A stretch of DNA of 64,000 nucleotides from a virus. Under the pieces are notes generated by a model. It had not been told where the DNA came from. It saw nothing but the letters and a program-made list of their open reading frames with translations, and ran no database searches. Made by a program: the position numbers and the translations under genes. Location: positions 1-64,000 of the IMG/VR virus record IMGVR_UViG_3300036831_000148. One strand, written 5' to 3'. Shown here piece after piece: positions 1 to 64,000 of the stretch (its first letter is position 1; every line of letters starts with the position of its first letter).

Positions 1-59
1 CCTACACCGAGTTCATCCTGCCGCCCGGCCAGGTGGTGGAGGCCGACATCGAGCCGTAA
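1..59 (+). CDS. C-terminal end of a plus-strand gene entering from the left (partial)
   Basis: Only the last 18 codons are inside the window, reading YTEFILPPGQVVEADIEP and ending in TAA at 57-59. The residues look like real coding sequence and a strong terminator follows 30 bases later, which supports a genuine gene end. No family can be named from so little. The gene runs towards the long minus-strand block, so the two transcription units converge here. Confidence 0.6.
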   Translation, partial: YTEFILPPGQVVEADIEP

Positions 60-88
60 GCTGGCAGTGCCTCGTCTTGGGGACGAAG

Positions 89-129
89 AGAGCCCGCGCC
101 TCCTAGGAGGCGCGGGCTCTTTTATTTTT
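89..129 (+). terminator. Strong intrinsic terminator
   Basis: A perfect 16-bp inverted repeat (89-104 with 105-120) is followed by TTTATTTTT. The U-run lies on the plus side, so it ends the gene stopping at 59. The hairpin would also block leftward transcription physically but has no U-run in that direction. Confidence 0.85.
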
Positions 130-183
130 CCCCGGGACGGGTTACAACTTGAGAGGGACACGTCACCCTCCGAGAGCCCCGTG

Positions 184-390
184 CTAGGCAGAGCGCGGGG
201 CTCTGCCCTTCCGGGGCCAGGTGACCTCCTGCTCTGGCTCGCAAGGGGCACCGCCCTGCCACCGGCGGCGGCACGCCGTCACCCGCAGCGGGCTGCGGCG
301 GAACAACAGCTTGTACGTCGCCCGCAGGCCCTCGTTCCGGTAGACCCTCAGCTCCAGCGTGTGCCAGGCCGCCGGGTGGCCCGTCAGCAC
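184..390 (-). CDS. Small basic protein, last gene of the minus-strand block
   Basis: The 68-residue frame starts at GTG 390, overlapping the stop of the preceding membrane-protein gene, and ends at TAG 184-186. It contains ELRVYRNEGLRATYKLLFRR and is Arg-rich, with no recognised domain. Translational coupling and G/C third positions support coding. A GGCAGAGC/GCTCTGCC hairpin (187-207) covers its last codons and may help end transcription, although no U-run follows. It is probably the final gene of the long leftward unit. Function unknown. Confidence 0.5.
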   Translation of the reverse strand: MLTGHPAAWHTLELRVYRNEGLRATYKLLFRRSPLRVTACRRRWQGGAPCEPEQEVTWPRKGRAPRSA

Positions 391-986
391 TCCGGCGAGT
401 CGCGCGGCGGCCGCGGGTCGATGAACGAGACCGCGGTGACGTAACGGGCCATCACCGAGTCGGAGCCCGGCCGCAGCACCAGGAACGCGGCGGTGAAGGC
501 GGCCGCCCCGGCGGTGCCGGCGGCCAGCCCGAAGAAGTGCGCGAGCACCACCTCGGCGCAGGCCGAGTACACCGCCCGGATCACCAGCCCGCGCCAGAAC
601 AAGAAGCTGCGCGGGCCCTGCCGCCACCAGGGCGCGGGCACCTCGCGGGCGCGCAGCCGGTCCAGGGCGGCGAGCTGGCGCTCGCCCTCCGCCAAGTGCC
701 CCGCCTCGGACCTGCGCTTCGCGCGGGCGCGCAGGTACCCGCCCCAGGTGAAGTACGCCTCCGCCGCGATGAAGACGGCGAGCAGGTCCGATGTCCACCA
801 GGCTGTCAGCGGCAGCGCCATCACCCCGAACACGTACTCGGCCGCCACCAGGGACATCAGCGTCGCGGCCACCGCGAGCACCCCCGCAGTCCGGAAGCGC
901 AGGATGCGCTTGAACGCGCGCACCGCCTCGTCCTCCGCGGTACCGTCCGGGTCGAATCCCCGGGGGTCGTCACTTGCAGCTGTCAT
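384..986 (-). CDS. Membrane protein with about four transmembrane segments
   Basis: This 200-residue protein has a short acidic, Asp/Glu-rich N-terminus and hydrophobic segments near residues 35-55, 57-78, 133-150 and 152-172, separated by an Arg-rich cytoplasmic stretch. The start ATG 986 is backed by GGAGG. Upstream at 1007-1020 lies a near copy of the TTGAC-N4-GTCAA element found at other promoters here, so the gene may have its own promoter. It has no homology I can name. A holin-like or membrane-remodelling role is possible but unsupported. Confidence 0.75.
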   Translation of the reverse strand: MTAASDDPRGFDPDGTAEDEAVRAFKRILRFRTAGVLAVAATLMSLVAAEYVFGVMALPLTAWWTSDLLAVFIAAEAYFTWGGYLRARAKRRSEAGHLAEGERQLAALDRLRAREVPAPWWRQGPRSFLFWRGLVIRAVYSACAEVVLAHFFGLAAGTAGAAAFTAAFLVLRPGSDSVMARYVTAVSFIDPRPPRDSPEC

Positions 987-1006
987 GCCCGGCCTCCGTA
1001 ATTTTC

Positions 1007-1020
1007 TTGGCTCACGTCAA
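1007..1020. promoter_or_regulatory. Near match to the TTGAC-N4-GTCAA element
   Basis: The plus strand reads TTGGC-TCAC-GTCAA, one mismatch from the inverted repeat seen at 48615, 54790 and 54888. It sits 21 bases upstream of the start of the membrane-protein gene at 986. No good -10 box is visible. Confidence 0.3.
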
Positions 1021-1253
1021 GTATTACGCGCGGGGCCGTCCGGCCTGAACTCCTCTGCCGACACCGGGAAGTAAGCGGCGAGGCCCCACGGCACGGAACT
1101 CCAGTAGGTCATCGCCGCGGCGAGCGACGCGAACCGCATCGCCTCCTCCGGCGCCGGCGTCCAGTGAGCGTCTACCGACCCGACGTCCTTCAGGTACCAG
1201 CCGGGGTAGGGCGCCGACTGCGAAGCCCTTATGACGAAAGCCAAGAGAGTCAC
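1017..1253 (-). CDS. Hypothetical 78-residue protein
   Basis: Start GTG 1253 overlaps the stop of the upstream gene (1250-1438) as GTGA, and the GGAGG just before it can serve as ribosome site. The product is aromatic-rich (YPGWYLKDVG, MTYWSSVPWG) and resembles short phage proteins that modify a displayed value or bind a small ligand, but I recognise no family. It overlaps the promoter-like element ahead of the next gene. Confidence 0.65.
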   Translation of the reverse strand: MTLLAFVIRASQSAPYPGWYLKDVGSVDAHWTPAPEEAMRFASLAAAMTYWSSVPWGLAAYFPVSAEEFRPDGPARNT

Positions 1254-1438
1254 CTCCGGACGCTGACGTTACCCCGGCCGGCCTTCTTCGGGACGTAGCC
1301 GGCCGCGTCGCTCTCCGCCTGGCGAGAGCGCTCGGCTTCCAGCCGTTCAAGTTCACGGGCAGTAGCTGCCGACGCGTTTAGCTCAGGGCTGGAGGTGAGC
1401 TCGCCCGGCGGCCGGCAGGGCCTGCGGCTCCTCTTCAC
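1250..1438 (-). CDS. Hypothetical 62-residue charged protein
   Basis: The frame opens at GTG 1438 without a clear ribosome site, so the true start may be further in. The C-terminal half (ELERLEAERSRQAESDAAGY) reads as a short amphipathic helix and ends KKAGRGNVSVRR. It couples to the next gene through a GTGA overlap. No domain was recognised, and a structured non-coding stretch lies directly upstream. Confidence 0.45.
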   Translation of the reverse strand: MKRSRRPCRPPGELTSSPELNASAATARELERLEAERSRQAESDAAGYVPKKAGRGNVSVRR

Positions 1439-1680
1439 GCAAACTGATACGCGCGGCGGCCCCCCTGCCCCTCGCGCGCGTAATTGTTATGCCGGGGCAT
1501 GGCTCGCCCCCTACCCCCGGATTCGAAAAAAAGATCCGGGAGCGGTGGCCCGTGCCCCGGCGAGCTAGCGCCGTCCGCATGGGGAGAGGTGCCCCAAGCC
1601 TTCTCCACCTGTAACGATGCCGAACGACCGACGGCCTGCCCGTCCAAAAAGCGAAAAGCGGCTGTGTCAATGTTCAGCGA

Positions 1681-1742
1681 AACTGTTACTGGTCTCAAGG
1701 CGGAGCATAGCAAAGGCCCCCGGGTTGAGACCAGTAACAGTT
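1681..1742. repeat. Perfect 18-bp inverted repeat, arm A
   Basis: Bases 1681-1698 are the exact reverse complement of 1725-1742, with a 26-base spacer. The right half of the spacer is one arm of a second inverted repeat (1713-1778), so the two stems cannot form at once unless as a pseudoknot. Confidence 0.8.
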
Positions 1743-1778
1743 GCTTGAACGACACAACCGCACTGACCCGGGGGCCTT
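1713..1778. repeat. Perfect 13-bp inverted repeat, arm B, interlocked with arm A
   Basis: Bases 1713-1725 (AAGGCCCCCGGGT) pair exactly with 1766-1778. The 40-base loop contains the right arm of repeat A. The topology is A1-B1-A2-B2, typical of mutually exclusive RNA folds such as attenuators, but a DNA-binding or attachment role is equally possible. Confidence 0.75.
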
Positions 1779-1826
1779 CAGCCAAGAATAGGTGATGGCG
1801 GTGACAGCCGGCAACCGCAATCACCG

Positions 1827-2456
1827 CTACAGGAGCGTCACCTGCGTGCGGAACACCCACGCCACCCCCGGTTCCTTCACCCCGTACCCGCCGGGCGCGG
1901 CCTTGCGGTTGAGCATCACCGGGACCAGCCCGCCGTAGGCCCCGCGCAGCGAGTGGTGCGCCATCGGCCCCGGTGCCCCGGTGCCCCAGCACCACTCCCG
2001 CCAGTCAAAGCAGGCCTCGGCCTCGCTGAAGGTGGCCTGCCCCTCTACCATCCCCGGGGCTACCCGCGGGTAGCTGGCATCCATCGGCCGGTAGAAGCTG
2101 GTGCCCGGTTCCTCGCCAGTGGCATTTGCCAGGTGCACGTGCCCGCTGTCGAACCCGGCCGGGTCGGTGCCCACCCCGAACACCATGCGGCCCTCCGCCA
2201 GCGGGTGCCCGCCGGTGCTGGTGAGCAGCGCCACCAGGTTGGCGCGCCCGGCGTCGGTCACCTTGTTGCCCTCGTCGCGGACGGTACCGCACTCCGGCCC
2301 GGAGCCGATGAACAGCCCGCGCAGGGCGTCGCCGCTGAGGTAGCCGCTGAAGTAGCGGCGGGCGAAGCTCACCTGGTCGGGGCTGTACTTCTCGATCAGG
2401 CAGACCGGGTGCCAGTTAAAGCCGTCGCGGCGGCCAGGAGGCGGAAAGGCGTTCAC
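1827..2456 (-). CDS. Tail-tip or fibre protein, paralogue of the 10043-10696 product
   Basis: I place the start at GTG 2456, giving 209 residues, because upstream sequence in this frame lacks coding character. The protein has the layout of a widespread phage tail/fibre family: a mid-protein VGTDPAGFDSG segment, then TSFYRP, then ATFSEAEACFDWREWCWGTG, and a C-terminal beta segment ending AWVFRTQVTLL. The product of 10043-10696 shares this order (VGTSAIAP, TSYYQL, FAWNEFGTDNG, TWTATETISFGF). It is probably part of the distal tail. It is divergent with the DivIVA-like gene at 2638. Confidence 0.65.
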   Translation of the reverse strand: MNAFPPPGRRDGFNWHPVCLIEKYSPDQVSFARRYFSGYLSGDALRGLFIGSGPECGTVRDEGNKVTDAGRANLVALLTSTGGHPLAEGRMVFGVGTDPAGFDSGHVHLANATGEEPGTSFYRPMDASYPRVAPGMVEGQATFSEAEACFDWREWCWGTGAPGPMAHHSLRGAYGGLVPVMLNRKAAPGGYGVKEPGVAWVFRTQVTLL

Positions 2457-2637
2457 GCCCGGCTTATCGTCGCCCGGCCCGGGTCCCGGGGCCGGCTTGC
2501 GTTCGGGCAAGCAACTGCCGGCCACCCAGCCTGGTGTTAAGCTCCGCCTTGTGCCCGGGCGGGGAAGTGCCCGGTCGCGACGCACGCACAGGGCCCCGGG
2601 CGGTGCTGGCTGCTGTCCCGGGGCAGGGAGGGACACC

Positions 2638-3306
2638 ATGACTAGCACAGCCCTGCTCGGCGCGCCCCGGTTCACCGGCGAGAGCGCGCGGCGGGCGCAG
2701 TTCGCGGCCCAGATGCTGGGCGGCTACCGGGTCGCGGACGTGGAGGCATTCCGCACCGCCGCGGCTACCGCGCTTGACCAGTTGGCCCGGGAGCTGGCGC
2801 AGCACGCTGACGCCAACGCCGAGCTCGTCCGGGAGGTGCAGCGGCTAGGCGCGCCGCGGCGGCCTACCCCCGGCCAGGGCATGCCCGCGGCGCCACCGCG
2901 CCAGGACATCGCCCGCTCGGCGGCGGGCATCCTGGCCAACGCCCAGGCCACGGCGGACGACGCGGTAGGGCGCGCCCGCGCGGAGGCTGAGCGCATCATG
3001 GCTGCCGCGCGGCACGACGCGGGCCAGTTGACGGAGCACGCGCGGGCGCAGGCGGGGGAGCTGCTGGACCGCGCCCGGTCCGATGCCGAGGAGCACACCA
3101 GGCAGGCCGCCGAGGAGACCGCCGCCGAGCGGGCCAAGATCATCGCCGAGGCCTCCGGCGAGGCCGAGCGCCGGGTGGACTTCCTGACCTCGCTCGCGAA
3201 AGTGATGCAGGCCGGCCTGGAGGGCAGCGTGGAGGCCCTGCTGAAAAGGCTCGGCGAGTGGGAGCAGCAGGCGCGCGACGGGCACATGGCCCCGGTCACG
3301 GGGTAA
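2638..3306 (+). CDS. DivIVA-like coiled-coil protein
   Basis: This 222-residue product starts at ATG 2638 behind a GGGAGGG ribosome site. Residues 15-60 match the DivIVA N-terminal pattern, with GYRVADVEAFRTAAATALDQ corresponding to the GYdvdeVDaFL signature, followed by a heptad-rich helix. After a Pro/Gly linker (about 75-90) a long Ala/Glu/Arg coiled coil runs from 95 to 215. In actinobacteria DivIVA/Wag31 marks cell poles and directs wall growth. It is one of few plus-strand genes and overlaps the next minus-strand gene tail to tail (3296-3306), so it is probably transcribed on its own, perhaps early. It could interfere with host polar growth or organise phage factories; both are inference. 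Confidence 0.7.
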   Translation: MTSTALLGAPRFTGESARRAQFAAQMLGGYRVADVEAFRTAAATALDQLARELAQHADANAELVREVQRLGAPRRPTPGQGMPAAPPRQDIARSAAGILANAQATADDAVGRARAEAERIMAAARHDAGQLTEHARAQAGELLDRARSDAEEHTRQAAEETAAERAKIIAEASGEAERRVDFLTSLAKVMQAGLEGSVEALLKRLGEWEQQARDGHMAPVTG

Positions 3307-3520
3307 CGGCCTGGGAGGCTTCCCCCCTTACCAGGGACTGGGCCCGCTCGCGCTCCTGCGACTCTGCCAGCGCGACCTCAAGCATCACGACCTTGGTGAT
3401 TTCCTCCGCCAGCCGCAGCTTGAGCCCGGCGATTACCCGGCCCACGTCAACGCGCAGGTCAGGGGACATTGCAGGGGCGGCAACAGGGGCGGGCGGGCCG
3501 GGCGTAGTCATGCCCGGCAT
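3296..3520 (-). CDS. Hypothetical 74-residue helical protein
   Basis: After a Pro/Ala-rich N-terminus the chain is one amphipathic helix (residues 22-62, GRVIAGLKLRLAEEITKVVM and onward). Start could be ATG 3520 or ATG 3511; neither has a strong ribosome site. It follows the giant tail protein by 12 bases and its 3' end overlaps the opposing DivIVA-like gene. No family recognised. Confidence 0.55.
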   Translation of the reverse strand: MPGMTTPGPPAPVAAPAMSPDLRVDVGRVIAGLKLRLAEEITKVVMLEVALAESQERERAQSLVRGEASQAVTP

Positions 3521-3531
3521 GATCGGCCCGG

Positions 3532-6500
3532 CTAGTCCATCGGGATGAGCACGTGGAAGAAGACCTCGATGTTAGACAGTTGGAGGCCCACTACCGTGAT
3601 GTTCCCGGCGACGTCCACGAACAGCCACGGCGCGTTAGGCGCCGGGTTGGAGAACTGGCCCCAGCTCGCGGGCCGGTTGTGGTCCTGCGACGGGATGTAG
3701 CCGGACCCTAGCACCGCGCAGGTGCTGGTGCCGGTGGCCGAGGCGTTGATGATGTCCGCCTCGATCTCGATCCACCCGGCGCCCATGGGCAGCAGCCGGT
3801 ACCGCAGCGTGTTGATGCCGAACCCGCCGCCGCCCCAGCCGTTGATCAGCGTCGGGAACTGCCAGACTTCCGCCACCGCCGGGTTCGAGTTGGACGTGCC
3901 GGTGCCGGGGTGCACCCCGTCGATCCGGCTGGCTGCCTGCGTGGTGCCGTAGCAGCCGACGGTGAGCATGTTCCACGCCAGGTTGCTGGTGTCGATGTAG
4001 CGGTGGTCGGCGTGCGCCGGGGTGGACCCGCCCCCCTGGAACGAGTAGTAGATCGTCTGCACTGAGTCCGTGAAGCCCGTCGCCGCCAGGGCCGGGCCTG
4101 AGACGTCCAGTTGCCCGGTGCTGCTGGGGCTGGACGCGGCGATGTTGGGCGGGCTGAGGAAGAAGCTGAGCGGGAAGATCGGGAACTGCAGCTCGGCCGC
4201 GCTGCCGGGCCCGCCGGCCGACGGCACCAGGGCGATCTGCGGGCTGCCGGTGACGCCGACGGTCAGGCCCTTGGGTACCGTGTTGCCGAACGCGTCGGTG
4301 GTCGCGGCGGCAGATACCGTCATGATGAGGTTTCCGCTGCCCGGGGTGCCCGAGTACGTCAGGAACTCGCCGGCGGTTCCGGTGGCGACGAACGTCGCGC
4401 CGGTAATGGTGGTGGCGTTGACGATGCCGGCGACCACGATGCCGGCGGCCAGCTTCGCGGCGGTGATGGTGTTGGCGGCGATCTGGGTGGCGGTGATGGT
4501 CGCGGCCGCAATCTGCGCCGCGGTGATGGTGTTGGCGGCGATCTGGGAGGCCGTGATCGTATTGGCGGCGATCTGGCCTGCAGTGATGGTGTTAGCGGCG
4601 ATCTGGTTGGCCGCCACCGAGCCCGCCGCCAGCAACTGCCCGGGAACCTGCCCGGCCGCGACCGCGCCGGTGACGTAGACGGTCACCCCGGAGGCGACCG
4701 GGCCGACCACCTGGTCCGCAGTGGTCACGCCGCCCGGGCAGGTTCCCACCACGGTCACCGGAGTCCAGGCGGTGGGCGCGCAGGAGACGGTGGACGTGCC
4801 GCCGCTCCAGTTGAACCCGGCCGCCACCGTCACCGCCGAGCCGGACGGGTTGTAGACCCAGGCGGTCATCGCGTACGGCTCGCCCGGGGTGACCTGGAAC
4901 GGGGCAGGCGAGCCGGTCATCAGGCAGTTGGCCGCAGTGGAGGTGAGAACTGCGGCGTACTGCGGGTGCCCCGGCGCCCCGGCCGGGGGCGACGCCGTGG
5001 CGGACAGCGTGCCGTTGACCACCGCCCAGCCGGTGAGGTCGCCGCCGTTGAAGAACGGGTTCGGGTTGAGCGCGGTGGCGCCGGCGCTGGCGCCCAGCAG
5101 GCTGGCCGGGAGCTGCCCGGTCAGGTCGGTGGTGGGCAGCCCGGCCACCGCCACGCTGACGGCCGTGGTGGGGGGCGACGCGACGCCGGCGGTGGTCAGC
5201 GCCACCAGCTTCACGTAGTAGGTGGCGCTCACCGTCAGGCCGCTGATCGACAGCGTGCCCGCCGTCGCCAGCGTTCCCACCAGCGTGGCGACAGACGGCG
5301 TGAAGCCGGCGGAGGTGCCGACGTGCACCTGCACGTACTGGAAGTTGGCCAGCGGGGCCACCCCGCCGAGCAGGCCGTCCCAGGTCACCTGCAGGCCCTG
5401 CACGATGCCGATGGCCGCGGGCACGTCCGGGGTGGCGGGCGCCCCGCCGCCACTGTCCACCGTGGTCACCGTGCCGTCGCCCTGCAGGCCGATGACCGTG
5501 GTCCCGTTGCCGGTGTTCACCACCACGGAGGTGTCGCTGACCGAGGTGGACCCGGTAGGGGTCTGCACGGTGACCGGGACCATCGTGCCGGTGACCGGGT
5601 CGGTGCTGCCCGCGTGCTGGTACTGGCCGGTCCCCGGGTTGTAGACGAGCGGCGCGTTCGCCATGGTGGACCCGGCCGAGCCGCCGGCCACGTCGGCCAG
5701 GCTGTTCAGCGTGGCTGCCGGGGAGAAGTACGTGGGCACCTGGCCGGTGCCGTACTTGGAGGGCGCCACCGGGCTGGTGCCCAGCGCGTTGACGAACTTG
5801 CCGCCCAGCTTGTCGGCGATGTACTGGAGCTGCTCGGCCAGCCACTGGATGTAGGACAGGAACGTGAGCTCGTGCGTCTCGGCGCCGGTGGCGTCCACCT
5901 GCACCGCGATGCCGACGACGCGCACCGTGTCCACACCGGAGAAGTCCGGCCGCTCCAGCCCCACCCAGTCGCCGACATCGAAGTTATCGAAGACCGTCTT
6001 GCCGGGCAGGTTGGGTACCAGGGTGAACGTCCACGACACGATCTCGGTCTCGTTCTGCCCCAGCGCCGCGGCGCTGGCGTACGCCATGGACACCGGGTCA
6101 ACCTGCGCCGAGGCCTGGAACCAGGTTTCCCGCTGCCCCCACTCGGCAGCGAACGACGGGCTGAACGCGGAGATCTCGTGCCCGTCGGCGTTCTCCCCGC
6201 CGAGCAGGGTGGTGATCTGGTCCCGGGCCCGGACCCGCTGCCGGCTCATGACGTCCACGCCGTCGCGGAAGACGAGGTAACCCGAGCGGTCCACGCCGAT
6301 GCCGACCTCGCCGGGCGACGGCTGGCCGACCCGGAGCTGGAAGCCGGGGTCCATCACGTAGTCCGCGTTTACCACCGCCGCGGCGCTCTGCAGGAACGAG
6401 TACAGGTCGGTGCCGTTGGTGGCCTGCACGTTCTGGATGTCCGACCAGGGCCGGCCGTAGCTGTCGGCCGCCTCGGTCACGTTGGAGGTGACGAACGGGA

Positions 6501-8475
6501 TGGTGCCCCGGTCCTGGGCAGCGGTGAACTGGTCGTACCACACGCCCATCAGCGACTCGCCCAGGTAGATGGCCCCCTGGTAGCTGGGCGTGGTGACGTT
6601 CGAGTTCAGGTTGGTGATCTGCGCGAACTGGGTGGTGCTGTCCGGGCTGAAGTAGGCCGCCTCGAACACCAGCCGGGTGTTGGTGGCGTCCCACGGGTGC
6701 ACGCGCTGCCACTGCAGCGTCCAGGCCTGCCCGTCAGGGCTGGTCCACCAGTAGAACGTGCCCGGCCCGCCGCCCGAGCCTGCCTGCTCGGTGATCATCC
6801 AGTAAGCGTGCTGCTGGCTGTCGTAAGCGGGGAAGAACGTGGTGAACTGCCCGTCCGGCCCGCTGTACTGGCCGTAGAACGAGGTGCCGTCGATGGCGAT
6901 CATCACGTAGTAGCGCGAGCCGGCCGGGGCGGTGTTGGAGATCACGTACATCTGGGTGATCTGCGACCCGTCCAGCCCGGTGCCGAACGGCTGCGGGTTC
7001 CCCGAGTCGGTGGCCGTGGAGGCGGCGCCCACCGGGGTCATCTGCACCGACACCAGCGTGTCGGTGAAGTCCCAGGCCGTTGACTCAAGGAACGCCCCGC
7101 CGGTGGAGGCGATCATGGTCAGCGAGCCGGACGGCATCAGCGTGCCCAGGGCGTACCCGACGCCGCCCGGGTAGCTGTACAGGTTGGCGATCGGCGTGAT
7201 GTAGATCTGGTCAGCCGGGGAGACGGTGGTCCAGATGCTGGTGTCGATCACCGGGTTGCCGTTGACGTCTACCTCGTCAAAGCTGTCCAGCAGGCCGTCC
7301 ATCTTCAGGATGATGTCCGGGAAGCCCTGCGGCGCCACCATCGCCCACTTGAGGGTGGCGATGGTGCCCGGCCCGGTGACGGTCACTTGGCGCTGCTCAG
7401 ACGGGTCGGTTAGCTGCTCGGTGATGGTCTCGCCGAGGAAGTCAAACCGGCACACCCCGTCCTTCCAGACCTGCCACAGGCACTCCTCGTCCAGCAGGGT
7501 GGACGTGGGCAGCCCGCCGGGCAGCGTCACCTCCTCCCACCACGGGTCATCCTGGGACAGCGTCACCGTGCCCGAGCCGATGTCGTCCAGTTGGCGGACG
7601 AACTGCCAGTTCATCAGCATCGAGCCCGGGATGACGGCCAGCACCGTGACGTAGTCGGCCCCGGAGATGACCACGATCTCCCAGCTGTTCCCGAGCGCCG
7701 ACGGGGTGACCGAGCCGGCCCCGGACGGCCCGCCCTGGTACCCGGGCGGCAGGGTGTACCGCCCGCCGCCGCCCGGGAACGGGCTGACGAACGTGCCGCC
7801 GGCGCCCTTGACGATGGCCATCGAGTCGGTCGCGCCGGCGGCGTCTGCGGCCGGGGCGGTGATGGGCACCGGGAACGACATCGCCTCCCGTGCGCCCGCG
7901 ACGTCGGCCGAGGGGGCGGCGGCGTGGACGGAGATGGCGTCCGTTGCGCCCGCGGTGTCCGGGACAGCCGGGGCCGATGTCACCGTCAGCTTGTCGGTCA
8001 CGCCCGCGATGTCGGCCGAGGGGGCGGTGACGGTGATGGCCATGTCCTCGCGGGCACCTGCGATGTCGGCCGAGGGGGCCACCGCCGTGATGGCCATCGT
8101 GTCGGTGGCCCCCGCGTTGTCGGGCGTGGCCGGGCCGACGGTGATGGCCATCGTGTCGGCCGCGCCCGCGGTGTCGGCGGAGGCGCTGGTGGCCGTGACG
8201 GCCATCGAGTCAACGGCGGCGGCCTTGTCGGTGGCCGGTGCCGCCACGCTTGACGTCAGGCTGTCCAGGGCCCCGGCGACGTCGGCCCCGGCGACGGCGA
8301 TGACGATCGAGTCAACGGCGCCCGCGACGTCGGCCTGCGGCGCGACGACGGCAACGGACTGCGCGTCGGCCGCCGCGCCCTCGTCGGCCTGGGACACCGG
8401 GACCGGGGCGAGGATGGTCACCGGCCGGACGAGTACGTACGCCTTAGCGGGCTGGCTGCGGCCTAGCCGGGACAC
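3532..8475 (-). CDS. Giant tail-tip/fibre protein (Gp37-like hub fused to fibre domains)
   Basis: The 1647-residue protein starts at GTG 8475 behind AAGGAGGTGAGC. Residues 28-235 hold about ten imperfect repeats of a 16-18 residue unit of the type SADIAGATDTMAITV. A hub-like domain follows (about 270-860), resembling ReqiPepy6 Gp37-type tail proteins. Then come a fibronectin type III-like domain (about 980-1080), a carbohydrate-binding-like beta domain (NPFFNGGDLTGWAVVNG, about 1120-1260), five copies of the decapeptide QIAANTITAG type (about 1285-1345), typical of trimeric fibre shafts, and a beta-rich C-terminal receptor-type domain. It lies downstream of the Dit and tape measure genes, where the host-recognition apparatus is expected. 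Confidence 0.8.
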   Translation of the reverse strand: MSRLGRSQPAKAYVLVRPVTILAPVPVSQADEGAAADAQSVAVVAPQADVAGAVDSIVIAVAGADVAGALDSLTSSVAAPATDKAAAVDSMAVTATSASADTAGAADTMAITVGPATPDNAGATDTMAITAVAPSADIAGAREDMAITVTAPSADIAGVTDKLTVTSAPAVPDTAGATDAISVHAAAPSADVAGAREAMSFPVPITAPAADAAGATDSMAIVKGAGGTFVSPFPGGGGRYTLPPGYQGGPSGAGSVTPSALGNSWEIVVISGADYVTVLAVIPGSMLMNWQFVRQLDDIGSGTVTLSQDDPWWEEVTLPGGLPTSTLLDEECLWQVWKDGVCRFDFLGETITEQLTDPSEQRQVTVTGPGTIATLKWAMVAPQGFPDIILKMDGLLDSFDEVDVNGNPVIDTSIWTTVSPADQIYITPIANLYSYPGGVGYALGTLMPSGSLTMIASTGGAFLESTAWDFTDTLVSVQMTPVGAASTATDSGNPQPFGTGLDGSQITQMYVISNTAPAGSRYYVMIAIDGTSFYGQYSGPDGQFTTFFPAYDSQQHAYWMITEQAGSGGGPGTFYWWTSPDGQAWTLQWQRVHPWDATNTRLVFEAAYFSPDSTTQFAQITNLNSNVTTPSYQGAIYLGESLMGVWYDQFTAAQDRGTIPFVTSNVTEAADSYGRPWSDIQNVQATNGTDLYSFLQSAAAVVNADYVMDPGFQLRVGQPSPGEVGIGVDRSGYLVFRDGVDVMSRQRVRARDQITTLLGGENADGHEISAFSPSFAAEWGQRETWFQASAQVDPVSMAYASAAALGQNETEIVSWTFTLVPNLPGKTVFDNFDVGDWVGLERPDFSGVDTVRVVGIAVQVDATGAETHELTFLSYIQWLAEQLQYIADKLGGKFVNALGTSPVAPSKYGTGQVPTYFSPAATLNSLADVAGGSAGSTMANAPLVYNPGTGQYQHAGSTDPVTGTMVPVTVQTPTGSTSVSDTSVVVNTGNGTTVIGLQGDGTVTTVDSGGGAPATPDVPAAIGIVQGLQVTWDGLLGGVAPLANFQYVQVHVGTSAGFTPSVATLVGTLATAGTLSISGLTVSATYYVKLVALTTAGVASPPTTAVSVAVAGLPTTDLTGQLPASLLGASAGATALNPNPFFNGGDLTGWAVVNGTLSATASPPAGAPGHPQYAAVLTSTAANCLMTGSPAPFQVTPGEPYAMTAWVYNPSGSAVTVAAGFNWSGGTSTVSCAPTAWTPVTVVGTCPGGVTTADQVVGPVASGVTVYVTGAVAAGQVPGQLLAAGSVAANQIAANTITAGQIAANTITASQIAANTITAAQIAAATITATQIAANTITAAKLAAGIVVAGIVNATTITGATFVATGTAGEFLTYSGTPGSGNLIMTVSAAATTDAFGNTVPKGLTVGVTGSPQIALVPSAGGPGSAAELQFPIFPLSFFLSPPNIAASSPSSTGQLDVSGPALAATGFTDSVQTIYYSFQGGGSTPAHADHRYIDTSNLAWNMLTVGCYGTTQAASRIDGVHPGTGTSNSNPAVAEVWQFPTLINGWGGGGFGINTLRYRLLPMGAGWIEIEADIINASATGTSTCAVLGSGYIPSQDHNRPASWGQFSNPAPNAPWLFVDVAGNITVVGLQLSNIEVFFHVLIPMD

Positions 8476-8507
8476 TGCTCACCTCCTTCCGGCGCCTGCC
8501 GGGCCTG

Positions 8508-9008
8508 CTACTCCTGCCAGATGACGTACGTGTACGCGTTCACCGCCGCCGCCGCGGTCACCCGGACGCGCAGGAAGTGCGAGGCGGCGACATAGAACTC
8601 CCGCCCGAGCGGCCACTGCTTCACGTACTGGTTGGTCGGCGCGATGAGCTGCAGGTCGCCGTACCGGGTGGAGGTGACGCTGCCCTCGGTGGACGAGCCG
8701 GTGTTGAACCCGGTGGCGCTGGTGCCGCCGACGCACAGCGAGGCCAGTTGCGCGTCGGCGCTGTAAATCTCTGGGGTGAGCGCGGTAAGCGTGCTGGCGC
8801 CCACCGAGCCGGTGTCCACCAGCTCGCACTCGACCGGGGTCGCGGCGGCGGAGCCGTCAAAGCTGATGCCCCACTCCACCACGTGGATGTCCTGGTTGGA
8901 CGGGGTGGCGACCTGCATCAGCGTCTTGAGCGACGTGCCGGTGGTCATCTTCACCGGGGCTGCCGTGGTGGGGAAGGCCGCGTTCATGGCCATGTAGAGA
9001 CCGGACAC
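8508..9008 (-). CDS. Minor structural (tail appendage) protein
   Basis: Start GTG 9008 is chosen over longer options because AGGAG lies 6 bases upstream. The 166-residue chain is beta-rich, with NQDIHVVEWGISFDGSAAAT near the N-terminus and a C-terminal FLRVRVTAAAAVNAYTYVIW strand. It looks like a small beta-sandwich decoration or fibre accessory protein seen in actinophage tail clusters. It lies between two other small structural genes. Confidence 0.7.
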   Translation of the reverse strand: MSGLYMAMNAAFPTTAAPVKMTTGTSLKTLMQVATPSNQDIHVVEWGISFDGSAAATPVECELVDTGSVGASTLTALTPEIYSADAQLASLCVGGTSATGFNTGSSTEGSVTSTRYGDLQLIAPTNQYVKQWPLGREFYVAASHFLRVRVTAAAAVNAYTYVIWQE

Positions 9009-9016
9009 TGCGGCTC

Positions 9017-9280
9017 CTAAGCGGACGCGCCCCACACCAGCAGGTAAGCCGCGTCATTCGACAGCCCTGCCGGCATGGTGACGATGTTGGGTGAGGTGAC
9101 GGAGGCAGTCGCTGAGCCGTCCACGGTCGCGCCGAGCATGACGGCCTGCTTGACGAACGAGAACTCCGCGAGGGTCGCGGTGTCGCCGGAGCTGACGCCC
9201 TTGAGCGCGTAGAGCACGGCCTTGTCGGCGACCCCGTTCTGCCACTGCAACTGGATCTGGGAGCCGGTGAGAGCTGACAT
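9017..9280 (-). CDS. Small structural protein, 87 residues
   Basis: A compact beta-rich product (LTGSQIQLQWQNGVADKAVL at the N-terminus, AAYLLVWGASA at the C-terminus). The last strand resembles the C-terminal strand of the next gene's product, so the two may share a fold. No family name can be given. It is part of the tail appendage run. Confidence 0.65.
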   Translation of the reverse strand: MSALTGSQIQLQWQNGVADKAVLYALKGVSSGDTATLAEFSFVKQAVMLGATVDGSATASVTSPNIVTMPAGLSNDAAYLLVWGASA

Positions 9281-9290
9281 CGGGCCTTCC

Positions 9291-10010
9291 TTAGTAGAGA
9301 CTTGACCGCTTGACTGCCTGGGGGACGAGCAGGGGCACGTCGGCTTCCGGGCCGGTCACGGCCGGCGAGTAGACCGCGATGGCGCCCGAGTAGGTGGCGC
9401 TGGTGGCGACCGACCAGGTGCAGGAGTCGGCCGAGGTGCCCGCTTTGATCTGGTCCGCGAACCCGTACACCTGGCCGGCGGTGCCGCTCGGCTGGGTGAG
9501 CTGCGAGGTGAAGTTCGCGTTGGTGACCGACGGGTTGTCGGCGGTGCCTGAGCTGTTGTCCTGGAAGGTGCCGATGAGCAGGCTGCCGCCTGCGGTGGGC
9601 GTGGCCGAGCCGGTGGCCGGGGCGGCGCTGGTGGCGGTGGCCCCGTTAGTCGCCGCCGGCCCGCCGGCCAGCTTGCCCAGGTAGCTGGCCGCGCCCGCCG
9701 AGTAGCCCGCGCCCGAGCCGCCCAGGGTGACGGTGAGCGTGTAAGACCCGCTGCCGGGCAGGCTGATGCCGTCAGCGCGGTAGATGTAGGAGACGTGGCT
9801 GGCGCTGCCGGTTTCCGACTTGTCAAGCGTGAACGTGGACTGGCTGGTGCCGTTGTCCTTGACGCTGGTCACGCCGCCGCTGAGGTTGACGCCGAGCGCT
9901 GCGATCACCGACGACCCGGCCACCGGCAGCGTCGGGAAGGTGATGGTGAAGGTGGTGCCCGCGCCGGTGCCCTTGGCGAGGGTGCTGAGCTGGTCTCGCG
10001 TGATCGCCAA
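9291..10010 (-). CDS. Structural beta-rich protein, 239 residues
   Basis: Ser/Thr/Gly/Ala-rich beta protein beginning MAITRDQLSTLAKGTGAG. An internal section (FTITFPTLPVAGSSVIAALG and SYTLTVTLGGSGAGYSAGA) has the alternating pattern of a jelly-roll or concanavalin-like sandwich, as in many fibre proteins. The low-complexity APATGSATPTAGGS stretch is probably a loop. It belongs to the tail appendage run. Confidence 0.7.
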   Translation of the reverse strand: MAITRDQLSTLAKGTGAGTTFTITFPTLPVAGSSVIAALGVNLSGGVTSVKDNGTSQSTFTLDKSETGSASHVSYIYRADGISLPGSGSYTLTVTLGGSGAGYSAGAASYLGKLAGGPAATNGATATSAAPATGSATPTAGGSLLIGTFQDNSSGTADNPSVTNANFTSQLTQPSGTAGQVYGFADQIKAGTSADSCTWSVATSATYSGAIAVYSPAVTGPEADVPLLVPQAVKRSSLY

Positions 10011-10042
10011 GGCAGCCTCCCGCCCGTGTCACGGCGGGCGGC

Positions 10043-10696
10043 CTAGACGACCGTGCCGGCGCCGCTGGGGAAGCCGAAGCTGATGGTCTCGGTGGCCGTC
10101 CAGGTCTGGCCGGAGGCCTTGGTGCCCATGCCGCCGCCGGGGACCCCGCGGTTGAAGAAGACGCCGGTGGTGGTGACGGTGGAGGACGCCCCGTTGTCGG
10201 TGCCGAACTCGTTCCACGCGAAGTTGGCCACGCCGGTGCCGAATGCGGCGACGAACGTCAGCGTCGCCGGGGAGGAGCCGGTGGCGATGGCGGGCGCCGA
10301 GGACACCAGCTGGTAGTAGCTGGTGGTGGAGGAGCCGCCGGTGTCGCCCACCAGCGCGGTCTGGGTGTAGCTGGGCGCGATGGCGGAGGTGCCCACCCCG
10401 ATGCGCCCGGCGGCGGCGCTGAACTTGGTGGTGATCGACGTGCCGGCGACGCCGCCGAGCAGCGCCACCCAGCCCGCCTGCAGGACGTTGTTGACGTTGT
10501 CCCGCTGCCAGGTCTCATACGGCTCGATCTTGTGCCGGGCGAACGTCTCCGGGTGAATAGTGACGTTCTCGCGGCGGGTGAGCGCCGCCGTGTCGCGGCC
10601 CTCATGACGCAGCACGTAGCGGACCGCGTCCTCGTCCCACTTGCGGATGAGCAGCGAGGTGGAGACGGCTGCGAACTCGACGTGAGCATCGCTCAC
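10043..10696 (-). CDS. Tail/fibre protein of the family shared with 1827-2456
   Basis: The 217-residue product has an N-terminal segment with the charged motif RHEGRDTAALTRRENVTIHP, then NVNNVLQAGWVALLGGVAGT, VGTSAIAPSYTQTALVGDTG, SYYQLV, FAWNEFGTDNG and a final TWTATETISFGFPSGAG strand. This motif order is common in phage tail proteins. Start GTG 10696 overlaps the stop of the preceding 53-residue gene. It probably forms part of the fibre or tail tip. Confidence 0.7.
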   Translation of the reverse strand: MSDAHVEFAAVSTSLLIRKWDEDAVRYVLRHEGRDTAALTRRENVTIHPETFARHKIEPYETWQRDNVNNVLQAGWVALLGGVAGTSITTKFSAAAGRIGVGTSAIAPSYTQTALVGDTGGSSTTSYYQLVSSAPAIATGSSPATLTFVAAFGTGVANFAWNEFGTDNGASSTVTTTGVFFNRGVPGGGMGTKASGQTWTATETISFGFPSGAGTVV

Positions 10697-10854
10697 TGGT
10701 CCTCCTCAAGGGACTCTGCGTGCCCCGGCCGCAACTGCGACCACGGCCCTGGGGCCGACGGGTAGGGGGCGAAGCCGCGTCCCTGCAACTGCAGCTCAGT
10801 GCCCTCGTGCACCTGGCACTCGTCGTAATCGGTCACCGTCACGGGATCGCTCAC
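10693..10854 (-). CDS. Small acidic protein, 53 residues
   Basis: Both ends are GTGA overlaps (start GTG 10854, stop TGA 10693-10695). The sequence begins MSDPVTVTDYDECQVHEGTE and ends HAESLEEDQ, and third positions are mostly G or C. Function unknown; it may be a chaperone or adaptor for the adjacent tail proteins. Confidence 0.6.
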   Translation of the reverse strand: MSDPVTVTDYDECQVHEGTELQLQGRGFAPYPSAPGPWSQLRPGHAESLEEDQ

Positions 10855-11081
10855 CAGTCGTCCAGCCCGAGCACGATCAGCAGGTCGGTCAGGTCCGAGA
10901 GGGTCAGGAACGTGCGCGGGCCGGGCTTCTCGCGCACCCGGCGGCGCAGCCGGGAGAGCGCGAGCTGCTGGCGCTGCACCGCTGCCGACTCGGCGACGAA
11001 AGCGCTCTCCGGCAGCGGCCCTTCGTAGGCAAAGTCGGCGTACCGCTGGTTCGCCAGGTCAATGACGCGCTCGGTGGCCAT
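10851..11081 (-). CDS. Hypothetical 76-residue protein
   Basis: Starts at ATG 11081, overlapping the stop of the 302-residue fibre-like protein as ATGA. It reads MATERVIDLANQRYADFAYE followed by a helical, Arg-rich middle (QLALSRLRRRVREKPGPRTF) and ends LLIVLGLDDW. Compact helical protein in the tail operon; no family recognised. Confidence 0.6.
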   Translation of the reverse strand: MATERVIDLANQRYADFAYEGPLPESAFVAESAAVQRQQLALSRLRRRVREKPGPRTFLTLSDLTDLLIVLGLDDW

Positions 11082-11989
11082 CAGCCCACCCCGTACAGGC
11101 AGAACTGGGAGCCGATCAGGAAGTTGGACCCGCCCGGCGCGGTCAGCGAGACAGCGGTCACCGCGGCCTGCGACGCGGGGTTCCAGAAGCCGAAGCGCAC
11201 CCGGCCGTCCACCATGGACGACGTGCCGTTGCCGGCCCCGGACACCGAGTAGGCCGCCTTGTTGAAGGCGGACTGCGCGTAGTTGGGGACCAGCGCGAAG
11301 CCGCCGCCGGCGTTGGCCGGGGCACCGCCCTGACTGGCCGCCACCCGGAACGCCGGGATGCCCGCCACCGCGTAGGCAGTGGTGGCCGCCGGGCCGACCA
11401 GCGAGCCGGAGATGTTGGTGGCCGACATGGTCAGGCTGGAGTAGTGCGCGCCGGTGTCGCCGTTGAAGGTCAGCGTGATGTCGTCGGTGAGCGCCGTCGT
11501 CTCGGTCAGCCGGGCCTGCACCATCACGAGCAGGTGCTGGTAGGTGGCCGGGATGCCCGACCAGGTGACCACGTTGGTAGTGGAGTTGGCCAGCGTCGTC
11601 TCGTTGATGGCGGAGCACGCGTTGCCGTTCCACGCTGAGGCGGGCAGGCCGTGCACCCCTGACCCGGACCCCATCAGGTAGTGCTGGGCCGCCTCGGTGA
11701 AGTCCCCGGCGCTGAACGTGTGCTCAATCGGGATGCCCGCGCTGTGCGCGTGGGCCAGGGTCCCGTCAGCTGCCCGGGTGACCGTCCACGGGGTAGCCGA
11801 GGTGCCCGCGCCCGCAGTCACCAGCACGAGCTCGAAGCTGGGAGTCAGCGGCTCCAGGGCCAGGATGAACGGGAAGCTGGTCGGGTAGCCCTGCGGCGCG
11901 CCGGACCCGGCGACGATCGAGGTGGCCGAGTTGGAGATGGTGCTGGCCAGGGTGTCCGCTGCCGCCGTGTTGCTAAGTAGTAACGCCAT
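11081..11989 (-). CDS. Tail fibre-like protein, 302 residues
   Basis: The N-terminal 115 residues carry the phage-fibre attachment pattern: FPFILALEPLTPSFELVLVT, then TPWTVTRAADGTLAHAHSAG and HTFSAGDFTEAAQHYLMG. The C-terminal domain (about 125-302) is beta-rich with AFRVAASQGGAPANAGGGF and ends IGSQFCLYGVG. This fits an adsorption-fibre or baseplate appendage subunit. It is followed by a coupled 76-residue gene. Confidence 0.75.
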   Translation of the reverse strand: MALLLSNTAAADTLASTISNSATSIVAGSGAPQGYPTSFPFILALEPLTPSFELVLVTAGAGTSATPWTVTRAADGTLAHAHSAGIPIEHTFSAGDFTEAAQHYLMGSGSGVHGLPASAWNGNACSAINETTLANSTTNVVTWSGIPATYQHLLVMVQARLTETTALTDDITLTFNGDTGAHYSSLTMSATNISGSLVGPAATTAYAVAGIPAFRVAASQGGAPANAGGGFALVPNYAQSAFNKAAYSVSGAGNGTSSMVDGRVRFGFWNPASQAAVTAVSLTAPGGSNFLIGSQFCLYGVG

Positions 11990-12057
11990 TGGGTCATGAC
12001 GGTGGCTTCCCCCCTCGGTCCTCTCGGGGACTCTTCGGGGGAGCTAATCGGTAGCTG

Positions 12058-12702
12058 TCAGGCGGCTACCGCGAACGGCCGACGCAGCAGGTAAATCGTG
12101 ATCTTCTCGAAGGGAACTCCGCACTCCTCGATCCGTCCGAGCATGAGGTTGCACGACCGGCACAGCCGACCGCGTACACATTGTCCGCAGCTCCTACTGC
12201 TAGCCGGACAGCACGCGTGGTCGTGGTCTATGTCCAAGTCACAGCCGTTTACCTGCTGGGTCTTACCGCACAGCGCACAAATCTCACCGTCAAGCGCTAT
12301 GAGCAGGGCTAGTTTTTCCTCGTCAAGTCCGTAGCGCTTCAGCTTGTGCTTGAGGCTGTTCCGCCGGGCGGCTGCCGGGTCATGGCACTCAGTGCACCGG
12401 CTCACATGGTGCTTACCCCGGCCGTACTTCAGCGAAGTCTTCCAGAACTGATCCCAGAGCTTGTACTTCCCGCAGCTCATGCACTCGCGACCCTTGTCAT
12501 CAATCCGTGTCGCCGTCGGCTGGAACCCGGGTGGGCGCCGGGGAATGCCGAACCGCCGGAGTCGGTAACAAACCGATGTTTCAGTGCACCCCAGTTCCCG
12601 GGCGATATTCGCTGATGATCGTCCATTGGTGACGTACTGCTCGTACAGCCACTCTTTGTCAGCCAGCTTGCCGCCGAGCTTGCGGCCTCGCGTTTCTGTC
12701 AT
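12058..12702 (-). CDS. HNH endonuclease of the endonuclease VII family with N-terminal HTH
   Basis: Residues 20-55 (SSANIARELGCTETSVCYRL) form a helix-turn-helix; residues 75-115 contain paired CxxC-type zinc ligands (CMSCGKYK, RCTECHDP). The C-terminal domain (135-200) has CALCGKTQQVNGCDLDIDHD and VRGRLCRSCNLMLGRIEE, the signature of recombination endonuclease VII-like HNH nucleases. Codon use here is less G+C-biased than in the neighbours, which suggests a mobile free-standing homing endonuclease. It splits the Dit gene from the fibre genes. The ATG follows a CGTAGTAACAGGC motif, shared with the gene starting at 32880. Confidence 0.85.
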   Translation of the reverse strand: MTETRGRKLGGKLADKEWLYEQYVTNGRSSANIARELGCTETSVCYRLRRFGIPRRPPGFQPTATRIDDKGRECMSCGKYKLWDQFWKTSLKYGRGKHHVSRCTECHDPAAARRNSLKHKLKRYGLDEEKLALLIALDGEICALCGKTQQVNGCDLDIDHDHACCPASSRSCGQCVRGRLCRSCNLMLGRIEECGVPFEKITIYLLRRPFAVAA

Positions 12703-12734
12703 GCCTGTTACTACGCGCGAGCAATGCCGCTACA

Positions 12735-13598
12735 TCAGACGTAGGCGTCGCACCAGGTGAACACCGCGCTACCTGCTGAAACGGTAATGCTGTTCGCCCC
12801 GGGCAGCAGGCACATCCACATCCGGCTGCCGGCGTGGCTCATGCCGCCGATCACGTTGTTGCCGACGTTGTCGGTCGCGGTGGAGCGCAGCACGTCCACG
12901 GTGACCGGCCAGGACGCCACGCCCGCGCCGCTGTGCGTGAACGAGACCCCGGCCGTGTTGTTGGTGACCGTGCACGGCCCGGAGATGGCGACGGTGAAGG
13001 CGTTGACCGCCGAGGCGAACCCCTCGCCCACGATCCCCTCGCCCAGCGCGCTGATGCTGCCGGTGCCGGAGACCGTCTGCGCGCGGATCGGCGCGTAGAA
13101 GTACGGGTCGCTGAGCAGCAGGTCAACGGAGAACGCGGCGCTCAGCCGGCCGTTCATCGTCGGGTCCATCGAGCCGGCGATCTCGGCCATGGCGGTGCTC
13201 TGCACCAGCGACGGCGTGCCGGTGCCGGTCAGGTACCAGTTGCGCTGCAACTGCCCCTGCACGCTGCCCTGCGGGCCGCGGGTGAAGAACAACTGGCGCA
13301 GCGCCTGCCAGTTGTCGTTGAACGCCCGGCGCGGGTCGCCTGCCGGGTAGGACTGGTTAGTCGACAACTGGCTGTCGGTCCACATGCTCAGGGTGACGGT
13401 GCGCTCGTCCGGGTACTTGGCCCGCCAGAGCTGCCCGGCCCGGTAGGGCACCTGGTAGTCCTGGCCGCGGTAGGTGGGCAGGCCGAAGCGGGACCCGCCG
13501 AAGGTGGCGATGTTGTAGTAGCCGGTCTGCAGCGGGGTGCCGTTCCAGTACCACAGCTCAGCCGGGCCGTAGAGGTAGGCGGGCGGCTGGATGGGCAT
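12735..13598 (-). CDS. Distal tail (Dit) protein
   Basis: A 287-residue protein directly after the tape measure gene, its ATG overlapping the tape measure stop (ATGA). The N-terminal domain (LYGPAELWYWNGTPLQTGYY, then YRGQDYQVPYRAGQLWRAKY and RTVTLSMWTD) matches the split-barrel Dit fold; residues 175-287 form a beta-sandwich insertion ending SAVFTWCDAYV. Dit forms the ring joining the tail tube to the tip. Position and motifs agree. Confidence 0.8.
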   Translation of the reverse strand: MPIQPPAYLYGPAELWYWNGTPLQTGYYNIATFGGSRFGLPTYRGQDYQVPYRAGQLWRAKYPDERTVTLSMWTDSQLSTNQSYPAGDPRRAFNDNWQALRQLFFTRGPQGSVQGQLQRNWYLTGTGTPSLVQSTAMAEIAGSMDPTMNGRLSAAFSVDLLLSDPYFYAPIRAQTVSGTGSISALGEGIVGEGFASAVNAFTVAISGPCTVTNNTAGVSFTHSGAGVASWPVTVDVLRSTATDNVGNNVIGGMSHAGSRMWMCLLPGANSITVSAGSAVFTWCDAYV

Positions 13599-16500
13599 CA
13601 GATCACTCCCCTGCCGGCCAGGAACGCGAGGCGGTTGGACGACCGGGTAATCGAGTCGGACGGCTTCTCGGCCACCGGGTTGTTGATCGTCAGGCTGTCC
13701 ACCTGCAGGCCCACCCGGTTGCCGGCCGCGGTGGACAGGGTGCGCGGCAACTGCCCCGCCGTGGCGGCCGAGAGCTGGCGGGACAGGTTGGGCGACAGGC
13801 CGGGCACGAACAGGTTGGCCACCAGGCCGCCCGCCGCCATCCCGCCGCCGAACATCCCGGCCACGTCGGACAGGCCGGGCATGACCGCCCCGCCCCCGGC
13901 GACCGCGCCGTAGGCCCCCATCCCCCGCTTCTGGCTGGCCTGGTTGCCGCGCGAGCCGGCCCCCAGCCAGACATCGGCCATGTTCAGCCAGTCCAGGAAC
14001 TGCGGGCCGTAGGCAGCCTGCAGCGCCATCCGCGCGGACTTGCGGATCATGAACTCGCCGCCCATGGCGACGATGCGCGTGCCGTCCTCGTCGCCGGTGC
14101 CCGGGACCGACCCGGAGCCCATCCGCATCGCGGTGCCCGCGGCCATCCGCACCCAGCCGCCGGCCGCCATGCCCACCGGCCCGCCTGCGGCCAGACCGGG
14201 GATGAAACTGAGGGCCGACTTGACGGCGGACAGCGCGCTGTTGATGGGCCCGGCCAGGGAGCTGAGGGCGTTGGCGATCCCGCCGGTGATGGCGTTGGGC
14301 AGCGTGACGGTGAAGAAGTTGACGATCGGGTCAATCAGGTCGCGGACGAACCCGTTCCAGGTGTCGGTCCACGCCTTGGCGCCGAACGAGGTGAAGTCGC
14401 TCCACCACTTGGGCACGGTGCCGGTGAAGAACGTGGTCAGCGGGCCGAGCACGCTCTTGCTGAACCCGGACCACACCGAGTCCCAGGCCTTGCCGCCGCC
14501 GGAGACCAGGTCGTCCCACCAGCCGGGGATGTCGCCGGTGAAGAAGTGCTCCAGCGGCGCGAGGATGGTGGAGTTGAACGACTTGACGTTGGCTGCCCAG
14601 GTGTTGTCCCACCAGCTGCGGACCGAGTCAAACCAGCCGGGCACCGTGCTGGTGAAGAAGTGGGTGAGCGGCGCCCCGACGCTGGCGTAGAACGAGGCCC
14701 AGGCCGGCGCGAACCAGATGTGCCACAACTGGACGGCCAGCGCGGCGATGGCGTGGAACGTGGTGGCGAAGAACTGGCCCAGGGTGTTCCACACCTGGAG
14801 TCCCCACGCCTGCACGTCCAGCCACATCTGGTGCCAGTGGCCTGCCAGCCCGTCGATGATCACGTTGATGATCAGGACCAGGGTGTCCCAGGCGAGCTTG
14901 CCGATCGCGACCACCGTCGCCCAGGCGCCCTTGAAGGCGACAGCCAGCACGTCAGCGGCAGTTTTCGAAATGTTTTCGATAAACGTGAAGAGGACCTTGG
15001 CCGCTGCCTCGATCGTCTGCCAGATGCCGACGCCCGCCGTCTTCAGCCACTGCCAGGCCTGGGCCCCGGCCTCCCGGGTGCCCTTCCAGACGAGGGAGCC
15101 GAAGGAGGTCGCGACGCTGACCAGCCCGTTCCACATCTGGGTGAAGCCGGCCCTGGTCAGCGCCCATGCCTGGCTCGCCTGGGCAGCGAAAAAGTGCCAG
15201 ATCTGCTTCATCGGGCCACTGGTGAAGATCCCGACCAGGCTTTCCCAGAACACCTTGCTGACATCAAGGACAAACCTGTAGGTGTCCTGGGCGGTCGCCT
15301 TCAGGAAGCCCCACAGGTTGTTCCACAGCTTCTCCAGGGCCGCGCCGTGGGTCGCCCACCAGGGATCGAAATTGCGCGCTACCCAGGCGGTCACGTCGCT
15401 CAGCGCGTGCGACACCGGGGTCACCGCGTCCCGCCAGGTGTAGGCCCAGGCAGTCTGGAAAGCGTGCGGCACCGACTGGGTGAACCAGCTGGTCATCCCG
15501 CCCCAGGCGCCCTTCATCGCCCCGGAGACGGTGGCCCAGGCCACGCCCAGCCCGTGCGGCACCGACTGGGTGAACCAGTTGACCGCCCCGTCCCAGGCTG
15601 CCTCGAAGGCGTGCGCGGTCGCCTGCGCCGCCACCGGGAGGTCGTGCACGAAGAACTGGCCGATGTCGTGGTTCATGATGTTGAGGCCGCGCTGCACCTG
15701 GGGGATCCACGCCAGGAAGGTGGCCTCGTAGAACGTGCCGTCCTTGAAGGACTTGAGCATCGTGTCGGTCTCGCCCGGCTTGACCAGGTCGGCCTGCTGG
15801 GTGGCGTTGGCGGCCATGCTGCTGCGGACCTGGCCGAGGTTGGCCGTGATGTTCTTGCCGGCGACCGACCACAGGGTGTCCGACTGCTTGGCGCTCAGCC
15901 CCATCGCCTCGGTGAACCCGATGAACTGGGACTTCGCCGAGCTGCTGGACCCGGTGATGGCCTTCAGCTGGGTGATGATGTTGGACGCCGCGAAGACGGT
16001 GTCCTTGGAGGTCGGGCCCAGCTTCTTCAGGGTGTCGGCGAAGGTGTTGAACAACTGCTGGCCGCCGTCGGCGTTGAAGATCGCCTGGGCCATGGCCGGG
16101 TTGAGCAGGCCCTGCAGCGTGTTGGTCAGCCGGGCGGCGTCCTGGGACAGGTTGGACGCGCCGATCGCCGCGTTCTGGCTGGCCGTGTACATGGCCTGCA
16201 GCGGGTTCTTGATGTTGCCGACCCACTGCTGCAGCGTCTTGATGCTGTCGGTGGCCGGCCCGCCCGCCTCCTGGGCAAGGGCGGAGATCTGGGCCGCGGC
16301 TTCCTTGCTGCCGCCCGCCATCGGGATCAGGCTGGCCACTGCGTCCTTGACGAACGCCGTGAAGTCGCCCTGCCCGGTGAGCGCCTGGTCGTTGCGGAAC
16401 GCGTCAAAGAACTGCTCGACGTTGTTGTAGTTGGTCTGGAAGTCGTTCTGCAGGGTGAGGCTGGCCCCGGACAGCCCGGTCATGGTGGCCCCGGCCGCCT

Positions 16501-19500
16501 TGGCGTCCGTGTCGAACTGGGTAAAGCCCTGGGCCATGGTGATGAACGCCGACGGGGCGGCGCCCACGGTCTTGGTGAACGCGTCGTAGGCCGAGTTGAG
16601 CTGGGCCATGGACGAGACCTGCTTGGAGTTCTGCAGGTTGAGCACGTTCAGGTCGGAGCCGACCGTCCCGAGCTGCTGGCCCATCGCCGCGTAGCCGTCA
16701 ACCAGCCCCCTGACCATCTGCATGGCGACGGCCCAGGTCTTGTTCTGGTCGCTGAACAACTGGGTCGTGCTGACCCCCGCAGCCTGCAGCAGGTTCAGCG
16801 AGCCGACGAAGTCCGTCCCGTAGGCCTTGGACACGTCGCCGACGTGAGTCAGTTCCTCCTGCAGCTTGCCGGACAGGTCGGACTGGCTGGCGGCCAGCTC
16901 GGAGGCGTTGCCCACCCCGGTCTTCTGCGCGGTGCCGAGGGCGGTGGTGACCTCGGCCAGGTTGTTCATGGTGGTCCCCACCACCGTGAGCAGCGAGGCC
17001 TTCTGTACCGCCTGCCCGATCGCGTCGGTGAACTGCTTGGTCTGGTCGGCCCGGGTGCCCAGGTAGGCGTACACCCCGGCCAGCGCCACGGCCAGCAGCC
17101 CCAGGTCCACGTAGGCGTTGCTCAGGAACGGCACCAGCTTGCCGAGGGTGGCCATGAAGCCGCCCCCGCTGCTGCCGACCGCGACGGCGGCCTCCTCGCC
17201 GTCGGCTGCCACCCCGCTCAGCTTGGCGCTCAGCCCGGCCAGCTGGCCGTCGGTGGCGCCGGCGGCGATGCCCAGCGCCACCGTCTCCCGGCCCGCGTTG
17301 TCCAGCCCGCCGGCGAACTGCTCCAGCCGCGCGGCGGAGGTCGGCCCGGCCGAGGTGACGAACTCCTCCAGCGTCTTGCCGGTGTTCTGGATGGCGACCG
17401 AGAGCTGGCCCAGCTCCGCCTCGCTGGTCTTAGCTCCCAGGACGTCGGACACGGCGCCGACCGCGGCACTGCTCTTGGCGATGTTGGCCAGTTGCTCGTC
17501 GGTGGCGTTCAGGCTGCGGGCGACGATCTGGGCCACGTCATTGAGCGCGGAGAACTTGCCCGCCAGGGTGGCAACGGCGATGACCACCTTGCCGACCACG
17601 TCAAAGGCGAGGCCGCCCCACAGCACGAAGGCGTGCAGCCCCAGCACCACGGCCAGCACCGGCGCCGGGACCAGGGACACGAGGTCGGCGACGACCTTCA
17701 GGATCAGGTCGCCGACAGTGGCCAGGTCCTCGGCCACGTGGCTGATGGCGGTCGCCTGGAGGAACTTGGCGAAGATGACGCCCAGGGAGTCAAACCCCTG
17801 GCCGATGAGCGTCAGGTCCTTGATCCCGGAGTCAAAGAAGTTCTTCAGCCCGTTGCCGCCGGACTCCATGTCCACGACGATCTTGGCCGCGAACCTGTCC
17901 AGGTAGTTACCCGTCTGCAGGATGAGCTGGGTAAACGCCCCGGTCTTGCCGCCTGCCACGTCCAGGTAGTCGCCGAGCAACTGGTAAACCTGGGGGCGGA
18001 CCGCGTCCTGCAGCTTCTGGAAGTTGTCGGCCAGCGGCGGGATGGTGGTGTTGAGCGCCTTGCTGACCGTGTTGAGGCTCTCCCACTGCTGGTAGACCTC
18101 CTTGCCCGACTGGTAAGCGGCGGCGGCCCACCCGGCCAGCCCGGCCCCGGCGGTCACCAGGGCGGGCACCCACAGGGCCAGGATCTCGACGATGCCGTCA
18201 AGCAGGATGTGCCACAGTTGGACCTGGCCGATCAGGTGCGTGTCGCCCATCACGCCCGACCAGAGGGTGACCTGCTTGGTCAGCAGGCCCCACCACCCGT
18301 ACGCCCGGGACGCGGACGCGGTGGTCAGCTCCAGGTTGGCCGCGGCCTTGGCGGCCGGGTCGTCGATCCCCTCGAACCCGGAGGAGAGCAGCTTCTGCGC
18401 GGTGTAGGCGGCCCTGGAGGAGTCGCCCACCTTGTCCGCGGAGGCAGCCAGCTCCGCTAGCTGGGCCACGTCGTCGGCTGCGGCGGTGCCCTGCGCCTTC
18501 AGCGCGGCGGCCTGCAGGGTTGCGGCGGCCCACGCGTACTTGGCGGCGTCGGCTGCCTTGCCGGCCGCAGCCGCGGCCTGGGCCATCTGCTGCAACTGGC
18601 TAACCGCGTCGGCGGCCCGCAGGCCCGCGTCGCGCTCGGCGCCGGCCAGTTCCTCCCAGGCCTCGGCGTCGTCCGGGTGCGGCAGCGCGTTGCCGATGCC
18701 GCGGGCGTCGTCCTCGAAGGCGCGCAGCTTGCCGTCCGTGTCGTGGATGGCGTCGCCGAGCGCCTTCCAGAACTCCGCGTCCTCCTCGTCACCGCCGTCA
18801 CCCGGGGGCGCGGAGGGGGGAACCGGCGGGCCTCCGCCGCCACCGCCGCCCGACGCGCCGCCCATGCCCGCGGTAACGGCGCGCTCCGCCGCCTGGGCGG
18901 CCTCCAGGTCGCGCATCCAGGAGGCCAGCTCCTCCTGGGCGGCGGTGTCGTCAAGGCCGACGTAGAAGTCGTAGCGCCGCGCGATGGCCTCCATCAGGGC
19001 GCTCAGGTACCGGGACAGCCCGGTCTCGGCGTCGTCGTCCTCGAAGTCGGCGCGGGTGCCCACCTCCCGCTCGATGTCCTGGATGTCCCGGGTGTAGTCG
19101 CGGATCTCGCTGGCGGCCCCGCTGGACTCCACCACGATGACGGTGTCCACCTCGTCGGGGACGCCGTAGAGCTCCTCGGTCATGGCGCGGATCTCGTCGT
19201 CGGCGCGCGAGATTCCCTGGACGTCCACCTCCGGGTCGGCCCGCTCGTAGCTCAGCCCGATGAGCACGCCGTCCAGGTGGTAGGCGTCCTCGGTAGCCGC
19301 CTCGATCTCGGAGGGGTCCACCTCCGGGCGGACGTGCAGGTCGCCGAACTCGTGCATCATCTCGGCGAACAGCTCGCCGTCGTCAAGCGCCTCCTGCGCG
19401 CCGTCCAGTTCCAGGTGCGGGTGCGCGGTCAGGCCGTCCAGGTACTCCTCGTCGCTGATCACCCGGCCGAGAAGCGCCTCTGCCTGGTCACCGTCCTGCA

Positions 19501-20815
19501 CGTGCAGGCGGACAGTGACGTCCTGCAGCTCCCCCATCCCCGGGGCGGCCCGCGGGTACCCGGTCGCGGCGCTGGAGATGTCCCTGTTCTGCACCGCCCT
19601 GCTGATGCTGAACAACTGGAACCAGTCGTCGGAGCGGGGCTTGACCTCCCGCATCATCTGCCAGGCGGCGTCCAGCCGGCCGACGCCCTGCTCCAGCGCG
19701 CGGGCGTCCACCGCGGCGAGCATCGCCGAGTTGCCGAACTCCCGGAGGGAGTCGATCGAGATGGCCGAGCGCGCGTGCAGCAGGGACATCGCCTCGCCGA
19801 GCGCGTCGGTCTCCTCCGCCGCCTCCGCGATGTCGCCGGGCAGCCGGACCTGGCCGGCGGCCCCGGCGTCAGCCCCGGGGAAGCGCAGCGGCTCGGACGG
19901 CCCGGCCACCGTGGACGTCACCGTCACCGGGACGCGCTCGTGCAGGCCCCGCAGGCTGTCCAGGTTACTGAACCTGGGCACGGCCTCGATCGCCAGCGGC
20001 TGGCGCTGCGTCAGCGGCACCCCGCCCAGCCTCGTGGCCGCGGCCACGATGTCGGTGGACTCCGCGTGCGGCAGGCTGAGCAGTGCCGCCCGGTAGGCGG
20101 CCAGTTCCGCCATCGCCGCGGCGTCGGCGAACACCACGTGCGTGGTCGCCGTGCTGGGGATGCCGCTGACCGCCGCCGCGAACGCGGTCGCCGTGGTCAG
20201 TTGCTCGCCCAGTTGCCCGGCGCTCTGGTGCGTGCCCTGCAGCGCGTTCGAGTGCGCGAGCAGCGCGCCTGTCTCGCCGAGGACGGCGGCGGTGCGGGTG
20301 CGGATGACCGCGCTGAGCGCCGCGGTGTCGGAGATCTCGCGCTGCAGGAAGCCCAGGTACTGGTCGGCGGTCTGGTAGCCGGCGAAGTGCGCCCGGTTCT
20401 CCAGGAGCTGCAGGTTGTACATCTGCTGGCGGTAGCTCATGGCCTGCTGGACGGAGGAGAACCCGAGCCACTTCTGCCGGTTGAGCAGGGTGGTGTAGTT
20501 CAGTTCCTGGGCCAGGTCGCTCAGGTGCGCGGTCTCGTCGTTGCGCCCGCCGTACAGGAGCTGGGTGTTGGTCTGCTTCGCGGCGTTGGCCAGTTGCTGC
20601 AGCCCCTGGACCTGCTGCTGGATCGCCTGGGTGTCCTTGGCCCGCGCGGCGGCCGCCTGGGTGGAGCCGGCCACCTCGGCGGCGGTCTCCGACTTGACCG
20701 CGTCGGACATGCCCTGCAGCGCGGCCTTCGCCTCGGCCGCGTCCCGCATCAGGCCGCCGAAGTCACCGATCGCCTTGTAAATGACGTACCAGTACTCCGG
20801 GCCCTCGTAAGCCAC
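13598..20815 (-). CDS. Tail tape measure protein, 2405 residues
   Basis: The longest gene of the tail block; start GTG 20815 behind GGAGGTGACG. It begins with helical Ala/Gln-rich sequence, has a Gly/Pro linker near 650-680 (GGASGGGGGGGPPVPPSAPP), hydrophobic segments near 865-905, 1040-1082 and 1230-1250, and a Trp-rich region (about 1700-2150) of spaced WxxW elements such as VPGWFDSVRSWWDNTW. A membrane-insertion and helical-rod design with this length suits a tape measure, which sets tail length and crosses the envelope during DNA delivery. At the usual scaling of about 1.5 angstrom per residue the tail would be some 350 nm, which is inference. No peptidase motif was seen. Confidence 0.92.
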   Translation of the reverse strand: MAYEGPEYWYVIYKAIGDFGGLMRDAAEAKAALQGMSDAVKSETAAEVAGSTQAAAARAKDTQAIQQQVQGLQQLANAAKQTNTQLLYGGRNDETAHLSDLAQELNYTTLLNRQKWLGFSSVQQAMSYRQQMYNLQLLENRAHFAGYQTADQYLGFLQREISDTAALSAVIRTRTAAVLGETGALLAHSNALQGTHQSAGQLGEQLTTATAFAAAVSGIPSTATTHVVFADAAAMAELAAYRAALLSLPHAESTDIVAAATRLGGVPLTQRQPLAIEAVPRFSNLDSLRGLHERVPVTVTSTVAGPSEPLRFPGADAGAAGQVRLPGDIAEAAEETDALGEAMSLLHARSAISIDSLREFGNSAMLAAVDARALEQGVGRLDAAWQMMREVKPRSDDWFQLFSISRAVQNRDISSAATGYPRAAPGMGELQDVTVRLHVQDGDQAEALLGRVISDEEYLDGLTAHPHLELDGAQEALDDGELFAEMMHEFGDLHVRPEVDPSEIEAATEDAYHLDGVLIGLSYERADPEVDVQGISRADDEIRAMTEELYGVPDEVDTVIVVESSGAASEIRDYTRDIQDIEREVGTRADFEDDDAETGLSRYLSALMEAIARRYDFYVGLDDTAAQEELASWMRDLEAAQAAERAVTAGMGGASGGGGGGGPPVPPSAPPGDGGDEEDAEFWKALGDAIHDTDGKLRAFEDDARGIGNALPHPDDAEAWEELAGAERDAGLRAADAVSQLQQMAQAAAAAGKAADAAKYAWAAATLQAAALKAQGTAAADDVAQLAELAASADKVGDSSRAAYTAQKLLSSGFEGIDDPAAKAAANLELTTASASRAYGWWGLLTKQVTLWSGVMGDTHLIGQVQLWHILLDGIVEILALWVPALVTAGAGLAGWAAAAYQSGKEVYQQWESLNTVSKALNTTIPPLADNFQKLQDAVRPQVYQLLGDYLDVAGGKTGAFTQLILQTGNYLDRFAAKIVVDMESGGNGLKNFFDSGIKDLTLIGQGFDSLGVIFAKFLQATAISHVAEDLATVGDLILKVVADLVSLVPAPVLAVVLGLHAFVLWGGLAFDVVGKVVIAVATLAGKFSALNDVAQIVARSLNATDEQLANIAKSSAAVGAVSDVLGAKTSEAELGQLSVAIQNTGKTLEEFVTSAGPTSAARLEQFAGGLDNAGRETVALGIAAGATDGQLAGLSAKLSGVAADGEEAAVAVGSSGGGFMATLGKLVPFLSNAYVDLGLLAVALAGVYAYLGTRADQTKQFTDAIGQAVQKASLLTVVGTTMNNLAEVTTALGTAQKTGVGNASELAASQSDLSGKLQEELTHVGDVSKAYGTDFVGSLNLLQAAGVSTTQLFSDQNKTWAVAMQMVRGLVDGYAAMGQQLGTVGSDLNVLNLQNSKQVSSMAQLNSAYDAFTKTVGAAPSAFITMAQGFTQFDTDAKAAGATMTGLSGASLTLQNDFQTNYNNVEQFFDAFRNDQALTGQGDFTAFVKDAVASLIPMAGGSKEAAAQISALAQEAGGPATDSIKTLQQWVGNIKNPLQAMYTASQNAAIGASNLSQDAARLTNTLQGLLNPAMAQAIFNADGGQQLFNTFADTLKKLGPTSKDTVFAASNIITQLKAITGSSSSAKSQFIGFTEAMGLSAKQSDTLWSVAGKNITANLGQVRSSMAANATQQADLVKPGETDTMLKSFKDGTFYEATFLAWIPQVQRGLNIMNHDIGQFFVHDLPVAAQATAHAFEAAWDGAVNWFTQSVPHGLGVAWATVSGAMKGAWGGMTSWFTQSVPHAFQTAWAYTWRDAVTPVSHALSDVTAWVARNFDPWWATHGAALEKLWNNLWGFLKATAQDTYRFVLDVSKVFWESLVGIFTSGPMKQIWHFFAAQASQAWALTRAGFTQMWNGLVSVATSFGSLVWKGTREAGAQAWQWLKTAGVGIWQTIEAAAKVLFTFIENISKTAADVLAVAFKGAWATVVAIGKLAWDTLVLIINVIIDGLAGHWHQMWLDVQAWGLQVWNTLGQFFATTFHAIAALAVQLWHIWFAPAWASFYASVGAPLTHFFTSTVPGWFDSVRSWWDNTWAANVKSFNSTILAPLEHFFTGDIPGWWDDLVSGGGKAWDSVWSGFSKSVLGPLTTFFTGTVPKWWSDFTSFGAKAWTDTWNGFVRDLIDPIVNFFTVTLPNAITGGIANALSSLAGPINSALSAVKSALSFIPGLAAGGPVGMAAGGWVRMAAGTAMRMGSGSVPGTGDEDGTRIVAMGGEFMIRKSARMALQAAYGPQFLDWLNMADVWLGAGSRGNQASQKRGMGAYGAVAGGGAVMPGLSDVAGMFGGGMAAGGLVANLFVPGLSPNLSRQLSAATAGQLPRTLSTAAGNRVGLQVDSLTINNPVAEKPSDSITRSSNRLAFLAGRGVI

Positions 20816-20996
20816 GAGGCGTCACCTCCCCCGTGGCCGCAGCGCGCATCAGGCCTAGTTCGGCCACGGCGGTGTCGTAAGCCTCGCGCCAGGTCTCCCG
20901 TTCGCCGGTTGACCGCAGGCCCGGCGAGCGCACGTCCCAGCGCCAGTAGCCGCCTGTCTTGTAGACCTGAGCGTGCCAGGGCTTGTCCGGCGTCAT
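20763..20996 (-). CDS. Small protein overlapping the tape measure start, 77 residues
   Basis: Start ATG 20996 overlaps the stop of the 50-residue gene (TGATG). The sequence reads MTPDKPWHAQVYKTGGYWRW, DVRSPGLRSTGERETWREAY and an Ala-rich helix; the last 53 bases overlap the tape measure start in another frame. The N-terminal half resembles short phage proteins with a three-stranded sheet. Function unknown. Confidence 0.6.
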   Translation of the reverse strand: MTPDKPWHAQVYKTGGYWRWDVRSPGLRSTGERETWREAYDTAVAELGLMRAAATGEVTPRGLRGPGVLVRHLQGDR

Positions 20997-21148
20997 CAGT
21001 TCTCGCCTGCTTCGATGCCGTCGGCCGCGTTCTGCAGCATTTTCACGAGGGCCATGCACCATAGGCCGTCTGGCCTGGTTGAGTACTCCCTCACGACCTC
21101 TGCGGCGTCCCGCAGCGTCTGGGCGTCAGCCGGCCGGTTACGTTCCAT
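20996..21148 (-). CDS. Small helical protein, 50 residues
   Basis: Start ATG 21148 forms ATGA with the stop of the chaperone extension, and the stop forms TGATG with the next start. It reads MERNRPADAQTLRDAAEVVR and onward to EAGEN. Coupling at both ends and codon bias support it. It lies between chaperone and tape measure; role unknown. Confidence 0.6.
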   Translation of the reverse strand: MERNRPADAQTLRDAAEVVREYSTRPDGLWCMALVKMLQNAADGIEAGEN

Positions 21149-22157
21149 CACTCACGCCCCGGCATCGGCGGCGGGCCGCCCATCCTCGCCATGAACGCCT
21201 CGTACGACCCGGCCGCGTTGGAGGCCTCCACCCCGGCTTCCGGGTCCGCCGCCACCTTGCCGAACCGCGGGTCGTCCTCGATCGAGTCGGCGACCTTCGG
21301 GCCGCGGATGCGGTCCAGTTCCTGCTCCTCGGGGGACTTGGCGCCGAAGATGTCAATGGCGTGGGCCATCTCGACCAGCGGGTTCTTCCCGCCGGTCTTG
21401 CTGGTGTCAATCCACGCCTGCGCGCCGATGAAGCTGCAGACCACCTTCACCTGCCATTCGGCCAGCCGCAGCCGGCCTAGCTGCTCTCTCTCCCGCCGCC
21501 CCCGGACGGCCTCCAGGCACTGCCGCAGCCGGCAGACCGGGAGGTCTAGGACGTACTCGTCTGTCCACCCGTACTCGTGGCTGAGGACGTCGAACGCGCT
21601 CGCGAACGCGCCGGCGAGCTGAGCTCCTGCGGAGTCATCTCCGGGACCGGGGCGTCCTTGTCCTGCCCGGTCGCCTGGAAGACCTTGAACGTCCGCTGGA
21701 GCTTTTTTCCCAGGGCCTGCAGCTCCGGGGCCTCGATCCGGACGATGACCTCAATCAGGTCAAGGGTGTCGTCCATGTCCGGGTTGTGCAGGTCCTCGTT
21801 GAACCGGGTCCACAGTTCGTCGTTGCCCTCCTTCTCCTGCTTGGTGAGCTGGGAGGCGGGCTTGTCGGTGATGCCCAGCGGGCGGCACATGGAGGCGAGG
21901 AAGCCGATCGCCTCCTGCTCGGCGTCGGGGATCGACATCACCACGAGCATGAGCAGCTTCTGGCCGAACTCCTCGCCCCCGGCGGCGAAGTCAAGCCCGC
22001 TCTGGGTGAGCGCCGGGCCGGCCCCGTGGGTGAGGACCCTCAGCAGCCGGAAGAACTGACGGGTGCGCATCCGGACCACCTCTACCTCAAGGCCGGTTGA
22101 CAGCTTGCAGGTTTCCGCCTGCGGGTCAATGCGGTCCAGCTCGCTGTTGTCCGGCAT
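21148..22157 (-). CDS. Tail assembly chaperone, frameshifted long form (GT type)
   Basis: Ribosomes that slip by -1 at GGGAAAA (21711-21705) leave the 203-residue frame after codon 151 and continue to TGA 21148, making about 336 residues. The extension reads FDVLSHEYGWTDEYVLDLPV and later AEWQVKVVCSFIGAQAWIDT, with no stop between the slip site and 21148. This arrangement, just upstream of the tape measure gene, is the standard chaperone pair of siphoviruses (lambda G/GT). The extension ends with PPPMPGRE. A separate start at GTG 21450 exists but is unlikely to be the main route. Confidence 0.85.
21546..22157 (-). CDS. Tail assembly chaperone, short form (G type)
   Basis: The unshifted product has 203 residues from ATG 22157 and ends at TAG 21546. 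It starts MPDNSELDRIDPQAETCKLS, with helical sequence after residue 30 (RTRQFFRLLRVLTHGAGPAL) and an acidic stretch NEDLHNPDMDDTLDLIEVIV before the slip site. The final 20 residues after the slip site are Ser/Thr/Arg-rich and read as junk, as is usual for the short form. It acts with the long form to wrap the tape measure during tail assembly. Confidence 0.85.
   Translation of the reverse strand: MPDNSELDRIDPQAETCKLSTGLEVEVVRMRTRQFFRLLRVLTHGAGPALTQSGLDFAAGGEEFGQKLLMLVVMSIPDAEQEAIGFLASMCRPLGITDKPASQLTKQEKEGNDELWTRFNEDLHNPDMDDTLDLIEVIVRIEAPELQALGKKLQRTFKVFQATGQDKDAPVPEMTPQELSSPARSRARSTSSATSTGGQTSTS
21702..21711 (-). other. -1 programmed frameshift site GGGAAAA
   Basis: On the minus strand the bases read GGGAAAAAAG with zero-frame codons CTG GGA AAA AAG, so the heptamer G GGA AAA has the canonical X XXY YYZ form. 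Both tRNAs re-pair well after a one-base slip. Confidence 0.85.
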
Positions 22158-22211
22158 CGGGCCTCCCGGGCCTCTCGGGGTCAGATGCCGGGACAATCGG
22201 CGGGCACGCGA

Positions 22212-22267
22212 AAGGCGGCGGGCACCAGGGAGAGGCCAAGCTCCCGGGGCAACGCGCCCGCCGCCTT
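22212..22267 (-). terminator. Hairpin, possible terminator
   Basis: AAGGCGGCGGGC (22212-22223) pairs with GCCCGCCGCCTT (22256-22267), followed on the minus side by TTCGCG. The loop is 32 bases; no long U-run. Confidence 0.4.
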
Positions 22268-22351
22268 CAACCGCAGACCCCTCGCCCGGACCACGAGCCG
22301 TAAGGAGCGACAAGCCCACTGTACGGGCGTCCAAGGTTGTCCAGCCGGGCG

Positions 22352-22389
22352 CCGGACAGTACCGGACGTTCCCGGACGAAAGCCCGGAC
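22352..22389. repeat. Four direct repeats of CCGGAC
   Basis: CCGGAC occurs at 22352, 22362, 22372 and 22384, spaced 10, 10 and 12 bases, about one helical turn. The outer flanks GTTGTCC (22336-22342) and GGACAAC (22386-22392) form an inverted repeat around the set. Confidence 0.6.
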
Positions 22390-22398
22390 AACGCAAAG

Positions 22399-22431
22399 AG
22401 GGCCTGCCCTCCGGGGGAAAAGGCAGGCCCT
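22399..22431 (-). terminator. Hairpin after the major tail protein genes
   Basis: A perfect 10-bp stem (22399-22408 with 22422-22431) is followed on the minus strand by CTTTGCGTT. A plausible weak intrinsic terminator. Confidence 0.5.
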
Positions 22432-22515
22432 GCGGGCACGGCCGGCACCCAGTTGCCTTTGCCGAACAAGCCCCGGTGGGCCGCGCCGCAGTCACTGTAC
22501 CGCAGTCAAGCAGAA

Positions 22516-22547
22516 CGGCGCTCCCTCACCCTGAAGAGAGAGCGCCG
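22516..22547 (-). terminator. Hairpin, possible terminator
   Basis: CGGCGCTC (22516-22523) pairs with GAGCGCCG (22540-22547); the minus strand continues TTCTGCTTG. It is the first hairpin met after the 73-residue gene. Confidence 0.45.
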
Positions 22548-22586
22548 CCCTGTTAGAGCCAATGTGGCCATTCCGCCGGACCCAGT

Positions 22587-22808
22587 CTACGGGTGAGCCC
22601 CGCTGGTGTCGTCCAGTTCGGGGTCCTGCTGCTGCGCCTCCAGCGCCTCGCCGCCGGTCACCACGTTGTCCGCCTGCTCGGGCTTGTCCTCGTCGGGCGC
22701 GTCCACCCCGGCCCCTGGCTGGCCCTGGCCCATGGCCGCGGTGCCGGGCAGCGGCTCCTCCGCAGGCTCGCCGTGCTTGCCCTTCTTCGGCTTCTCGTGG
22801 CGCCCCAC
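22587..22808 (-). CDS. Small hydrophilic protein after the major tail protein, 73 residues
   Basis: Start GTG 22808 lies 3 bases after the tail protein stop. The chain is Lys-rich at the start (MGRHEKPKKGKHGEPAEEPL) and acidic, Gln-rich and probably disordered later (DAPDEDKPEQADNVVTGGEA). No fold is recognised. It may be a tail accessory or assembly factor; its tight coupling to the tail tube gene supports co-expression. Confidence 0.6.
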   Translation of the reverse strand: MGRHEKPKKGKHGEPAEEPLPGTAAMGQGQPGAGVDAPDEDKPEQADNVVTGGEALEAQQQDPELDDTSGAHP

Positions 22809-22810
22809 GG

Positions 22811-23470
22811 CTAGACCACCGTCCCGCCGCCGGCCCCGAACGGCTCGGGCACGAACGCGCCCGTCTCGGTGCCGGGCAGGGACACCAGGCGGCCAATGGC
22901 GGTACCCGCCGAGCCGGAGGTGCCGCCGTAGGCGGAGGGCAGGCTCTGGCCGATCTCGTTCACCGTGCTGAACAGCGCGCGGCCCGCGATGCTGCAGCTC
23001 AGGCCGGTCTTGTAGCTGGGCCCGGTGAAGTTGAAAGGCTGGAACTGTACCCTGTACAGGATGAAGTCCAGCGTCCGGATCTGCCCGCCGGCGTCCTTGG
23101 ACGGCACCCGGATGGCCAGCGGCTGGGTGACCTGGTTCATGCTCGCCAGGGTCCACAGCGGGATCGCGTAGTAGTCCGCGCCAGCCGCACCGGACGAGGT
23201 GACGCTCGTGCCGGTGATGTAGGCGATGGTGCTGAAGGGGATGTAGCCCTCTTCAATGGTGACGTTCGCGAAGTTGATCCAGAAGTGCTCCGAGAGAACG
23301 ACATCATCGCCAGTGTTCTCGAAGTTTCCCTGGTCCGTGCTGATGGTGCCGTTGCGGACACCGTAAACGGTCGCGCCCTCGGCGCCGGTGGACCCGTTCA
23401 GGATGGCGGCGTGGCTAAGGCTGAAGCCCTCGAACGGGGTGCCGGCATAACTGTTGCTGGCGGTAGGCAT
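22811..23470 (-). CDS. Major tail (tube) protein
   Basis: A 219-residue protein from ATG 23470 with GGAGGG upstream. It begins MPTASNSYAGTPFEGFSLSH and has alternating beta segments typical of tube proteins (FWINFANVTIEEGYIPFSTI, YAIPLWTLASMNQVTQPLAI, TLDFILYRVQFQPFNFTGPS) and a flexible Gly-rich C-terminus. Its place immediately before the chaperone and tape measure genes and the hairpins after it fit a highly expressed tube subunit. The assignment rests mainly on position and length. Confidence 0.7.
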   Translation of the reverse strand: MPTASNSYAGTPFEGFSLSHAAILNGSTGAEGATVYGVRNGTISTDQGNFENTGDDVVLSEHFWINFANVTIEEGYIPFSTIAYITGTSVTSSGAAGADYYAIPLWTLASMNQVTQPLAIRVPSKDAGGQIRTLDFILYRVQFQPFNFTGPSYKTGLSCSIAGRALFSTVNEIGQSLPSAYGGTSGSAGTAIGRLVSLPGTETGAFVPEPFGAGGGTVV

Positions 23471-23523
23471 CGGTCGTTCGCCCTCCTGCGGTGGCCATCG
23501 GACTCGCAGGCTTAATCGGCGGG

Positions 23524-23967
23524 CTAGCTGTGGTAGACCTTCGCGCAGTCCACCGGCGCGAACGTGCTGTCCACGAAGCTGAGGAACTTCTGCTCCTGGG
23601 CCTTCTGGACCGCGGTCCTCGGCGGGCCGGAAAGCTGGAAGAGGTACTGCCAGAGCTGGCGCTGCTCGGCCCGGGTGTCGTTGCTGGAGGCGCAACTGGC
23701 CAGTTGCGAGGCGTGCAGGGTGGAGTTCTGGCTGAGCGCGCTGACGGTCAGCAGGGCGACCACCACGGTCAGCACCACGTCCAGCACGATGGAGACGGCC
23801 AGCCCGATGGCCAGGTGCCTGGTACGGCGGCTGGCGGCCCGGTCCCGCGCCTGGGCCGTGCTGACTTCCTGCAGGCGCACGGACACCTTGTCTAGCAGGT
23901 CCGCCAGTTCGGTGATCCGCCCCCACAGGTCTGCCGGGTAAGTCGCCCCGTCACCTGCCGTCGTCAT
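23524..23967 (-). CDS. Single-pass membrane protein, lysis-block candidate
   Basis: The 147-residue protein has a cytoplasmic helix (residues 15-48), one transmembrane segment (HLAIGLAVSIVLDVVLTVVV, about 52-75) and an external domain with two Cys (SQLASCASS, FAPVDCAKVY) that could form a disulfide. It overlaps the 72-residue coiled-coil gene. Together with 24117-24512 it forms a pair of small membrane proteins next to the cell-wall enzymes, where holins or spanin-like proteins are expected. The exact role is inference. Confidence 0.65.
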   Translation of the reverse strand: MTTAGDGATYPADLWGRITELADLLDKVSVRLQEVSTAQARDRAASRRTRHLAIGLAVSIVLDVVLTVVVALLTVSALSQNSTLHASQLASCASSNDTRAEQRQLWQYLFQLSGPPRTAVQKAQEQKFLSFVDSTFAPVDCAKVYHS

Positions 23968-24169
23968 CGCCCCTCTTCTCGTCAGCGGACTCCTGCAGGG
24001 CGGCCGATGCCCTGGCGAGCGACGCCCTGAGCTCGCCGACCAGCGTGTCGGCGTCAGTGAGGAGCTTGTCGATCTCGCGGTCTTTGTCCCTCAAATCGGT
24101 CATCGCGTCCGCGTGCTCACGAAGCGCCGGCGCCGGCGTCGGTGTCCTGGACTGCCACGGAAAGCGCAT
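23951..24169 (-). CDS. Short coiled-coil protein, 72 residues
   Basis: Start ATG 24169. After a basic N-terminus (MRFPWQSRTPTPAPA) the protein is one long charged helix (DLRDKDREIDKLLTDADTLV, SLARASAALQESADEKRGDD). Its ends overlap both neighbouring membrane-protein genes. It may bind their cytoplasmic helices; no family recognised. Confidence 0.6.
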   Translation of the reverse strand: MRFPWQSRTPTPAPALREHADAMTDLRDKDREIDKLLTDADTLVGELRASLARASAALQESADEKRGDDDGR

Positions 24170-24512
24170 GCCCGCCTCCCTTCACCAGGGCGAGGATCTC
24201 GCGCGCCAGCCTGACGTCCTCGGCCACGGCCGCAGACAGGCTCATTACGGCGGTGTTGACCTCGGTCAGCACCGGGAACGTCTGCTGCGTGTAAGCCTCG
24301 ATGAGCCGGTCCCGCTGCTCCTCGGCCTTGTCCTTCTCGGCGAGCAGCATGGCGCGCATGTCCTGGGCCTGCGCCCACAGGACGGCGGCGTCCGACGTCG
24401 CGACCCGGCCACTGGAGGCCCGGCGGGCGACCCAGTGGCCAGCCAGCGCGCTGAGCACCCCGGACACGGCTACCGCGACCGAGATGTAGGCGGCCAGGGT
24501 CGTGACGTCCAC
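24117..24512 (-). CDS. Membrane-anchored helical protein, holin-like position
   Basis: From GTG 24512, 131 residues: one N-terminal transmembrane segment (LAAYISVAVAVSGVLSALAG, about 5-26), then a long amphipathic helix (AQDMRAMLLAEKDKAEEQRD) and a hydrophobic mixed region. The ribosome site is weak. It follows the peptidase gene by 5 bases. It is a candidate holin or regulator in the lysis block, but such one-pass helical proteins also occur as structural or exclusion factors. Confidence 0.6.
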   Translation of the reverse strand: MDVTTLAAYISVAVAVSGVLSALAGHWVARRASSGRVATSDAAVLWAQAQDMRAMLLAEKDKAEEQRDRLIEAYTQQTFPVLTEVNTAVMSLSAAVAEDVRLAREILALVKGGGHALSVAVQDTDAGAGAS

Positions 24513-24517
24513 GGCGG

Positions 24518-25315
24518 CTACAGGTGCTGCATGTCCGACAGGAGCTGCTGCAGGTCCAGGCCCTCCACCGAGGTCCCGTTGGCCCGCACCCAGTCCTGCG
24601 TGACCACCGCCCACGCCTCCTCCGCAGCGCCCGCCTGGAAGCCCGTGGTAGCTGCCTGCAGCGCCCCCCAGGTGACGTACTCCAGCGGCGCGCCGCCGCT
24701 GCCCTTGCGCCGCTGCAGGCAGATGGCGTGCCCGCCGATCTCCTCCGCGCCCGGGTCCCACGTCCACGGCTGGCCGCCGCCGAACTCGTCCTCCATCTGC
24801 TGCTGCACGTTGATGCCGACGTACACCGAGCCGAACACGTCCAGCACCTGGCCGAGCAGGCCCTCGTCAGCCGGGTTGCCGAGCGCCGCGTACCCGGCCA
24901 CCTTGTGCAGCCTGCCGCTGGTGTCGGTGATGCCGTGCGAGCGCTGGTCGGCGAGCACGTCGGCCATGACGCAGCCCTGGTCGGTGGACGGGTCACCGGG
25001 CACGTAGCCGCCGACGCGCGAGTACACCGCCTGGACCGCGTCGTCGGGGAACAGCGCCTCGGAGCCCGCCGCGTAGCGGGTCCACGCGCCGTACATGTGG
25101 CCGATCGCGGCGATGGTGCAGTCGCCCAACTGGTCGTTGAGGTACATGGGCCAGGAGGTGACCTCGCTGGCGTAGTCCACGTCCTGGGTAAGCGGGACTG
25201 CGGGCAGCCCGCCGCGGCGCATCGGCGCGCGCGGGTCCAGGTAGCGCTCCAGGGTCAGCCTGGGGCGGCTGCGGTCCATGGGCCTGCGCCCGTACTTGCC
25301 GGCCTGGCGGGACAT
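24518..25315 (-). CDS. Papain-like cysteine peptidase
   Basis: This 265-residue protein carries a catalytic-type motif NDQLGDCTIAAIGHMYGAWT (Cys near residue 66), and a GGHAICLQ motif around residue 194 with the candidate catalytic His. A downstream VTWGALQA replaces the usual NSWG, so the third active-site residue may differ. Such C1/C39-like peptidases occur in actinophage virion and lysis regions. There is no signal peptide. It could process structural proteins or degrade peptide cross-links. Surrounding genes favour lysis or DNA-entry functions. Confidence 0.7.
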   Translation of the reverse strand: MSRQAGKYGRRPMDRSRPRLTLERYLDPRAPMRRGGLPAVPLTQDVDYASEVTSWPMYLNDQLGDCTIAAIGHMYGAWTRYAAGSEALFPDDAVQAVYSRVGGYVPGDPSTDQGCVMADVLADQRSHGITDTSGRLHKVAGYAALGNPADEGLLGQVLDVFGSVYVGINVQQQMEDEFGGGQPWTWDPGAEEIGGHAICLQRRKGSGGAPLEYVTWGALQAATTGFQAGAAEEAWAVVTQDWVRANGTSVEGLDLQQLLSDMQHL

Positions 25316-25334
25316 GCGGCCTCCTGATACGGCG

Positions 25335-25366
25335 AAAGGCGAGCCGGAGGAAACCGGCTCGCCTTT
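25335..25366. terminator. Bidirectional hairpin terminator
   Basis: A perfect 13-bp stem (AAAGGCGAGCCGG at 25335-25347 with 25354-25366) and a 6-base loop; the stem ends in TTT on either strand. It lies between the HNH gene and the peptidase gene. Confidence 0.65.
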
Positions 25367-25384
25367 CCGAATCGGAGGCAGTGA

Positions 25385-25891
25385 CTAACGGCGCATTCGA
25401 GGGCGTCGGTTACGCGCCTGCGTTAGCCAGTCCACCCAGCGAAGGTTTCCTGGCTCGTAGTCCCCTTCGTTGTCTTCCCGGTCAAGCGACATCCCTGGAG
25501 GACATGACCCTAGCTCCCTCTCTACGTATTCGATGAAGAACCTCGGGTCGTGGAATGCCTCGTGCACGCGGATACCCCTGGCTCCGTACCAGCGGTAATT
25601 AGTGGCGGCCGGGTTGTAACAGCGGTTCATCATTCCCGACCAGTGGCTGAACAGCGGGTTCTTGGTTGCCCCGCCCCACCGGGCCGTCGCCTTGTTCCGC
25701 TCGGCAAGCTGCTCGCGCCTGATGCATCCGCACGATTGAGTGCGCCCGTGAACAAGATGCTTGACCAGTGCTGTTTTCGTGCCGCCACACGAGCAACTGC
25801 ACAGCGCAGCCCTCGCACCGTGCAGTTGCTCGCTGGGGTTTATGACGGTCAGCCTGCCAAACTGCTGACCTGCTTGCACTGTGAGCTTCAC
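25385..25891 (-). CDS. HNH-type free-standing homing endonuclease
   Basis: The 168-residue protein has an N-terminal domain with CSCSCGGTK and QSCGCIRREQ zinc-type cysteines, then SHWSGMMNRCYNPAATNYRW, GARGIRVHEAFHDPRFFIEY and MSLDREDNEGDYEPGNLRWV. The last is the characteristic core of phage HNH/AP2-type homing endonucleases. It sits between the lysin and peptidase genes and its base composition is slightly less G+C-biased, as expected for a mobile gene. It would cut unmarked alleles of nearby sequence. Confidence 0.8.
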   Translation of the reverse strand: MKLTVQAGQQFGRLTVINPSEQLHGARAALCSCSCGGTKTALVKHLVHGRTQSCGCIRREQLAERNKATARWGGATKNPLFSHWSGMMNRCYNPAATNYRWYGARGIRVHEAFHDPRFFIEYVERELGSCPPGMSLDREDNEGDYEPGNLRWVDWLTQARNRRPRMRR

Positions 25892-25895
25892 AGCT

Positions 25896-26708
25896 TCAAG
25901 TATAGGGCACTACGGCGTCAAAACCCCGTAAGCACCCGTCGTAGGGCGCCCATGCGCTGTACCCTCCCTGAGCAACCTCCTGAGCAAACGCCTGGTTCTG
26001 CTCGGCCACGGAGGCGTTTTCCGGCAAGCCACTGTGCCCGAGAGCGTGCCAGGTTGACGGCAGAAACTGGTAGAGGCCGCCCGCGCCCGAGGCCGGGTTC
26101 ACCACCTGGCTGTTGCCGCCGGACTCGCGGGCGATGATGCACGCCTGCATAGAGCCAGGCGGGCCGGACACGGCGGCTGCGGCCAGGCGGGGCGCGGCGG
26201 GGCGCAGCCGTGCCGGGGCCGGGCGGGCGGGCTGCTGCGCGGCCTGCGGGCGCGCCGGGACCGCTGTGGCCCGCATGACGGGCGCGGGCGGCGCGGCGGG
26301 CTGGCCGGCCGGGGTCGGGTAGCGGTCAGCGACCGCCTGCGCCGCAGCCTGGCAGGCAAGCCGGAACACCTGCCCGGCGTAGATGAGGTCCGGGTCCCGG
26401 ACCTCGTTGTTGTAGGCCAGGGACAGGTAGTCGCCCGGGTCGCCGCAGAACCTCCCGGCGATCGAGGACAGCGTGTCGCCCGGCCGGACCAGGTAGCGGT
26501 CCAGGACCGCGAGCCTGTGCACGGTCACCGGGGACACCTGCTGGACGCTGGCGGAGTCCGCCGCCGGCTCCATCAGGGGCACGGCCCGGGGGGCGGCAGC
26601 CTGGGCGGGGGCGAGCGGGACGGCCACGGCGAGGGCTGCGGCGAGGGTGCCCGCGGCGGCCAGGAGCGGACGGCTGTTAGACGGGCGCGCGTGAAGCGGT
26701 GAGTACAT
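25896..26708 (-). CDS. Secreted LysM-transglycosylase endolysin
   Basis: The 270-residue protein begins with a Sec-type signal (hydrophobic LLAAAGTLAAALAVAVPLAP, cleavage near residue 40). A LysM domain follows (RYLVRPGDTLSSIAGRFCGD), then a Pro/Ala linker and a C-terminal lytic transglycosylase/Rpf-like domain: MQACIIARESGGNSQVVNPA with the catalytic-type Glu, GAGGLYQFLPSTWHALG, and AQGGYSAWAPYDGC. It should bind and cleave peptidoglycan glycan strands. A signal peptide on an endolysin implies export without a holin pore. A strong hairpin precedes the gene at 26719-26776. Confidence 0.85.
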   Translation of the reverse strand: MYSPLHARPSNSRPLLAAAGTLAAALAVAVPLAPAQAAAPRAVPLMEPAADSASVQQVSPVTVHRLAVLDRYLVRPGDTLSSIAGRFCGDPGDYLSLAYNNEVRDPDLIYAGQVFRLACQAAAQAVADRYPTPAGQPAAPPAPVMRATAVPARPQAAQQPARPAPARLRPAAPRLAAAAVSGPPGSMQACIIARESGGNSQVVNPASGAGGLYQFLPSTWHALGHSGLPENASVAEQNQAFAQEVAQGGYSAWAPYDGCLRGFDAVVPYT

Positions 26709-26718
26709 GCGTTGTCTC

Positions 26719-26776
26719 CCCGCCAGGCGGGGGCGCCGTGCCGTTTCCCTGCTGGCGCGCGCCCCCGCCTGGCGGG
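26719..26776 (-). other. Hairpin abutting the lysin ribosome site
   Basis: CCCGCCAGGCGGGGGCGC (26719-26736) pairs with 26759-26776 over 18 bp. On the minus strand the 3' arm runs into GGGGAGACAACGC-ATG, so the purine-rich ribosome site lies at the foot of the stem. A third copy of CCCGCCAGG is at 26790-26798. Confidence 0.65.
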
Positions 26777-26844
26777 AGACGCCGGCGCTCCCGCCAGGCT
26801 GACGGCGGTCTGGTGCGGTCGTGAGGGAGACGGTAACACCGCTA

Positions 26845-27456
26845 TCACCAGGGCCGCAGGGAAACAGGGCCAGACGGCTTCAGGAGCCGCGCCTGCAGGA
26901 GGCCGGCCAGGTCCCCCGGCTTGACGTAGCCCTCCCAGCGCCTGTCGTCAAAGAGCTGCACGCCGTTCAGCCGGCAGGCGGCGTCCACGTACTGGCTGCA
27001 GATCATGTGGCCGGTTGACTTGATGAACTCGCGCAGCCCCGGGAAGTTCAGGTGCGCCGCGTGCAGCACCAGCGCGCCGTAGTCGGCGAACGAGTAGCCG
27101 GTGTCCTGGTGAGCTGCCGCCCAGGAGACGATGCCGGTCCGCTGGGCGCCGGTCAGGTCGATGAGGCCGGACGACCAGAGGGAGCCCGGCAGTTCCCAGG
27201 CCGGGCAGGGCAGCGCCCGCTTGCCGTTCCCGGCCGGGTACGTGCTGACCGTGTAGCCGTACGGCCCGGCCGCGTCCGCCTTCCCGATGTAGACCTCAGC
27301 GTGGTCGTAGAACTGGAACCGGTCGCCGCCCAGCCACTGCCCCACGGTGATGCCGAGCCCGACCGGCCCGGAGACCGGCACGCAGCAGAAGTCGCCGGGC
27401 CTGGGCCGGGTGACGGCGACGGGGGCGGGCCACGCGGGCACGGCTCGGTAGTGCAC
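26845..27456 (-). CDS. Permuted papain-fold (YiiX/NlpC-like) enzyme
   Basis: The 203-residue protein has the order of a permuted NlpC/P60 fold: RPGDFCCVPVSGPVGLGITV, a FYDHAEVYIG motif carrying the candidate His, and a later HMICSQYVDAACRLNG carrying the candidate Cys. Such enzymes cleave amide or ester bonds in cell-wall peptides or lipids. Adjacent to the LysM lysin it is probably a second lysis enzyme. Start GTG 27456 has no purine-rich site but has CGATTA seven bases upstream. Confidence 0.65.
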   Translation of the reverse strand: MHYRAVPAWPAPVAVTRPRPGDFCCVPVSGPVGLGITVGQWLGGDRFQFYDHAEVYIGKADAAGPYGYTVSTYPAGNGKRALPCPAWELPGSLWSSGLIDLTGAQRTGIVSWAAAHQDTGYSFADYGALVLHAAHLNFPGLREFIKSTGHMICSQYVDAACRLNGVQLFDDRRWEGYVKPGDLAGLLQARLLKPSGPVSLRPW

Positions 27457-27462
27457 GCGCGG

Positions 27463-27696
27463 CTAATCGGACCGCGCCCCGTGCACCTTCAGCAGCCACT
27501 CGACGCCGGCCACGTGGCCCTTGATGTCCTCGCACGCCCCGCCTGACTCGGGGAAGCAGCGGTGGTACAGGTGACGGCGCAGCCGCCTGGTCCGCCCTAT
27601 TACCACACTGCCCTCCGCCCGCGGGCGGCCAAGCCAGATGACGTACCAGTCAGGGCCCTGCCTCTCGCGGTGCACGCCAGGCGGCATGAACCGCAT
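27463..27696 (-). CDS. Hypothetical basic protein, 77 residues
   Basis: I start at ATG 27696; TTG 27705 and ATG 27687 are alternatives. The sequence contains PDWYVIWLGRPRAEGSVVIG, RTRRLRRHLYHRCFPESGG and CEDIKGHVAGVEWLLKVHG. Arg/His-rich middle suggests nucleic acid contact, but no family is recognised. Its stop is part of the CGATTA element used by the next gene. Confidence 0.6.
   Translation of the reverse strand: MRFMPPGVHRERQGPDWYVIWLGRPRAEGSVVIGRTRRLRRHLYHRCFPESGGACEDIKGHVAGVEWLLKVHGARSD
27464..27469 (-). promoter_or_regulatory. CGATTA start-associated element
   Basis: CGATTA, seven bases (GCCGCGC) before GTG 27456. Confidence 0.55.
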
Positions 27697-27705
27697 GCCC
27701 GGCAA

Positions 27706-28131
27706 CTAGGACACCTGGCTGAGCATGATGCCGGCCGTCCTCTCCATCAGGTGGTTCTGGTAGTCCCGCTCCAGGGCGTACGCATAGGTGTAGTTGACCT
27801 TCCTCCCGGTCCGGTGCTCGTGAACTTCACCGCCGCGGCCCTGGTCCGCTGCCCACGCGCGCAGCCCGGCCCGCCACTTGCGCGCCTCCGACGACCCTGG
27901 CAGGAAGCCGTGCGGCATTGCCGGGGAATCCTCGCCCTCCCTGGGCAGCCTCGTCGCTACGGCCAGCCAGGGCTCCAGGTCGGCGTCCAGCAGCCGCGCG
28001 TTCTCTGCGGTCAGGTCAATGCGGTACCGCCTGCCGCGGTGCTCGATCACCAGCCGCTCGGCTGCCTCGACCCGCTCGCCCCGCTCGCCCTTGATGCGGT
28101 CGTCCCATACCCTGACCAGAACCTCTTCCAT
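27706..28131 (-). CDS. Lsr2-like nucleoid protein
   Basis: The 141-residue protein begins MEEVLVRVWDDRIKGERGER, followed by HRGRRYRIDLTAENARLLDA and DLEPWLAVATRL. These correspond to the Lsr2 N-terminal dimerisation domain (VTLVDDxDG, YEIDLSxxNA, LRxxLxxWVxAxR). The C-terminal part (SSEARKWRAGLRAWAADQGR) mirrors the Lsr2 DNA-binding helices, but the RGRIP loop that enters the AT-rich minor groove is replaced by HRTGRKVN, so DNA recognition may differ. Start ATG 28131 overlaps the preceding stop. Actinophages carry Lsr2 relatives that may counter host Lsr2 silencing or organise phage DNA. Confidence 0.75.
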   Translation of the reverse strand: MEEVLVRVWDDRIKGERGERVEAAERLVIEHRGRRYRIDLTAENARLLDADLEPWLAVATRLPREGEDSPAMPHGFLPGSSEARKWRAGLRAWAADQGRGGEVHEHRTGRKVNYTYAYALERDYQNHLMERTAGIMLSQVS

Positions 28132-28598
28132 CAGGCACCGCTGAAGTGGACGGGCGCGACCACCGGGCGGGGCTCCTCCTCGGCGTACTCGTCGGCCAGG
28201 CTGGTGATCGCCCGGCCCATGAACTCGCGCAGTTGCGCTTCCCCGCGGCGGTACTGCACGCCGCGCATCAGCCGCCGCCCGCGCGGCTCTCCCGCCGGCA
28301 GCCGCACCCACTCCTGGCCGTAGACGATGCTCCGCTTCAGGTGCCCGTCCACCGCGCCGCCCGGGTGGGTGTAGGTGACCCCGGTCACCGCCATGCAGGC
28401 CAGGCACGGCTCCATCAGCTTGTACCGGCCCTCGCTCGCGAACATGACGCTCACCCCGCGCGGGATGGGCTTCGGCGGCTCCCACTCGTCCAGCGCGAAC
28501 CTGTGGTGACCTGCCCGGCACCGGATCTGCCTGGTGGGGATGTCCTCCGGGTGCGTGCCCTCGGAGGGCCCGGCTACCCTCAGCCTTCGGTCGTTCAT
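28131..28598 (-). CDS. Zinc-binding hypothetical protein, 155 residues
   Basis: Contains IRCRAGHHRFALDEWEPPKP, a later EPCLACMAVTG pair of cysteines and a C-terminal helical region (RGEAQLREFMGRAITSLADE). The Cys/His spacing suggests one structural zinc. Start ATG 28598 has GGAGGTGAGG upstream, inside a small hairpin (28604-28623). It is coupled to the Lsr2-like gene by ATGA, so the two may act together on nucleic acid. Confidence 0.65.
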   Translation of the reverse strand: MNDRRLRVAGPSEGTHPEDIPTRQIRCRAGHHRFALDEWEPPKPIPRGVSVMFASEGRYKLMEPCLACMAVTGVTYTHPGGAVDGHLKRSIVYGQEWVRLPAGEPRGRRLMRGVQYRRGEAQLREFMGRAITSLADEYAEEEPRPVVAPVHFSGA

Positions 28599-28603
28599 TA
28601 AAA

Positions 28604-28623
28604 CCTCACCTCCGGTGGTGAGG
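28604..28623 (-). promoter_or_regulatory. Hairpin covering a ribosome site
   Basis: CCTCACC and GGTGAGG flank a 6-base loop; the minus strand arm includes the GGAGGTGAGG ribosome site of the gene at 28598. It could restrain translation or serve as a protein-binding palindrome. Confidence 0.45.
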
Positions 28624-28649
28624 CTACAGCGTTATCACAGCGCTGTCTT

Positions 28650-28913
28650 TCAGACCGGCTCCCCGTTCACCAGCGTCTCCACCAGGTTGCCGGCCAGGTC
28701 AAAACGGTGCAGCACCCGCGTCACGCTGCGGCGCTGCCTGCGCAACCGCAGCCGGCAGTCCTCGCACGGCAGCTCGATCAGGTTGTCGGGGTGCACGTAG
28801 CTGGGGATCTCCCCGGAGATGCGCAGCTTGAACAGCAGCCGGCCCGGCCTGCAGTAGCCGTCCGGCAACTCCGTCGGCACCGGGCAGCGGACCTCCACCT
28901 CCTCCGCGGTCAC
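28650..28913 (-). CDS. Zinc-ribbon-type small protein, 87 residues
   Basis: Start GTG 28913 is chosen for its GTGA overlap with the glycosyltransferase stop. It reads EVRCPVPTELPDGYCRPGRL, LFKLRISGEIPSYVHPDNLI, ELPCEDCRLRLRRQ and ends LAGNLVETLVNGEPV. The Cys pattern resembles small phage Com-like zinc proteins. It may bind RNA or DNA; no family assigned. Confidence 0.65.
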   Translation of the reverse strand: MTAEEVEVRCPVPTELPDGYCRPGRLLFKLRISGEIPSYVHPDNLIELPCEDCRLRLRRQRRSVTRVLHRFDLAGNLVETLVNGEPV

Positions 28914-30124
28914 TGCCGGGGCCACCCGGGCGGGGCCGACTCGGGCTCGGCCTCCCGGCGGCAGGCGAACGCCTGGGCGGCTACCTCCGGGCCCGGCCCG
29001 GTCACCTGGTCACCGATCCGCCGGAACAGGCGCTCCGTCACCACTGACCAGTCGCACATCTGCGGGATGATCCGGCTGGCCAGGTCGCCCTTCATCTTCG
29101 CCTCGGCCCGGTTCGTCCAGATGTGCCAGATCACGTCCTTCAGGTGGGCGACGCTCACCCGCGCGTCGTGCGCCCCCCAGGGCTTGCCCTCGAACGTGGG
29201 GGCCAGGTCGTAGTCCAGCGGGTAGGCGTACTCGCCGTTCATCCACTGGGTGTGGCCGCCGAAGTTGGTGCCGGCCACCACCCCGCCGGTGGCCATGAAC
29301 TCCAGGGCCGGCAGGTTCTTGCCCTCGCCGCGGGAGGGGGCGAGCAGGCAGTGGCCAGCTGCGTAGAACTCGTCCAGCGTGCGCCGGTCGAACGCCTCCA
29401 CGAACACCCGGATCTTCTGCGGCTCGAACGGCGCGTTCAGTTCGGGGAACAGCTTGCCGGCCTGGCTGGTGTGCAGCGCCAGGGTGGCGCCCTCGAACTC
29501 GCTGCCCGCCTCGAACTTCAGCTCGTTGAACGCCTGGATCGAGGTCCACGGGCACTTCCGGTCGTTGAGGGCGCCGTGCATGATGAAGCCGAACCGGTCG
29601 CCGAACCAGTCGCGCTCCGCCGGCTTCCACTCGGCGGCGTCGAACCCGCCCTGCAGCACCCCGGAGTGCACCTTAGCCGGGATGTAGGGGGCAAGGGCGT
29701 CCAGGGACACCTGGTCGTAGCCCAGCACCAGGTCGTACCAGCGCAGCCGCTGCCTCAGCGTGCTGCGCTTCGGGCAGTGCGGCACCAGCCCGGACACGCC
29801 GAGCCCGTCCTTGCCGGGGCCTCCGGCGAACTCCCACATGGTCCAGGCGACCGCTACCCGCGAGCACTGCCGGGCCTCCGGCGTGATGCCCAGGTGCTCC
29901 GGGTCCCAGTGGTTGATGAGCAGGTCAAACGGCGCCCGCAGCTCCTTCGCGAGCAGCGGCAGCAGGTCGGGCGGCGCTGGCACGTCCACCCACATCGGCT
30001 GCAGGTACACGTCGCAGCCCCAGCGCATCAGCGCCCGGGCGAGTCCCCAGCCGTCGCGCCCGTACCCGCTGTACTCGCTGAACGGGCTCTTGATCAGTAC
30101 CTTGAGTGGTCGCGCTGCAGTCAC
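28910..30124 (-). CDS. Glycosyltransferase family 4-like (GT-B)
   Basis: The 404-residue product from GTG 30124 begins with a Rossmann-type segment (LKVLIKSPFSEYSGYGRDGW). The C-terminal domain carries FIMHGALNDRKCPWTSIQAF, HCLLAPSRGEGKNLPALEFM with the family's E-x7-E-type element, and GTNFGGHTQWMNGEYAYPLD. This is a retaining GT-B glycosyltransferase architecture. It may glycosylate phage capsid or tail proteins, phage DNA, or host surface polymers; the context does not decide. It lies far from the other two glycosyltransferases (60.9-62.7 kb). Confidence 0.8.
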   Translation of the reverse strand: MTAARPLKVLIKSPFSEYSGYGRDGWGLARALMRWGCDVYLQPMWVDVPAPPDLLPLLAKELRAPFDLLINHWDPEHLGITPEARQCSRVAVAWTMWEFAGGPGKDGLGVSGLVPHCPKRSTLRQRLRWYDLVLGYDQVSLDALAPYIPAKVHSGVLQGGFDAAEWKPAERDWFGDRFGFIMHGALNDRKCPWTSIQAFNELKFEAGSEFEGATLALHTSQAGKLFPELNAPFEPQKIRVFVEAFDRRTLDEFYAAGHCLLAPSRGEGKNLPALEFMATGGVVAGTNFGGHTQWMNGEYAYPLDYDLAPTFEGKPWGAHDARVSVAHLKDVIWHIWTNRAEAKMKGDLASRIIPQMCDWSVVTERLFRRIGDQVTGPGPEVAAQAFACRREAEPESAPPGWPRQ

Positions 30125-30199
30125 CGGGAACCCCGCTTCCTTGTTGGCCGGCAGACACTGCACCCGGCCGGGCCGCACCGGTGACGCGGGCGCGGGTAA

Positions 30200-30724
30200 C
30201 TATTCGGTCGCATCTGACCAGCCCGTGAAGCCGACCCCGTAGTAGGCGGTGCCGCGCAGCAGCCAGTCGCCGTCGGTGACCGGCAGGAACTGGATGTCGG
30301 TGAGGAGCTGGCAGCCGATGGTGCACATGTCGCCCCAGAACACGGCGTCCGGGTCGGTGCGCTGCAAGTGGAAGTGAAGCGCGCTGAACACCGCCATGCC
30401 GCGGTTGGCGGTCAGCTCCGAGGTCTCCAGCGCGTTGGCGGAGGAATCGCGCACCGGGTCCACCCAGATGTCCACCCGCAGCCGGCGGAACCGGGCGGTG
30501 GCCATCGGTGCCGGGGAGTCCCAGCCGCCGAAGTCGGAGCACACCACGGCGGCGGCCGAGCTGCCCTCCATCACCTGCAGCACGCCCTGGCTGCTGTCGC
30601 TGAACAGCCACGGCTTGCCGGCGAACCCGGGATTCGGGTCGGTAACCGGGTAACCGCCCAGCAGGCTGGTGACGTCGCTGAACCCGGACAGGTACCTGAC
30701 CGCCCCGCTCGCGATGTCGTCCAC
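30200..30724 (-). CDS. Tail terminator/completion-like protein
   Basis: The 174-residue protein begins MDDIASGAVRYLSGFSDVTS, has the mid-domain FRRLRVDIWVDPVRDSSANA and a C-terminal sheet (QLLTDIQFLPVTDGDWLLRG, AYYGVGFTGWSD). Order and length match tail terminator proteins that cap the tail before joining. It follows two neck-type genes, consistent with that role. CGATTA precedes GTG 30724 by seven bases. Confidence 0.6.
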   Translation of the reverse strand: MDDIASGAVRYLSGFSDVTSLLGGYPVTDPNPGFAGKPWLFSDSSQGVLQVMEGSSAAAVVCSDFGGWDSPAPMATARFRRLRVDIWVDPVRDSSANALETSELTANRGMAVFSALHFHLQRTDPDAVFWGDMCTIGCQLLTDIQFLPVTDGDWLLRGTAYYGVGFTGWSDATE

Positions 30725-30730
30725 GCACGG

Positions 30731-31156
30731 CTAATCGCCACCGGAGGCGGGGCCGAGGCCGCCTGACGGCGCCAGCCCGCCCTTGTAGTCGGTCACCCAG
30801 TCCCAGAACGCCTGCCGGACCTTGCGCAGGAACAGCGGCCCGCCCGGGTCGAAGAAGTAGTGCCGGCCGGGGGCCGGGTGGTACCGGGTGGGCCGGTCGC
30901 CGCGGGCGAGCTCGTAGATGCCGGGGACCCGGGAGAAGTCAATCTCCCCCGACCAGGTGAACTTATCGAAGTTCGACTGCGGGTGGCCAGAGGCGAGCAG
31001 CGCGCCGGTGATGACGTGAACCCGCTCCTCGGTGATGCCGAAGCCCTCCAGCAGCGCCGCCTCCATCGCGGCGATCGTCCGCCCGTCCGGGCCTGCGGCC
31101 AGCCGGTCCAGCTCCCCGCCCGCGCCGTTCAGGTAGACGACGAAGTGCTCAGGCAC
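30731..31156 (-). CDS. Neck/head-tail joining-type protein, 141 residues
   Basis: Start GTG 31156 overlaps the stop of the tiny upstream frame. Sequence includes YLNGAGGELDRLAAGPDGRT, VHVITGALLASGHPQSNFDK and TWSGEIDFSRVPGIYELARG, similar to minor structural proteins of the HK97 gp10 type, ending with a Gly-rich tail. Its place between the head closure-like and tail terminator-like genes supports a joining role. Confidence 0.6.
   Translation of the reverse strand: MPEHFVVYLNGAGGELDRLAAGPDGRTIAAMEAALLEGFGITEERVHVITGALLASGHPQSNFDKFTWSGEIDFSRVPGIYELARGDRPTRYHPAPGRHYFFDPGGPLFLRKVRQAFWDWVTDYKGGLAPSGGLGPASGGD
30732..30737 (-). promoter_or_regulatory. CGATTA start-associated element
   Basis: CGATTA, seven bases (GCCGTGC) before GTG 30724. 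Confidence 0.55.
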
Positions 31157-31223
31157 GGGACCCCCCGAGTGCCCACGCGCAGGCCGGCTGGTCGTGGTGC
31201 AGGTGCCGCCACGGCGCGCTCAC
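31149..31223 (-). CDS. Possible 24-residue peptide
   Basis: GTG 31223 overlaps the preceding stop (GTGA) and the frame ends seven bases inside the next gene. It reads MSAPWRHLHHDQPACAWALG. It fills the only gap between two coupled genes, so it may mainly carry ribosomes across; it could also be chance. Confidence 0.3.
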   Translation of the reverse strand: MSAPWRHLHHDQPACAWALGGSRA

Positions 31224-31387
31224 GGGCGCCACGGCTTCATGACCCGCAGCCGCCAGCGCCCTGCGGCTACGTACAGCGAGTCGTGCCCCCGGAACATGAA
31301 CCGGCGACGTGGCCTGGCCGCCAGCCAGATCCCGTTCTCCTTGCCGCGGCCCCAGTGCACGCCCCAGCGCAGGTCCGGCCTCTTCAC
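31220..31387 (-). CDS. Small basic protein, 55 residues
   Basis: From GTG 31387 (GTGA overlap with the upstream stop). It contains MKRPDLRWGVHWGRGKENGI, WLAARPRRRFMFRGHDSLYV and AAGRWRLRVMKPWRP. The Trp/Arg-rich composition resembles the 77-residue protein at 27463 (both have WGR/WLG-R elements). Function unknown. Confidence 0.55.
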   Translation of the reverse strand: MKRPDLRWGVHWGRGKENGIWLAARPRRRFMFRGHDSLYVAAGRWRLRVMKPWRP

Positions 31388-31881
31388 GGCGCCTTGCCCG
31401 GGTACGGGGTGGGAGAGCCGTGCCTCAGCATCTGGCTGACCTCGATCACCTGGGTCTCCACGTGGTGCGCGCCGGTCAGGTCCTGCGCCACCTCGGGGAT
31501 CAGCCGGACCTCGAAGGTGCCGAACACCGGCCCGGCCACGCACTTGAGCCGGTCCCCGGCCAGCACTAGCGGGACGCCCTCGCCATCGGTGGCCAGGTCA
31601 AAGTAGCAAACCCCGGTCCGGTCAGGCGCGCGCCCGGCGACGATCGGCGCGGGCTGGTCCTTGCCGGGCCGCAGGAACGTCAGGTCCAGCCGACACTTCA
31701 GCAGGCCCGGCTCACTGACCACCGGGTCCACCACCGTCGTCACCGGGTTCCAGGCGAACGTCATCGCCCCGGCCGGGCCGAGCGACGGGTCCAGCCGGAG
31801 CACCTGGCAGGTGGAGGTGTAGAACATCCGGATCCCTGCCTGGCCCGGCGCGAACGGGACGTAGGGCTGCGGGGTGGTCAC
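31384..31881 (-). CDS. Head closure/head-tail adaptor-type protein, 165 residues
   Basis: Beta-rich protein with SLGPAGAMTFAWNPVTTVVD, EPGLLKCRLDLTFLRPGKDQ and PVFGTFEVRLIPEVAQDLTG, as in small-barrel head closure proteins. It lies in the order connector, closure, joining, terminator seen in siphoviruses. No stronger motif exists, so the call depends on position and length. Confidence 0.6.
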   Translation of the reverse strand: MTTPQPYVPFAPGQAGIRMFYTSTCQVLRLDPSLGPAGAMTFAWNPVTTVVDPVVSEPGLLKCRLDLTFLRPGKDQPAPIVAGRAPDRTGVCYFDLATDGEGVPLVLAGDRLKCVAGPVFGTFEVRLIPEVAQDLTGAHHVETQVIEVSQMLRHGSPTPYPGKAP

Positions 31882-31884
31882 GCC

Positions 31885-32175
31885 CTAGTGATCGGAGCCG
31901 TCCCCCAGGGGCGGGACCGGCGGGCGCCTCGTCATCGTGAGCGGGGCGCGGCCAGGCCGGGCCTGCAGGTGAATGACCAGGCTCATTTCCCGGGTCGGCC
32001 TCAGTTCGACCTCGGGTACCACCTGAACGTCCACCAGGTGACCGCCCCAGTCCACCTCGGCGTCAACCCGCAGCTCCGCGCCCTCGGCCACGACAGAAGA
32101 CCCGTCCGGGTAGTACAGGTAGACCGCTACCCGGGTAACCATCTGGCGGAGGCCAGGGTCAAGCGGGAACGTCAC
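31885..32175 (-). CDS. Hypothetical 96-residue beta protein
   Basis: From GTG 32175, overlapping the TM-protein stop (GTGA). It contains TRVAVYLYYPDGSSVVAEGA, DAEVDWGGHLVDVQVVPEVE and LSLVIHLQ-like strands, ending GDGSDH. A small beta protein, perhaps a structural accessory. No family recognised. Confidence 0.6.
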   Translation of the reverse strand: MTFPLDPGLRQMVTRVAVYLYYPDGSSVVAEGAELRVDAEVDWGGHLVDVQVVPEVELRPTREMSLVIHLQARPGRAPLTMTRRPPVPPLGDGSDH

Positions 32176-32431
32176 CAGTTGACCGTACCGTGCAGGGCCA
32201 GGCTGAAGAGGATGAACAGCGCCGTGAAAACCCCAGCCAGTACGAGCAGGCACAGCAGGTCGCGGCCGAGCCGCCACCACGGGCCGTGCTCAGGGAAACC
32301 CCGGTGAGCCATAAAACCACCTGCCAGCCGCGCCCGTGAAAGAGGTTCCACACCTTGCCGTGCACGCCCTCGGGCCAGTACCACTGGGTCGCCCAGCCCG
32401 CCGGCGCGATGAACTCCCAGAAATCCCTCAC
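32159..32431 (-). CDS. 90-residue frame with a nested second gene
   Basis: GTG 32431 overlaps the SLOG-gene stop (GTGA). The first 45 residues (MRDFWEFIAPAGWATQWYWP, EGVHGKVWNLFHGRGWQVVL) look coding, but the second half is Ser/Cys-rich with poorer third-position bias and coincides with the 46-residue membrane gene in another frame. Either both are translated, or the real product ends early or shifts frame. Confidence 0.45.
   Translation of the reverse strand: MRDFWEFIAPAGWATQWYWPEGVHGKVWNLFHGRGWQVVLWLTGVSLSTARGGGSAATCCACSYWLGFSRRCSSSSAWPCTVRSTGDVPA
32172..32312 (-). CDS. Small membrane protein, 46 residues
   Basis: ATG 32312 is preceded by AGGTGG. After a basic head (MAHRGFPEHGPWWRLGRDL) comes one transmembrane helix (LCLLVLAGVFTALFILFSLA), ending HGTVNW. 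Third positions are strongly G/C. It lies inside the 3' half of the 90-residue frame. A holin-like or accessory membrane role is possible; unknown. Confidence 0.6.
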   Translation of the reverse strand: MAHRGFPEHGPWWRLGRDLLCLLVLAGVFTALFILFSLALHGTVNW

Positions 32432-32880
32432 GACACGGGAATCGGAGTGTACCTCTTCACCGGGATGCCCAGGGCCTTCGCGAGCCGGGAGCAGTGCTTC
32501 GTCCCGTGCGTGACGTGAAACGGCCAGCCGGGGTCGGCCGGCTTGCCCCGGCACTCCGCCCGCTCGCAGGGCAGGCCGAACGCCACGCAGCCCCACGCGC
32601 CCAGACGGGCCATCTCCTCGTTGCGCCGGATGCCCGCCATGCCGTCGAACCGGCCGCCCGGGTACCAGTCCGCCGGGTGGCGCTCCACCCCGCCGCCCAG
32701 GTACTCGTCCCAGAACGTCTCGCACAGCAGGTCGGCGCCGCGCGGGCAGGCCCCGCTGACCAGGAGGATGTCCGGGTCAAAGTCCCATGCCCTCTTGAGC
32801 GGGCGCCGGATGATCCCGAAGTCGTCCCAGTCCTGCGACCCGGTAACCAGCAGGCGCCGCCGGGGCTCAGCCATTCCCAT
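32428..32880 (-). CDS. SLOG-family (YspA/DUF2493-like) nucleotide-binding protein
   Basis: The 150-residue protein begins RRRLLVTGSQDWDDFGIIRR, followed by ILLVSGACPRGADLLCETFW and ERHPADWYPGGRFDGMAGIR with RRNEEMARLGAWGCVAFG. These are the loops of the SLOG Rossmann-like fold related to DprA/YpsA and common in phages. It may bind a nucleotide or nucleotide-derived signal. It is embedded among neck genes. ATG 32880 follows CGTAGTAACGGGC, the motif also seen at 12702. Confidence 0.75.
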   Translation of the reverse strand: MGMAEPRRRLLVTGSQDWDDFGIIRRPLKRAWDFDPDILLVSGACPRGADLLCETFWDEYLGGGVERHPADWYPGGRFDGMAGIRRNEEMARLGAWGCVAFGLPCERAECRGKPADPGWPFHVTHGTKHCSRLAKALGIPVKRYTPIPVS

Positions 32881-32894
32881 GCCCGTTACTACGC

Positions 32895-33473
32895 CTAGCC
32901 CGGGTCCGCCGGGAACATCTCCGAGCTGATGCTGAAGAACTGCATGTCGATCTTGTCGTGGTCAGCCGGCCCGACCAGCACCATCCGCTGCTCGCGCGGG
33001 TCCCACTTGACGTAGGCGAGGTCATCGCGCCCGTAGTGCTCAAAGCCGGTGAGCTGGCCGAAGAACACGCCGGTCATCTGCTGGCGCCGGGCAAGCCGCC
33101 GGATCGCCAGGTCGAACATGGGCACGCCGGTCTGCTCGGACGTGACCTCGATCGCCTGCGCGTTGCGGGCCATCTCCTGCACCGGCTTGCTGTAGGAGTA
33201 GGAGCCGATCTCCTCGTTCTGCAGCGGCGACGCAATCACCTGCTGGTACGGGAACCGCAGGTAGAGCCAGTCCGCCATTGACATGACGCCCATCTTGGCG
33301 AGCAACTGGAGGTCTGCCTGCATCCCGGGGTAGTCGTCGGCCCCCAGTTCCGCCAGGATCGTGAACATCATGGTCGCCTGCAGCAGCGCGCTGTTCACGT
33401 AGCCGGTGTAGCTGCCCACCGGGCGCCCGGTGAACTCGGCGAGCTCAGCCGGGGTGGGGACGGGCCAGGTCAC
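32895..33473 (-). CDS. Head-tail connector-type protein, 192 residues
   Basis: Begins MTWPVPTPAELAEFTGRPVG, then a helical middle (NSALLQATMMFTILAELGAD, MGVMSMADWLYLRFPYQQVI) and a C-terminal part with KIDMQFFSISSEMFPADPG. The helical start resembles gp6-like connector proteins (PTPxELxxFTGR). Its place upstream of the closure and terminator genes fits an adaptor that docks under the portal. Confidence 0.65.
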   Translation of the reverse strand: MTWPVPTPAELAEFTGRPVGSYTGYVNSALLQATMMFTILAELGADDYPGMQADLQLLAKMGVMSMADWLYLRFPYQQVIASPLQNEEIGSYSYSKPVQEMARNAQAIEVTSEQTGVPMFDLAIRRLARRQQMTGVFFGQLTGFEHYGRDDLAYVKWDPREQRMVLVGPADHDKIDMQFFSISSEMFPADPG

Positions 33474-33670
33474 GGCTCCTCCAGCCCGAGCAGCCGCCTG
33501 ACCTCCGTGACGAACCGCTGCGCCGCCTCGGTAAGCCGGCCCTCGGCCCAGGTAACGTCCAGGTCGCCGTCCTGCCGCGTGATGCGCAGCAGGTGCGTCC
33601 CGTCGTCGTCCATGATGACGACCGACGGCAGCGGGGGCGGCTCGAAGTCAGCCCAGGTGTACGCGGTCAC
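33470..33670 (-). CDS. Small protein, 66 residues
   Basis: GTGA overlaps at both ends (start GTG 33670, stop 33470-33472). It reads MTAYTWADFEPPPLPSVVIM, DDDGTHLLRITRQDGDLDVT and EAAQRFVTEVRRLLGLEEP: two strands followed by a helix. Unknown accessory factor within the neck gene cluster. Confidence 0.6.
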   Translation of the reverse strand: MTAYTWADFEPPPLPSVVIMDDDGTHLLRITRQDGDLDVTWAEGRLTEAAQRFVTEVRRLLGLEEP

Positions 33671-34395
33671 CGCTGCCCCGCGAACGCCAACTGGGCGAGC
33701 TCGTGGCCCGCGTCCAGCACCAGGGCCTGCCCGCTGCCCTGCGCGGACAAGTGCATGGCGTGCACCCGGCTGCCGGTGCTGGCCCACAGCACCTGCACCC
33801 GGCCGTCGCCGGACCCGCGCGGCGCCACCGGGACCACGGCGGCCTGGTGGCCCTCGGAATCAGTGACGAACAGGTTGAAGTCGGCGTGCTTGAACGTCTC
33901 TATGTCCGTGATCGGGGCCGGGTAATGGTGCACCCCGCCGCCGTGCGGCAGGACCCCGGTGTGCGCCGCCGCGGGCAGCGGCACGCTGGCGTTGCAGATG
34001 CTGTCGGTCCACCGCGCCACCCCGGCCGCGTCGGTGACCGGCGCGTCCAGCAGGTCCCGGATGCCCAGTTCCTCAGCCGACCCGGGGAACGCCGCGTACA
34101 GCCGGCGCGCGTTGGCGCGGAGCAGGTCCACCCGCGCCGGGTCGGCGCAGAACTGCGCGCTCCACTCGATGCCCGCCAGGTTGCGGACCAGGAACCAGCC
34201 GTCCGCGTCCTTCACCCACAGCCCGCCGCCGTGGTGGTCCTGGACCGGCTCCGGGCCGTAGAAGGTCCCCCCGGCGGCCAGGTGGTGCATCTCCGCCCGC
34301 GCGGCCCGGTACTCGCCGGAGTCGCGCCGCGGCGGGTGGTCGGGGATCTCCACGTCCCAGCCGTGGTCCTCGTGCTCGACGTGCTCGCCGCTCAT
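33667..34395 (-). CDS. Hypothetical 242-residue protein of a phage-associated family
   Basis: Opens MSGEHVEHEDHGWDVEIPDH and PPRRDSGEYRAARAEMHHLA, a pattern I associate with DUF6424-type proteins of actinobacteria and their phages, although I cannot confirm this. The body has GLWVKDADGWFLVRNLAGIE, ELGIRDLLDAPVTDAAGVAR and a C-terminal sheet. CGATTG lies seven bases before ATG 34395. Function unknown; position suggests a structural or assembly role. Confidence 0.6.
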   Translation of the reverse strand: MSGEHVEHEDHGWDVEIPDHPPRRDSGEYRAARAEMHHLAAGGTFYGPEPVQDHHGGGLWVKDADGWFLVRNLAGIEWSAQFCADPARVDLLRANARRLYAAFPGSAEELGIRDLLDAPVTDAAGVARWTDSICNASVPLPAAAHTGVLPHGGGVHHYPAPITDIETFKHADFNLFVTDSEGHQAAVVPVAPRGSGDGRVQVLWASTGSRVHAMHLSAQGSGQALVLDAGHELAQLAFAGQR

Positions 34396-34402
34396 GGCGG
34401 GG

Positions 34403-34408
34403 CAATCG
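34403..34408 (-). promoter_or_regulatory. CGATTG start-associated element
   Basis: CGATTG, seven bases (CCCCGCC) before ATG 34395. Confidence 0.45.
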
Positions 34409-34548
34409 GCGGGGGAGCCTTAACTCAGCCGGACCCGGCAGCAGGCCCCCGTGGTTACCAGAGCGCGGCCCCGGCCCGCAGTGACGGCCGGGCCCAGGCG
34501 TTTGTCAGGCCCGGAGCCGGAAGCTGGTCCGGGCTCCCCCGCTTCCAG

Positions 34549-35799
34549 TCAGGGTACCCCGGCCGCCATCAGCAGGCCGGACCCTGGCAGGGCAAGCTGA
34601 ACCTCCAGGTCCACCCAGTCGTTTTCGGGAGCATCCCAGTTGCCGGGGAACGCCCATGCCGTGTTCGGGCCCTCGAAAGCGCCCTGCAGCGGCGTGCCGC
34701 CCACGGTAGACGGCGCTGACAGCGGGCCGTTGCCCAGCCCGTTCGCCCCGAGGGCCAGCGCGCTGCCGCTGATCCCGCCCGAGCCCCAGAACGGGATGCT
34801 GTAGCTGCGCCAGAGGCTTCCCCCGGCGGTCCACACGGCCGGAATCAGGTTGCGGCCGGCGGGGAGCGTCACGCCGCTCGCCGAGTAGTCGGCGTACACC
34901 CACCCGCTGCCCGCGGACGCCGTGCCGCCGCCCTCGGCCTTCCAGGCCGGCGATGTCTTGTCCGTCCCGGCCACCACCGCCTGCGTGGTCGTGTCCCAGA
35001 CGGCGCAGCGGCTCGGCAGGACCTGCGCGCCCTGGCCGGACAGGAACCACAGCCGCACCGGGCTGCACGGCGCCGACAGCGAGACCGTGTTGCCCACCGC
35101 GTAGCCGTCGTCGTCCTGCACCGCGTTGAAGTCCAGCGAGTTCCCCAGCCCCCAGCCCTCAAGGCTCGGGAACAGGCGGTAGGTCGCCCCGGCCGGCGCC
35201 TGGTCGGTGACCTGCACGTCCAGCCACGACAGGAACGCGCCGTCGTCGCTGGCGGGGAACGCCACGGTCGGGTCGGAGCCGGCGATGGAGAAGCAGCTCT
35301 GCACGCTGCCGAACGGGTCCGGGCGGCTGCCGCTGGTGTGGCTGAACGCGGTGAGCAGCCCGTTGACGATGCCCGCCGAGTAGGGGTCGCCGCTGCCCCA
35401 CTGGGCGTTGGAGAGGGGGAACCCGGCACCGGTTGACGTCATGCCGGTCGCGGCGATGTACGACCAGCCGCGGGTGAGCGGGATGGGCGACGGCAGCGGG
35501 ACGAAGTTCATGCCGGCCGCCAGCGTCCCCGAGGTGACCACCGATGAGGGGATCACGCTGGCCGAGTGGCCTGCCCCGTCGATGTTCTCCGACCAGATGC
35601 AGAACTTCTGCGCGGCCGTGGCCTGCCCGCTCGCCACCCACCACCAGTAGCCCTGCAGCCAGGCGGTGCCGGTGACCTTGTACGCGGTCCCGGCGACGTA
35701 GCCGCCGGTGAAGGACGTCGGCGTCGCCGGCGGCTGGGTGCCTGACGAGCCGACCCCGGGCCGGCCGGCGACGCCGTCAAGCAGGCGGTAGGTGGTCAC
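34549..35799 (-). CDS. Structural protein with two tandem beta domains (DUF4082-like)
   Basis: The 416-residue protein has two similar halves. Both open with a TYRL-type strand (residues 3 and 207), have a GTxYKVT/GNTVSLS strand, a central xxWxxSGQ-like loop and the ending LPSPIPLTRGWSYIAATG or LPAGRNLIPAVWTAGG. This is the DUF4082-type jelly roll, usually ligand- or sugar-facing in fibres. It starts at GTG 35799 directly after the upstream stop. It probably decorates the virion, although it is coded beside head genes. Confidence 0.7.
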   Translation of the reverse strand: MTTYRLLDGVAGRPGVGSSGTQPPATPTSFTGGYVAGTAYKVTGTAWLQGYWWWVASGQATAAQKFCIWSENIDGAGHSASVIPSSVVTSGTLAAGMNFVPLPSPIPLTRGWSYIAATGMTSTGAGFPLSNAQWGSGDPYSAGIVNGLLTAFSHTSGSRPDPFGSVQSCFSIAGSDPTVAFPASDDGAFLSWLDVQVTDQAPAGATYRLFPSLEGWGLGNSLDFNAVQDDDGYAVGNTVSLSAPCSPVRLWFLSGQGAQVLPSRCAVWDTTTQAVVAGTDKTSPAWKAEGGGTASAGSGWVYADYSASGVTLPAGRNLIPAVWTAGGSLWRSYSIPFWGSGGISGSALALGANGLGNGPLSAPSTVGGTPLQGAFEGPNTAWAFPGNWDAPENDWVDLEVQLALPGSGLLMAAGVP

Positions 35800-36786
35800 C
35801 TAGAAGCCCGTCGCCGAGCCGAGGTACATCCACTGGCTCTTGGCGCTGTCGTAGTCGAACGCCGCCAGGTCGCAGGCGCTCGCCGCCGAGGACAGCACGG
35901 GGGCCGAGCCGCCGCCGAAGTTGTAGCCGCCGGCGCCGGAGGCCCAGGTGAGCGTGAACGGGCCGCCGCTGGACGGCTGGCGCACCCGGAAGGTGAGCCG
36001 CTGCGCGTTCACCGGGTTGGACGGCGCGCCCATCGCCCGGTTGCCGCCGAGCGTGACATCAGCCTCGTTGCCGAGCGCGGCGTTGACCAGGATGGTCGCC
36101 GCGTCGGTGAGGCCGAACACCCGCGGGGACAGCTCCGCGCCGAGCGTCCCGCCGCCAGACGCCAGCAGGTCCGCCAGCAGGGCGGCGAGCGAGGAGGCCG
36201 AGGTCCCGGTGCCGCCGTCCAGCGTGCTGACCGGGCTGCCGGACGTCGGCTGCAGGCTGGCAGCATAGGCCTCCGCCGCCGTCTGCGCGCTGGCTGCCGC
36301 GCCCGACTGGTCAGCGCCCACCTGGGCGTAGGTGTAGTCGCCGGACTGCGCCGTCACCGCGCCGCTGCGCCCGAACACGCTGGCCACCGCGCCGCCTCCG
36401 GCCGCCGCCGCAGTGTTGGCCAGGGCGTACAGGTCCACCGTGCCGTCGTACGGGGACGCGCCGTACACCGACCAGGGCAGGAAGAACTCCCACTCGTCAG
36501 CGTCGGCGCCGGCCAGGCTGACCGACACCTCCCAGCACCAGAACCCGGTGCGGGACTCCAGCACCAGGCCGGCGTTGTCGGTGGCCAGCAGCCGTAGCGC
36601 CGCGCCCGCCGAGGTCACAAGCTGCCCGCCGGAGATCGCCGCCGTGACCGGCACGCCCGGGGTGACCAGCGGGACCCCGGAAGAGTACACCGGCTGGCTG
36701 GGGGTGAAGGTGGCCGTGCCCGTCAGCGGGGCGCCGGTGCCGTCGGCGAACGTCCCGGTTACCGTGACGTAGTTCAGCGTGGTCAC
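35800..36786 (-). CDS. Structural/fibre-type protein, 328 residues
   Basis: N-terminal domain (residues 3-115) begins LNYVTVTGTFADGTGAPLTG and has a beta-sandwich pattern. At about 132 comes VFGRSGAVTAQSGDYTYAQV, a phage fibre motif (VFGRxGAVxAxxGDYxxxxV), then a helical linker and a C-terminal sheet ending LAAFDYDSAKSQWMYLGSAT. Likely a fibre or capsid appendage. CGATTA lies seven bases before GTG 36786. Confidence 0.7.
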   Translation of the reverse strand: MTTLNYVTVTGTFADGTGAPLTGTATFTPSQPVYSSGVPLVTPGVPVTAAISGGQLVTSAGAALRLLATDNAGLVLESRTGFWCWEVSVSLAGADADEWEFFLPWSVYGASPYDGTVDLYALANTAAAAGGGAVASVFGRSGAVTAQSGDYTYAQVGADQSGAAASAQTAAEAYAASLQPTSGSPVSTLDGGTGTSASSLAALLADLLASGGGTLGAELSPRVFGLTDAATILVNAALGNEADVTLGGNRAMGAPSNPVNAQRLTFRVRQPSSGGPFTLTWASGAGGYNFGGGSAPVLSSAASACDLAAFDYDSAKSQWMYLGSATGF

Positions 36787-36793
36787 GACAGGT

Positions 36794-36799
36794 TAATCG
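36794..36799 (-). promoter_or_regulatory. CGATTA start-associated element
   Basis: CGATTA, seven bases (ACCTGTC) before GTG 36786. Confidence 0.55.
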
Positions 36800-36807
36800 C
36801 CCCGGGG

Positions 36808-37503
36808 TCAGCCGAACGCGGGGGCGGGGACTGCCCGGCCGCGGCGCGCCTCGGCCTGGTCGGCCGCGCGCAGCTCCGCCTCCGTCGGCCCGGAGAACCG
36901 GGTCTTGGCCCCGTCCGGGCCGGTGACGGTGATCTGCTCGAACGACCCGAGGGCGTCGGCGTAGGACCGCCGGCCGGGCCACGGCCCGAAGTCGAACTTC
37001 TGCTCTCCCCAGCGGTCCACTTGCTGGTACCGGTCCAGGGTGATCCAGCCGAGCGCCTCGGCCCAGCGCGGGTGATCCGGGCCGATCGCCAGCTCCTGGC
37101 CGCGGTACCAGACCTGGCCGAACGCGGTCAGCCCGTCAGCCACGAAGTGGATCAGCACCGCCTCGCCCTCAGCCGGGACGAACTGCTGGGGGGCGCGCTC
37201 GAACCGCGCGGCGGCCGCCACCGCCTCGGCGTGCGCCCGCTCGCGCTCTGCCTTCTCCGCCGGGGAGAGCTCCGTCGCCGGGCGCGGGCGCATCGGCTCG
37301 CCGGCCACCGGGAGCTGCGCGCCCATCGGCACGCCGCACGCGGCGCAGAACCGGGAGTCCCGGTGGTTCTCGTGCCCGAGGGCACAGCGGGTGAGCTCGC
37401 CAGCCGGGGCGGTAATCTCACCCGGGCCGGCGGCACTGGGCCGCAGCCTCTCGGAAGCCGCCACCACGTCAACGACGGCCTGCGGGCCGCTGAGTCCTGC
37501 CAT
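36808..37503 (-). CDS. Zinc-ribbon protein, 231 residues
   Basis: I use ATG 37503 because an intrinsic terminator lies just upstream (37529-37553) and CGATTC sits seven bases before the ATG. The protein has a helical N-terminus, a zinc ribbon RCALGHENHRDSRFCAACGV, a linker helix (SPAEKAERERAHAEAVAAAA) and a C-terminal domain (VLIHFVADGLTAFGQVWYRG, FEQITVTGPDGAKTRFSGPT). It follows the major capsid gene and may be a head-associated or regulatory zinc protein. Confidence 0.65.
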   Translation of the reverse strand: MAGLSGPQAVVDVVAASERLRPSAAGPGEITAPAGELTRCALGHENHRDSRFCAACGVPMGAQLPVAGEPMRPRPATELSPAEKAERERAHAEAVAAAARFERAPQQFVPAEGEAVLIHFVADGLTAFGQVWYRGQELAIGPDHPRWAEALGWITLDRYQQVDRWGEQKFDFGPWPGRRSYADALGSFEQITVTGPDGAKTRFSGPTEAELRAADQAEARRGRAVPAPAFG

Positions 37504-37510
37504 GCGGGGG

Positions 37511-37516
37511 GAATCG
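37511..37516 (-). promoter_or_regulatory. CGATTC start-associated element
   Basis: CGATTC, seven bases (CCCCCGC) before ATG 37503. Confidence 0.45.
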
Positions 37517-37525
37517 GCGGACGCA

Positions 37526-37553
37526 AAAGGGACCGCGCCCGAAGCACGGTCCC
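37526..37553 (-). terminator. Intrinsic terminator
   Basis: On the minus strand GGGACCG (37553-37547) pairs with CGGTCCC (37535-37529), followed by TTTTGCG. Confidence 0.75.
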
Positions 37554-37774
37554 CCTGCGGCACAAACACGGCAGATCCTGGCGGGATCCGGTACTCACGT
37601 TACCCGGAAATCGGGAGGGACGGCTAGCGGCTCTGCCCGAAGATCCTCGTCGCGGCCTGAGACCGCGTATCCCGTTCCGGGCCAGCTTTGGCCTCCGCCC
37701 CTCCCTCATTCCCGGTGCCGGGTCCGGGTGGGTGGTCCCGTGCCGCGGCACACCTGTTACTACGCCCGGGCGCG

Positions 37775-37809
37775 GAGAAGCCCCCGGGCTACCGTTCCGG
37801 GGGCTTCTC
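37775..37809 (-). terminator. Strong hairpin after the major capsid gene
   Basis: A 13-bp perfect stem (37775-37787 with 37797-37809), 9-base loop, 27 bases after the capsid stop. No U-run, but the stem is the strongest in the region. Confidence 0.6.
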
Positions 37810-37835
37810 CAGGCTCAGCGAGAGCTACCTGCAGG

Positions 37836-39038
37836 CTAGTCGATGTTGCCGCTTCCCGCAGCGTTGCCGACCGATCCGGCCCAGTAGCCGGCCGGGACGG
37901 AGCTGCCGTTGGAGACGATGTTGGTGGCGACCAGCATCTGCTCCGGGCGGGTGATGATCGGGAGAAGGTGCCACTCAAGCAGGTACTGACGGGCGCTCGG
38001 GTCCTTCTCCTTCCACGTCTTCGCGTACTTCCCGGTGAAGCCGGACGGCGCCTCGTCGTCGGCGGTAGGGCCGATCAGGACTTCCACCGGCCGCTGGTCG
38101 GTGTAGTTCCCGAGGTAAAGCTGCCCGTCCGGCACGAAGAAGGTCAGGTACCCGAGGTCAGATTCGAACACCTGCTCCACGGTCGTCCAGGTGAGGCCCA
38201 TGAAGCCGGTCATGATGCCGGTCGAGTAGAACTCGTCCTTCATCCGGTCGGACAGCATGGTCGCCGGGATGGACACGGTGGACGCCTGGGTGGCCGACAC
38301 CCACGCCTCCATCAGCGCCATCATCGTCACCGAGGTAGCGAAGACCTCCTTCGCCGGCACCCGGCCGTGCACCTGCAGCAGCCGCTTCCAGGACCGCACG
38401 TCCTCCAGGATGGAGACCGGGGTCGCGTAGGTGATGGTGCCGCCGGTGGCGTTCAGCCGGGTGTTGGCCTGGCCGAGGGTGGCCGCGTTGCCCGGGGTGC
38501 CGGAGCCGGCCCCGCCGGTGGTGTAGTAGGCGAGGGCGGTGTTGGTCACCCACGCGGTCGCCGGCGTCACGAAGTGGCTGGCCGGGAACTTGTAGTCCAC
38601 CACGGCCTGGACGTCGGAGTAGTTGTAGGTGATGCCGCCGCCCAGCGCCTGCCAGATCGACCACTCCGCGAAATTATCGAACCTCTGGTTGAGGTCGTTG
38701 ATCTCGCGCAGCACCGCCTGCTCGGCGTTGATCCGGGCGATCTCGCCCGGGGTGCGCAGCCAGTGCAGGGTGGTCGGCTCGAAGACCTTCTTCTCGCGCA
38801 GGTAGATGAAGGCCGCGGACTCCTGGCTCCGGCCGAGGCGCGAGATGATGTGCGCCTCGGAGTTGGGCACGTTCGGCTTGGCGACCGCGCGAGAGCCCTT
38901 CACCACGTCCCAGGTGGCGCTCGGGAACGGCCACGGGGTCTGGTCTAGCCGGTTGAGCATCAGGAGGGTCTCGGGGGTGACGAACTTCTCTACCACCCCG
39001 CGCAGGACCACGGGCTCAAGGAGGCTGATGTCTGGCAC
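37836..39038 (-). CDS. Major capsid protein (capsid E-like)
   Basis: The 400-residue protein from GTG 39038 begins MPDISLLEPVVLRGVVEKFV and has AEQAVLREINDLNQRFDNFA, EWSIWQALGG in the position where capsid-E proteins have the helix-rich spine, then the beta segment YKFPASHFVTPATAWVTNTA and the long C-terminal domain ending EWHLLPIITRPEQMLVATNI. It follows protease/scaffold and decoration genes in the usual order. The HK97 fold is inferred from family resemblance. Confidence 0.85.
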   Translation of the reverse strand: MPDISLLEPVVLRGVVEKFVTPETLLMLNRLDQTPWPFPSATWDVVKGSRAVAKPNVPNSEAHIISRLGRSQESAAFIYLREKKVFEPTTLHWLRTPGEIARINAEQAVLREINDLNQRFDNFAEWSIWQALGGGITYNYSDVQAVVDYKFPASHFVTPATAWVTNTALAYYTTGGAGSGTPGNAATLGQANTRLNATGGTITYATPVSILEDVRSWKRLLQVHGRVPAKEVFATSVTMMALMEAWVSATQASTVSIPATMLSDRMKDEFYSTGIMTGFMGLTWTTVEQVFESDLGYLTFFVPDGQLYLGNYTDQRPVEVLIGPTADDEAPSGFTGKYAKTWKEKDPSARQYLLEWHLLPIITRPEQMLVATNIVSNGSSVPAGYWAGSVGNAAGSGNID

Positions 39039-39161
39039 GGGAATGCCTCTCGCATCCGGGTTCGCTCGGTTAGTCAGCGACACCCGAGCGGGTGCCCGGC
39101 CTGCGCCGCCCCCAGAGAGGGCCACATGGCTGGCCTGACCGCCGTGAGGCGGTTACCGTGC

Positions 39162-39476
39162 CTAATCGGCAAGCATGCGCAGCAGGCGCCTCCAGCGCGC
39201 CCGCAGCCGGTACAGCGGCCACACCACCCTGCGCTTCACCTGGCGGCGCAGCCGCTGGGCCGGCGTGTACTTCCCGTGCCCGATGTGAACGTGCGGCTCG
39301 GCGGTCCGGCCCGCGCTCCAGTCCGGGCCCCAGCGGCAGGTGTACGGCTGCAGGGAGTCCGCCCGGCGCTCGCGCAGCCAGATGCGGGCGATCACCAGCC
39401 ACGCGCGCCAGCGCGAGTGGTAGCGCCGCTTGCCGCAGTGTGCCGCCCGCCAGTCTCCGTACCGGTGGTGCCTCAC
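39162..39476 (-). CDS. Zinc-finger-type basic protein, 104 residues
   Basis: From GTG 39476 (an in-frame extension to 39542 would cover a terminator hairpin). It carries CGKRRYHSRWRAWLVIARIW and SLQPYTCRWGPDWSAGRTAE, then PHVHIGHGKY. This resembles the actinobacterial and phage pattern CxxGKxxYxxxxxAxxAxxR...YxCxxCxxWHxGH, a compact zinc fold. The C-terminal tail is Arg-rich (RLRRQVKRRVVWPLYRLRAR). Likely nucleic acid-binding. Confidence 0.6.
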   Translation of the reverse strand: MRHHRYGDWRAAHCGKRRYHSRWRAWLVIARIWLRERRADSLQPYTCRWGPDWSAGRTAEPHVHIGHGKYTPAQRLRRQVKRRVVWPLYRLRARWRRLLRMLAD

Positions 39477-39509
39477 ACCCAGAATGTACGGGGGAGGTAT
39501 CACAGGGCT

Positions 39510-39561
39510 GAGGCCCCCGGCAGGCGGAGCCGGGGGCCTCACTGGCGGCGCGGGCCGCCAG
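39510..39561 (-). terminator. Double hairpin after the decoration protein gene
   Basis: Two stems in series: CTGGCGGC/GCCGCCAG (39542-39561) and a 12-bp GAGGCCCCCGGC/GCCGGGGGCCTC (39510-39540). They directly follow the stop at 39568, consistent with termination or mRNA protection. Confidence 0.6.
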
Positions 39562-39567
39562 TTCGCA

Positions 39568-40251
39568 CTAGAAGATGAACGCGTTCACCCCGACGCCGGT
39601 CGGCACGACGCCCGCGTTCGACGGCGGGACGCCGTCCATCGGGCCGCCGGGGAAGGCGTCCGGCACGGCGGACACCCCGCCGCCGTACGGCACGTAGCGC
39701 GCGCCCAGCAGGCTGATGACCTGGCCGGCGCCGGAGCCGAGGCCCTGGCCGTTGATGATGTTGGTGGCGTCGGTGCCGGACACCACGTTGCCGTTGAGGA
39801 TCCCGCGCACCACCATGTTGCCCAGGCAGTCGGTGGCCACCTTGCCCGCCGGGGACGCCGGGAACACGATGGAGCCGCCGGCGAGGGTGATGGCGTCCGG
39901 GTTCACCCCGTTGGTGCCGGAGTTGTAGGCGCTCAGCGAGGCCGCCCCCGCCCCGCCGGTGTCGCGCGCGTCGCGCAGCACGCCCACCGGGATCTGCCGC
40001 CCGTCGGTGGCCCCCGCCTGGTAGGAGAAGTACCGCCCGGACGCCACGTGCCGGGCGATGACGCACCCAGTGGGCAGCAGGCCCTGGCCCGCCGCGAGGG
40101 TGACCCCCCGCTGGGTGAAGCCGGCGTAGCTGAGCAGCAGCTCCTGTACGGCTTCAGCGTGGAACTCGTCGCCGAACCCGGAGCCGTACTCGTGGGTCGG
40201 CTTGACGTACCCGGGGACGTAATCAAACTCGCTAGAGTCGCCGCTAGGCAT
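39568..40251 (-). CDS. Head decoration protein (lambda D-like)
   Basis: The 227-residue protein contains QRGVTLAAGQGLLPTGCVIA followed by SGRYFSYQAGATDGRQIPVG and VLRDARDT. This is the gpD-like fold signature (TxAxGQxLxxGTVLG...A.GVLxxD). An additional Gly/Asn-rich middle ends with a loop-rich C-terminus GVGVNAFIF. It should trimerise on the expanded capsid. It lies between the protease and capsid genes. Confidence 0.8.
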   Translation of the reverse strand: MPSGDSSEFDYVPGYVKPTHEYGSGFGDEFHAEAVQELLLSYAGFTQRGVTLAAGQGLLPTGCVIARHVASGRYFSYQAGATDGRQIPVGVLRDARDTGGAGAASLSAYNSGTNGVNPDAITLAGGSIVFPASPAGKVATDCLGNMVVRGILNGNVVSGTDATNIINGQGLGSGAGQVISLLGARYVPYGGGVSAVPDAFPGGPMDGVPPSNAGVVPTGVGVNAFIF

Positions 40252-40281
40252 CTGCCGTGCTCCTCGCTCTGCCTACCCCGG

Positions 40282-41403
40282 TTACTTCCGGGACCCGTCG
40301 GGGGTGAAGAACTCCGCGTGCTGCGCGGTGAGCCGCGCCACCTCGGCGTCGATGTCCTCTTCCTGGCGCTGCTCGCCATCGGGCCCGCCGACGCCCTTCT
40401 GCGCGGCCAGTTGGACGTAAGGGCGGTCGGCCGGGGCGACGATCGCGTCCAGGCCCGGCCGGTTGGTGAGCGCCATCTGGACGGCGACCTCGCGCGCCTT
40501 GGGCAGCAGCCGCCCGGTGCCGATGTAGCCGTCCACCTCGGTCTCGGCGGCGGCCAGCTTCAGCTCGTCCACCTCGCCGCGCAGGCTGGTGTTGGACTGC
40601 GCGAGCTCTACCACGGCGGCGGTCACGTCGGACAGCGACACCTGGCCGGGGTCGTCGCTGGCGGCGAGGCGGACCGCGCCCGCCTCCTGCAGCGCGGAGA
40701 CGATCGCGGCTGAAAGCGCGGCGCTGTCGGCCGCGGGCGGCACGGCGGCAGCCTGCAGGGCCGTGACGTCGATGCCGTGCTCGTCCTTCAGAGCGGCGAG
40801 CAGCTCGTCCTTGGTCATCTGCACGGTTTCCTCCGGCGCGGCGGTGAGTACGACCACTTCGCCGGGGTTATCGGCCGAGGCGGCGAGGACTTCCCTGTAG
40901 TCCTCCAGCCCGGTCACGTACGGCCGGTTGGTGACCGCGACGTGAAGCAGCGTCGGCCCTACCTTGGTGTTGGTCGCGCTGTCGGTGTAGTTGGTCGACA
41001 GGTACGCGCTGGCGCCCAGGTAGGTCTTGCCGAACTTCTCCGCGTCCGCGCGGGCGTCGATCAGCGCGTAGACCTTGCCGGCCCGCTCGCGGATGCCGAC
41101 CACCTCGCCCAGGTTCGCGCCGGGGCTCTCCACGTGCTCGTTCTTGTCGTTGGCGAGCGGGACCTGCACGATGTCGCAGTAGCCCTTGGTGAAGTTGTCC
41201 TGCATCGCGGCGACGAACGCGTCGTCGATGCGGATCTTCTCGCCGGTCTTCGGGTGCAGCAGCACGCCCTTGTTCAGGATGTGCTTCTCGTACAGCTTCC
41301 CCTGGACCCGGCGCGAGCGGGCGAGGGCCACCGGGATGTCGGCGACCGGCGCGAACGTGTCGCCGTCCGGGGCCGGCACGATGTAGCGCAGGTCATCGGC
41401 CAT
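40282..41403 (-). CDS. Prohead protease-scaffold (Mu-I-like)
   Basis: The 373-residue protein has an N-terminal protease-like domain: EKIRIDDAFVAAMQDNFTKG, VPLANDKNEHVESPGANLGE with the candidate His, and YLGASAYLSTNYTDSATNTK, then LLHVAVTNRPYVTGLEDYRE. The second half (about 200-373) is an acidic, helical scaffold (SLSDVTAAVVELAQSNTSLR, DAEVARLTAQHAEFFTPDGS). This fusion is typical of Mu-like I proteins and related actinophage proteins. CGATTA lies seven bases before ATG 41403. Confidence 0.8.
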   Translation of the reverse strand: MADDLRYIVPAPDGDTFAPVADIPVALARSRRVQGKLYEKHILNKGVLLHPKTGEKIRIDDAFVAAMQDNFTKGYCDIVQVPLANDKNEHVESPGANLGEVVGIRERAGKVYALIDARADAEKFGKTYLGASAYLSTNYTDSATNTKVGPTLLHVAVTNRPYVTGLEDYREVLAASADNPGEVVVLTAAPEETVQMTKDELLAALKDEHGIDVTALQAAAVPPAADSAALSAAIVSALQEAGAVRLAASDDPGQVSLSDVTAAVVELAQSNTSLRGEVDELKLAAAETEVDGYIGTGRLLPKAREVAVQMALTNRPGLDAIVAPADRPYVQLAAQKGVGGPDGEQRQEEDIDAEVARLTAQHAEFFTPDGSRK

Positions 41404-41409
41404 GCGCTC

Positions 41410-41634
41410 CTAATCGGACCGCCGGGCACTGCGGCTGTAGGCGGGCACCTGGGCCATCAGGGCCTCTGCGGCGGCGCCCATCATCTGCGCCGCGCGCTCC
41501 GGGTCGCGGGCCGCCTCGGCGGCCGCCTCGTCCACCTGCGCCGCGGCGTCGTCCAGCCCGGCGGCACGCAGGCGCGCGGCCATCTCGGCGGCCAGCGCGA
41601 GCGCGCCGGGGTCCGGGGGGCTGGGCTTCGGCAT
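41410..41634 (-). CDS. Small Ala-rich helical protein, 74 residues
   Basis: Contains ALALAAEMAARLRAAGLDDA, AAQVDEAAAEAARDPERAAQ and a C-terminal YSRSARRSD. Mostly helix; possibly an assembly or scaffold partner for the downstream protease-scaffold. Its last codons form the CGATTAG motif of the next gene. Confidence 0.6.
   Translation of the reverse strand: MPKPSPPDPGALALAAEMAARLRAAGLDDAAAQVDEAAAEAARDPERAAQMMGAAAEALMAQVPAYSRSARRSD
41411..41416 (-). promoter_or_regulatory. CGATTA start-associated element
   Basis: CGATTA, seven bases (GGAGCGC) before ATG 41403. Confidence 0.55.
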
Positions 41635-41647
41635 GCGGCCTCCTCGC

Positions 41648-41677
41648 TTGACTTGAGTCTAGAGACTAGGGCAAGAT
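41648..41677 (+). promoter_or_regulatory. Candidate promoter of the DUF397 gene
   Basis: TTGACT (41648-41653), 18 bases, CAAGAT (41672-41677). An AGTCT-AG-AGACT inverted repeat (about 41656-41667) lies between the boxes and could be an operator. Confidence 0.5.
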
Positions 41678-41720
41678 AGCTGGCGTTGCACTTTTCATCG
41701 ACTACGGCAGGAGAATGTGC

Positions 41721-41927
41721 ATGACAGCAAAGCCGGCATGGGTCAAGTCGTCCCTGAGCTTCGCGAACGGCAACTGCGTGGAGGTATCCGACCTCCCCGG
41801 CGGGGTCGTGGGCGTGCGCAACAGCCGCGACCCCGATGGCGCGGTCCTCCGCTTCACGCCGGACGAGTGGCACGCGTTCATCGGCGGCGTCCGCGGCGGC
41901 GAGTTCAGCGGGTTCGGCAACGGCTAG
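41721..41927 (+). CDS. DUF397-family protein
   Basis: Start ATG 41721 has AGGAG seven bases upstream, better than ATG 41715. The 68 residues read WVKSSLSFANGNCVEVSDLP, GGVVGVRNSRDPDGAVLRFT and PDEWHAFIGGVRGGEFSGFG, matching the DUF397 pattern (WxKSSxS...NCVEV...GxVxVRDSKxPxGxxLxFxxxEWxAFxxGVxxGEF). In streptomycetes these proteins accompany XRE-type regulators and development genes and may work in antitoxin-like pairs. Here it is isolated, on the opposite strand to the head operon, with its own promoter, suggesting a gene taken from the host. Its stop overlaps that of 41924-42067. Confidence 0.85.
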   Translation: MTAKPAWVKSSLSFANGNCVEVSDLPGGVVGVRNSRDPDGAVLRFTPDEWHAFIGGVRGGEFSGFGNG

Positions 41928-42067
41928 CCCGCCCCGCCCTCTTCAGGAAGACCGCTGTCAGCCTCCTGGCCAGTGCCGGCCGGGGGGCTTTCCTGTTCCT
42001 GCGGCGCGGGGTCCTCCTCGCGTACCGCCCAGCCGGGGTCCTCCTCGCGTACCGCCCACTCGCTCAC
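41924..42067 (-). CDS. Small acidic protein with a tandem WAVREEDP repeat, 47 residues
   Basis: From GTG 42067 the product reads MSEWAVREEDPGWAVREEDP and then a Glu/Gly/Pro-rich disordered tail. The repeat reflects a 25-base perfect tandem duplication (42007-42031 and 42034-42058). CGATTA lies eight bases before the start. Function unknown. Confidence 0.55.
   Translation of the reverse strand: MSEWAVREEDPGWAVREEDPAPQEQESPPAGTGQEADSGLPEEGGAG
42007..42058. repeat. 25-base tandem direct repeat
   Basis: Identical 25-base copies at 42007-42031 and 42034-42058, period 27 bases (nine codons), inside the 47-residue gene. Confidence 0.85.
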
Positions 42068-42074
42068 GCAAGGG

Positions 42075-42308
42075 CTAATCGGGCAGGTACAGCACCAGGC
42101 CCGGGATCTCCTGCAGCACCCTGGACGCCTGGTCCAGGTCAGACGGCGCGCCGGACACCACGAGCCCGCCGTCGGTCATCGACGCCGTGTCCAGCGGCCC
42201 GAACTGGTAGCGGACGCGGTGCTCCCGCGCGTACTCGAACAGCCGGAGGACAGCCAGCGCGTAGGGGACAGTGCTGTCTGCGTACCACCGGCGCGTCTCG
42301 TCAGCCAC
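42075..42308 (-). CDS. Hypothetical 77-residue protein
   Basis: GTG 42308 overlaps the MuF stop by eight bases. Sequence: MADETRRWYADSTVPYALAV, LRLFEYAREHRVRYQFGPLD, LVVSGAPSDLDQASRVLQEI. Alternating helices and strands. No family recognised; co-expressed with head genes. Confidence 0.6.
   Translation of the reverse strand: MADETRRWYADSTVPYALAVLRLFEYAREHRVRYQFGPLDTASMTDGGLVVSGAPSDLDQASRVLQEIPGLVLYLPD
42076..42081 (-). promoter_or_regulatory. CGATTA start-associated element
   Basis: CGATTA, eight bases (GCCCTTGC) before GTG 42067; the only member with an 8-base gap. Confidence 0.5.
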
Positions 42309-43305
42309 CGCCCCCTGCCAGCCTTTTCAGTACCTGGTCAAGCTCGTGCACCGCCGCCTCCAGGAAGGCGCGGTCTGCCTCGTACTCGTCATCGGGCATG
42401 CCCCTGACCCCGGCCGCAGACACGAACGCCGGGCGCGCGGCAGCGGCGGGGCCCGGGGATACTTCGGCAGGCTGGCCCGCCCTGACGATCTCCAGGCGGC
42501 ACCGGCAGAACGGGTGCAGCAGCGGCCCCTGAAGCCTACCGTGGTAGGGGCGGGGCGGGTGCGTGTAGACGACCCGCTCGCCCGCTGGCAGGCCGTAGCG
42601 CCGCTCTCCCTGCGGCGTCCGCACGTGCATCTCCCGGTCCTGCGGCATCGCGGCCGGGCCGCCCAGGTAGGGAGTGAACGACTCGCGCAGCCCGATCGTC
42701 ACCCCGTTCAGCTTCCGGCACCAGTGGCAGCACGACGGGCTGTCCGCGTGCGCCCGCCAGCGCTTGCGCAGATCCTCCCCGGCCGCCTCGCGCTGCAGCG
42801 CCCGCGCGAGCACCGCGGCGGCGGCCCCGGATCCCTCCGCGGTGTGCAGCGCCATCCGGGAGCGGAGCGCGACCTGGCGCCCCCAGTCCAGCAGCGCGCG
42901 GCGCACCGCGCCGGCCCGCTGCTCGGCGGCGCGCTGGGCCGGGTGCTCGCCCGGCGGGGTGACCCCGGGGACGAACCGGCGCGGGGGCACCGAGGCGTGC
43001 GCGTGCCGCACCAGGCCGCGCAGGTGGCCTATATCGCCGAAGATCCTGCCGATGTCGTCCAGCAGGTGGCCCAGCACCTCGTCGTCGCCGGTCAGGTCAT
43101 CCCCGGCGTACCAGGCCGAGCGGACTAGTTCCTCTGCCTGCTGGCGCGACTCGTCCAGGGCCTCCCGCAGCACCGCGTCGGTGTCCGGGCGGCGCAGCAG
43201 GTCGTCGGCGCTGCCCTGCGGGTTGTTGCGCGTCACCAGCGCGAGGTAGCCGGCTGCCTCGGCAACTGACTGGCGGACGGCGGCAGCCAGGTCTTCCCCG
43301 GCCAC
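42301..43305 (-). CDS. MuF-like minor head protein
   Basis: A 334-residue protein with a helical N-terminal half and the MuF C-terminal signature: CCHWCRKLNGVTIGLRESFT with CxxC, YTHPPRPYHGRLQGPLLHPF and CRCRLEIVRAG. MuF proteins (SPP1 gp7-like) associate with the portal inside the capsid. The gene directly follows the portal cluster, as expected. The tail after residue 285 is Ala/Pro-rich and ends with an acidic helix. Confidence 0.75.
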   Translation of the reverse strand: MAGEDLAAAVRQSVAEAAGYLALVTRNNPQGSADDLLRRPDTDAVLREALDESRQQAEELVRSAWYAGDDLTGDDEVLGHLLDDIGRIFGDIGHLRGLVRHAHASVPPRRFVPGVTPPGEHPAQRAAEQRAGAVRRALLDWGRQVALRSRMALHTAEGSGAAAAVLARALQREAAGEDLRKRWRAHADSPSCCHWCRKLNGVTIGLRESFTPYLGGPAAMPQDREMHVRTPQGERRYGLPAGERVVYTHPPRPYHGRLQGPLLHPFCRCRLEIVRAGQPAEVSPGPAAAARPAFVSAAGVRGMPDDEYEADRAFLEAAVHELDQVLKRLAGGGG

Positions 43306-43792
43306 TGGCTAACTCCGGGCTGACGTCGCCGCGGAACGAGGTGCGCCGCGCCGTCAGGGTGGTGACCTCGGTAACCCGGTAGGGGTCCTCGCCAGGGCCG
43401 TGGTTGGGGGCGTACGGGCGCACCCACTCGCGCGGCCCGGCGTCGCCGTCGGCCGCGAACGCGAACTCCTCCATCCGCTCGTGCAGGTCCACGTCGCCCA
43501 GCCGGTCGAACAGCCACCGCGTCCACGACGCCTCGTTGAAGGTGGCAGGCGGCACCGGGAAGTAGTGGTTGACCGCCATCGGCTGCGCCGGGTCGTAGGT
43601 GTTGGTGCCGGACCGCTGGACGACCAGCGTCAGCCCGCGTGACTCCCCGGCGTGGCGGCCGGGCTTGTCCCGCTGGCAGTCATCCTCCAGCCACACCTGC
43701 CAGCCCAGGTAATCCCGGTACCGCAGGCGGCTCACCAGGCCGGCCAGGGTCTCGGGGTACGGGGCGGTCTGCTGCATCTGGCGCTCGGTCAC
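43097..43792 (-). CDS. Head-cluster hypothetical protein, apparent long overlap with MuF gene
   Basis: From GTG 43792 the first 163 residues look coding (TLAGLVSRLRYRDYLGWQVW, RGLTLVVQRSGTNTYDPAQP, VNHYFPVPPATFNEASWTRW, RPYAPNHGPGEDPYRVTEVT), a sequence type found beside portal genes in many actinophages. The open frame then runs 209 bases into the MuF gene, where it becomes Arg/Pro/Gly-rich like an out-of-frame read. A +1 shift near 43310 would end at TAG. CGATTG lies seven bases before the start. Confidence 0.65.
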   Translation of the reverse strand: MTERQMQQTAPYPETLAGLVSRLRYRDYLGWQVWLEDDCQRDKPGRHAGESRGLTLVVQRSGTNTYDPAQPMAVNHYFPVPPATFNEASWTRWLFDRLGDVDLHERMEEFAFAADGDAGPREWVRPYAPNHGPGEDPYRVTEVTTLTARRTSFRGDVSPELASGRGRPGCRRPPVSCRGSRLPRAGDAQQPAGQRRRPAAPPGHRRGAAGGPGRVAPAGRGTSPLGLVRRG

Positions 43793-44100
43793 TGCCCGGC
43801 AATCGGCCCCTGGCCGGGGGGCTGGCCGGGCATGCCCGGCGGCGGGGTCGGGGCCAGGTGCGCGTAGGCGAGCCCGGAGATGGTGTCCCCCGGGCGGCAC
43901 ACCAGGGCTTGGCCGAGCTGCGGGTGGACGGCAGCGGCGCCCTTGGGCGCGGTCTTCGGCAGCATCGCCGGGTCAGGCGCGGCCGGGCCGGGCTGCCCTC
44001 CGGGCGGCGACACGCCCGCCGCGAGCTCGACCGCGCGCCCGGCGGCGATCTCCTCCACCAGGTCGCGGGCGAGCGCCATCATGGCGTCGTGCGCGCTCAC
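43789..44100 (-). CDS. Small protein after the portal, 103 residues
   Basis: GTGA overlaps at both ends. An N-terminal helix (MSAHDAMMALARDLVEEIAA) leads to a Pro/Gly-rich region and the segment ALVCRPGDTISGLAYAHLAP, then a Pro-rich tail. May be a portal accessory or internal head protein. Unknown. Confidence 0.6.
   Translation of the reverse strand: MSAHDAMMALARDLVEEIAAGRAVELAAGVSPPGGQPGPAAPDPAMLPKTAPKGAAAVHPQLGQALVCRPGDTISGLAYAHLAPTPPPGMPGQPPGQGPIAGQ
43800..43805 (-). promoter_or_regulatory. CGATTG start-associated element
   Basis: CGATTG, seven bases (CCGGGCA) before GTG 43792. Confidence 0.45.
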
Positions 44101-45701
44101 GACCCGCCCAGCCCGTTCCCCTTGCCGCCCTGGCCGATGGCGCTGCCGCCCGCGGCCGACGTGCCGGTAGCCGAGGTCTGCGAGCCGACCGGCACCTTGA
44201 TGTGCACCACCGGCTGCTGCGGCGAGCCGCCCTTGCCTGCCTGGACCGGGTTCTGCGCCTGCTCCTGAGCCTGCTGAGCCTGCTGCCGCTGCTGGGTGAG
44301 CATCTGCTTCTGCTGCTTCTCGCGGTCGGCCTTGATCTTGTCGTAGTCAATGTCAAAGCCGAAGTCGCCCGCCAGCCGCTGCTCCAGTTCCAGCATGAAC
44401 TCGGGCGTGACGTTAGCCTGCTGTCCTGCTGTGGCGAGCTTATCGAAAGTATCCTGGATAGCCGCCTTGGCTTCCTCGGTAAGCGGGCCCCACTTGAACA
44501 GCGGGTACTTCCCGGAACCGAAGTTCCAGTCAACGAACCGCGGGAAGATGTGGTCGTTGATGACCTGCGCCATTTCCTCCAGGACGCCTTCCAGCATGAG
44601 GAAATAGGTGACATCGTCCTGCTTCCCGAAGTCGACTAGTGTGCTATCCCCCTGGCCCCCGCCCTGCTCGTTATCGAACCACTGAGCGAGAACGCTCTTT
44701 GACATCTGCGAATTGTGGTGGTTGATCAATCCCAGGAAGTCAAAGCGCGCCGCGGCCTCGTTGAGGGTCTGCACCGTCCAGTCGGCGGTGGGCAGCGCGA
44801 TGTACTGCGCGAGGCCCAACTGGGCGAGCGCCCGGATGAAGTTGTCCTTGTCCGCCTTCGGCGCATTCGGCACCATCGTGCCCACGCGCAGGCCCACGGC
44901 CGCCCTTTGCGCAGCCAGGTGGGCAATGTAGTACAGCTTTTCCTTCTTGTCGTAGTGGTAAAAAGCAGACTCGAACATGGAGACGCCGTAGAACGGGCGT
45001 TCGGCTTCCTCGTGCGCGTAGTACAGCCCGGTTTCTTTCGGGATCTTGACATCGATCGTCCGGCCCTGGAAGAAGGTCCGCTGCCGGAAGCCGTTCCACT
45101 CGCCCTGGCCGTCAACCAGGAAAGTCAGCGTCTCCGAGGGGCGCCAGTCGATCTTCCGCAGCGTCCACTTGCCCTTGTGCGGCCCGGTCTTCGGCTGCCA
45201 GTAGACCATCTCCCAGGCGCTGAACCCGTTGAAGAGGGCGAGCAGCATCTGCTTCACGAAACGGTCAAAGGAGTGGGTCATCCCGCCCTGCGCCCGCGGC
45301 GCGAACAGCAGGTCCTTGCAGAACTGGGCTTCCTCCACCCCGCCCACCACGCCGTCGGCGGGCACCACGTCCGCGTTCTTCATCGCGCTCAGCAGCGGCT
45401 TGGTGAGCAGCCGGTACAGCGCGCGGGCCTGGCCGTCGCGGCGCCGCATGGTGACCAGTTGCCGCACGGTCACCGGGTCGTCGCGGAAGATCTCCCACGA
45501 ATCGCGGTAGGGCGTGGAGAACGGGAGGAAGTACGGGACGCCGACCGCGAAGTTCTGCGCCTCCTCGGGCGGCTGCACCAGTTGCTGGTCGTCAGCGAGC
45601 TGGTAGCCCTCCTGGCCGTAGCCCTGGGAGGTGACGCCCATGCCGCCCGGGGGCTGCACCGTAGACGTGTACGAGCCCTGGCCGCCGCCTGGAGTGGTCA
45701 T
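44097..45701 (-). CDS. Portal protein (DUF935-like)
   Basis: The 534-residue protein contains VRQLVTMRRRDGQARALYRL, VKQMLLALFNGFSAWEMVYW, TGLYYAHEEAERPFYGVSMF and LHK-type segments such as AHLAAQRAAVGLRVGTMVPN, as in Mu-type DUF935 portals. The C-terminal 100 residues are Gln/Ala-rich (KQQKQMLTQQRQQAQQAQEQ). The portal ring is the DNA channel and binds terminase and connector. CGATTA lies seven bases before ATG 45701. Confidence 0.85.
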   Translation of the reverse strand: MTTPGGGQGSYTSTVQPPGGMGVTSQGYGQEGYQLADDQQLVQPPEEAQNFAVGVPYFLPFSTPYRDSWEIFRDDPVTVRQLVTMRRRDGQARALYRLLTKPLLSAMKNADVVPADGVVGGVEEAQFCKDLLFAPRAQGGMTHSFDRFVKQMLLALFNGFSAWEMVYWQPKTGPHKGKWTLRKIDWRPSETLTFLVDGQGEWNGFRQRTFFQGRTIDVKIPKETGLYYAHEEAERPFYGVSMFESAFYHYDKKEKLYYIAHLAAQRAAVGLRVGTMVPNAPKADKDNFIRALAQLGLAQYIALPTADWTVQTLNEAAARFDFLGLINHHNSQMSKSVLAQWFDNEQGGGQGDSTLVDFGKQDDVTYFLMLEGVLEEMAQVINDHIFPRFVDWNFGSGKYPLFKWGPLTEEAKAAIQDTFDKLATAGQQANVTPEFMLELEQRLAGDFGFDIDYDKIKADREKQQKQMLTQQRQQAQQAQEQAQNPVQAGKGGSPQQPVVHIKVPVGSQTSATGTSAAGGSAIGQGGKGNGLGGS

Positions 45702-45708
45702 GCAGGGC

Positions 45709-45714
45709 TAATCG
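45709..45714 (-). promoter_or_regulatory. CGATTA start-associated element
   Basis: CGATTA, seven bases (GCCCTGC) before the portal start ATG 45701; here it is not part of the upstream stop codon. Confidence 0.6.
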
Positions 45715-45717
45715 GGG

Positions 45718-46221
45718 TTACCTGCCAGCGCGGCGCGCCTGGGCGGCCTGGGGGCGCGTGCCCTTGCCGCGGGGCGTCTCCTCCGGCTGGTCGTCCTCCT
45801 TTTCCTCCTGCTCAGCGCGGCGCTCCCGCTCGGCCTCGTCGGCCTCGCGCTCCTGTTCGCCGCGCTCCGCGTCCGGCCGGTCCTGCGTGCCCTGGCCGGG
45901 CTGGACCTCCGGGCGGGGGCCGCCGGTGCCGGGCTCGCCCTCGTGCCGGTGCGCGCGCACGTCCTTGCCGAGGGGCGCGTCCACGATGCCCGCCAAGTTG
46001 GCCGCGCTGACGAACAGGCGGCGCCCGTCGCCCAGGAGGAGCTGCACGCCGATCAGGTTGCCGGCCTCGGCGGCGATCGACACGTCGTTGCTCGGGAGGG
46101 TCACCTCGCTGACGCCGCCCACCGGCTGCATCAGGGTAACCACGACTTCGCCCTGCTGGGCGCCGGGGACATTGCCCTGCTGGGCGCTGAACTCGTGCCA
46201 CATCGTCTGAAGGTGAACCAT
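45718..46221 (-). CDS. Hypothetical protein with acidic tail, 167 residues
   Basis: Residues 1-95 form a beta-rich domain (GEVVVTLMQPVGGVSEVTLP, GNLIGVQLLLGDGRRLFVSA). Residues 96-167 are a charged, Glu/Arg-rich disordered tail (EADEAERERRAEQEEKEDDQ). It precedes the portal gene in the operon. No family recognised; could be a packaging or portal-assembly factor. Confidence 0.6.
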   Translation of the reverse strand: MVHLQTMWHEFSAQQGNVPGAQQGEVVVTLMQPVGGVSEVTLPSNDVSIAAEAGNLIGVQLLLGDGRRLFVSAANLAGIVDAPLGKDVRAHRHEGEPGTGGPRPEVQPGQGTQDRPDAERGEQEREADEAERERRAEQEEKEDDQPEETPRGKGTRPQAAQARRAGR

Positions 46222-46228
46222 GCCCGCG

Positions 46229-46234
46229 TAATCG
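46229..46234 (-). promoter_or_regulatory. CGATTA start-associated element
   Basis: CGATTA, seven bases (CGCGGGC) before ATG 46221. Confidence 0.55.
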
Positions 46235-46244
46235 TCCGGGCAGC

Positions 46245-46280
46245 GCAGAGCCCCCGGCCGGAGGGGAACGGGGGCTCTGC
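46245..46280 (-). terminator. Hairpin terminator after the secreted protein gene
   Basis: A perfect 12-bp stem (46245-46256 with 46269-46280), 12-base loop, starting 19 bases after the stop at 46299. No U-run. Confidence 0.6.
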
Positions 46281-46298
46281 GGTCAGGCTATCCGGTTG

Positions 46299-47591
46299 TC
46301 AGCTAACGGGCGCGCCGACCAGCTCCAGGAACCCGTCGTTAACGAACTGCGTCGGGCCGAGGTAGGTCTTCCCGTTGGCATCCGACGCCACCGGGAACGC
46401 GGTCCACGCCGGGTTGCTGTAGAAGGTGCCGTGCGTCTCGGTGCCGCCCGGCAGGACAGAGTTGCCGTCAGCCAGGGTGTGGCTGAAGCCCTCCAGCTCG
46501 CTCGGGTCGGTGTTGTGGCCGTTGTACGGGTACGGCGGGGTGCCGCTCAGCGGGATGACCGTCTGGGTGTCGGCGATGGCGCCGGCGTCGGCCTCGTTGA
46601 ACGTCTTGCCTGGAATGGACACGCCGTTCTGGTAGCTGACGCCGGGGGCGCCCAGGTCGGTCGCGGAGAAGATGATCGTGCCCTGGGCGTACACGTGCCC
46701 GTGGAAAGTCGGGTGCGGGTTGGCCGCGTCGTAGAGGATGTCCAGGTCAACGGAGTTGTTGTCCGGGATTCCCGCCTTCAGCACGTCAAAGGTCGCGCCG
46801 GGGGTGTGCGCGGCCTTGAGCCAGGAAACCGACGGCACGGTACCGGCGGGCGGCTGCGGGGTACCTGCCGGCACCGTGAGAACCGAATTGACGTTGGCGC
46901 TCGTGCCCAGTTCGAATGTCGTGACACCAGACTTCACCACAGTGAAGTGGAACGTCTGGTTAGACGGGCTCGGGTGGATCGTGAACGTCGGCGACAGCAT
47001 CACGCCACCTGCAGGAATGGCCCCGCCGGGGATCACAACCGTTACCACAGCGCCAAGCGGCGGAGTCGGGCCGCTCGTCACGGTCAGGTTCGGAGACCCG
47101 GCCGTGTACGAGAGATCCGTGACCTCGTGCGTGAAGCTGAACCCGCTCGCCGAGTTGAGGCCGCTCGGGTTGACGATGCCGCCCTGGCACAGGTCGCTGT
47201 TGTTGCCAGCGGCAAGGTAGCCGGTGGCGTCTACCACGTCCATCAGGCCGCCGCCGACGTATACCAGCCCGATCTGGGCGGCCTGGCCGGTTCCCTGGTT
47301 GCACAGCCCGATGCCCGCCGCGCCGCCGATGCTCACGGTGCCGGTCACGGACGACACCGGCAGTTGCTCGATTGAGTGCTGGCCGTCCCCGCCGACCCGG
47401 CTCGCCAGGTGCGTGAAGTTGATGCTGTCGTTCTCGGCGTGGGCGTAGTAGCCGGAGATCGAGTCAGCGCCCGCCGGCGTGTACTGGACGGGGCCAACGC
47501 TGGCGCTCGCGGAGGCCGCAGCAGCCAGGCCGGCGCCCGCCACCAGGACGGGTACCGCAATGGCGGCAGCAAGCCGCCTGCCAATCTTCAT
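46299..47591 (-). CDS. Secreted protein with Sec signal peptide, 430 residues
   Basis: ATG 47591 has AGGAG seven bases upstream. The N-terminus (MKIGRRLAAAIAVPVLVAGA, then GLAAAASASASVGP) is a classic signal peptide with cleavage near residue 31. The mature part is beta-rich, Gly/Asn/Thr-rich, with GYYAHAENDSINFTHLASRV, GIGLCNQGTGQAAQIGLVYV, WLKAAHTPGATFDVLKAGIP and NPHPTFHGHVYAQGTIIFSA, and at least two Cys. It looks like a host-type extracellular protein rather than a virion part. It has its own leader and terminators on both sides (47692-47725, 46245-46280). Possible roles include superinfection exclusion or host modification; function unknown. Confidence 0.75.
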   Translation of the reverse strand: MKIGRRLAAAIAVPVLVAGAGLAAAASASASVGPVQYTPAGADSISGYYAHAENDSINFTHLASRVGGDGQHSIEQLPVSSVTGTVSIGGAAGIGLCNQGTGQAAQIGLVYVGGGLMDVVDATGYLAAGNNSDLCQGGIVNPSGLNSASGFSFTHEVTDLSYTAGSPNLTVTSGPTPPLGAVVTVVIPGGAIPAGGVMLSPTFTIHPSPSNQTFHFTVVKSGVTTFELGTSANVNSVLTVPAGTPQPPAGTVPSVSWLKAAHTPGATFDVLKAGIPDNNSVDLDILYDAANPHPTFHGHVYAQGTIIFSATDLGAPGVSYQNGVSIPGKTFNEADAGAIADTQTVIPLSGTPPYPYNGHNTDPSELEGFSHTLADGNSVLPGGTETHGTFYSNPAWTAFPVASDANGKTYLGPTQFVNDGFLELVGAPVS

Positions 47592-47691
47592 ATGCAGCTC
47601 CTAAACAGTTGCGCCCCGCTCTAGAAGCAGGGCAACGAACCACTATGCCGCAGCCGTCACGCTCTTGCCACGAGTTAACCGAACTGTGACG

Positions 47692-47725
47692 CAAAAAGCC
47701 CCGCCAGTCCCGGAGGACGGCGGGG
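47692..47725 (-). terminator. Intrinsic terminator at the end of the tRNA array
   Basis: On the minus strand CCCCGCC (47725-47719) pairs with GGCGGGG (47705-47699), followed by CTTTTTGC. Confidence 0.85.
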
Positions 47726-47743
47726 AACATTGGGGCAACTGTA

Positions 47744-47842
47744 GCATGATGTGGCGGGAGGCCGGTTCCGATCTCTACCCGCGAAGCCGAGTCTCGTACC
47801 CGGCCTCCCGCCTCCACACTCTCCGCAGCGCGAGCATCATGC
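47744..47842 (-). ncRNA. Candidate structured RNA at the 3' end of the tRNA array
   Basis: Nested stems: an outer 8 bp (GCATGATG 47744-47751 with CATCATGC 47835-47842) and an inner perfect 13 bp (47753-47765 with 47800-47812). A 34-base apical region follows and the intrinsic terminator lies 18 bases further on. No coding frame. It starts 4 bases after tRNA-Arg(CCT). It could be a phage small RNA or a 3' processing/stability element. Confidence 0.45.
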
Positions 47843-47845
47843 AAG

Positions 47846-47917
47846 TGACCCGGGGAGGACTCGAACCTCCATCCTCCGCTTAGGAGACGGTAGCCCTATC
47901 CATTGGGCGACCGGGCC
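47846..47917 (-). tRNA. tRNA-Arg(CCT)
   Basis: Acceptor GGCCCGG/CCGGGTC, D-stem GCCC/GGGC, anticodon loop CTCCTAA, T-loop TTCGAGT, discriminator A. Anticodon stem has an A27-A43 mismatch. No encoded CCA, as in all genes of the array. Confidence 0.9.
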
Positions 47918-47921
47918 GTGG

Positions 47922-47995
47922 AGGGAGAGCCGGGAGTCGAACCCGGATGTCACGTTTTGCAGACGTGCGCCTTGACGCGCCTCGGCCACACTCCC
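47922..47995 (-). tRNA. tRNA-Cys(GCA)
   Basis: Loop CTGCAAA on stem CACGT/ACGTG, T-loop TTCGACT, discriminator U as expected for Cys. One acceptor mismatch (6-67). Confidence 0.9.
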
Positions 47996-48085
47996 ATGGA
48001 CGGGGCTGCACCTGAGTGCGGCAGCCTGCCCCGCTTTACTGGCCCACCGCTACCCGCTGCCAGGTCGCGGCGGTGAACTCAGTCG

Positions 48086-48158
48086 TGCGCCCGAAGGGAC
48101 TCGAACCCCCGACACCCGGCTTCGGAAGCCGGCGCTCTGTCCACTGAGCTACGGGCAC
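48086..48158 (-). tRNA. tRNA-Arg(CCG)
   Basis: Acceptor GTGCCCG/CGGGCGC, stem CCGGC/GCCGG with loop TTCCGAA, T-loop TTCGAGT, discriminator A. Confidence 0.92.
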
Positions 48159-48163
48159 CTGAG

Positions 48164-48246
48164 AGGCGCGTGCAGGATTCGAACCTGCGTAGGGCAGAGC
48201 CGGCTGCTTTACAGGCAGCTCCCGTTATCCGCTTGGGTAACGCGCC
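48164..48246 (-). tRNA. tRNA-Tyr(GTA)
   Basis: Perfect acceptor GGCGCGT/ACGCGCC, loop CTGTAAA on GCTGC/GCAGC, long variable arm as in bacterial Tyr tRNA, T-loop TTCGAAT. Discriminator reads U rather than the usual A. Confidence 0.88.
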
Positions 48247-48249
48247 GTG

Positions 48250-48322
48250 GGGTTGGTAACGAGAATCGAACTCGTATATCTGGAGCCACAGTCCAGCGCT
48301 CTGCCGTTGAGCTATACCGACC
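48250..48322 (-). tRNA. tRNA-His(GTG)
   Basis: Loop CTGTGGC on CTGGA/TCCAG, T-loop TTCGATT, discriminator C. The usual G at position -1 is not encoded (base 48323 gives C). Confidence 0.85.
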
Positions 48323-48323
48323 G

Positions 48324-48397
48324 TGTCCAGTGAGGGATTCGAACCCCCGACGCCTGCCGTGTGGAGGCAGCGCTCTCCCGGGCTGAGCTAACCGGAC
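48324..48397 (-). tRNA. tRNA-Val(CAC)
   Basis: Acceptor GTCCGGT/ACTGGAC, loop TCCACAC on CTGCC/GGCAG, T-loop TTCGAAT, discriminator A. Only one base separates it from tRNA-His. Confidence 0.88.
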
Positions 48398-48457
48398 ATG
48401 AAGGACGGCAGGGGGCTGAGCTCGAAGGCGGTGTCAGCCTGCTCACCCGTCGTCCAG

Positions 48458-48530
48458 TACACGCGAGAGGACTCGAACCTCCAACGCACGGCTCCGTAGG
48501 CCGCTGCTCTATCCGTTGAGCTACGCGTGC
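48458..48530 (-). tRNA. tRNA-Arg(ACG)
   Basis: Acceptor GCACGCG/CGCGTGT, loop CTACGGA on GCGGC/GCCGT, T-loop TTCGAGT, discriminator A. A34 would need deamination to inosine. Confidence 0.9.
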
Positions 48531-48534
48531 TTGG

Positions 48535-48606
48535 TGGGCGTACCTGGTGCCGACCCAGGGACCTCGTCTGCGTCAGAGACGCGCTCTCCCGCTGAGCTAT
48601 ACGCCC
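48535..48606 (-). tRNA. tRNA-Val(GAC)
   Basis: Acceptor GGGCGTA/TACGCCC, loop CTGACGC on CGTCT/AGACG. T-loop GTCGGCA departs from TTCRANY, as also in Ser(AGA) and Thr(CGT). Confidence 0.85.
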
Positions 48607-48614
48607 TCGTTCTG

Positions 48615-48642
48615 TTGACCAGCGTCAAGAGGCGGGTACCGT
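48615..48642 (+). promoter_or_regulatory. Plus-strand promoter for a leaderless gene, with inverted repeat
   Basis: TTGACC (48615-48620), 16 bases, TACCGT (48637-48642), seven bases, then GTG 48650. TTGAC-CAGC-GTCAA (48615-48628) overlaps the -35 box. Confidence 0.6.
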
Positions 48643-48649
48643 TAGTTAC

Positions 48650-48790
48650 GTGGCCTACCTCGTCGTCCTCGGCATCGGCATCTGGATTGGTGCCGTCGCC
48701 GGCCTCAAGTACGGTGCCCGCCGTGCCTTCACCCGGCTCGGCCGGGCCGAGCACGGCGAGCGCATGCGCCGCTCAGGGTTCGGCAGCTAG
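48650..48790 (+). CDS. Small membrane protein inside the tRNA array, 46 residues
   Basis: GTG 48650 opens MAYLVVLGIGIWIGAVAGLK, a transmembrane helix, followed by a basic helix YGARRAFTRLGRAEHGERMR. There is no ribosome site; the GTG is seven bases after a TACCGT -10 box, where transcription should begin, so the mRNA is probably leaderless. Third positions are G/C-rich. It runs against all tRNA genes and stops one base before tRNA-Asp. It may be regulated by the GntR protein through the inverted repeat at its -35 box (inference). Confidence 0.65.
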   Translation: MAYLVVLGIGIWIGAVAGLKYGARRAFTRLGRAEHGERMRRSGFGS

Positions 48791-48863
48791 CGGTCCTGAC
48801 GGGATTTGAACCCGCGGCCCTCCGCTCGACAGGCGGACGCTCTACGCACTGAGCTACAAGACC
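48791..48863 (-). tRNA. tRNA-Asp(GTC)
   Basis: Acceptor GGTCTTG/CAGGACC, loop CTGTCGA on TCCGC/GCGGA, T-loop TTCAAAT, discriminator G as expected. Confidence 0.92.
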
Positions 48864-48875
48864 ATGTGTACTGCG

Positions 48876-48948
48876 CTCTCCGACCAGGACTCGAACCTGG
48901 AACCTGCTGATTAACGGTCAGTCGCGCTGCCGATTGCGCCACCGGAGA
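48876..48948 (-). tRNA. tRNA-Asn(GTT)
   Basis: Acceptor TCTCCGG/TCGGAGA, loop CCGTTAA, T-loop TTCGAGT, discriminator G. Confidence 0.9.
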
Positions 48949-49146
48949 TCGTAAACGCCGGGGTACCGTGCCGTTCCCGGCTCCTGGTGATACTCCGCCC
49001 GCTGGACCCGGGCCAGGCTGCAGTTCCCGGCTGTATCCGGCAGGCCCAGGCCCGCCCGAGTAAGGCCCCCGGTTGTTTAGCCCTTATCCAGCAGGGCCAG
49101 CCACGTGTTCCCCGGGGCTTTCGCCGGCCGCCAGTGCCGGGCCTCG

Positions 49147-49222
49147 TAGCGGGGGCAGGATTTGAACCTGCGTATATGCCAGGCTATGAACCTGGTGAGC
49201 GACCAAACTGCTCGACCCCGCG
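49147..49222 (-). tRNA. tRNA-Met(CAT), initiator-like
   Basis: Acceptor CGCGGGG/CCCCGCT leaves C1 unpaired with U72, as in initiator tRNAs (C1-A72 usually). Loop TTCATAG on CCAGG/CCTGG; the three G:C pairs typical of initiators are only partly present. T-loop TTCAAAT. Confidence 0.75.
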
Positions 49223-49303
49223 CCGCGCGGGGCTTAACCGGACGTGACCCGGAAGCGCACCCGCTGCTTGCGCCACGGCACCAGGGTAAGTCCGGCGCCG
49301 TCG

Positions 49304-49377
49304 TAACCCCAACCGGATTCGAACCGGTGTCGCCCTGCTTGAAGGGCAGGCGTCCTGAGCCGCTAGACGATGGGGCC
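49304..49377 (-). tRNA. tRNA-Glu(TTC)
   Basis: Acceptor GGCCCCA/TGGGGTT, loop CCTTCAA on CCTGC/GCAGG, T-loop TTCGAAT, discriminator A. Confidence 0.9.
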
Positions 49378-49469
49378 GTGCGTCCTGCCGAGCGGATTTC
49401 AGCCAGCTCCCGGCGCGGACCTCAGAATCCTGCTTTGGCGTGGCCGTCTCCCGCGTAGCAGGCTCTGCG

Positions 49470-49543
49470 TGGTCCTGGCGGGATTCGAACCCGCGCTTTC
49501 CTGCTTGAGGGGCAGACGGCTTAGACCGCTAGCCGACAGGACC
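49470..49543 (-). tRNA. tRNA-Glu(CTC)
   Basis: Perfect acceptor GGTCCTG/CAGGACC, loop CCCTCAA, T-loop TTCGAAT, discriminator A. Confidence 0.9.
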
Positions 49544-49548
49544 ATGTG

Positions 49549-49621
49549 TGCGCCGGGGAGGTCCCGAACCCCCGCCGCGCCGCTTAGAAAACGGCCGTTC
49601 TATCCGCTGAACTACCGGCGC
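49549..49621 (-). tRNA. tRNA-Arg(TCT)
   Basis: Perfect acceptor GCGCCGG/CCGGCGC, loop TTTCTAA on GCCGT/GCGGC, T-loop TTCGGGA, discriminator A. Confidence 0.88.
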
Positions 49622-49625
49622 GCAG

Positions 49626-49698
49626 TGGGCCGCCCGGGACTTGAACCCGGAACACTCGGATTAAAGGTCCGCCGCTCTGCCATTTGCGCTAGCGGCCC
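49626..49698 (-). tRNA. tRNA-Lys(TTT)
   Basis: Perfect acceptor GGGCCGC/GCGGCCC, loop CCTTTAA, T-loop TTCAAGT, discriminator A. Confidence 0.9.
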
Positions 49699-49702
49699 GT
49701 GG

Positions 49703-49776
49703 TAGCGGTAGCCGGGCTCGAACCGGCGGCCCTCCCATTATGAGTGGGACGCTCTGACCGACTGAGCTATACCGCC
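49703..49776 (-). tRNA. tRNA with anticodon CAT (elongator Met, or Ile if modified)
   Basis: Acceptor GGCGGTA/TACCGCT, loop CTCATAA on TCCCA/TGGGA, T-loop TTCGAGC. Elongator type; lysidine-modified Ile identity cannot be excluded. Confidence 0.85.
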
Positions 49777-49777
49777 G

Positions 49778-49852
49778 TAGGCTGCCGTGGAGTCGAACCA
49801 CGCTGCTAACTGCGTATCAGGCAGTCCCCGTCAACCGGCTGGGTCGCAGCCC
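49778..49852 (-). tRNA. tRNA-Ile(GAT)
   Basis: Acceptor GGGCTGC/GCAGCCT, loop CTGATAC on ACTGC/GCAGT, T-loop TTCGACT. One base from the neighbouring CAT tRNA. Confidence 0.88.
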
Positions 49853-49897
49853 TCGCTTGAAACTCGACAGCAACAGTTACCGTGTGTACGCTGTCGG

Positions 49898-50044
49898 ATG
49901 CGAGCAGTAAAAGACGCTGCTCGTAAAGGCAAGGCACCGTCACCCTCCAGGGGCGCGGCCCGTCAGGCCTTTGGCTGCATTACGGAGGCGGCGCTCGTCG
50001 GCCCACTACAGGCGCCGCCTCACGCCAGCCTCGCAGAGGGTTGA
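49898..50044 (+). CDS. Possible small plus-strand protein, 48 residues
   Basis: Frame MRAVKDAARKGKAPSPSRGA and onward, in the 181-base gap between tRNA-Ile and tRNA-Ser. TTGAAA-N15-TACCGT (49857-49883) upstream resembles the other plus-strand promoter. There is no ribosome site, and the end overlaps tRNA-Ser(AGA). Weak case. Confidence 0.25.
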   Translation: MRAVKDAARKGKAPSPSRGAARQAFGCITEAALVGPLQAPPHASLAEG

Positions 50045-50119
50045 GGTGCCGACCCCCACGGCCCTCCCGGGCCGCCGCCTGTTTTCTAGACAGGATGTCC
50101 CGCCGGGGACGAACCCTCC
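50034..50119 (-). tRNA. tRNA-Ser(AGA)
   Basis: Acceptor GGAGGGT/ACCCTCT, stem CCTGT/ACAGG with loop CTAGAAA, long variable arm, discriminator G. Anticodon AGA is unusual in bacteria. T-loop GTCGGCA is divergent. Confidence 0.75.
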
Positions 50120-50189
50120 AGGTATCCGCGGTCACCCTCGGGCAGGTGCTCGGCCAGCCCCGACACCGGCCAGGATCGCGGCATCCAGG

Positions 50190-50273
50190 CAGAGAGCGGA
50201 CGACTCGAACGCCACGGCTTGCACCGCGAGCCCGCTAGCAACGGGTCCTGGCCGCCTGGCCAGTTCACTCTCC
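50190..50273 (-). tRNA. tRNA-Ser(GCT)
   Basis: Acceptor GGAGAGT/GCTCTCT, loop TTGCTAG, long variable arm, T-loop TTCGAGT, discriminator G. Confidence 0.85.
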
Positions 50274-50277
50274 AGGT

Positions 50278-50319
50278 GCAGGACTTTTTGAAACCGGGCG
50301 CAACCCGGGGGCGTCCTGC
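50278..50319 (-). other. Minihelix-like stem-loop between two tRNA genes
   Basis: GCAGGAC/GTCCTGC form a perfect 7-bp outer stem followed on the minus strand by ACC; inside is a CCGGG/CCCGG hairpin with a 5-base loop. It resembles an acceptor stem plus one arm, but has no anticodon arm. Confidence 0.4.
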
Positions 50320-50345
50320 GTGCCCTCGCCGCCTGCGCGGCCGAG

Positions 50346-50430
50346 TGGGCGGGGAGGGATTCGAACCCTCACGTCCCTCCCGGGACACACGGTCCTGAGC
50401 CGTGCGTGGCTGCCGTTACACCACTCGCCC
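50346..50430 (-). tRNA. tRNA-Leu(CAG)
   Basis: Acceptor GGGCGAG/CCCGCCC, loop CTCAGGA on CACGG/CCGTG, long variable arm, T-loop TTCGAAT, discriminator A. Confidence 0.9.
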
Positions 50431-50514
50431 ATGCTCCCCGGGCTGTTCTCCCTTGACTGGTCCGGGCCCGGGGGGCCGGCAGGGAGCCAGGTCGGCGCTC
50501 GCGCGCTGAGCTTC

Positions 50515-50536
50515 CCGGCCTCCTGCAGGAGGCCGG
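50515..50536. repeat. 22-base perfect palindrome
   Basis: CCGGCCTCCTG and its exact inverse without a spacer, in the 168-base gap between tRNA-Leu(CAG) and tRNA-Gly(GCC). Possibly a processing or stability element; no gene in this gap. Confidence 0.7.
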
Positions 50537-50598
50537 TCCGCCTGGAAGTGTCTGGGTGCTCCCCGGCTGCGCGTCCGCTAGCCGGCTTGCCCCCATAG

Positions 50599-50671
50599 AG
50601 CCGACGACGGGATTCGAACCCGCGGCCCTCACCTTGGCAAGGTGATGCGCTACCAACTGCGCCACGTCGAC
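50599..50671 (-). tRNA. tRNA-Gly(GCC)
   Basis: Acceptor GTCGACG/CGTCGGC, loop TTGCCAA on TCACC/GGTGA, T-loop TTCGAAT, discriminator U as expected for Gly. Confidence 0.92.
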
Positions 50672-50710
50672 AAGCCGGACGGCCAGCCGCCGTCCGGGGT
50701 TCACCGGGCG

Positions 50711-50929
50711 TTAGCCGCCCTCCACAATCTCCCTGACCGAGGTCCGGGACCGGCCGGGCACCTGGATGCCGGACACCTCGCCGTCCGCCGCGGCGAACGT
50801 GAGGTGCACGGTCGTGCCCCTGAACTTCAGGGTGCACCCCACCGCCTCCGGGTGCACGCGGACCGTCAGGTCCACGTTGACGTCGCCCACTCCTACTGCG
50901 GCGGCGCCGCGGTTGCTCGTGCTGGCCAT
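50711..50929 (-). CDS. Hypothetical 72-residue protein within the tRNA array
   Basis: ATG 50929 overlaps the stop of the 29-residue frame (TGATG). The sequence has a beta-rich core (DVNVDLTVRVHPEAVGCTLK, GTTVHLTFAAADGEVSGIQV) and ends SRTSVREIVEGG. Together with the two upstream cistrons it forms a small operon inserted among tRNA genes. Unknown. Confidence 0.6.
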   Translation of the reverse strand: MASTSNRGAAAVGVGDVNVDLTVRVHPEAVGCTLKFRGTTVHLTFAAADGEVSGIQVPGRSRTSVREIVEGG

Positions 50930-51018
50930 CAGGTTGCCTCCTCCACCGTGACCGTGACCGACGCCTCAGCAGTGTTGCCTGCGGCGTCGGTCGCGGTGGC
51001 GGTAATGACCAGGTCCAC
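50929..51018 (-). CDS. 29-residue frame duplicating part of its neighbour
   Basis: GTG 51018 overlaps the preceding TAG (TAGTG), and the stop overlaps the next ATG. It reads MDLVITATATDAAGNTAEAS and VTVTVEEAT, closely repeating residues about 53-81 of the 109-residue protein (SLVISATATDADGNTAAASV). It looks like a tandem domain duplication cut off by a stop, yet the coupling signals are intact. Confidence 0.5.
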   Translation of the reverse strand: MDLVITATATDAAGNTAEASVTVTVEEAT

Positions 51019-51347
51019 TAGCTGGGCGGCGTCACGGTCGTGGTGAGGACCGCCGTGCCGGTGCCGTTGGACAGGGTGTTGGACTGCTCGGTGTAGGTGT
51101 CGCCGAAGGAGTCGCTCGCGGCGACGTCCATGGACTCGCTGGCCTGCTCCACCACGGTCACGTTCACCGAGGCCGCAGCCGTGTTGCCGTCGGCGTCGGT
51201 CGCGGTGGCGGAGATGACCAGGGAGACCGGGTTGGACGCGCTGTCGGCGTAGGCCGCCGTCAGGGTCAGCGTCTGGCCGGCCGTGTAGCTGTCAGCGTCA
51301 GTGGTCAGGGTCAGCGTCGGCGTGCCGGGGGCAGGGGGCGTGGTCAT
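51018..51347 (-). CDS. Beta-sandwich (E-set/bacterial Ig-like) protein, 109 residues
   Basis: ATG 51347 has GGAGAGG upstream. The protein begins MTTPPAPGTPTLTLTTDADS and continues YTAGQTLTLTAAYADSASNP, SLVISATATDADGNTAAASV and a Ser/Thr-rich end. The DxDGN loop between strands is typical of Ig-like or cadherin-type domains that mediate surface adhesion. There is no signal peptide. It may decorate virions. It is the first of three coupled cistrons in the middle of the tRNA array. Confidence 0.65.
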   Translation of the reverse strand: MTTPPAPGTPTLTLTTDADSYTAGQTLTLTAAYADSASNPVSLVISATATDADGNTAAASVNVTVVEQASESMDVAASDSFGDTYTEQSNTLSNGTGTAVLTTTVTPPS

Positions 51348-51419
51348 GGGGTTCCTCTCCTGGAAAACCTGGGTCCCCACGCTAATCGCCACCAGCCCGC
51401 CGTGTCCGGCGAACGCGAG

Positions 51420-51493
51420 AGCCTCCACCCGGAGCCGAACCGGGGACCTCGCCCGTACCAAGGGCGTGCTCGTTCCAACTGAGCTATAGAGGC
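51420..51493 (-). tRNA. tRNA-Thr(GGT)
   Basis: Acceptor GCCTCTA/TGGAGGC, loop TTGGTAC on CGCCC/GGGCG, T-loop TTCGGCT, discriminator U. Confidence 0.9.
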
Positions 51494-51535
51494 ATGCCAG
51501 GAACGCGCCTTCACGCGACAGGTGACTAATGAAGG

Positions 51536-51608
51536 CTCCGGGGGCCGGGCTCGAACCGGCGTGCCCTTGGTCCAAAGCCAAGGCGGGATGCCGTCAACCC
51601 ACCCCGGA
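51536..51608 (-). tRNA. tRNA-Gln(TTG)
   Basis: Perfect acceptor TCCGGGG/CCCCGGA, loop CTTTGGA on CTTGG/CCAAG, T-loop TTCGAGC, discriminator G. Confidence 0.9.
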
Positions 51609-51613
51609 CCGAG

Positions 51614-51686
51614 CTGGGCGACAGGGACTTGAACCCTGACCCGCGGGACCATAACCCGCTGCTCTGCCGTTTTGAGCTAGCGCCCA
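51614..51686 (-). tRNA. tRNA with anticodon ATG (His codon reader by rule)
   Basis: Stem GCGGG/CCCGC is perfect and the loop TTATGGT gives anticodon ATG. T-loop TTCAAGT, discriminator G. A34 in a His tRNA is abnormal and the His discriminator C is absent, so identity is uncertain. Acceptor mismatch at 7-66. Confidence 0.65.
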
Positions 51687-51689
51687 CTG

Positions 51690-51762
51690 AGCCGGTTACC
51701 GGACTCGAACCGGTCGCCCGCAGCTTACAAGGCTGCTGCTCTGCCAGGTGAGCTAAACCGGC
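51690..51762 (-). tRNA. tRNA-Thr(TGT)
   Basis: Perfect acceptor GCCGGTT/AACCGGC, loop CTTGTAA on GCAGC/GCTGC, T-loop TTCGAGT, discriminator U. Confidence 0.92.
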
Positions 51763-51766
51763 AAGG

Positions 51767-51852
51767 TGTCCGGGGCGGGACTTGAACCCGCAGCGCCCGT
51801 AGCGGGCACCAGCACCTCAAGCTGGCGCGTCTGCCTATTCCGCCACCCGGAC
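51767..51852 (-). tRNA. tRNA-Leu(GAG)
   Basis: Perfect acceptor GTCCGGG/CCCGGAC, loop TTGAGGT on CCAGC/GCTGG, long variable arm, T-loop TTCAAGT, discriminator A. Confidence 0.9.
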
Positions 51853-51982
51853 AAAAGCGGGAGACCCGGTGACCGGACCCCGGCGCGCACCGGGGCGGCT
51901 GCCCTCGCTCCACCTGCGTGACCGCCTTGCGCGAGGCGGCTTCCGGTGGCGAGTCACCTGGGGATGCTGCACGTCTCCCTAG

Positions 51983-52050
51983 AGCCGCTGCCCGGTGCCG
52001 ACCCGGGTCGCCCGCCGTACGAAGGCGGGGCCGCAGCCGTGCGCGGCGGC
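51983..52050 (-). tRNA. tRNA-Thr(CGT) with a short D-arm
   Basis: Acceptor GCCGCCG/CAGCGGC (one mismatch), stem CCGCC/GGCGG with loop TTCGTAC, T-loop GTCGGCA, discriminator U. The D-region is only about 15 bases, so the gene is 68 bases long and may be weakly functional. Confidence 0.6.
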
Positions 52051-52100
52051 AGGCCTCCGGGCGTTTGCCCCCGCGCAAGCGCTTACGGGGGTTATAGGCA

Positions 52101-52189
52101 CCGGAGGTTGCGGTTGCTCTGGGCCACTGAGCTACCGGACGCCCCTTCCAGGGAGACCGGGCGGGATTCGGACCCGCGACCTTCCGCTG
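52101..52189 (-). tRNA. Candidate circularly permuted tRNA gene W
   Basis: A 3' half (52189-52153: GCGGA anticodon-stem strand, variable AGGTC, T-arm GCGGG-TCCGAAT-CCCGC, acceptor CCGGTCT) precedes a 5' half (52141 downward: CGTCCGG, TA, D-arm GCTC-AGTGGCCCA-GAGC, A26, ACCGC, then the loop start AACCT). The halves pair 4/5 in the anticodon stem and 5/7 in the acceptor, and are joined by a CCC/GGG hairpin. It directly follows tRNA-Gln(CTG). Confidence 0.4.
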
Positions 52190-52261
52190 CTGGAGTACCT
52201 GGACTCGAACCAAGACCGGCGGGTCCAGGGCCCGTCGCGCTGCCAATTACGCCATACTCCA
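52190..52261 (-). tRNA. tRNA-Gln(CTG)
   Basis: Perfect acceptor TGGAGTA/TACTCCA, loop CCCTGGA, T-loop TTCGAGT, discriminator G. Confidence 0.9.
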
Positions 52262-52360
52262 AGGCGGGAGGGCTCTTTGCTGACCCTCCGACTAACGGCC
52301 TTGCTCCCCGGCTCCCGGGGGACCGGACAGGGATTTGCAGGACGGCCCTGTCAGCCGTTG

Positions 52361-52436
52361 TAGGCGAGACGGGAATCGAACCCGCAAGAAGACGCGGGTT
52401 TTGAAGCCGCCGCATATGCCGTTCTGCTACTCGCCC
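52361..52436 (-). tRNA. tRNA with ambiguous anticodon, CAA (Leu) or TCA (opal)
   Basis: Acceptor GGGCGAG/CTCGCCT, T-loop TTCGATT. Stem GCGGC/CCCGC (one C-C mismatch) gives loop TTCAAAA and anticodon CAA; the alternative loop CTTCAAA fits the loop consensus and gives TCA but leaves a poor stem. The short variable loop is wrong for Leu. Confidence 0.6.
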
Positions 52437-52440
52437 GAAG

Positions 52441-52512
52441 TACCCCGCCAGGGACTCGAACCCTGACCTCACGGATTAAGAGTCCGCTGCTCTGCCATTG
52501 AGCTAACGAGGC
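52441..52512 (-). tRNA. tRNA-Lys(CTT)
   Basis: Acceptor GCCTCGT/GCGGGGT, loop CTCTTAA on GCGGA/TCCGT, T-loop TTCGAGT, discriminator A. Confidence 0.9.
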
Positions 52513-52780
52513 TTGAAGCCCGGTGCCCAGCCCGCTCCCCCTGCCGTCCGGACTCGAACCGGGAGGTGCGCACCCTTGCTGGTAACCACTCGCCTGAGAC
52601 CGGGCCGCAGCCCCGCTGGCGGCCGCCAGCGGAGAGCAGGCCGGCCCCGTGCCAGCAGCAGAGGGGGCGGGCTGGGAACCGGGAAGAACAACCCGGACCT
52701 GTTCCGGCCTCACGGCACTTATGCGAGGTGCCGTAGTCTTTTGGCCAGCCGGTTTCCGGGGGCGGTATGCATCCCGCCAG
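52513..52780. other. 268-base gap with degenerate tRNA-like sequence
   Basis: It contains an isolated T-arm-like CCCGG-TTCGAGT-CCGGA (near 52546-52563), a 20-base palindrome (52613-52632) and an ACGGCAC/GTGCCGT hairpin (52712-52734). I could not fold a complete tRNA or find a gene. Confidence 0.45.
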
Positions 52781-52853
52781 AGCCCCACCGGGGAATTGAA
52801 CCCCGCTAACCAGCTTGGAAGGCTGGCACATCGCCACTGAATGCTTGTAGGGC
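52781..52853 (-). tRNA. tRNA-Gly(TCC)
   Basis: Acceptor GCCCTAC/GTGGGGC, loop CTTCCAA on CCAGC/GCTGG, T-loop TTCAATT, discriminator U. Its 5' 48 bases overlap the end of the LAGLIDADG gene; the TAG stop of that gene lies in the tRNA variable region. Confidence 0.9.
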
Positions 52854-53264
52854 AAGATCTACTTCCGGCCATAGCTCTCGAATGCGTGCGCGCCGGCGCG
52901 CACCAAGCCAGGGCCACACTTTCAAGGTCAGCCACTCACGGTGAGGCCGAGCCGCAACCTGCCAAATCCAGGCCGTCTTATAGCCACGAACGCTCTCCTC
53001 GCGGGTGATGCGGCCGACACCAGTCACGCTGAACAATCGCTCAACGATGTCCTCGTCCGTCATTCGAACAGCTACTACCCACCGCCCCTGTCGGTTCGGA
53101 CCACCCGTCCAGCAGCCCTCACCCTCCAAGATGCCTGCAATCCAGGCAACCTCGGGAGCAGTGACCGCCTCACGGGGGCTGCCGATGTCGGTGTAACGGC
53201 ACTTTCGGCACCGTTCCGCCGTATACCTCTTACGAGTGCCACAAGCACAAAGGTTGTACCCCAT
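52806..53264 (-). CDS. LAGLIDADG-type homing endonuclease overlapping tRNA-Gly
   Basis: The 152-residue protein has an N-terminal Cys cluster (CACGTRKRYTAERCRKCRYT, a zinc ribbon) and one LAGLIDADG motif (EVAWIAGILEGEGCWTGGPN, near residues 38-55). It then has the beta segment GRWVVAVRMTDEDIVERLFS and helices VTGVGRITREESVRGYKTAW. A single motif implies a homodimer. The last 16 codons lie within tRNA-Gly(TCC), so tRNA and protein share DNA. The gene probably spread into the array by cutting a tRNA locus. A/T content is higher than in neighbours. Confidence 0.85.
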   Translation of the reverse strand: MGYNLCACGTRKRYTAERCRKCRYTDIGSPREAVTAPEVAWIAGILEGEGCWTGGPNRQGRWVVAVRMTDEDIVERLFSVTGVGRITREESVRGYKTAWIWQVAARPHREWLTLKVWPWLGARRRARIRELWPEVDLALQAFSGDVPAFQAG

Positions 53265-53282
53265 ACCTGTGTTACGTGCAGG

Positions 53283-53355
53283 TGGTCACGGGGGCGCCCG
53301 AATCCCCGGCATGCTGCTTTTCAGGCAGCCGCTCTACCATCTGAGCTACGCGACC
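53283..53355 (-). tRNA. tRNA-Phe(GAA)
   Basis: Acceptor GGTCGCG/CGTGACC, loop CTGAAAA on GCTGC/GCAGC, T-loop TTCGGGC, discriminator A. Confidence 0.9.
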
Positions 53356-53475
53356 GTGGATGACAGCGCACCCAGCCCGCCCGGGGAACCCGGTACCCCG
53401 GCACGAACTCGGGACAGGCGTCCCTGCTTCGGCCGACCACCGGGTTATGCCGGCTCCTGCCTAGGCGCTGCCAAG

Positions 53476-53546
53476 TCGGGATACAGGGAGTCGAACCCCG
53501 GCTGACTGGCCCCAGACCAGGCGCGCTTCCGTTACGCAATATCCCG
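53476..53546 (-). tRNA. tRNA-Pro(TGG)
   Basis: Perfect acceptor CGGGATA/TATCCCG, loop TCTGGGG with anticodon TGG (position 33 is C instead of U), T-loop TTCGACT, discriminator A. Confidence 0.8.
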
Positions 53547-53620
53547 TCACAGGCGTTCAGACCGCTGAACTACCAGGCCGAAGCCCTCGCCCGGAGTTGA
53601 ACCGGGATTTCCTGCTTGCG
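53547..53620 (-). tRNA. Candidate circularly permuted tRNA gene Y
   Basis: These 74 bases exactly fill the space between tRNA-Pro(GGG) and tRNA-Pro(TGG). The 3' half comes first: CGCAA, GCAGG, AAAT, T-arm CCCGG-TTCAACT-CCGGG, acceptor CGAGGGC, discriminator U. After two bases the 5' half follows: GGCCTGG, TA, D-arm GTTC-AGCGGTCT-GAAC, G26, CCTGT, GA. Joining the ends gives a 5-bp anticodon stem (CCTGT/GCAGG), a 7-base loop GACGCAA (anticodon CGC) and an acceptor with 5/7 pairs (two G-G mismatches). Confidence 0.5.
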
Positions 53621-53696
53621 TCGGGCTGGGCGGATTCGAACCGCCGTCCTCCCGGCCCCCAGCCGGGCGCGCTGAGCCAAACTGCGCTACAGCCCG
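53621..53696 (-). tRNA. tRNA-Pro(GGG)
   Basis: Perfect acceptor CGGGCTG/CAGCCCG, loop CTGGGGG on CCCGG/CCGGG, T-loop TTCGAAT, discriminator A. Confidence 0.92.
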
Positions 53697-53818
53697 ATGT
53701 TTCGCGCGGGGTACCATCTCCCGCTCCCTGGGTCGCTAACCACTACCAGCCAGTGCCGTACGCTCACCAGCTGGCCCGGCCCGTCCGGCATGCGCCGTCA
53801 GGACCCCAGGCCCTTACG

Positions 53819-53893
53819 TCGGGGTGGGGAGATTCGAACTCCCGACCTCTACGTCCCGAACGTAGCGCGCTAGCCAAGCTGCGCCACACCCCG
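53819..53893 (-). tRNA. tRNA-Pro(CGG)
   Basis: Perfect acceptor CGGGGTG/CACCCCG, loop TTCGGGA on CTACG/CGTAG, T-loop TTCGAAT, discriminator A. Confidence 0.92.
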
Positions 53894-54005
53894 ATGGAGC
53901 CGCATGTTTTACCCAGTCCGGGCGGTTGGAGGCCCGCCGGCTCGTCAGGTTACCTTTTGCCCGGTGATCAACTCCGGAATAGGATGCCTTGCCTGGCATG
54001 CGACG

Positions 54006-54079
54006 TGGAGCTTGCGGGAATCGAACCCGCGGCCTCTGCATTGCGAGTGCAGCGCACTACCAAGCTGTGCTAAAGCCCC
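54006..54079 (-). tRNA. tRNA-Ala(CGC)
   Basis: Acceptor GGGGCTT/AAGCTCC, loop CTCGCAA on CTGCA/TGCAG, T-loop TTCGATT, discriminator A. Confidence 0.92.
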
Positions 54080-54221
54080 AGATGCGGCGCTCTGCCATTG
54101 AGCTACCCGGATCAGTCAGCAGGCCGGCTGCCGGGGCGTTCCGCTACGCGTACTAGCCCGGCGCTCGGCGCCCGCTGCCTTCGCATCTCCGGGACGGGGG
54201 TCGAACCCGCGTCTCCCGCCG
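54080..54221 (-). tRNA. Candidate circularly permuted tRNA gene X
   Basis: A 3' half (54221-54186: GGCGG, variable GAGAC, T-arm GCGGG-TTCGACC-CCCGT, acceptor CCCGGAG, discriminator A) lies directly after tRNA-Ala(GGC). A 73-base spacer follows, then a 5' half (54112-54080: ATCCGGG, TA, D-arm GCTC-AATGGCA-GAGC, G26, CCGCA, TCT) directly before tRNA-Ala(CGC). Acceptor halves pair 6/7 and anticodon stem halves 4/5. The loop is short unless CCA at the end of tRNA-Ala is shared. Confidence 0.45.
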
Positions 54222-54294
54222 TGGAGCCTAGGGGAGTCGAACCCCTGACCTTTTGCATGCCATGCAAACGCGCTACCTGCTGCGCCAAGGCCCC
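54222..54294 (-). tRNA. tRNA-Ala(GGC)
   Basis: Acceptor GGGGCCT/AGGCTCC, stem TTTGC/GCAAA with loop ATGGCAT, T-loop TTCGACT, discriminator A. Confidence 0.88.
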
Positions 54295-54483
54295 AGGGCG
54301 CGACAGCGGGACCGCGGTGTGAACACGGTCCCGCTGCCACGTCAGACCCCGCCGCCCGCCGAAGCGGGCAACGGGAGAACTCGCGGCGGGCTGGCAACCC
54401 GCCGCCTTACGATGCTCACGCTGTGGAGATGTCAAGGTTCGTTGACATTCACCCGCTCGGGCTCTCGCCGTCGCCGGTGGTCG
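54295..54483. other. 189-base gap with three hairpins and a possible promoter
   Basis: Contains a 12-bp hairpin (about 54302-54338), GCCCGC-TTCG-GCGGGC on the minus strand (54354-54369) and CGGCGGG/CCCGCCG (about 54384-54405). Then comes TGTCAA-N6-TTGACA (54430-54447), whose minus-strand TTGACA is followed after 16 bases by ATCGTA. No gene; the promoter may boost the array downstream of tRNA-Trp. Confidence 0.4.
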
Positions 54484-54555
54484 CAAGGACGGGAGGGGTC
54501 GAACCTCCGCCACTGGTTTTGGAGACCAGCGCTCTGCCTGTTGAGCTACGTCCCT
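54484..54555 (-). tRNA. tRNA-Trp(CCA)
   Basis: Acceptor AGGGACG/CGTCCTT, loop CTCCAAA on CTGGT/ACCAG, T-loop TTCGACC, discriminator G as expected for Trp. It is the first tRNA of the array in transcription order. Confidence 0.92.
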
Positions 54556-54563
54556 ATGAAACT

Positions 54564-54599
54564 GAAAAACCGCCCTGTCCGGAGCTTCCGGGGGCGGTT
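54564..54599 (-). terminator. Intrinsic terminator ahead of the tRNA array
   Basis: On the minus strand AACCGCCC (54599-54592) pairs with GGGCGGTT (54575-54568), then TTTC. It ends the transcript of the 36-residue gene unless read through. Confidence 0.75.
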
Positions 54600-54620
54600 C
54601 CTGCTGGTCAGGACTAGTCC

Positions 54621-54731
54621 TTAGCCAGGAACCACCTCGCCGGGGATGAAGTTGTGCTCAGGCAGGAGCATGCTTGCGCACGGGCTGGCGTACCACCCTC
54701 GCGACTGCTGCTTTGACTGCCTGGCCATCAT
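54621..54731 (-). CDS. Small protein, 36 residues, behind two promoters
   Basis: ATG 54731 (or the adjacent ATG 54728) follows TTAGGGAGC. The product reads MMARQSKQQSRGWYASPCAS and MLLPEHNFIPGEVVPG. It is flanked by promoter P1 (54775-54803) and a terminator, forming its own short unit downstream of the GntR gene. It may be an effector or antagonist of the regulator; unknown. Confidence 0.5.
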   Translation of the reverse strand: MMARQSKQQSRGWYASPCASMLLPEHNFIPGEVVPG

Positions 54732-54774
54732 GCTCCCTAACGTATCCGCTGCGGCCCGCCCGGGCCACTCTTTA

Positions 54775-54803
54775 AAGGTACTACCTTGCTTGACTGTTGT
54801 CAA
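54775..54803 (-). promoter_or_regulatory. Promoter P1 with TTGAC-N4-GTCAA repeat
   Basis: Minus strand TTGACA (54803-54798), 17 bases, TACCTT (54780-54775). The inverted repeat 54790-54803 overlaps the -35 box. Nearly identical in layout to P2. Confidence 0.7.
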
Positions 54804-54872
54804 GCTATTTACCGGGGAAGTTCGCGGGACCCGGCCCTACCGGGTCCCGCGACCCCTCTTCCGACAGGCACC

Positions 54873-54901
54873 ACCGTACTACCCCTCTTGACTGCTGTCA
54901 A
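54873..54901 (-). promoter_or_regulatory. Promoter P2 with TTGAC-N4-GTCAA repeat
   Basis: Minus strand TTGACA (54901-54896), 17 bases, TACGGT (54878-54873), inside and just after the end of the GntR gene. The inverted repeat is 54888-54901. P1 and P2 share TTGACA, CAGTCAAG and GGTAGTAC. Confidence 0.7.
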
Positions 54902-55364
54902 ACATACTGCCCAGCCCGCCGGAGGCCACGCCGCCGCGGTCGGCGTCCACCGCCCGGCGGACCAGCGGGTGCATGACCGCCAGGATCTCCACCGGCCCGG
55001 CCCGGCACACCCGGACTGCCGCCTGCGCGTCGGCGAACCGCCCCGCCGGCTCCCCGACCCGGGCGGCGAGCTCGGCCAGCGACCGCTCCCAGTCCGCCTC
55101 ACCCAGCCCGGCCACGTGCGCCATCAGCTTCTCGAACGGCATCGCCGGGCGGGTCACCCGGACGAAGGTACCCGCCCCCTGGCGGGCCTCGGCCAGCCCC
55201 TCGCGGACGATCACGTCCAGCGCCTTGCGGGCGGTCGCCCGGGCGACCCCGTACGACATCATCAGGTCGTTCTCGCCGGGCAGCCGGCTCCCGGGCGGGA
55301 AGGTGCCCGCGGCGATGCCGGTACGCAGGTCGGCGGCGATCAGGGGGTACCTGGGGCGCTCCAC
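54879..55364 (-). CDS. GntR-family transcription regulator
   Basis: I start at GTG 55364 (161 residues), where the winged-helix domain begins: ERPRYPLIAADLRTGIAAGT, FPPGSRLPGENDLMMSYGVA and RATARKALDVIVREGLAEAR, QGAGTFVRV. That is the canonical GntR DNA-binding region. The C-terminal part (residues 75-161) is short and lacks a full UTRA or FCD domain, so the effector domain is truncated or atypical. Three 10-base direct repeats lie upstream (55371-55400). It probably binds the TTGAC-N4-GTCAA repeats at P1, P2 and 48615 (inference). It sits between terminase and tRNA array. Confidence 0.85.
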   Translation of the reverse strand: MERPRYPLIAADLRTGIAAGTFPPGSRLPGENDLMMSYGVARATARKALDVIVREGLAEARQGAGTFVRVTRPAMPFEKLMAHVAGLGEADWERSLAELAARVGEPAGRFADAQAAVRVCRAGPVEILAVMHPLVRRAVDADRGGVASGGLGSMFDSSQEG

Positions 55365-55370
55365 GTCCGG

Positions 55371-55400
55371 AAGCGTACACCGGCGTTCACGGCTGTTCAC
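55371..55400. repeat. Three 10-base direct repeats upstream of the GntR gene
   Basis: On the minus strand GTGAACAGCC, GTGAACGCCG and GTGTACGCTT follow one another without gaps, ending 6 bases before the GTG start. The 10-base period places them on one face of the helix; possible autoregulatory sites. Confidence 0.5.
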
Positions 55401-55524
55401 AGTCGTTCGGAACCGTGCTGCCTGGTGACAGCGGGCGGCAGGCCGTGCACACTGGAGGTGCCTTCCGGTTGCGCGGACGGGCGAGACTGATGGCGCTGGG
55501 GGAGCCGCATGCGGCGCGGCTCCC

Positions 55525-57489
55525 TCACTGCGCGTAGTCCCCGCTGACGCTGCCCCAGTCGTCCAGGTAGCTGGACCCGTACTCGAAGCCCGGCCGGTCA
55601 CCGGGCAGGAACTGGTCGGGACCGAGCATCACCAGCGTCCCCGGCATTCCCGCGGGCGAGGGGATGTCCGCCTCCGGCCCGTAGAACGAGACCTGGCCGG
55701 GATAGGCGCGCTTGCCGTTCGGGTCCTCCTGGCCCCCGGCCTCCAGCGCGCCGCAGGCCGCGCCGGCGAGGGAGTCGGCCTCGTCCTTGGACGAGTCGCC
55801 CAGGTGGTCGATCTTGCCGTTCGGCAGCCGGGACAGGCCGAGCAGCTCCACCACGGTCAGCTCCCGGGCCGGCATCTGCAGCCTGCCCTCGTACATGAGG
55901 TCGCGCAGGGTGCGCCAGCCCTCCTCCGACACGTCGGTGGAGAACCGGTCGGTCTCGATGCCGTGGCTCTCCAGGATCTGCATGCTGTCCTTGGACTGCC
56001 ACTGGTCAAAGGTGAAGCGGACCACCGGGAAACCCATCCGGCGCAGCTCCAGGCACAGCATCCGCGCCCAGCGGATCTGGATCTCCATCGGCGGCACCGC
56101 GCCGGGGCTGGACTCGTAGCTGATGGTGAAGTCCACCTTCACCACCGGGCGGCGCTCCTGGACCTGGATCTCCAGGCCGTCCTCGTCGTAGCCGGTCAGG
56201 GCGTGATCCTGCCAGCGCTTGACGTGGGCCATCGACACGCCGGCCCGGTCGCCGGTGGCCGCCAGGTCGGCGTGCATCGCGTACAGCGCGCCCTTCACCG
56301 GGAACAGCTCAGGGCTGAAGGTGTACTGCGGCTTCCAGGTGGCGCCCTCGCGCACGTAGGAGACGCTCACCGGCGGCATGACGTACTCGGTCAGGCAGTC
56401 GCGGATCGCCGCCTCGTTGGCGAAGTACGGGTTGATGGCGCGCCGCGGGCGGCACTCGTACTTGGCCTCCGCCAGCGCCGGGTCCTTCTCGTAGTCCTCG
56501 GCGAACGACTCCTTGCCCTTGATCCGCGGGTTCGCCTCCCAGGTGGCGAGCGGCCCGGACACGTAGTAGCGGCTGGCCTCGCCCTTGGCCTCGTTGTCGG
56601 CCTTGCCCTTCGCCACCAGTTGCTGGATGGTGCTGCCCAGGTAGCGCGGGTAGGAGATGTGGACGTTCTTGAACGTCTCCGGGAACCGCGTAGTGGCGCT
56701 GGTCCGGATCATGTCCAGGATCGCCTCGGCCGAACTGGAGGACTCGCGCTGCTTGGCCCCGCCTGACTTGGCGAGCTCGGCGGCCGAGCGGAACGCGTCG
56801 ATCTCGTCGGCGATCCCCAGGATCAGGTTCAGCCCCTCCTGGCTGTCGGCGTCGCTGTGCCCGGAGACCGCCTCGATGTTGTGCTCGAACCGGATGGTGT
56901 CCAGCAGCGCGGTGGTCCGCTCGCCGCGGCTGCCCCGGCGCTGCCGCTCGGCGGCGTCCAGGATGTCCACGCCCTGGCGCTGGAACCAGCAGCCGGGCCG
57001 GCCGACGGCGCGGCGCATGGGGGCGAAGAACGCGCGCTGCGCCTGCTTCGAAGATGATGCGACGTTCAGGACGTGGATCGAATCCTGCTCGGGCATCCGG
57101 TAGTAAAGCTGCGGACTCTTCAGGCACAGCAGCAGGTAGCAGACCCGCATGGCGATCATCCGGCAGGTGTGGTCCTTGCCTCCGCCCTTGCCCCACTCCA
57201 GCTCCAGGAAGTTGACCATCCTGGTCGGCTGGCTCCAGTAGTCCCGGACCTTCCGCTCGGCGCTGCCCGCCAGCAGGGCGTAGGTGTCCAGGTAGTAGAC
57301 CCGCTCGGCGTGCCGCACCGCCTCGTACTGGACGTCGCTCAGCGGCGGGTTCGCCAGGTAGGCGCGGTCCTGCACGAACACGTCAAGCGGGACCGGCTCC
57401 TCCTCGAAGATGCTGGTCCCGCTTACGGAGGTGCCAGTGCCGCCGACCGCCCCGAGCAGGGCCGCCGCGGCAGCGCCGGCTGACGCCAC
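55525..57489 (-). CDS. Terminase large subunit
   Basis: The 654-residue protein has an N-terminal ATPase with a Walker A-like LEWGKGGGKDHTCRM (near residue 100), a Walker B LILGIADEIDAF (near 228) and coupling-type segment SYPRYLGSTI. The C-terminal nuclease shows three acidic sites: YAMHADLAATGDRAGVSMAH, VVRFTFDQWQSKDSMQILES and IDHLGDSSKDEADSLAGAAC. It packages DNA through the portal. A small subunit is not evident. It is the first of the strictly virion genes and is followed by the GntR gene after 160 bases. Confidence 0.92.
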   Translation of the reverse strand: MASAGAAAAALLGAVGGTGTSVSGTSIFEEEPVPLDVFVQDRAYLANPPLSDVQYEAVRHAERVYYLDTYALLAGSAERKVRDYWSQPTRMVNFLELEWGKGGGKDHTCRMIAMRVCYLLLCLKSPQLYYRMPEQDSIHVLNVASSSKQAQRAFFAPMRRAVGRPGCWFQRQGVDILDAAERQRRGSRGERTTALLDTIRFEHNIEAVSGHSDADSQEGLNLILGIADEIDAFRSAAELAKSGGAKQRESSSSAEAILDMIRTSATTRFPETFKNVHISYPRYLGSTIQQLVAKGKADNEAKGEASRYYVSGPLATWEANPRIKGKESFAEDYEKDPALAEAKYECRPRRAINPYFANEAAIRDCLTEYVMPPVSVSYVREGATWKPQYTFSPELFPVKGALYAMHADLAATGDRAGVSMAHVKRWQDHALTGYDEDGLEIQVQERRPVVKVDFTISYESSPGAVPPMEIQIRWARMLCLELRRMGFPVVRFTFDQWQSKDSMQILESHGIETDRFSTDVSEEGWRTLRDLMYEGRLQMPARELTVVELLGLSRLPNGKIDHLGDSSKDEADSLAGAACGALEAGGQEDPNGKRAYPGQVSFYGPEADIPSPAGMPGTLVMLGPDQFLPGDRPGFEYGSSYLDDWGSVSGDYAQ

Positions 57490-57492
57490 CCG

Positions 57493-57660
57493 CTACCAGC
57501 GCCGCGCGTCCGGCCACCACAGCCGGAACGCCAGGTGCCCGGCGATGAAAAGCAGGACCACGAAGGCGATGGCGAGCAGGTGCTGGACGGAGATCGTGTT
57601 GTCCGTCCAGGCGAGTACCGCGCCGATGACGGAGACAAGGCAGGCGATGACAGCGAGCAT
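57493..57660 (-). CDS. Small two-helix membrane protein, 55 residues
   Basis: ATG 57660 has AGGAGGG upstream. Two hydrophobic helices (MLAVIACLVSVIGAVLAW and HLLAIAFVVLLFIAGHLAFR) enclose a short polar loop, ending WWPDARRW. Size and topology are holin-like, though the gene is far from the lysins. It ends three bases before the terminase start. Confidence 0.7.
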   Translation of the reverse strand: MLAVIACLVSVIGAVLAWTDNTISVQHLLAIAFVVLLFIAGHLAFRLWWPDARRW

Positions 57661-57662
57661 GG

Positions 57663-58466
57663 TTACCAGGCCCTCCTAGGCTCGGAGCCCGGCCGGTGCA
57701 GCGGGCCGCCGTCGTGGTTGTTGTCCCCGTAGTGCTGGTGCTCGTGCTCGTGGGTGGCGGTCATCGCGTGCGCGTGGCTGTGCGTGCCGGTCATGGACGC
57801 GTGGTGCATCGCCACCGCCGCCGGGCCCGCCATCCGGGCGGCGAGCGCCAGCATGGAGGCGGCGGCCTTCTCGCCGTCCTCCTCCCGGTCGCCGCCGAAG
57901 CCGGGCAGCGAGTTCACGTCCACGCCCATCTCCCGCGCCCGCTTGCGGATCAGCGCCTTCGCCGCGCCGGCGTTGCCGTGGCCGGAGGCAGCCAGCACGG
58001 CCGCGCTGTGCAGGTGCTTCCTGTCCTCGATCGGGAAGCTGCCGTCGGGCAGCGCGTGGCCGGCCTTCGCCGCCTTCTTGCGCCCGCCCGCGGTCTCGCT
58101 CTCCGGGGTAAGCGTCACCAGCGCCAGGTCCCGGCCCGGCTGGCCGGCCAGGATCTCGCCGAGCGCCGCAGCCAACTGGGAGGCCTTCACGCTCTTGTCC
58201 GAGCGGGCGCACATGGACGCGGCCCGCTTGGCCGGGACCTTCCGCTTCACCAGGGCCTTGAAGGTGGCGTGGGAGGAGTGCTCGCCGCCGCCTCCCCCGT
58301 CGTCGTCATCGTCGTCCTTGCCGCCGTCCTTCTCGTCGTCGTCAGCAGCGGCGAGCAGGGTCAGCAGCTCCCTGGTGGCGACCTGCGCGGCGAGCAGCAG
58401 ATCCGCGTCCAGGTCGGGAGACGGCGGGACGGCGCCCGACAGTTCGAGCAGCTTCTCCAGTGACAC
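57663..58466 (-). CDS. Structural-type protein with His-rich tail, 267 residues
   Basis: A helical N-terminus, an Asp/Gly-rich linker (DDDEKDGGKDDDDDDGGGGG), a Lys-rich segment, then HALPDGSFPIEDRKHLHSAA, VLAASGHGNAGAAKALIRKR, a motif widespread in phage proteins related to DUF6582-type domains. The last 45 residues are His-rich (THSHAHAMTATHEHEHQHYG) and could bind metal. The neighbouring gene pair also has a His-rich reading frame (58509-58672). Function unknown. Confidence 0.65.
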   Translation of the reverse strand: MSLEKLLELSGAVPPSPDLDADLLLAAQVATRELLTLLAAADDDEKDGGKDDDDDDGGGGGEHSSHATFKALVKRKVPAKRAASMCARSDKSVKASQLAAALGEILAGQPGRDLALVTLTPESETAGGRKKAAKAGHALPDGSFPIEDRKHLHSAAVLAASGHGNAGAAKALIRKRAREMGVDVNSLPGFGGDREEDGEKAAASMLALAARMAGPAAVAMHHASMTGTHSHAHAMTATHEHEHQHYGDNNHDGGPLHRPGSEPRRAW

Positions 58467-58508
58467 CGTGCCTCCCAGGGGCGATCTGGCTCCGCCCGGG
58501 TTATCGGA

Positions 58509-58672
58509 CTACTTCGCGGGGAGAGCGCCGGAGGGCTTCTTAACCGTCGCGGGGGGCTTCTTAGCGGCAGCTGGCGCCGGGTGGCTGGCCATGTGCTCCA
58601 CGTGCAGGTGGTGGAGGTGCTCCAGGTGGGCGACGTGCTCGGCGTGCAGCCTGTGCAGGTGCTCAACGTGCT
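58509..58672 (-). other. His/Glu-periodic open frame without a start codon
   Basis: After the stop of the 520-residue gene, the frame one base back reads QLHVEHVEHLHRLHAEHVAH, LEHLHHLHVEHMASHPAPAA and a Lys/Pro-rich end at TAG 58509. The regular xHLHxxH pattern looks selected, yet the frame has no ATG/GTG/TTG for far upstream. A -1 frameshift from the large gene, or an internal GTG near 58595, could express it. Confidence 0.4.
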
Positions 58673-60235
58673 CTACGTGAAGCTGGTGGGCGTCCGGGCG
58701 GGGCCGTTCGGGTTGTCGGTCGCCAGCGGCCGGTAGGTGACCGGGCTGACGCCCTTGCCCCCGGCCTGCATCCGGGCGGCATCGTCCGCCGAGTGGGTCA
58801 GGTTCTGGCCCATCGCCAGCGCCTGGACGTGGTGGTGGATGTGCCGGGCCAGGTCGTGCGCGCCGGACTCGCGGGCGACCACGCAGGCGCGGAGCGCGGA
58901 CTGGGCTGCCCCGCCCGGGTTGGTGGCGAGCATCCGGCGGGCCGAGTCCAGGTACGCGCTCACCTTCGCCTTGTCCAGCGCGGGCAGCGCGTTCAGTTGC
59001 CGGCGCGCGTCCGGGTCGGCGATGTCCAGCAGGTTCTCCAGCGGCTGGATCAGCGGGGTACGCATCGACGTGTCGGAGGTGACCGGCTCGGACACGTCCT
59101 TCCCCGTCACCGCGGCGAGCGCCAGCACCCGGTCAAGAGCGGTCATGTCGTCCTCCTGCGTCATCCGGGCCATCTGGCTCGGGCCGTTGTACACGCCGTG
59201 GAAGTAGCGCTTGCGGATCCGGTCGGTGAGCGCGCCCAGCGCCTGCTCGGCCTTGCGCCAGGCCAGCACCTTGTGCTGGCCCTGAAGCATCGCCGTAGTC
59301 GCCGAGGACTGCCCGGCGGGCGGGATGCGGGTGAACACGTTGGCGGTGTAGGCCGAGGGCAGCATGTTTCCCTGGTCGGCCTTGTGCGCCGCGTACATGG
59401 CCGCCTGGGCGCTGCGCATCACCGCCAGCGCTTCCAGGGGGTTGTCCTTGCTGAGCTTGTAGGCGGCCTGCTCCAGGAACTTGCGGGCGGTCGCCGACAG
59501 GCTGGCGTCCGAGCACTCGGGCACCAGCGGGATGACGGCGCGCACCTCTGCCGCCGTCGGCAGCTTCGCCGCGGGCGGCAGCGGCGGGCTGGGGGCGATG
59601 GCCTGCACCGGGTTCTGGTGCAGCCCGTACTGGGAATACCGCCCTCCGGGTGGCGGCGGCAGAGTAAAGGGGCGCGCGCCCGGGGCCGTCGCCACCGCCA
59701 GCTCCACCGCCGAGGCGGCGGCGCGGTCCCCGTGGCGCGCATGCGCCTCCGCCCGCTCCTGCTCCCACTGCGCCACGTTCCGCGCGGCGGCGGCCCGCAC
59801 GTCCGGGTGGGTGCGCTTGCCCTTGCCGCTCTTGGTCTTCCAGCCGCCCGGGTTCACCCCGGCCGCCCACTTCTTGACGATGCCGACCGCCACCCCGTAG
59901 GCGGCGTGCTTGCCGTAGCGCGCCACCAGGTGCGGGTACAGGTGCTCGATGTAGGGCGGCAGGTGGTGGCCCTTCATGTGGAACAGGCCCGGCCCGCCCG
60001 GCGGCACCGTCGGCTTCACCACCGTGGAGGCTTCCGGCGTGCGCGGGGTGAACTTGACCAGCGCGCCGCCCTCGCTCAGCCCGCGCGGCTCTCCCGTTGC
60101 GGGCCTGCAGTGCAGGTCAGGGTGCTCCCGGCCACCCTTGTCCACGTGTCGGTACCACGGGCACTCGCGCAGCAGGTGATCGTGCGCCTCGCGTTCATCG
60201 TGCGCCGCCTCCAGGAGATCCAGGGCACCGGCCAT
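58673..60235 (-). CDS. Large structural/hypothetical protein, 520 residues
   Basis: From ATG 60235, overlapping the previous stop as ATGA. It has an N-terminal helix (GALDLLEAAHDEREAHDHLL), a CPWYRHVDKGGREHPDLHC zinc-like stretch, then HLPPYIEHLYPHLVARYGKH, IVKKWAAGVNPGGWKTKSGK and KRTHPDVRAAAARNVAQWEQ, a module common in phage proteins (often fused to capsid or protease domains). The C-terminal half is helical with LEQAAYKLSKDNPLEALAVM repeats. Its role in the virion or packaging is unknown. Confidence 0.65.
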   Translation of the reverse strand: MAGALDLLEAAHDEREAHDHLLRECPWYRHVDKGGREHPDLHCRPATGEPRGLSEGGALVKFTPRTPEASTVVKPTVPPGGPGLFHMKGHHLPPYIEHLYPHLVARYGKHAAYGVAVGIVKKWAAGVNPGGWKTKSGKGKRTHPDVRAAAARNVAQWEQERAEAHARHGDRAAASAVELAVATAPGARPFTLPPPPGGRYSQYGLHQNPVQAIAPSPPLPPAAKLPTAAEVRAVIPLVPECSDASLSATARKFLEQAAYKLSKDNPLEALAVMRSAQAAMYAAHKADQGNMLPSAYTANVFTRIPPAGQSSATTAMLQGQHKVLAWRKAEQALGALTDRIRKRYFHGVYNGPSQMARMTQEDDMTALDRVLALAAVTGKDVSEPVTSDTSMRTPLIQPLENLLDIADPDARRQLNALPALDKAKVSAYLDSARRMLATNPGGAAQSALRACVVARESGAHDLARHIHHHVQALAMGQNLTHSADDAARMQAGGKGVSPVTYRPLATDNPNGPARTPTSFT

Positions 60236-60678
60236 CAGGCACCTGCCAGCGCCTCGACGAACTTGTCCTGCAGCATCGCGCGCAGCCCCTTGTCGTCCAC
60301 CTCGCCGAGCACCCGCAGGAACACGTCGCGGACCTGCTCGGGGGTCAGCCCCCCGGTGGCCTGCGGCCGGCTCTTGGACCGCACGTCGTCCCAGGTACGG
60401 GCGATGGCCTCCCAGGCGAGCAGCGCGTCCTTCTCCTGGCCGGGGTGGGCGTAGCCGTCGTCGGTGCCGTAGCCGTGCCGGGAGGTCTGCTGGTGCTTGA
60501 AGTACCAGCCGAGCAGCACGCTGGTCCGCATGATCTGCGCGGCCGACATGTCCAGGCCCTCGCACTCGCGCCGGATCGTCGCGTAGAACTCCTCGTACCC
60601 GCGGCGCAGGTCGTCGTCGGTCACCGTCCCCGGGCAGGAGAACAGGCCGTCAATCTTGTCCCAGTCAGCGCTTGCCAC
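60235..60678 (-). CDS. Hypothetical helical protein, 147 residues
   Basis: Contains DDDLRRGYEEFYATIRRECE, GLDMSAAQIMRTSVLLGWYF, KHQQTSRHGYGTDDGYAHPG and GLTPEQVRDVFLRVLGEVDD. Mostly helical, small-terminase-like length, but no helix-turn-helix is evident. CGATTA lies seven bases before GTG 60678, with AGGGG between. It could be a packaging factor; unproven. Confidence 0.6.
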   Translation of the reverse strand: MASADWDKIDGLFSCPGTVTDDDLRRGYEEFYATIRRECEGLDMSAAQIMRTSVLLGWYFKHQQTSRHGYGTDDGYAHPGQEKDALLAWEAIARTWDDVRSKSRPQATGGLTPEQVRDVFLRVLGEVDDKGLRAMLQDKFVEALAGA

Positions 60679-60685
60679 GCCCCTG

Positions 60686-60691
60686 TAATCG
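60686..60691 (-). promoter_or_regulatory. CGATTA start-associated element
   Basis: CGATTA, seven bases (CAGGGGC) before GTG 60678. Confidence 0.55.
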
Positions 60692-60711
60692 GGCGCCGCA
60701 GTCCCTCGCCC

Positions 60712-60999
60712 TCACGAACCCGCGCCAGCAGCCTCCCGCACCCGGCACGGCGACCACTGCTCGCAGGCCGGGCAGCGGTCGTAGCGCTCAGTCCGCAGGC
60801 CGTACCCGGCCGGGTGCTGCAGTTGCATCAGGGCCAACTGGGGGATCTTGCGGCCGAGTGAGTCCTCCCCGCGGCGGGCGAGCTCGGCGAACACCTGCTC
60901 GTCGGTCATGCCCTGAGTGCCGTTCAGCACCGGGGCGGACCGCGCGCAGGTGCCCTCCGCGAAGGCGTACTGCAGCGGGTGCTCCTCGTCCAGGCCCAC
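60712..60999 (-). CDS. Hypothetical 95-residue protein with C-terminal Cys motif
   Basis: Start GTG 60999 overlaps the preceding TAG by one base. The sequence has GLDEEHPLQYAFAEGTCARS, GMTDEQVFAELARRGEDSLG and RTERYDRCPACEQWSPCRVR, whose Cys spacing suggests a small zinc site. No family recognised. Confidence 0.6.
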   Translation of the reverse strand: MGLDEEHPLQYAFAEGTCARSAPVLNGTQGMTDEQVFAELARRGEDSLGRKIPQLALMQLQHPAGYGLRTERYDRCPACEQWSPCRVREAAGAGS

Positions 61000-61175
61000 T
61001 AGAACCCCGTCACGATGAACGGGGACAGCGGCTTCTCCAGGCTCTCCCGGAGCATGTCCCGCGAGTACGCCGCCAGCAGCCACGCCGTCCCGAAGCTGTG
61101 CCCGTAGCTCACCTGCAGGGCGACCGCGCACTCCACCGTCCAGCGGTCCAGGGCCGCCTTCTCCTCCAGGCTCAC
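60999..61175 (-). CDS. Small helical protein, 58 residues
   Basis: GTG 61175 overlaps the glycosyltransferase stop (GTGA). It reads MSLEEKAALDRWTVECAVAL, QVSYGHSFGTAWLLAAYSRD and MLRESLEKPLSPFIVTGF. Helical; function unknown. Translational coupling at both ends supports it. Confidence 0.6.
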   Translation of the reverse strand: MSLEEKAALDRWTVECAVALQVSYGHSFGTAWLLAAYSRDMLRESLEKPLSPFIVTGF

Positions 61176-61972
61176 CGCGGCCGGAACCACTCAGGGGGGC
61201 AGCGCCGCTCGCGGATGTAGCGCGGCCAGGACTGGTTCACGTCCACCGGGACCAGCCGGCCGGACCGGCGCGGCGGCGGGTACGGGGCGATGGCCGGCCC
61301 GTGCCAGGTGAAGCCCTGCTCGTACCACTCGCCTGCCTCGTTGCCGTCCAGGATCATCTCGCGCAGCTCCAGGTGGCAGAACTGGCCCGCCTTGCGGCGG
61401 ATCGCCTCCGGCCCGCCCAGCCAGGTGAAGTGCCAGCCGCAGCCCGGCGCCAGCGGCAGCCGGGCGCGCACCCCGTTGTCCCGCACGACGTGCAGCGGGA
61501 CCTCCGCCAGGGCCTTCGCCCGCCCGGCGACGGCGATCCGGGCCTGCTCCGGGTACACCCAGTCAACCGCGAACATGGACAGCCACATGCCCATCGCGAC
61601 CGGGCCGTCCGGCTGCATCGAGACCGCCGCGTCCGAGGGGATCTCGTCCACGTCGCAGACCAGCACCAGGTCCTCCGGCTCCGCGTCGCCCTCCAGGCCG
61701 CGCCAGACGGCCTGCCGCTGGGCGAACTCGCGGTCCCAGGGGTTGGCGGTCTCCGCCCGGGTGGGCAGGTCGGCGACCACGTGGGTGATCCGGTCCAGCC
61801 ACGGGCTGAACCGGTCCCGGTTCTCGCCGAAGTGCAGCGGCTTCGGGTTGCCCTGGTGGTCAACCGCGGCCTCCACCAGGACGTGCCGGTCCACCTTGCC
61901 GTCCAGTTCAATGAGGCGGCACTCCAGCATGTCCAGCTCGTCGCCGAACAGGAAGGTGTCGAAGACCTTCAC
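61172..61972 (-). CDS. Glycosyltransferase family 17-like
   Basis: From GTG 61972, 266 residues. It begins MKVFDTFLFGDELDMLECRL, IELDGKVDRHVLVEAAVDHQ and continues RFSPWLDRITHVVADLPTRA, PWDREFAQRQAVWRGLEGDA and LVLVCDVDEIPSDAAVSMQP, with the DxDE metal site. This is the GT17 (beta-1,4-N-acetylglucosaminyltransferase-like) layout. Later GWHFTWLGGPEAIRRKAGQF fits the acceptor region. With the next two genes it forms a sugar-modification group, probably for phage or host surface glycans. Confidence 0.85.
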   Translation of the reverse strand: MKVFDTFLFGDELDMLECRLIELDGKVDRHVLVEAAVDHQGNPKPLHFGENRDRFSPWLDRITHVVADLPTRAETANPWDREFAQRQAVWRGLEGDAEPEDLVLVCDVDEIPSDAAVSMQPDGPVAMGMWLSMFAVDWVYPEQARIAVAGRAKALAEVPLHVVRDNGVRARLPLAPGCGWHFTWLGGPEAIRRKAGQFCHLELREMILDGNEAGEWYEQGFTWHGPAIAPYPPPRRSGRLVPVDVNQSWPRYIRERRCPPEWFRPR

Positions 61973-61974
61973 CG

Positions 61975-62664
61975 CTAGCTGACCACGTTGCCGCGCCCGG
62001 TGCGCCGGTGGTCCCAGTGGTGCAGCGCCACCGCGCCCGGCAGGGCGTCCAGGTCCCAGTAGGCGTCCGCGGTCTCGCCGGGCGGGATCGCCGACCAGTG
62101 CACCGGGTTGAACACCTCGGCGCCGAACACCGTGAGGCTCTCCGGCAGGCGCTGGTACATCCCGGTGAGCAGCAGCGGGCCGGTCATGTGGTTCATGTGC
62201 AGGTCGCCGGCGTCGCGCAGCGCGAAGTAGCGCACCGGCAGCTCGGCCACCACCGCCAGCCAGAACGGGTGCCAGGGCGGCCCGCCGAAGACGGCGTTGA
62301 CCACGTGGTGCCGCTCGGCCTCCTCCCAGCTCGCCCACGCCCGCCCGTCGGTCATCTCCGGGCGCAGCGGGCGGACCGGCTGCAGGTCGCAGTTGGCGTA
62401 GATCCCGCCGAACTTGGCCACCAGGTCGTAGCCGATGACGTCGGCCAGCGCGGTGGGCAGCTCCACCGAGTTCCCGTTGGTGCACCGCGCGCGCAGGTCG
62501 TCCAGCACGGGCTCGTTGGCCAGGTCGGCGGGCAGGTCCTGCCACGACCAGTCGTGCACGACCCAGCCGGGGTTCAGCTCCCGCCACCGCTGGCCGTACT
62601 CGCGGAACCGCTGCGGCATCGGGCGCGGCCCCAGCCACAGCCGGTGAATGATCTCCGGAATCAC
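61975..62664 (-). CDS. Glycosyltransferase with DXD motif (Och1/GT32-like)
   Basis: GTG 62664 forms GTGA with the epimerase stop. The 229-residue protein starts MIPEIIHRLWLGPRPMPQRF, with RWRELNPGWVVHDWSWQDLP, ALADVIGYDLVAKFGGIYAN and CDLQPVRPLRPEM. The IPxxIHxxWxG start and the GGxYxDxD-like site (here GGIYANCD) are hallmarks of the GT32/Och1-like family. It adds a sugar from a nucleotide donor. The second Asp is replaced by Cys/Asn context, so metal binding may vary. Confidence 0.85.
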   Translation of the reverse strand: MIPEIIHRLWLGPRPMPQRFREYGQRWRELNPGWVVHDWSWQDLPADLANEPVLDDLRARCTNGNSVELPTALADVIGYDLVAKFGGIYANCDLQPVRPLRPEMTDGRAWASWEEAERHHVVNAVFGGPPWHPFWLAVVAELPVRYFALRDAGDLHMNHMTGPLLLTGMYQRLPESLTVFGAEVFNPVHWSAIPPGETADAYWDLDALPGAVALHHWDHRRTGRGNVVS

Positions 62665-63551
62665 GCGAACATCCTCCGGTAGTGGGCCGCGGCCTCGGCC
62701 ATGCCGTCCTCCAACTGGACGAACGAGAGCGGGTCCAGGCCCAGGCCGCGCACCTTGTCCGGGTCGGCGAGCACCTCCGAGCCCGGCGTCTCGCCTGGCC
62801 GCATCGGCAGGTGCTCGATGCCCGCCTGGATGCCCGCCTGCTCGCGGAGCACGGCCTGCGCGCACCGCGCGACCTCCAGGATGGTGGTGCGCCGCCCGGT
62901 GCCGGCCTCGTAGATCAGCCCCGGCTTGCCCTGCTCCAGCGCCTGCACCAGGCAGCGGGCCACGTCGGTGACGTAGATCATGTCCATCACCTGGCTGCCG
63001 TCGCCGTACACCTGGATGGTCTCGCCGTGCAGCGCCCGGGAGAGGAACGACGGCACCACCTTGCGCACCCGGCTGGTGCCGTACGGCTGGGCGACAGACT
63101 GGCCGGGGCCGTAGGCGTTGAACGCGCGGACGCTGCACGCGTGCAGGCCCCGGTGCCGGGCGTACATGACGGTGAACCGGTCAACGGTGGTCTTGGAGAT
63201 CGAGTAGGTGGAGAACTCGAACCAGTTGCCGACCGCGATGTTCACCAGCGGCGCCCCGTACTGGGCGCAGGCCTGCAGCACGTTGAGCCCGCCCAGGATG
63301 TTGGTCTCCGCGGCCGGGAGCGGGTTGGCGATCGTCTCCTGGGTGCCGAGCACGCCGGCCAGGTGAATCACGGCGTCCGCGTGGGCGACCGCCTCGGTGA
63401 CCGCGGTGGCGTCCCGGATGTCGCCGAGGATCAGGTTGCCGCTCACCTGCCGCTTGCGGTCAAAGATGACCGGCTCGTGGCCGCGCTGCCGCAGCTCCTG
63501 GCAGGTGGCCCGCCCGATGAAGCCGTCCCCGCCGGTGACCAGGACCTTCAC
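62661..63551 (-). CDS. NAD-dependent nucleotide-sugar epimerase/dehydratase
   Basis: A 296-residue SDR protein: TGGDGFIG at the N-terminus (Rossmann GxxGxxG), ILGDIRDATAVTEAVAHADA, VIHLAGVLGTQETIANPLPA, the active-site YSISK (near 150), FNAYGPGQSVAQPYGTSRVR and DMIYVTDVARCLVQALEQGK. This is the GalE/RmlB-like extended SDR layout. It should convert a nucleotide sugar, perhaps the donor for the two adjacent glycosyltransferases, with which it is translationally coupled. Confidence 0.88.
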   Translation of the reverse strand: MKVLVTGGDGFIGRATCQELRQRGHEPVIFDRKRQVSGNLILGDIRDATAVTEAVAHADAVIHLAGVLGTQETIANPLPAAETNILGGLNVLQACAQYGAPLVNIAVGNWFEFSTYSISKTTVDRFTVMYARHRGLHACSVRAFNAYGPGQSVAQPYGTSRVRKVVPSFLSRALHGETIQVYGDGSQVMDMIYVTDVARCLVQALEQGKPGLIYEAGTGRRTTILEVARCAQAVLREQAGIQAGIEHLPMRPGETPGSEVLADPDKVRGLGLDPLSFVQLEDGMAEAAAHYRRMFA

Positions 63552-63790
63552 AGTTGCTCGCCCTGGTCGGCGATGGCCTGGCGGACCGCGGCGTCCTTGG
63601 CGTCCACCAGGTGCCGCAGGGCGACGGTGAGCTCAGGGCCGTCGCCGACCAGTTCCAGCAGCTTGTCCCGGGTGTCGCGCATCACGGCGGCAACACTAGC
63701 GGGCGGGCCCTCCGGAAGGCGGGGGTTCGGGGTAAGCCACCGGGCGACCTGCTGGACAGACGGGTGGCGGTCGGCGAGGTTGACGGTCAT
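63548..63790 (-). CDS. Hypothetical helical protein, 80 residues
   Basis: ATG 63790 has GGGGAGATAA upstream; the stop overlaps the epimerase start. Contains MTVNLADRHPSVQQVARWLT, RDTRDKLLELVGDGPELTVA and HLVDAKDAAVRQAIADQGEQ. The helical C-terminus resembles short phage proteins of tail/packaging clusters; no name. Confidence 0.6.
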   Translation of the reverse strand: MTVNLADRHPSVQQVARWLTPNPRLPEGPPASVAAVMRDTRDKLLELVGDGPELTVALRHLVDAKDAAVRQAIADQGEQL

Positions 63791-63973
63791 TTATCTCCCC
63801 AGTGCGGTCCTCATGAAGTCCAGGGAGGCAGGCTGCCCTCCCCCCGCTGCGATCGGCGCGGGCACCGCAGGCGGCGGGCACAGCGCCTTGCCCACCTGCG
63901 ACAGGGCTAGCTGCAGGCAGGCCCGGCGGTCCTCAATCCGGACCCGGGCGTGCAGGTCCCACAGCACCGTCAT
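63791..63973 (-). CDS. Hypothetical 60-residue protein
   Basis: I use ATG 63973; GTG 63985 is an alternative and the true start could lie outside if the frame is longer. It reads MTVLWDLHARVRIEDRRACL, QLALSQVGKALCPPPAVPAP and ends LDFMRTALGR. No family recognised. Confidence 0.5.
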   Translation of the reverse strand: MTVLWDLHARVRIEDRRACLQLALSQVGKALCPPPAVPAPIAAGGGQPASLDFMRTALGR

Positions 63974-64000
63974 GGCCCCCAGCACCCGGGCCGGGCCCAG

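What the first reader, a model, noticed from the sequence alone, without database searches (positions are those of the whole stretch)
53547..53620. A 74-base circularly permuted tRNA gene that exactly fills the gap between two tRNA-Pro genes
Seen: after the discriminator base of tRNA-Pro(GGG) come 39 bases with every element of a tRNA 3' half. Two bases later come 33 bases with every element of a 5' half, ending where tRNA-Pro(TGG) begins. Processing of the flanking tRNAs would free a piece whose ends lie in the anticodon loop. Joining them gives a 5-bp stem CCTGT/GCAGG and a 7-base loop GACGCAA. Known: permuted tRNA genes with this order occur in some algae and archaea; I know of none described in phages. 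Inference: this phage may make a tRNA by circularisation. Weak points are two G-G acceptor mismatches and A instead of U at position 33.
Basis: partly seen in the sequence, partly recalled or inferred. Interest (0 to 1): 0.93.

Follow-up and report, generated by a model that had tools for sequence, protein, structure and literature searches.

The report
Phage tRNA mimic in permuted order
Between two ordinary tRNA genes this phage encodes a small RNA that folds like a tRNA with its two halves swapped and its amino-acid end closed off; related phages carry many more, so it is a real, selected tRNA look-alike of the bacterial Y RNA kind rather than a working tRNA made by circularisation.

Summary
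In detail: on the minus strand, 53620->53547 holds a tRNA 3' half (39 nt), 2 nt and a 5' half (33 nt), filling the gap between tRNA-Pro(GGG) and tRNA-Pro(TGG). It is not chance (0 of 1000 shuffles of the array's spacers reach its score) and not alone. The same tRNA array holds two more 3'-half/5'-half modules (54221-54080 and 52187-52110), and related phages carry at least 12 further ones. Their acceptor and anticodon-position stems are kept by compensatory changes. Joined loops lack a consistent U33, anticodon or length. Acceptor stems in relatives run to 8-9 bp and end in GNRA or UUCG loops. Some modules sit on an outer stem that rules out an anticodon loop. No RNA ligase was found. The architecture (T arm, capped acceptor hairpin, D arm, closing stem) is that of bacterial YrlA Y RNA, a known circularly permuted tRNA mimic. 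But the Rfam YrlA threshold is not met, there is no basal Rsr stem here, and no Ro/Rsr gene was found in this phage or its relatives. I call it a YrlA-like capped tRNA mimic, embedded between tRNAs and probably released by their processing. Its trans function is inferred only.

The parts
53547..53620 (-). Element 1 (the finding): 74-nt permuted tRNA-like module between tRNA-Pro(GGG) and tRNA-Pro(TGG)
   Evidence: sequence; fold; shuffle test; 72/73 identical in L015
53582..53620 (-). 3' half of element 1: free CGCAA, anticodon-position strand GCAGG, T arm CCCGG-TTCAACT-CCGGG, acceptor strand CGAGGGC, T
53547..53579 (-). 5' half of element 1: acceptor strand GGCCTGG, TA, D arm GTTC-AGCGGTCT-GAAC, G, anticodon-position strand CCTGT, free GA
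54080..54221 (-). Element 2: permuted module between tRNA-Ala(GGC) and tRNA-Ala(CGC), with a 74-nt structured insert at the acceptor end carrying a motif shared with two relatives (AGTACGCnTnGCGGAAnGCC)
52110..52187 (-). Element 3: permuted module after tRNA-Gln(CTG); best Rfam YrlA match in the window (32 bits over 52092-52201)
53620..53696 (-). tRNA-Pro(GGG), upstream neighbour; its 3' processing would set the 5' end of element 1
53475..53546 (-). tRNA-Pro(TGG), downstream neighbour; its RNase P cleavage would set the 3' end of element 1
47845..54555 (-). Array of 37 ordinary tRNA genes that holds the three modules, between the portal (44097-45701) and terminase-like (55525-57489) genes

Best explanation
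The element is a capped tRNA mimic: an RNA in the order T arm, closed acceptor hairpin, D arm, closed at its base by an anticodon-position stem. It is one of three in this phage's tRNA array. It is most likely cut out as a linear 74-nt RNA when RNase P and the 3' end nuclease mature the flanking tRNA-Pro genes, and keeps tRNA elbow and acceptor shape without being able to carry an amino acid or decode. It most probably acts in trans as a tRNA look-alike, binding or distracting tRNA-recognising proteins (in YrlA, the tRNA-like domain binds PNPase; tRNA-targeting nucleases are another possible target). Shown here: fold, covariation, recurrence in relatives, capping, lack of ligase and Rsr matches. 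Inferred: release by flanking processing, lack of aminoacylation, trans function and target.
For: Three modules in one array at scores never reached in 1000 shuffles. Scanning 27 + 50 related loci gave further modules in the same spacers (Ala-Ala, Pro-Pro, Gln-Thr, Ala-Pro) and downstream of the array. In an alignment of nine relatives' modules (none from the window) 96.7% of cells pair against 76.8% in shuffles, 32 double-sided changes against 8.2, and 14 of 20 pairs covary. Matched acceptor strands pair 6.2/7 against 3.8/7 when halves are swapped between elements; 0 of 100000 permutations as good, with the caveat that elements were picked partly on pairing. A search for orphan T and D arms that ignores pairing gives the same picture. 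Capping: CCGGCGAGA-GAGA-TCTCGCCGG (L018), CCGGGGGC-GAAA-GCCCCTGG (L016), CCTCCG-UUCG-CGGAGG (L050). L016, L050 and L064 modules sit on a second outer stem. YrlA is a circularly permuted tRNA mimic (PMC11472068; PMC8394870). Other tRNA-array actinophages carry YrlA-like modules, two of them with Ro-like genes.
Against: No expression data. Element 1 scores only 13.9 bits with Rfam YrlA and has one of the weakest acceptors of the set. Its fold is no more stable than shuffled sequence. About half of the comparable relatives have another hairpin, or nothing, in the same spacer, so the module is dispensable there. Joined loops of exactly 7 nt recur in several modules (window element 1, L014, L018, L021), which a mimic does not require.
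Confidence: 0.68

Rival explanations
1. The modules are only structured spacers (insulators) between tRNAs: self-closed RNAs that keep neighbouring tRNAs folding and processed cleanly, with tRNA-like shape because they were recruited from tRNA sequence, and with no role after excision.
For: Inter-tRNA spacers of these phages are more structured than shuffles (mean z -1.9) and closed end-to-end more often (47% against 31%); non-tRNA-like hairpins replace the module in some relatives.
Against: A plain hairpin would do; preserved T-loop, D-loop G-G and acceptor pairing by compensatory change, near-identity of element 1 in L015 while tRNAs diverged, and modules standing about 2.4 kb away from any tRNA (L016, L050) ask for more than spacing.
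Confidence: 0.2
2. A genuine circularly permuted tRNA gene: the freed piece is ligated in the anticodon loop, then opened at the acceptor by RNase P and the 3' nuclease, giving a decoding tRNA.
For: Order of halves, exact fit between processing sites, 5-bp anticodon-position stem, joined 7-nt loop in several modules; known permuted tRNA genes have intervening sequences of 1-74 nt (PMC3978253).
Against: A33 here, C33 in L014/L018, no shared anticodon, loops of 4-9 nt elsewhere, two G-G acceptor mismatches kept in L015; 8-9 bp capped acceptors and outer stems in relatives; no RtcB, PF09414 or PF09511 ligase in this phage record and no RtcB or PF09414 in relatives; the element starts and ends at mature tRNAs, leaving no sequence for a bulge-helix-bulge.
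Confidence: 0.07
3. Decayed remnants of two ordinary tRNAs left by deletions in the array.
For: tRNA content of these arrays turns over quickly; window element 3 lies where relatives have tRNA-Thr(CGT).
Against: Unrelated remnants would not pair: matched halves pair far better than swapped halves, both acceptor and anticodon-position stems covary, L015 keeps the permuted module AND tRNA-Thr(CGT) after tRNA-Gln, and element 1 is the most conserved piece compared in the array.
Confidence: 0.05

Closest known systems
YrlA (bacterial Y RNA, Rfam RF02553)
   Same: T arm, capped acceptor-like hairpin, TA, D arm in that order, i.e. a circularly permuted tRNA mimic (PMC11472068); conserved GCGGGTTCGA...GGTAGCTCA core; modules in L016, L050, L064 also sit on an outer stem.
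   Different: Below the Rfam gathering score (13.9, 32 and 23 bits for the three window modules, 37.9 for L016; threshold 69); no Rsr-binding basal stem recognised; several copies per phage placed between tRNA genes; no Ro/Rsr gene found in this phage group.
YrlA-like RNAs of tRNA-array actinophages (Gordonia phage Boopy, Microbacterium phage A3Wally, Streptomyces phage Annadreamy; mycobacteriophages reported by others)
   Same: A permuted tRNA-like module in the same genome as a large tRNA array (52.1, 40.8 and 37.8 bits); Boopy's and Annadreamy's lie inside the array.
   Different: Boopy and A3Wally also encode a Ro-like (TROVE) protein; the window phage and 11 relatives' records do not match TROVE.
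Circularly permuted tRNA genes of red/green algae and Thermofilum (PMC3978253)
   Same: 3' half precedes 5' half; intervening sequence at the acceptor; junction in the anticodon loop.
   Different: Those encode normal decoding tRNAs with a bulge-helix-bulge at the junction, and mature through splicing endonuclease and ligation; none of this is met here.
tmRNA and other tRNA-like RNAs
   Same: tRNA elbow reused for a non-decoding RNA.
   Different: Not permuted in this way, aminoacylated; no tmRNA features in the element (cmscan matches near the modules are to the T arm only).

Membership tests
YrlA / bacterial Y RNA | tRNA-like module in permuted order (T arm, capped acceptor-like hairpin, D arm) | tested here: met
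   covariation
YrlA / bacterial Y RNA | Rfam RF02553 gathering score of 69 bits | tested here: not met
   13.9 bits (element 1), 32 (element 3), 18-23 (element 2); ordinary tandem tRNAs reach 23.6
YrlA / bacterial Y RNA | long basal stem of the RNA ends that binds Rsr | tested here: not met
   element 1 ends 5 and 2 nt outside a 5-bp stem, directly at mature tRNAs; an outer stem exists only in the relatives' modules away from tRNAs
YrlA / bacterial Y RNA | Rsr/Ro (TROVE) protein partner encoded | tested here: not met
   no PF05731 in G000 or 11 relatives' records; a host partner cannot be excluded
YrlA / bacterial Y RNA | binding of PNPase by the tRNA-like domain | not testable with these tools
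   needs biochemistry
circularly permuted tRNA gene | 3' half upstream of 5' half, both with canonical arms | tested here: met
circularly permuted tRNA gene | joined anticodon loop of 7 nt with U33 and a usable anticodon | tested here: not met
   7 nt but A33 here (GACGCAA); other modules have C33 or loops of 4-9 nt
circularly permuted tRNA gene | 7-bp acceptor stem that can be opened and given CCA | tested here: not met
   5/7 pairs here, minimum-energy fold capped by UUCG; relatives have 8-9 bp stems capped by GAAA/GAGA or a UUCG cap
circularly permuted tRNA gene | bulge-helix-bulge at the junction and splicing/ligation enzymes | tested here: not met
   no leader or trailer remains outside the halves; no RtcB, PF09414, PF09511 in the phage record; host enzymes unknown
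circularly permuted tRNA gene | circular RNA intermediate and mature tRNA in cells | not testable with these tools
   no RNA data

The most novel reading that the evidence does not exclude
These phages make several true circular RNAs or tRNAs: RNase P and the tRNA 3' nuclease free pieces whose ends meet in an anticodon-like loop (7 nt in window element 1, L014, L018 and L021), and a host ligase closes them, giving permuted tRNAs or stable circular tRNA decoys, which would be the first I know of in bacteria or phages.
Probability: 0.1. Interest if true: 0.9.

Novelty: new variant of a known kind. Interest (0 to 1): 0.52.

Why it matters
It shows that phage tRNA arrays hide a second class of gene that tRNA finders skip: capped, permuted tRNA mimics, up to three per array and apparently freed by the tRNAs beside them. 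If they act in trans they add to the ways phages manage the host tRNA pool or tRNA-targeting defences, and they give a Ro-free setting in which to ask what the tRNA-like half of a Y RNA does by itself. It also warns that a permuted tRNA shape is not enough to claim a permuted tRNA gene.

Tried and rejected
A covariance model of nine relatives' modules (R1) finds its training modules and window element 3, but ordinary tandem tRNAs (3' half of one plus 5' half of the next) also reach 50 bits, so it does not separate element 1; I relied on a scan that masks canonical tRNAs. Rfam YrlA has the same background, up to 23.6 bits here and hits in 9-13 of 14 control genomes. Looking for the tRNA each module came from gave no single consistent isoacceptor. 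A DNA scan with the element's core found only L015's contig; the protein at 46299-47591 found no relatives. A terminase scan of bacterial genomes gave only one weak match (31% over about 64 residues), so the host is unknown. No sigma-70 promoter-like or terminator-like site around the element. Modules at L074:9716 and L082:3197 were left out of the main argument because their context is unclear. A first version of the shuffle test lacked padding and was discarded (replaced).

Full report
What is there. The window is part of a 146,268-base virus record (G000). On the minus strand, 47845-54555, ARAGORN finds 37 tRNA genes, between a portal gene (44097-45701) and a terminase-like gene (55525-57489). 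The finding fills the 74-base gap between tRNA-Pro(GGG) and tRNA-Pro(TGG) exactly as described.

Chance. I wrote a scan that looks for a T arm followed by a D arm, scores acceptor and anticodon-position pairing, and ignores anything inside a canonical tRNA. In the window's array it gives three modules: 53615-53549 (score 43), 54220-54083 (43) and 52187-52110 (38). In 1000 dinucleotide shuffles of all 21 longer spacers nothing reached 38. In about 1.2 million bases of related loci, both strands, the only hits at 36 or above that did not look like modules scored 36.5.

Relatives. The terminase and portal proteins brought in 27 and 50 loci of related phages; the ten checked carry arrays of 15-37 tRNAs in nearly the same order. 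They carry permuted modules in the Ala-Ala, Ala-Pro, Pro-Pro and Gln-Thr spacers (L014, L015, L016, L018, L021, L036), before tRNA-Phe in L057, and, in L016, L050 and L064, at a second site (about 2.4 kb past the last tRNA in L016 and L050). Orphan T arms in the arrays start 9-14 nt after an upstream tRNA when a module is present.

Selection. In nine relatives' modules 14 of 20 base pairs show changes on both sides; 96.7% of cells pair against 76.8% in shuffles and 38-51% when strands are slid. With all 16 distinct modules read in exact register, pair 29-41 shows four Watson-Crick types and 16/16 standard pairs, and acceptor pairs 3 and 5 show four types each. Swapping halves between elements drops acceptor pairing from 6.2 to 3.8 of 7. 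Element 1 is 72/73 identical in L015, though the tRNAs of the two phages average 76%. Either strong selection or a recent transfer of this piece explains that.

Why not a tRNA gene. Joining the free ends gives GACGCAA here (A33, anticodon CGC, already served by the array's own tRNA-Ala(CGC)), TCTCGGC and TCTCAGC in L014 and L018 (C33), ATAACGA in L021, and loops of 4 (window element 2) or 9 (L036) elsewhere (read). No anticodon is shared. Acceptor hairpins in several relatives are 8-9 bp or capped by GAGA, GAAA or UUCG, and the minimum-energy fold of element 1 also ends in UUCG; the loop is UCCG in L015, so the tetraloop itself is not conserved. The Ala-Ala modules of the window, L014 and L015 carry an acceptor-end insert with a shared 20-nt motif, again not a sequence one would expect to be cut away. 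L016, L050 and L064 modules stand on a second stem of about 9 bp outside the anticodon-position stem. No RtcB, PF09414 or PF09511 was found in this record; relatives lack RtcB and PF09414. A host ligase cannot be excluded, since the host is unknown. Short or long intervening sequence alone is not an argument, as known permuted tRNA genes range from 1 to 74 nt (PMC3978253).

What it works like. Bacterial YrlA is a circularly permuted tRNA mimic by structure (PMC11472068); its tRNA-like domain binds PNPase and its basal stem binds Rsr (PMC8394870). Rfam's YrlA model aligns T arm, capped hairpin and D arm of all three window modules in this order, but far below threshold. L016's module scores 37.9 bits. 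Among known phages with tRNA arrays, Gordonia phage Boopy has a 52-bit YrlA-like RNA and a Ro-like gene next to the array, Microbacterium phage A3Wally has both too, and Streptomyces phage Annadreamy has the RNA inside its array without a TROVE match. Ro-like genes are also reported from cluster C mycobacteriophages and Streptomyces BE2 phages (PMC9583779, PMC13191466). The window phage and 11 relatives' records lack TROVE. So I describe the element as YrlA-like and do not file it as YrlA.

How it probably works. Inferred chain: the array is transcribed; the flanking tRNA-Pro genes are matured; their 3' and 5' cuts leave a linear 74-mer that folds as a capped, permuted tRNA with 5 and 2 unpaired end bases. 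It should be seen by proteins that read the tRNA elbow or acceptor shape but cannot be charged. Targets could be PNPase as for YrlA, tRNA-modifying enzymes, or host nucleases that attack tRNAs; phage tRNAs have been proposed or shown to counter such defences (PMC10264068, PMC11555353, abstracts seen). None of these steps is shown here.

Remaining doubts. The same spacer in other relatives holds a different hairpin or almost nothing, so the module is exchangeable, and spacers in these arrays are in general more structured than shuffles. A pure spacer role therefore keeps about one chance in five. Several joined loops of exactly 7 nt keep the circularisation idea alive at a low level.

Noticed in passing
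L016:20113-20500, L064:1185-1450, L050:4050-4310, L021:19979-20300: Tandem repeats of about 100-150 nt of a structured RNA starting GGCCATnGG...GCTTCCTTC and ending GAAxATAGC..., past the tRNA array; in L016, L050 and L064 one copy hosts a permuted tRNA module in its loop, and other copies hold a T-arm-like hairpin (e.g. CCCAGGTTCGAATCCTGGG). Not found in the window.
   Followed up: partly
window 53355-53474 (minus), also L014 (two copies) and L036: A spacer RNA with closed ends and the conserved palindromic core GGGGTACCGGGTTCCCCGG sits between tRNA genes, in different spacers in different phages.
   Followed up: partly
L020:13212, L036:12974, L060:92: Another conserved spacer RNA, CATGTGTAGAGGGCCGTGACGGGTACCTCAGCGG, occupies the Ala-Ala spacer of L020 and L036, where other relatives have a permuted tRNA module.
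   Followed up: no
L057:50-193: Two permuted tRNA-like modules head to tail, separated by only 3 nt, directly before tRNA-Phe.
   Followed up: partly
window 52806-53264 (minus): ORF with an HNH homing-endonuclease family match (phrog_5046, E 7.7e-17) that lies between tRNA-Phe and tRNA-Gly and overlaps the tRNA-Gly gene.
   Followed up: no
window 51613-51686 and 50033-50119 (minus): ARAGORN calls tRNA-His with anticodon ATG and tRNA-Ser with anticodon AGA, both unusual for bacteria-type decoding.
   Followed up: no
MZ150783 95379-95879, 104382-104443 and 107089-108087: Microbacterium phage A3Wally carries, with its tRNA array, an RNA ligase, a Ro-like (TROVE) protein and a YrlA-like RNA: a possible phage-borne RNA repair/quality-control set.
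   Followed up: partly

Follow-up and report, generated by a model that had tools for sequence, protein, structure and literature searches.

The gap between the tRNA-Ala(GGC) and tRNA-Ala(CGC) genes in the tRNA array of this phage contains a module built from two tRNA halves in swapped order, which is probably a non-coding tRNA mimic of the kind found in the tRNA-like domain of YrlA (bacterial Y RNA-like A), standing free among the tRNA genes and acting as a ligand or decoy. The module has a four-helix tRNA-like fold consisting of a T-arm, a closed acceptor hairpin, a D-arm and an anticodon-end helix open to both termini, and compensatory changes in these helices are present in related phages. 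The same module occurs within phage Y-type RNAs linked to Ro genes and to SCO0854-family genes. The swapped-half arrangement is real, is under selection and is repeated in relatives.

The swapped-half module in the alanine tRNA gap

The window, which is the whole stretch of 64,000 nucleotides analysed here, belongs to a 146,268-base virus record (a soil bacteriophage) and carries an array of 37 ARAGORN tRNA genes, every one of them on the minus strand, between positions 47845 and 54555. Two other features of the array are a tRNA-His called by ARAGORN at 51613-51686, whose anticodon ATG is unusual, and a T-arm-like stretch at 52513-52600 between tRNA-Gly(TCC) and tRNA-Lys(CTT), possibly a degenerate tRNA. 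Elsewhere in the record (L003-L005), there are two predicted proteins with matches to PF24203 (Phage_ProQ_C_like), a family that may bind RNA.

The gap between the two alanine tRNA genes is 141 nt long (54220-54080), opens with a 3' tRNA half and closes with a 5' half. We refer to the swapped-half element at 54221-54080, minus strand in window coordinates, as the Ala-gap module. An earlier note, made from the sequence, had placed a 3' half directly after tRNA-Ala(GGC) and a 5' half directly before tRNA-Ala(CGC), and both the sequence and the coordinates were confirmed. The pairing that it had counted was also reproduced, with six of seven pairs between the acceptor strands ATCCGGG/CCCGGAG and four of five between the anticodon-stem strands CCGCA/GGCGG, so that the helices contain two mismatches. 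Its spacer of 73 bases corresponds to the 74-nt insert in our layout, the extra base having been counted with the 3' half. The loop formed by joining the two halves is indeed only 4 nt long without CCA and becomes 7 nt long (TCTCCAC) when CCA is included, in which case position 33 is a C. Details of the features are presented in Table 1.

Table 1. Coordinates of the Ala-gap module with its flanking genes, of the sister modules and of Y-RNA-like hairpin arrays in related loci (window coordinates unless a locus is named).
Feature	Position	Strand	Remarks
tRNA-Ala(GGC)	54221..54294	-	ARAGORN; Rfam tRNA 64.8 bits; 3' end is the upstream boundary of the Ala-gap module; A73 at 54222; CCA not encoded
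Ala-gap module, 3' half	54194..54220	-	anticodon-stem strand GGCGG 54220-54216, variable region GAGAC, T-arm 54210-54194
Ala-gap module, acceptor 3' strand CCCGGAG	54187..54193	-	pairs 6/7 with 54112-54106; compensated in L010, L015, L048
Ala-gap module, insert (74 nt)	54113..54186	-	caps the acceptor stem
Ala-gap module, acceptor 5' strand ATCCGGG	54106..54112	-	
Ala-gap module, 5' half	54080..54105	-	TA, D-arm 54103-54089, anticodon-stem strand CCGCA 54087-54083, tail TCT (54082-54080) up to tRNA-Ala(CGC)
tRNA-Ala(CGC)	54005..54079	-	ARAGORN; Rfam tRNA 70.9 bits; downstream boundary of the Ala-gap module lies at its 5' end, an expected RNase P site
Module 1	53547..53619	-	between tRNA-Pro(GGG) and tRNA-Pro(TGG); 3-4 nt (TTC/TTCG) connect the acceptor strands; R1 51.1 bits
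Module 3	52110..52187	-	after tRNA-Gln(CTG), followed by a conserved hairpin; R1 64.6 bits; Rfam YrlA 32.0 bits
Y-RNA-like hairpin arrays	L011 6864-7320; L014 4049-4370; L028 1183-1500; L062 8140-8640; L064 7460-7830		motif GGCCAU..CUUCCUUC or UUACUUC; immediately downstream of a 690-750 aa relative of the MXAN_6230/SCO0854 family

The size of the insert is variable, being just 6 nt in the orthologous module of the related locus L010 as compared to 74 nt in the window. The sequence AGTACGCNTNGCGGAA is common to the acceptor-loop inserts of the window (54113-54186), L015 (2552-2567) and L048 (3312-3327), suggesting a conserved internal motif in the large-insert type.

Conservation and covariation in related phages

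Relatives were gathered via the portal protein, giving 50 related loci, many of them with a syntenic tRNA array; a relative search using window positions 46299-47591 found none. With the near-identical loci L031/L032/L034/L035 and L022/L050 counted once each, nine different arrays extend across the Ala(GGC)-Ala(CGC) gap, that of the window being one of them. The module is present in four of these, namely the window, L010, L015 and L048, and the gap is without it in the other five. At L006 2393-2527 and L051 2654-2754, the gap holds another conserved sequence (GAGGGCCGTGACGGGTACCTCAGCGGCGGTTAT...) instead of the tRNA mimic.

The acceptor strands of the four Ala-gap modules differ in sequence yet pair with each other. 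As compared to the 6/7 pairing of the window, the strands pair 7/7 in L010 (GGGCTGG/CCGGTCC), L015 (TGGCCGG/CCGGTCA) and L048 (AGCCCGG/CCGGGCT), each at the syntenic position. Covariation between 54106-54112 and 54187-54193, which the earlier note had named as the way to check its proposal, is thus positive. Modules were also seen in the gap before tRNA-Pro(TGG) (window, L011, L015, the L031 group and L048), after tRNA-Gln(CTG) (window, L010 and L048), in tandem before tRNA-Phe (L021) and between tRNA-Ala(CGC) and tRNA-Pro(CGG) (L051). Some of them do not abut the next tRNA or stand in tandem without one (L021, L048, L010), and many tRNA gaps carry no module at all.

Pairing between the halves was assessed on 23 distinct T-arm-to-D-arm pairs lying outside the ARAGORN tRNAs. 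These were picked blind to the half-half pairing and all were kept, including truncated tRNAs at contig ends. Together they form 203 pairs, whereas reshuffled halves give a mean of 156.4 (sd 7.1) and a maximum of 191, and none of the 20,000 shuffles reaches the observed sum.

For covariation, 21 modules were laid out and 18 trimmed modules were retained (alignment A4), leaving out L048P, which is a near copy of module 1 of the window, and L039 and L011P, whose registers are unclear. A second alignment restricted to the tRNA arrays (A10, 13 modules) is A4 without L011Y, L014Y, L028Y, L047 and Weasels2. Trimmed modules were used in both; a MAFFT alignment with the full inserts misplaced the acceptor strands. 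With the permuted cloverleaf laid on the 18 modules, 90.6% of the cells are paired as compared to 68.4% after shuffling, and both sides have changed in 18 of the 21 pairs. The covariation score is 0.584 against 0.182 for shuffled alignments; it is reached by none of 500 shuffles and drops to at most 0.19 when the partner is slid by one to three columns. The acceptor helix by itself scores 0.795 (shuffled 0.208), and the 13 array modules score 0.476 (shuffled 0.176).

With minimum-energy folding left unconstrained, the permuted cloverleaf is obtained for module 3 of the window, both modules of L010, L031, the alanine module of L048 and L051, and module 1 comes close to it. Other folds are obtained for the Ala-gap module itself, both modules of L015, the Gln module of L048, L021 and the Pro module of L011.

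Sister modules in the same array

Module 1 is located between two proline tRNA genes. Its block is identical to L048 3801-3873 at 72 of 73 bases. In comparison, identity falls to 70.5% and 66.2% in the tRNAs on either side and to 48% and 41% in the flanking gaps. Such identity amid diverged flanks marks the block as a discrete unit, or cassette, whose ends coincide with tRNA ends. An exact pattern search for the block matched one viral contig, that of L048. The third module follows tRNA-Gln(CTG), and the downstream neighbour of this Gln-type module is a hairpin rather than a tRNA in L048, L010 and the window. The hairpin is conserved between the window (52053-52106) and L048 (4790-4845), where the entire gap is 85% identical.

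It had also been claimed that halves from different loci do not pair with each other. This holds for the first and second modules of the window, whose exchanged halves give 4/7 with 3/5 and 4/7 with 2/5 pairs in the acceptor and anticodon stems, but fails for the 5' half of the first module combined with the 3' half of the third, which form 6/7 and 4/5 pairs.

Likeness to YrlA and to protein-linked Y-type RNAs

Y RNAs that mimic tRNAs have reportedly been described by Chen et al. in 2014. With the Rfam YrlA model (RF02553, gathering score 69), module 3 scores 32.0 bits and the Ala-gap module 23.2 bits. Tandem tRNA pairs score 18.7-23.6 bits with the same model and therefore only module 3 stands out. 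The TROVE-linked RNAs of Gordonia phages described below are also under the gathering score (VanLee 47.0 and 33.2 bits, Trax 44.1 bits). The tmRNA model matches only a short fragment here, at 8.9 bits.

Among named phages, blastn with module 3 found the Gordonia phages VanLee, Trax and Neville at 76-77% identity over 65-73 nt; the Ala-gap module and module 1 gave no useful match. In both VanLee and Trax, the match is closely followed by a gene with the annotation 'Ro-like RNA binding protein', and the proteins of the two phages match TROVE (E 8.5e-14 and 5.1e-16). In VanLee (L158 1465-1571), an annotated tRNA-Arg(tct) overlaps the first part of the Y RNA module (R2 71.0 bits) upstream of the Ro-like gene, and this annotation is probably a misannotation.

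Matches of model R1 to Ro-linked RNAs are not independent since R1 included Y-type members; hence model R2 was made of array modules only. The Ala-gap module is matched by R1 only in part (54145-54083, 26.2 bits). R2 gave 71.0, 59.7 and 51.4 bits on the TROVE-linked Y RNAs of Gordonia phages, and 76.2 (L011), 63.7 (L028), 62.8 (L014) and 51.1 bits (Rhodococcus phage Weasels2) on the SCO0854-linked RNAs. The background, given by tandem tRNAs at eight loci without free-standing modules, extends up to 52.3 bits, so that five of the seven protein-linked RNAs are above it and two just below. A UUACUUC/CUUCCUUC motif is present within 60 nt of the module in all seven protein-linked RNAs and in none of the 14 array segments (15 modules). 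A TROVE/Ro gene was found neither in the record nor in any of 14 related records, all of which may be incomplete, and no SCO0854 homologue was found in the record. With the motif absent and no TROVE or SCO0854 gene found, the array modules resemble the tRNA-mimicking portion of a Y RNA that lacks the part which binds protein.

RNAs downstream of SCO0854-family genes

In L011, L014 and L028, an MXAN_6230/SCO0854-family gene is immediately followed by an array, three or four hairpins long, that contains the Y-type RNAs, and one hairpin with a permuted tRNA module is present in each of the L011, L014, L028 and L064 arrays. The L014 gene matches NF041916 (MXAN_6230/SCO0854) with an E-value of 4.4e-91 and 306 bits, which is under the model's own cut-off of 600. 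Six of the 22 records searched contain a gene of this family. In a sensitive search of the L011 array against Rfam, YrlA was matched and none of the other families gave a convincing hit. The protein itself has no Pfam match at the curated cut-off; its AlphaFold model is poor (mean pLDDT 57.7) and gave no PDB match at E <= 0.001.

A scan of bacterial genomes confirmed 234 relatives of the family, of which 80 from Streptomyces and other actinobacteria were kept (L078-L157). The pattern GGCCAT...CTTCC follows the protein match by 21-216 nt in 79 of these 80 homologues and occurs four other times in 625 kb. Alignment of 14 actinobacterial and two phage RNAs reveals a two-part stem with compensated pairs at 7 of 16. 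The RNA downstream of the SCO0854-family gene therefore looks like a conserved and apparently undescribed partner RNA; neither SCO0854 nor MXAN_6230 is named in the literature searched.

Proposed role and alternative explanations

We favour a stem-less tRNA mimic of the YrlA type as the identity of the Ala-gap module. It would be transcribed together with the tRNAs and would be released by the RNase P cut at the 5' end of tRNA-Ala(CGC) together with trimming at the 3' end of tRNA-Ala(GGC). The closed acceptor end would prevent charging and the want of a proper anticodon loop would prevent decoding. By analogy with what has been proposed for YrlA, elbow-binding proteins such as PNPase or tRNA modifying and cleaving enzymes are its most likely partners, for which it would serve as ligand or decoy, perhaps sparing the phage's own set of tRNAs. 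In the YrlA RNA, a basal stem holds Rsr, whereas the tRNA-like domain, which has D, T and acceptor arms, interacts with PNPase and carries modifications made by DusA and TruB (PMC8394870). YrlA has been suggested to be a competitive inhibitor of an anticodon nuclease (PMC7790460). Several observations weigh against this assignment. The Rfam YrlA score of the Ala-gap module does not exceed the tandem-tRNA background, good blastn relatives among named phages are missing for it, its minimum-energy fold is not the permuted cloverleaf and its helices contain two mismatches. Further, no basal Y-RNA stem was seen, no Ro/TROVE gene was found in the record or the 14 related records, and only four of the nine arrays spanning the gap carry the module.

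A more specific scenario, which we put forward only tentatively, is that the tRNA-mimic domain of a Y RNA became detached from the Ro-binding stem and was planted between tRNA genes, where tRNA processing would excise it as a stable decoy for tRNA-directed nucleases or PNPase, thereby protecting the phage tRNAs. If so, the tRNA-mimic half of Y RNAs would be able to exist alone, and phage tRNA arrays would include a component that does not decode and that tRNA finders overlook or misread. This would bear on the role of the tRNA-like domain in bacterial Y RNAs. No description of such modules in phage tRNA arrays was found in the literature searched, which covers part of the field.

The module could instead be a cis-acting spacer of the tRNA precursor, its tRNA-like shape serving to recruit RNase P and other processing enzymes, or to order their action, before the RNA is discarded. 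A tRNA-like fold would be readable by a processing enzyme, and at the Ala and Pro loci the module sits precisely between tRNAs. However, we regard a spacer as unlikely, as the module also occurs away from tRNA arrays, where it forms part of Y-type RNAs next to protein genes, and is dispensed with in many tRNA gaps, including more than half of the distinct Ala gaps (5/9).

The less likely and weaker reading, as compared to the stem-less mimic, is that of a true circularly permuted tRNA gene, which the earlier note had proposed. For such a gene, the anticodon loop would be left with a 3'-OH and a 5'-phosphate once the flanking tRNAs have been processed; a ligase would seal these ends, and RNase P and RNase Z would excise the 74-nt insert to yield a decoding tRNA. 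The swapped halves, their matching acceptor and anticodon stems and the selection upon them stand; both ends of the module abut tRNA processing sites, and inclusion of CCA makes the 7-nt loop. A working gene, however, finds no support. In some array modules the acceptor stem is capped by a short loop, TTC/TTCG in module 1 and GAGA in a module of L010, as it is in the Y-type RNAs of L011 (GAAA) and L014 (TTCG). Capping by a short loop is in itself compatible with a permuted tRNA, as intervening sequences of 1-74 bp have been reported in algae and archaea (PMC3978253). The anticodon-end tails of the sister modules give joins of no constant length and without a constant U33, some modules occur in tandem or without abutting the next tRNA, and the same module is found within Y RNAs beside TROVE/Ro and SCO0854-family genes. 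RtcB was not found in the record, and no RNA ligase, kinase or RtcB is among the Pfam matches listed for 129 of its 155 predicted ORFs; a separate Rnl1 search had a silent control. Known permuted tRNAs depend on a bulge-helix-bulge motif (PMC3978253, PMC4033280), and the available part of PMC4033280 lists no permuted tRNA for bacteria. A working permuted tRNA gene seems quite improbable.

It is very unlikely that the element is a full Y RNA bound by a Ro-like protein from the host or from an unsequenced part of the phage, with the basal stem contributed by other sequence such as the ends of the flanking tRNAs. The module is common to Ro-linked Y RNAs, the record may be incomplete and SCO0854-linked RNAs are present in actinobacteria, but the basal stem motif is absent and the record yielded no TROVE or SCO0854 homologue. 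Finally, the tRNA content and spacing of the array vary between relatives and rearrangement is therefore frequent, yet unselected remnants of tRNA duplication and recombination are hardly credible as its source, being largely refuted by the compensatory changes in four helices, and an origin by chance or from debris is ruled out by the covariation, by the failure of all 20,000 reshuffles to reach the observed pairing and by the sister block that stays nearly identical (72/73) between tRNAs that are 66-71% identical.

Comparison with known systems

Permuted tRNA genes of red and green algae and of Thermofilum resemble the phage modules in having the 3' half upstream of the 5' half with complementary acceptor and anticodon stems, and the 74-nt insert of the Ala-gap module falls inside the size range of 1-74 bp reported for them (PMC3978253). 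In contrast to these genes, the phage modules do not conserve a 7-nt anticodon loop, some are capped by tetraloops, and no ligase was found. The tRNA-like domain of tmRNA is likewise part of a non-decoding RNA with a tRNA fold (PMC8394870), but tmRNA keeps a chargeable acceptor end.

The Y RNAs of the Gordonia phages VanLee and Trax are close in sequence to module 3 (76-77% over 65-73 nt); however, their module sits in an RNA region with the UUACUUC motif beside a Ro gene. The array modules differ from YrlA (RF02553) in that they score below the Rfam gathering score, are without the basal stem or the UUACUUC/CUUCCUUC motif and have no Ro gene found in the record. They are flanked by tRNA genes, their ends coincide with tRNA processing sites and some of them have a large structured insert in the acceptor loop. 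On the other hand, they share with YrlA the same order of parts, from the T-arm through the loop-closed acceptor hairpin and the D-arm to the anticodon-end helix joining both termini, and a model made from the array modules alone (R2) picks up the TROVE-linked examples.
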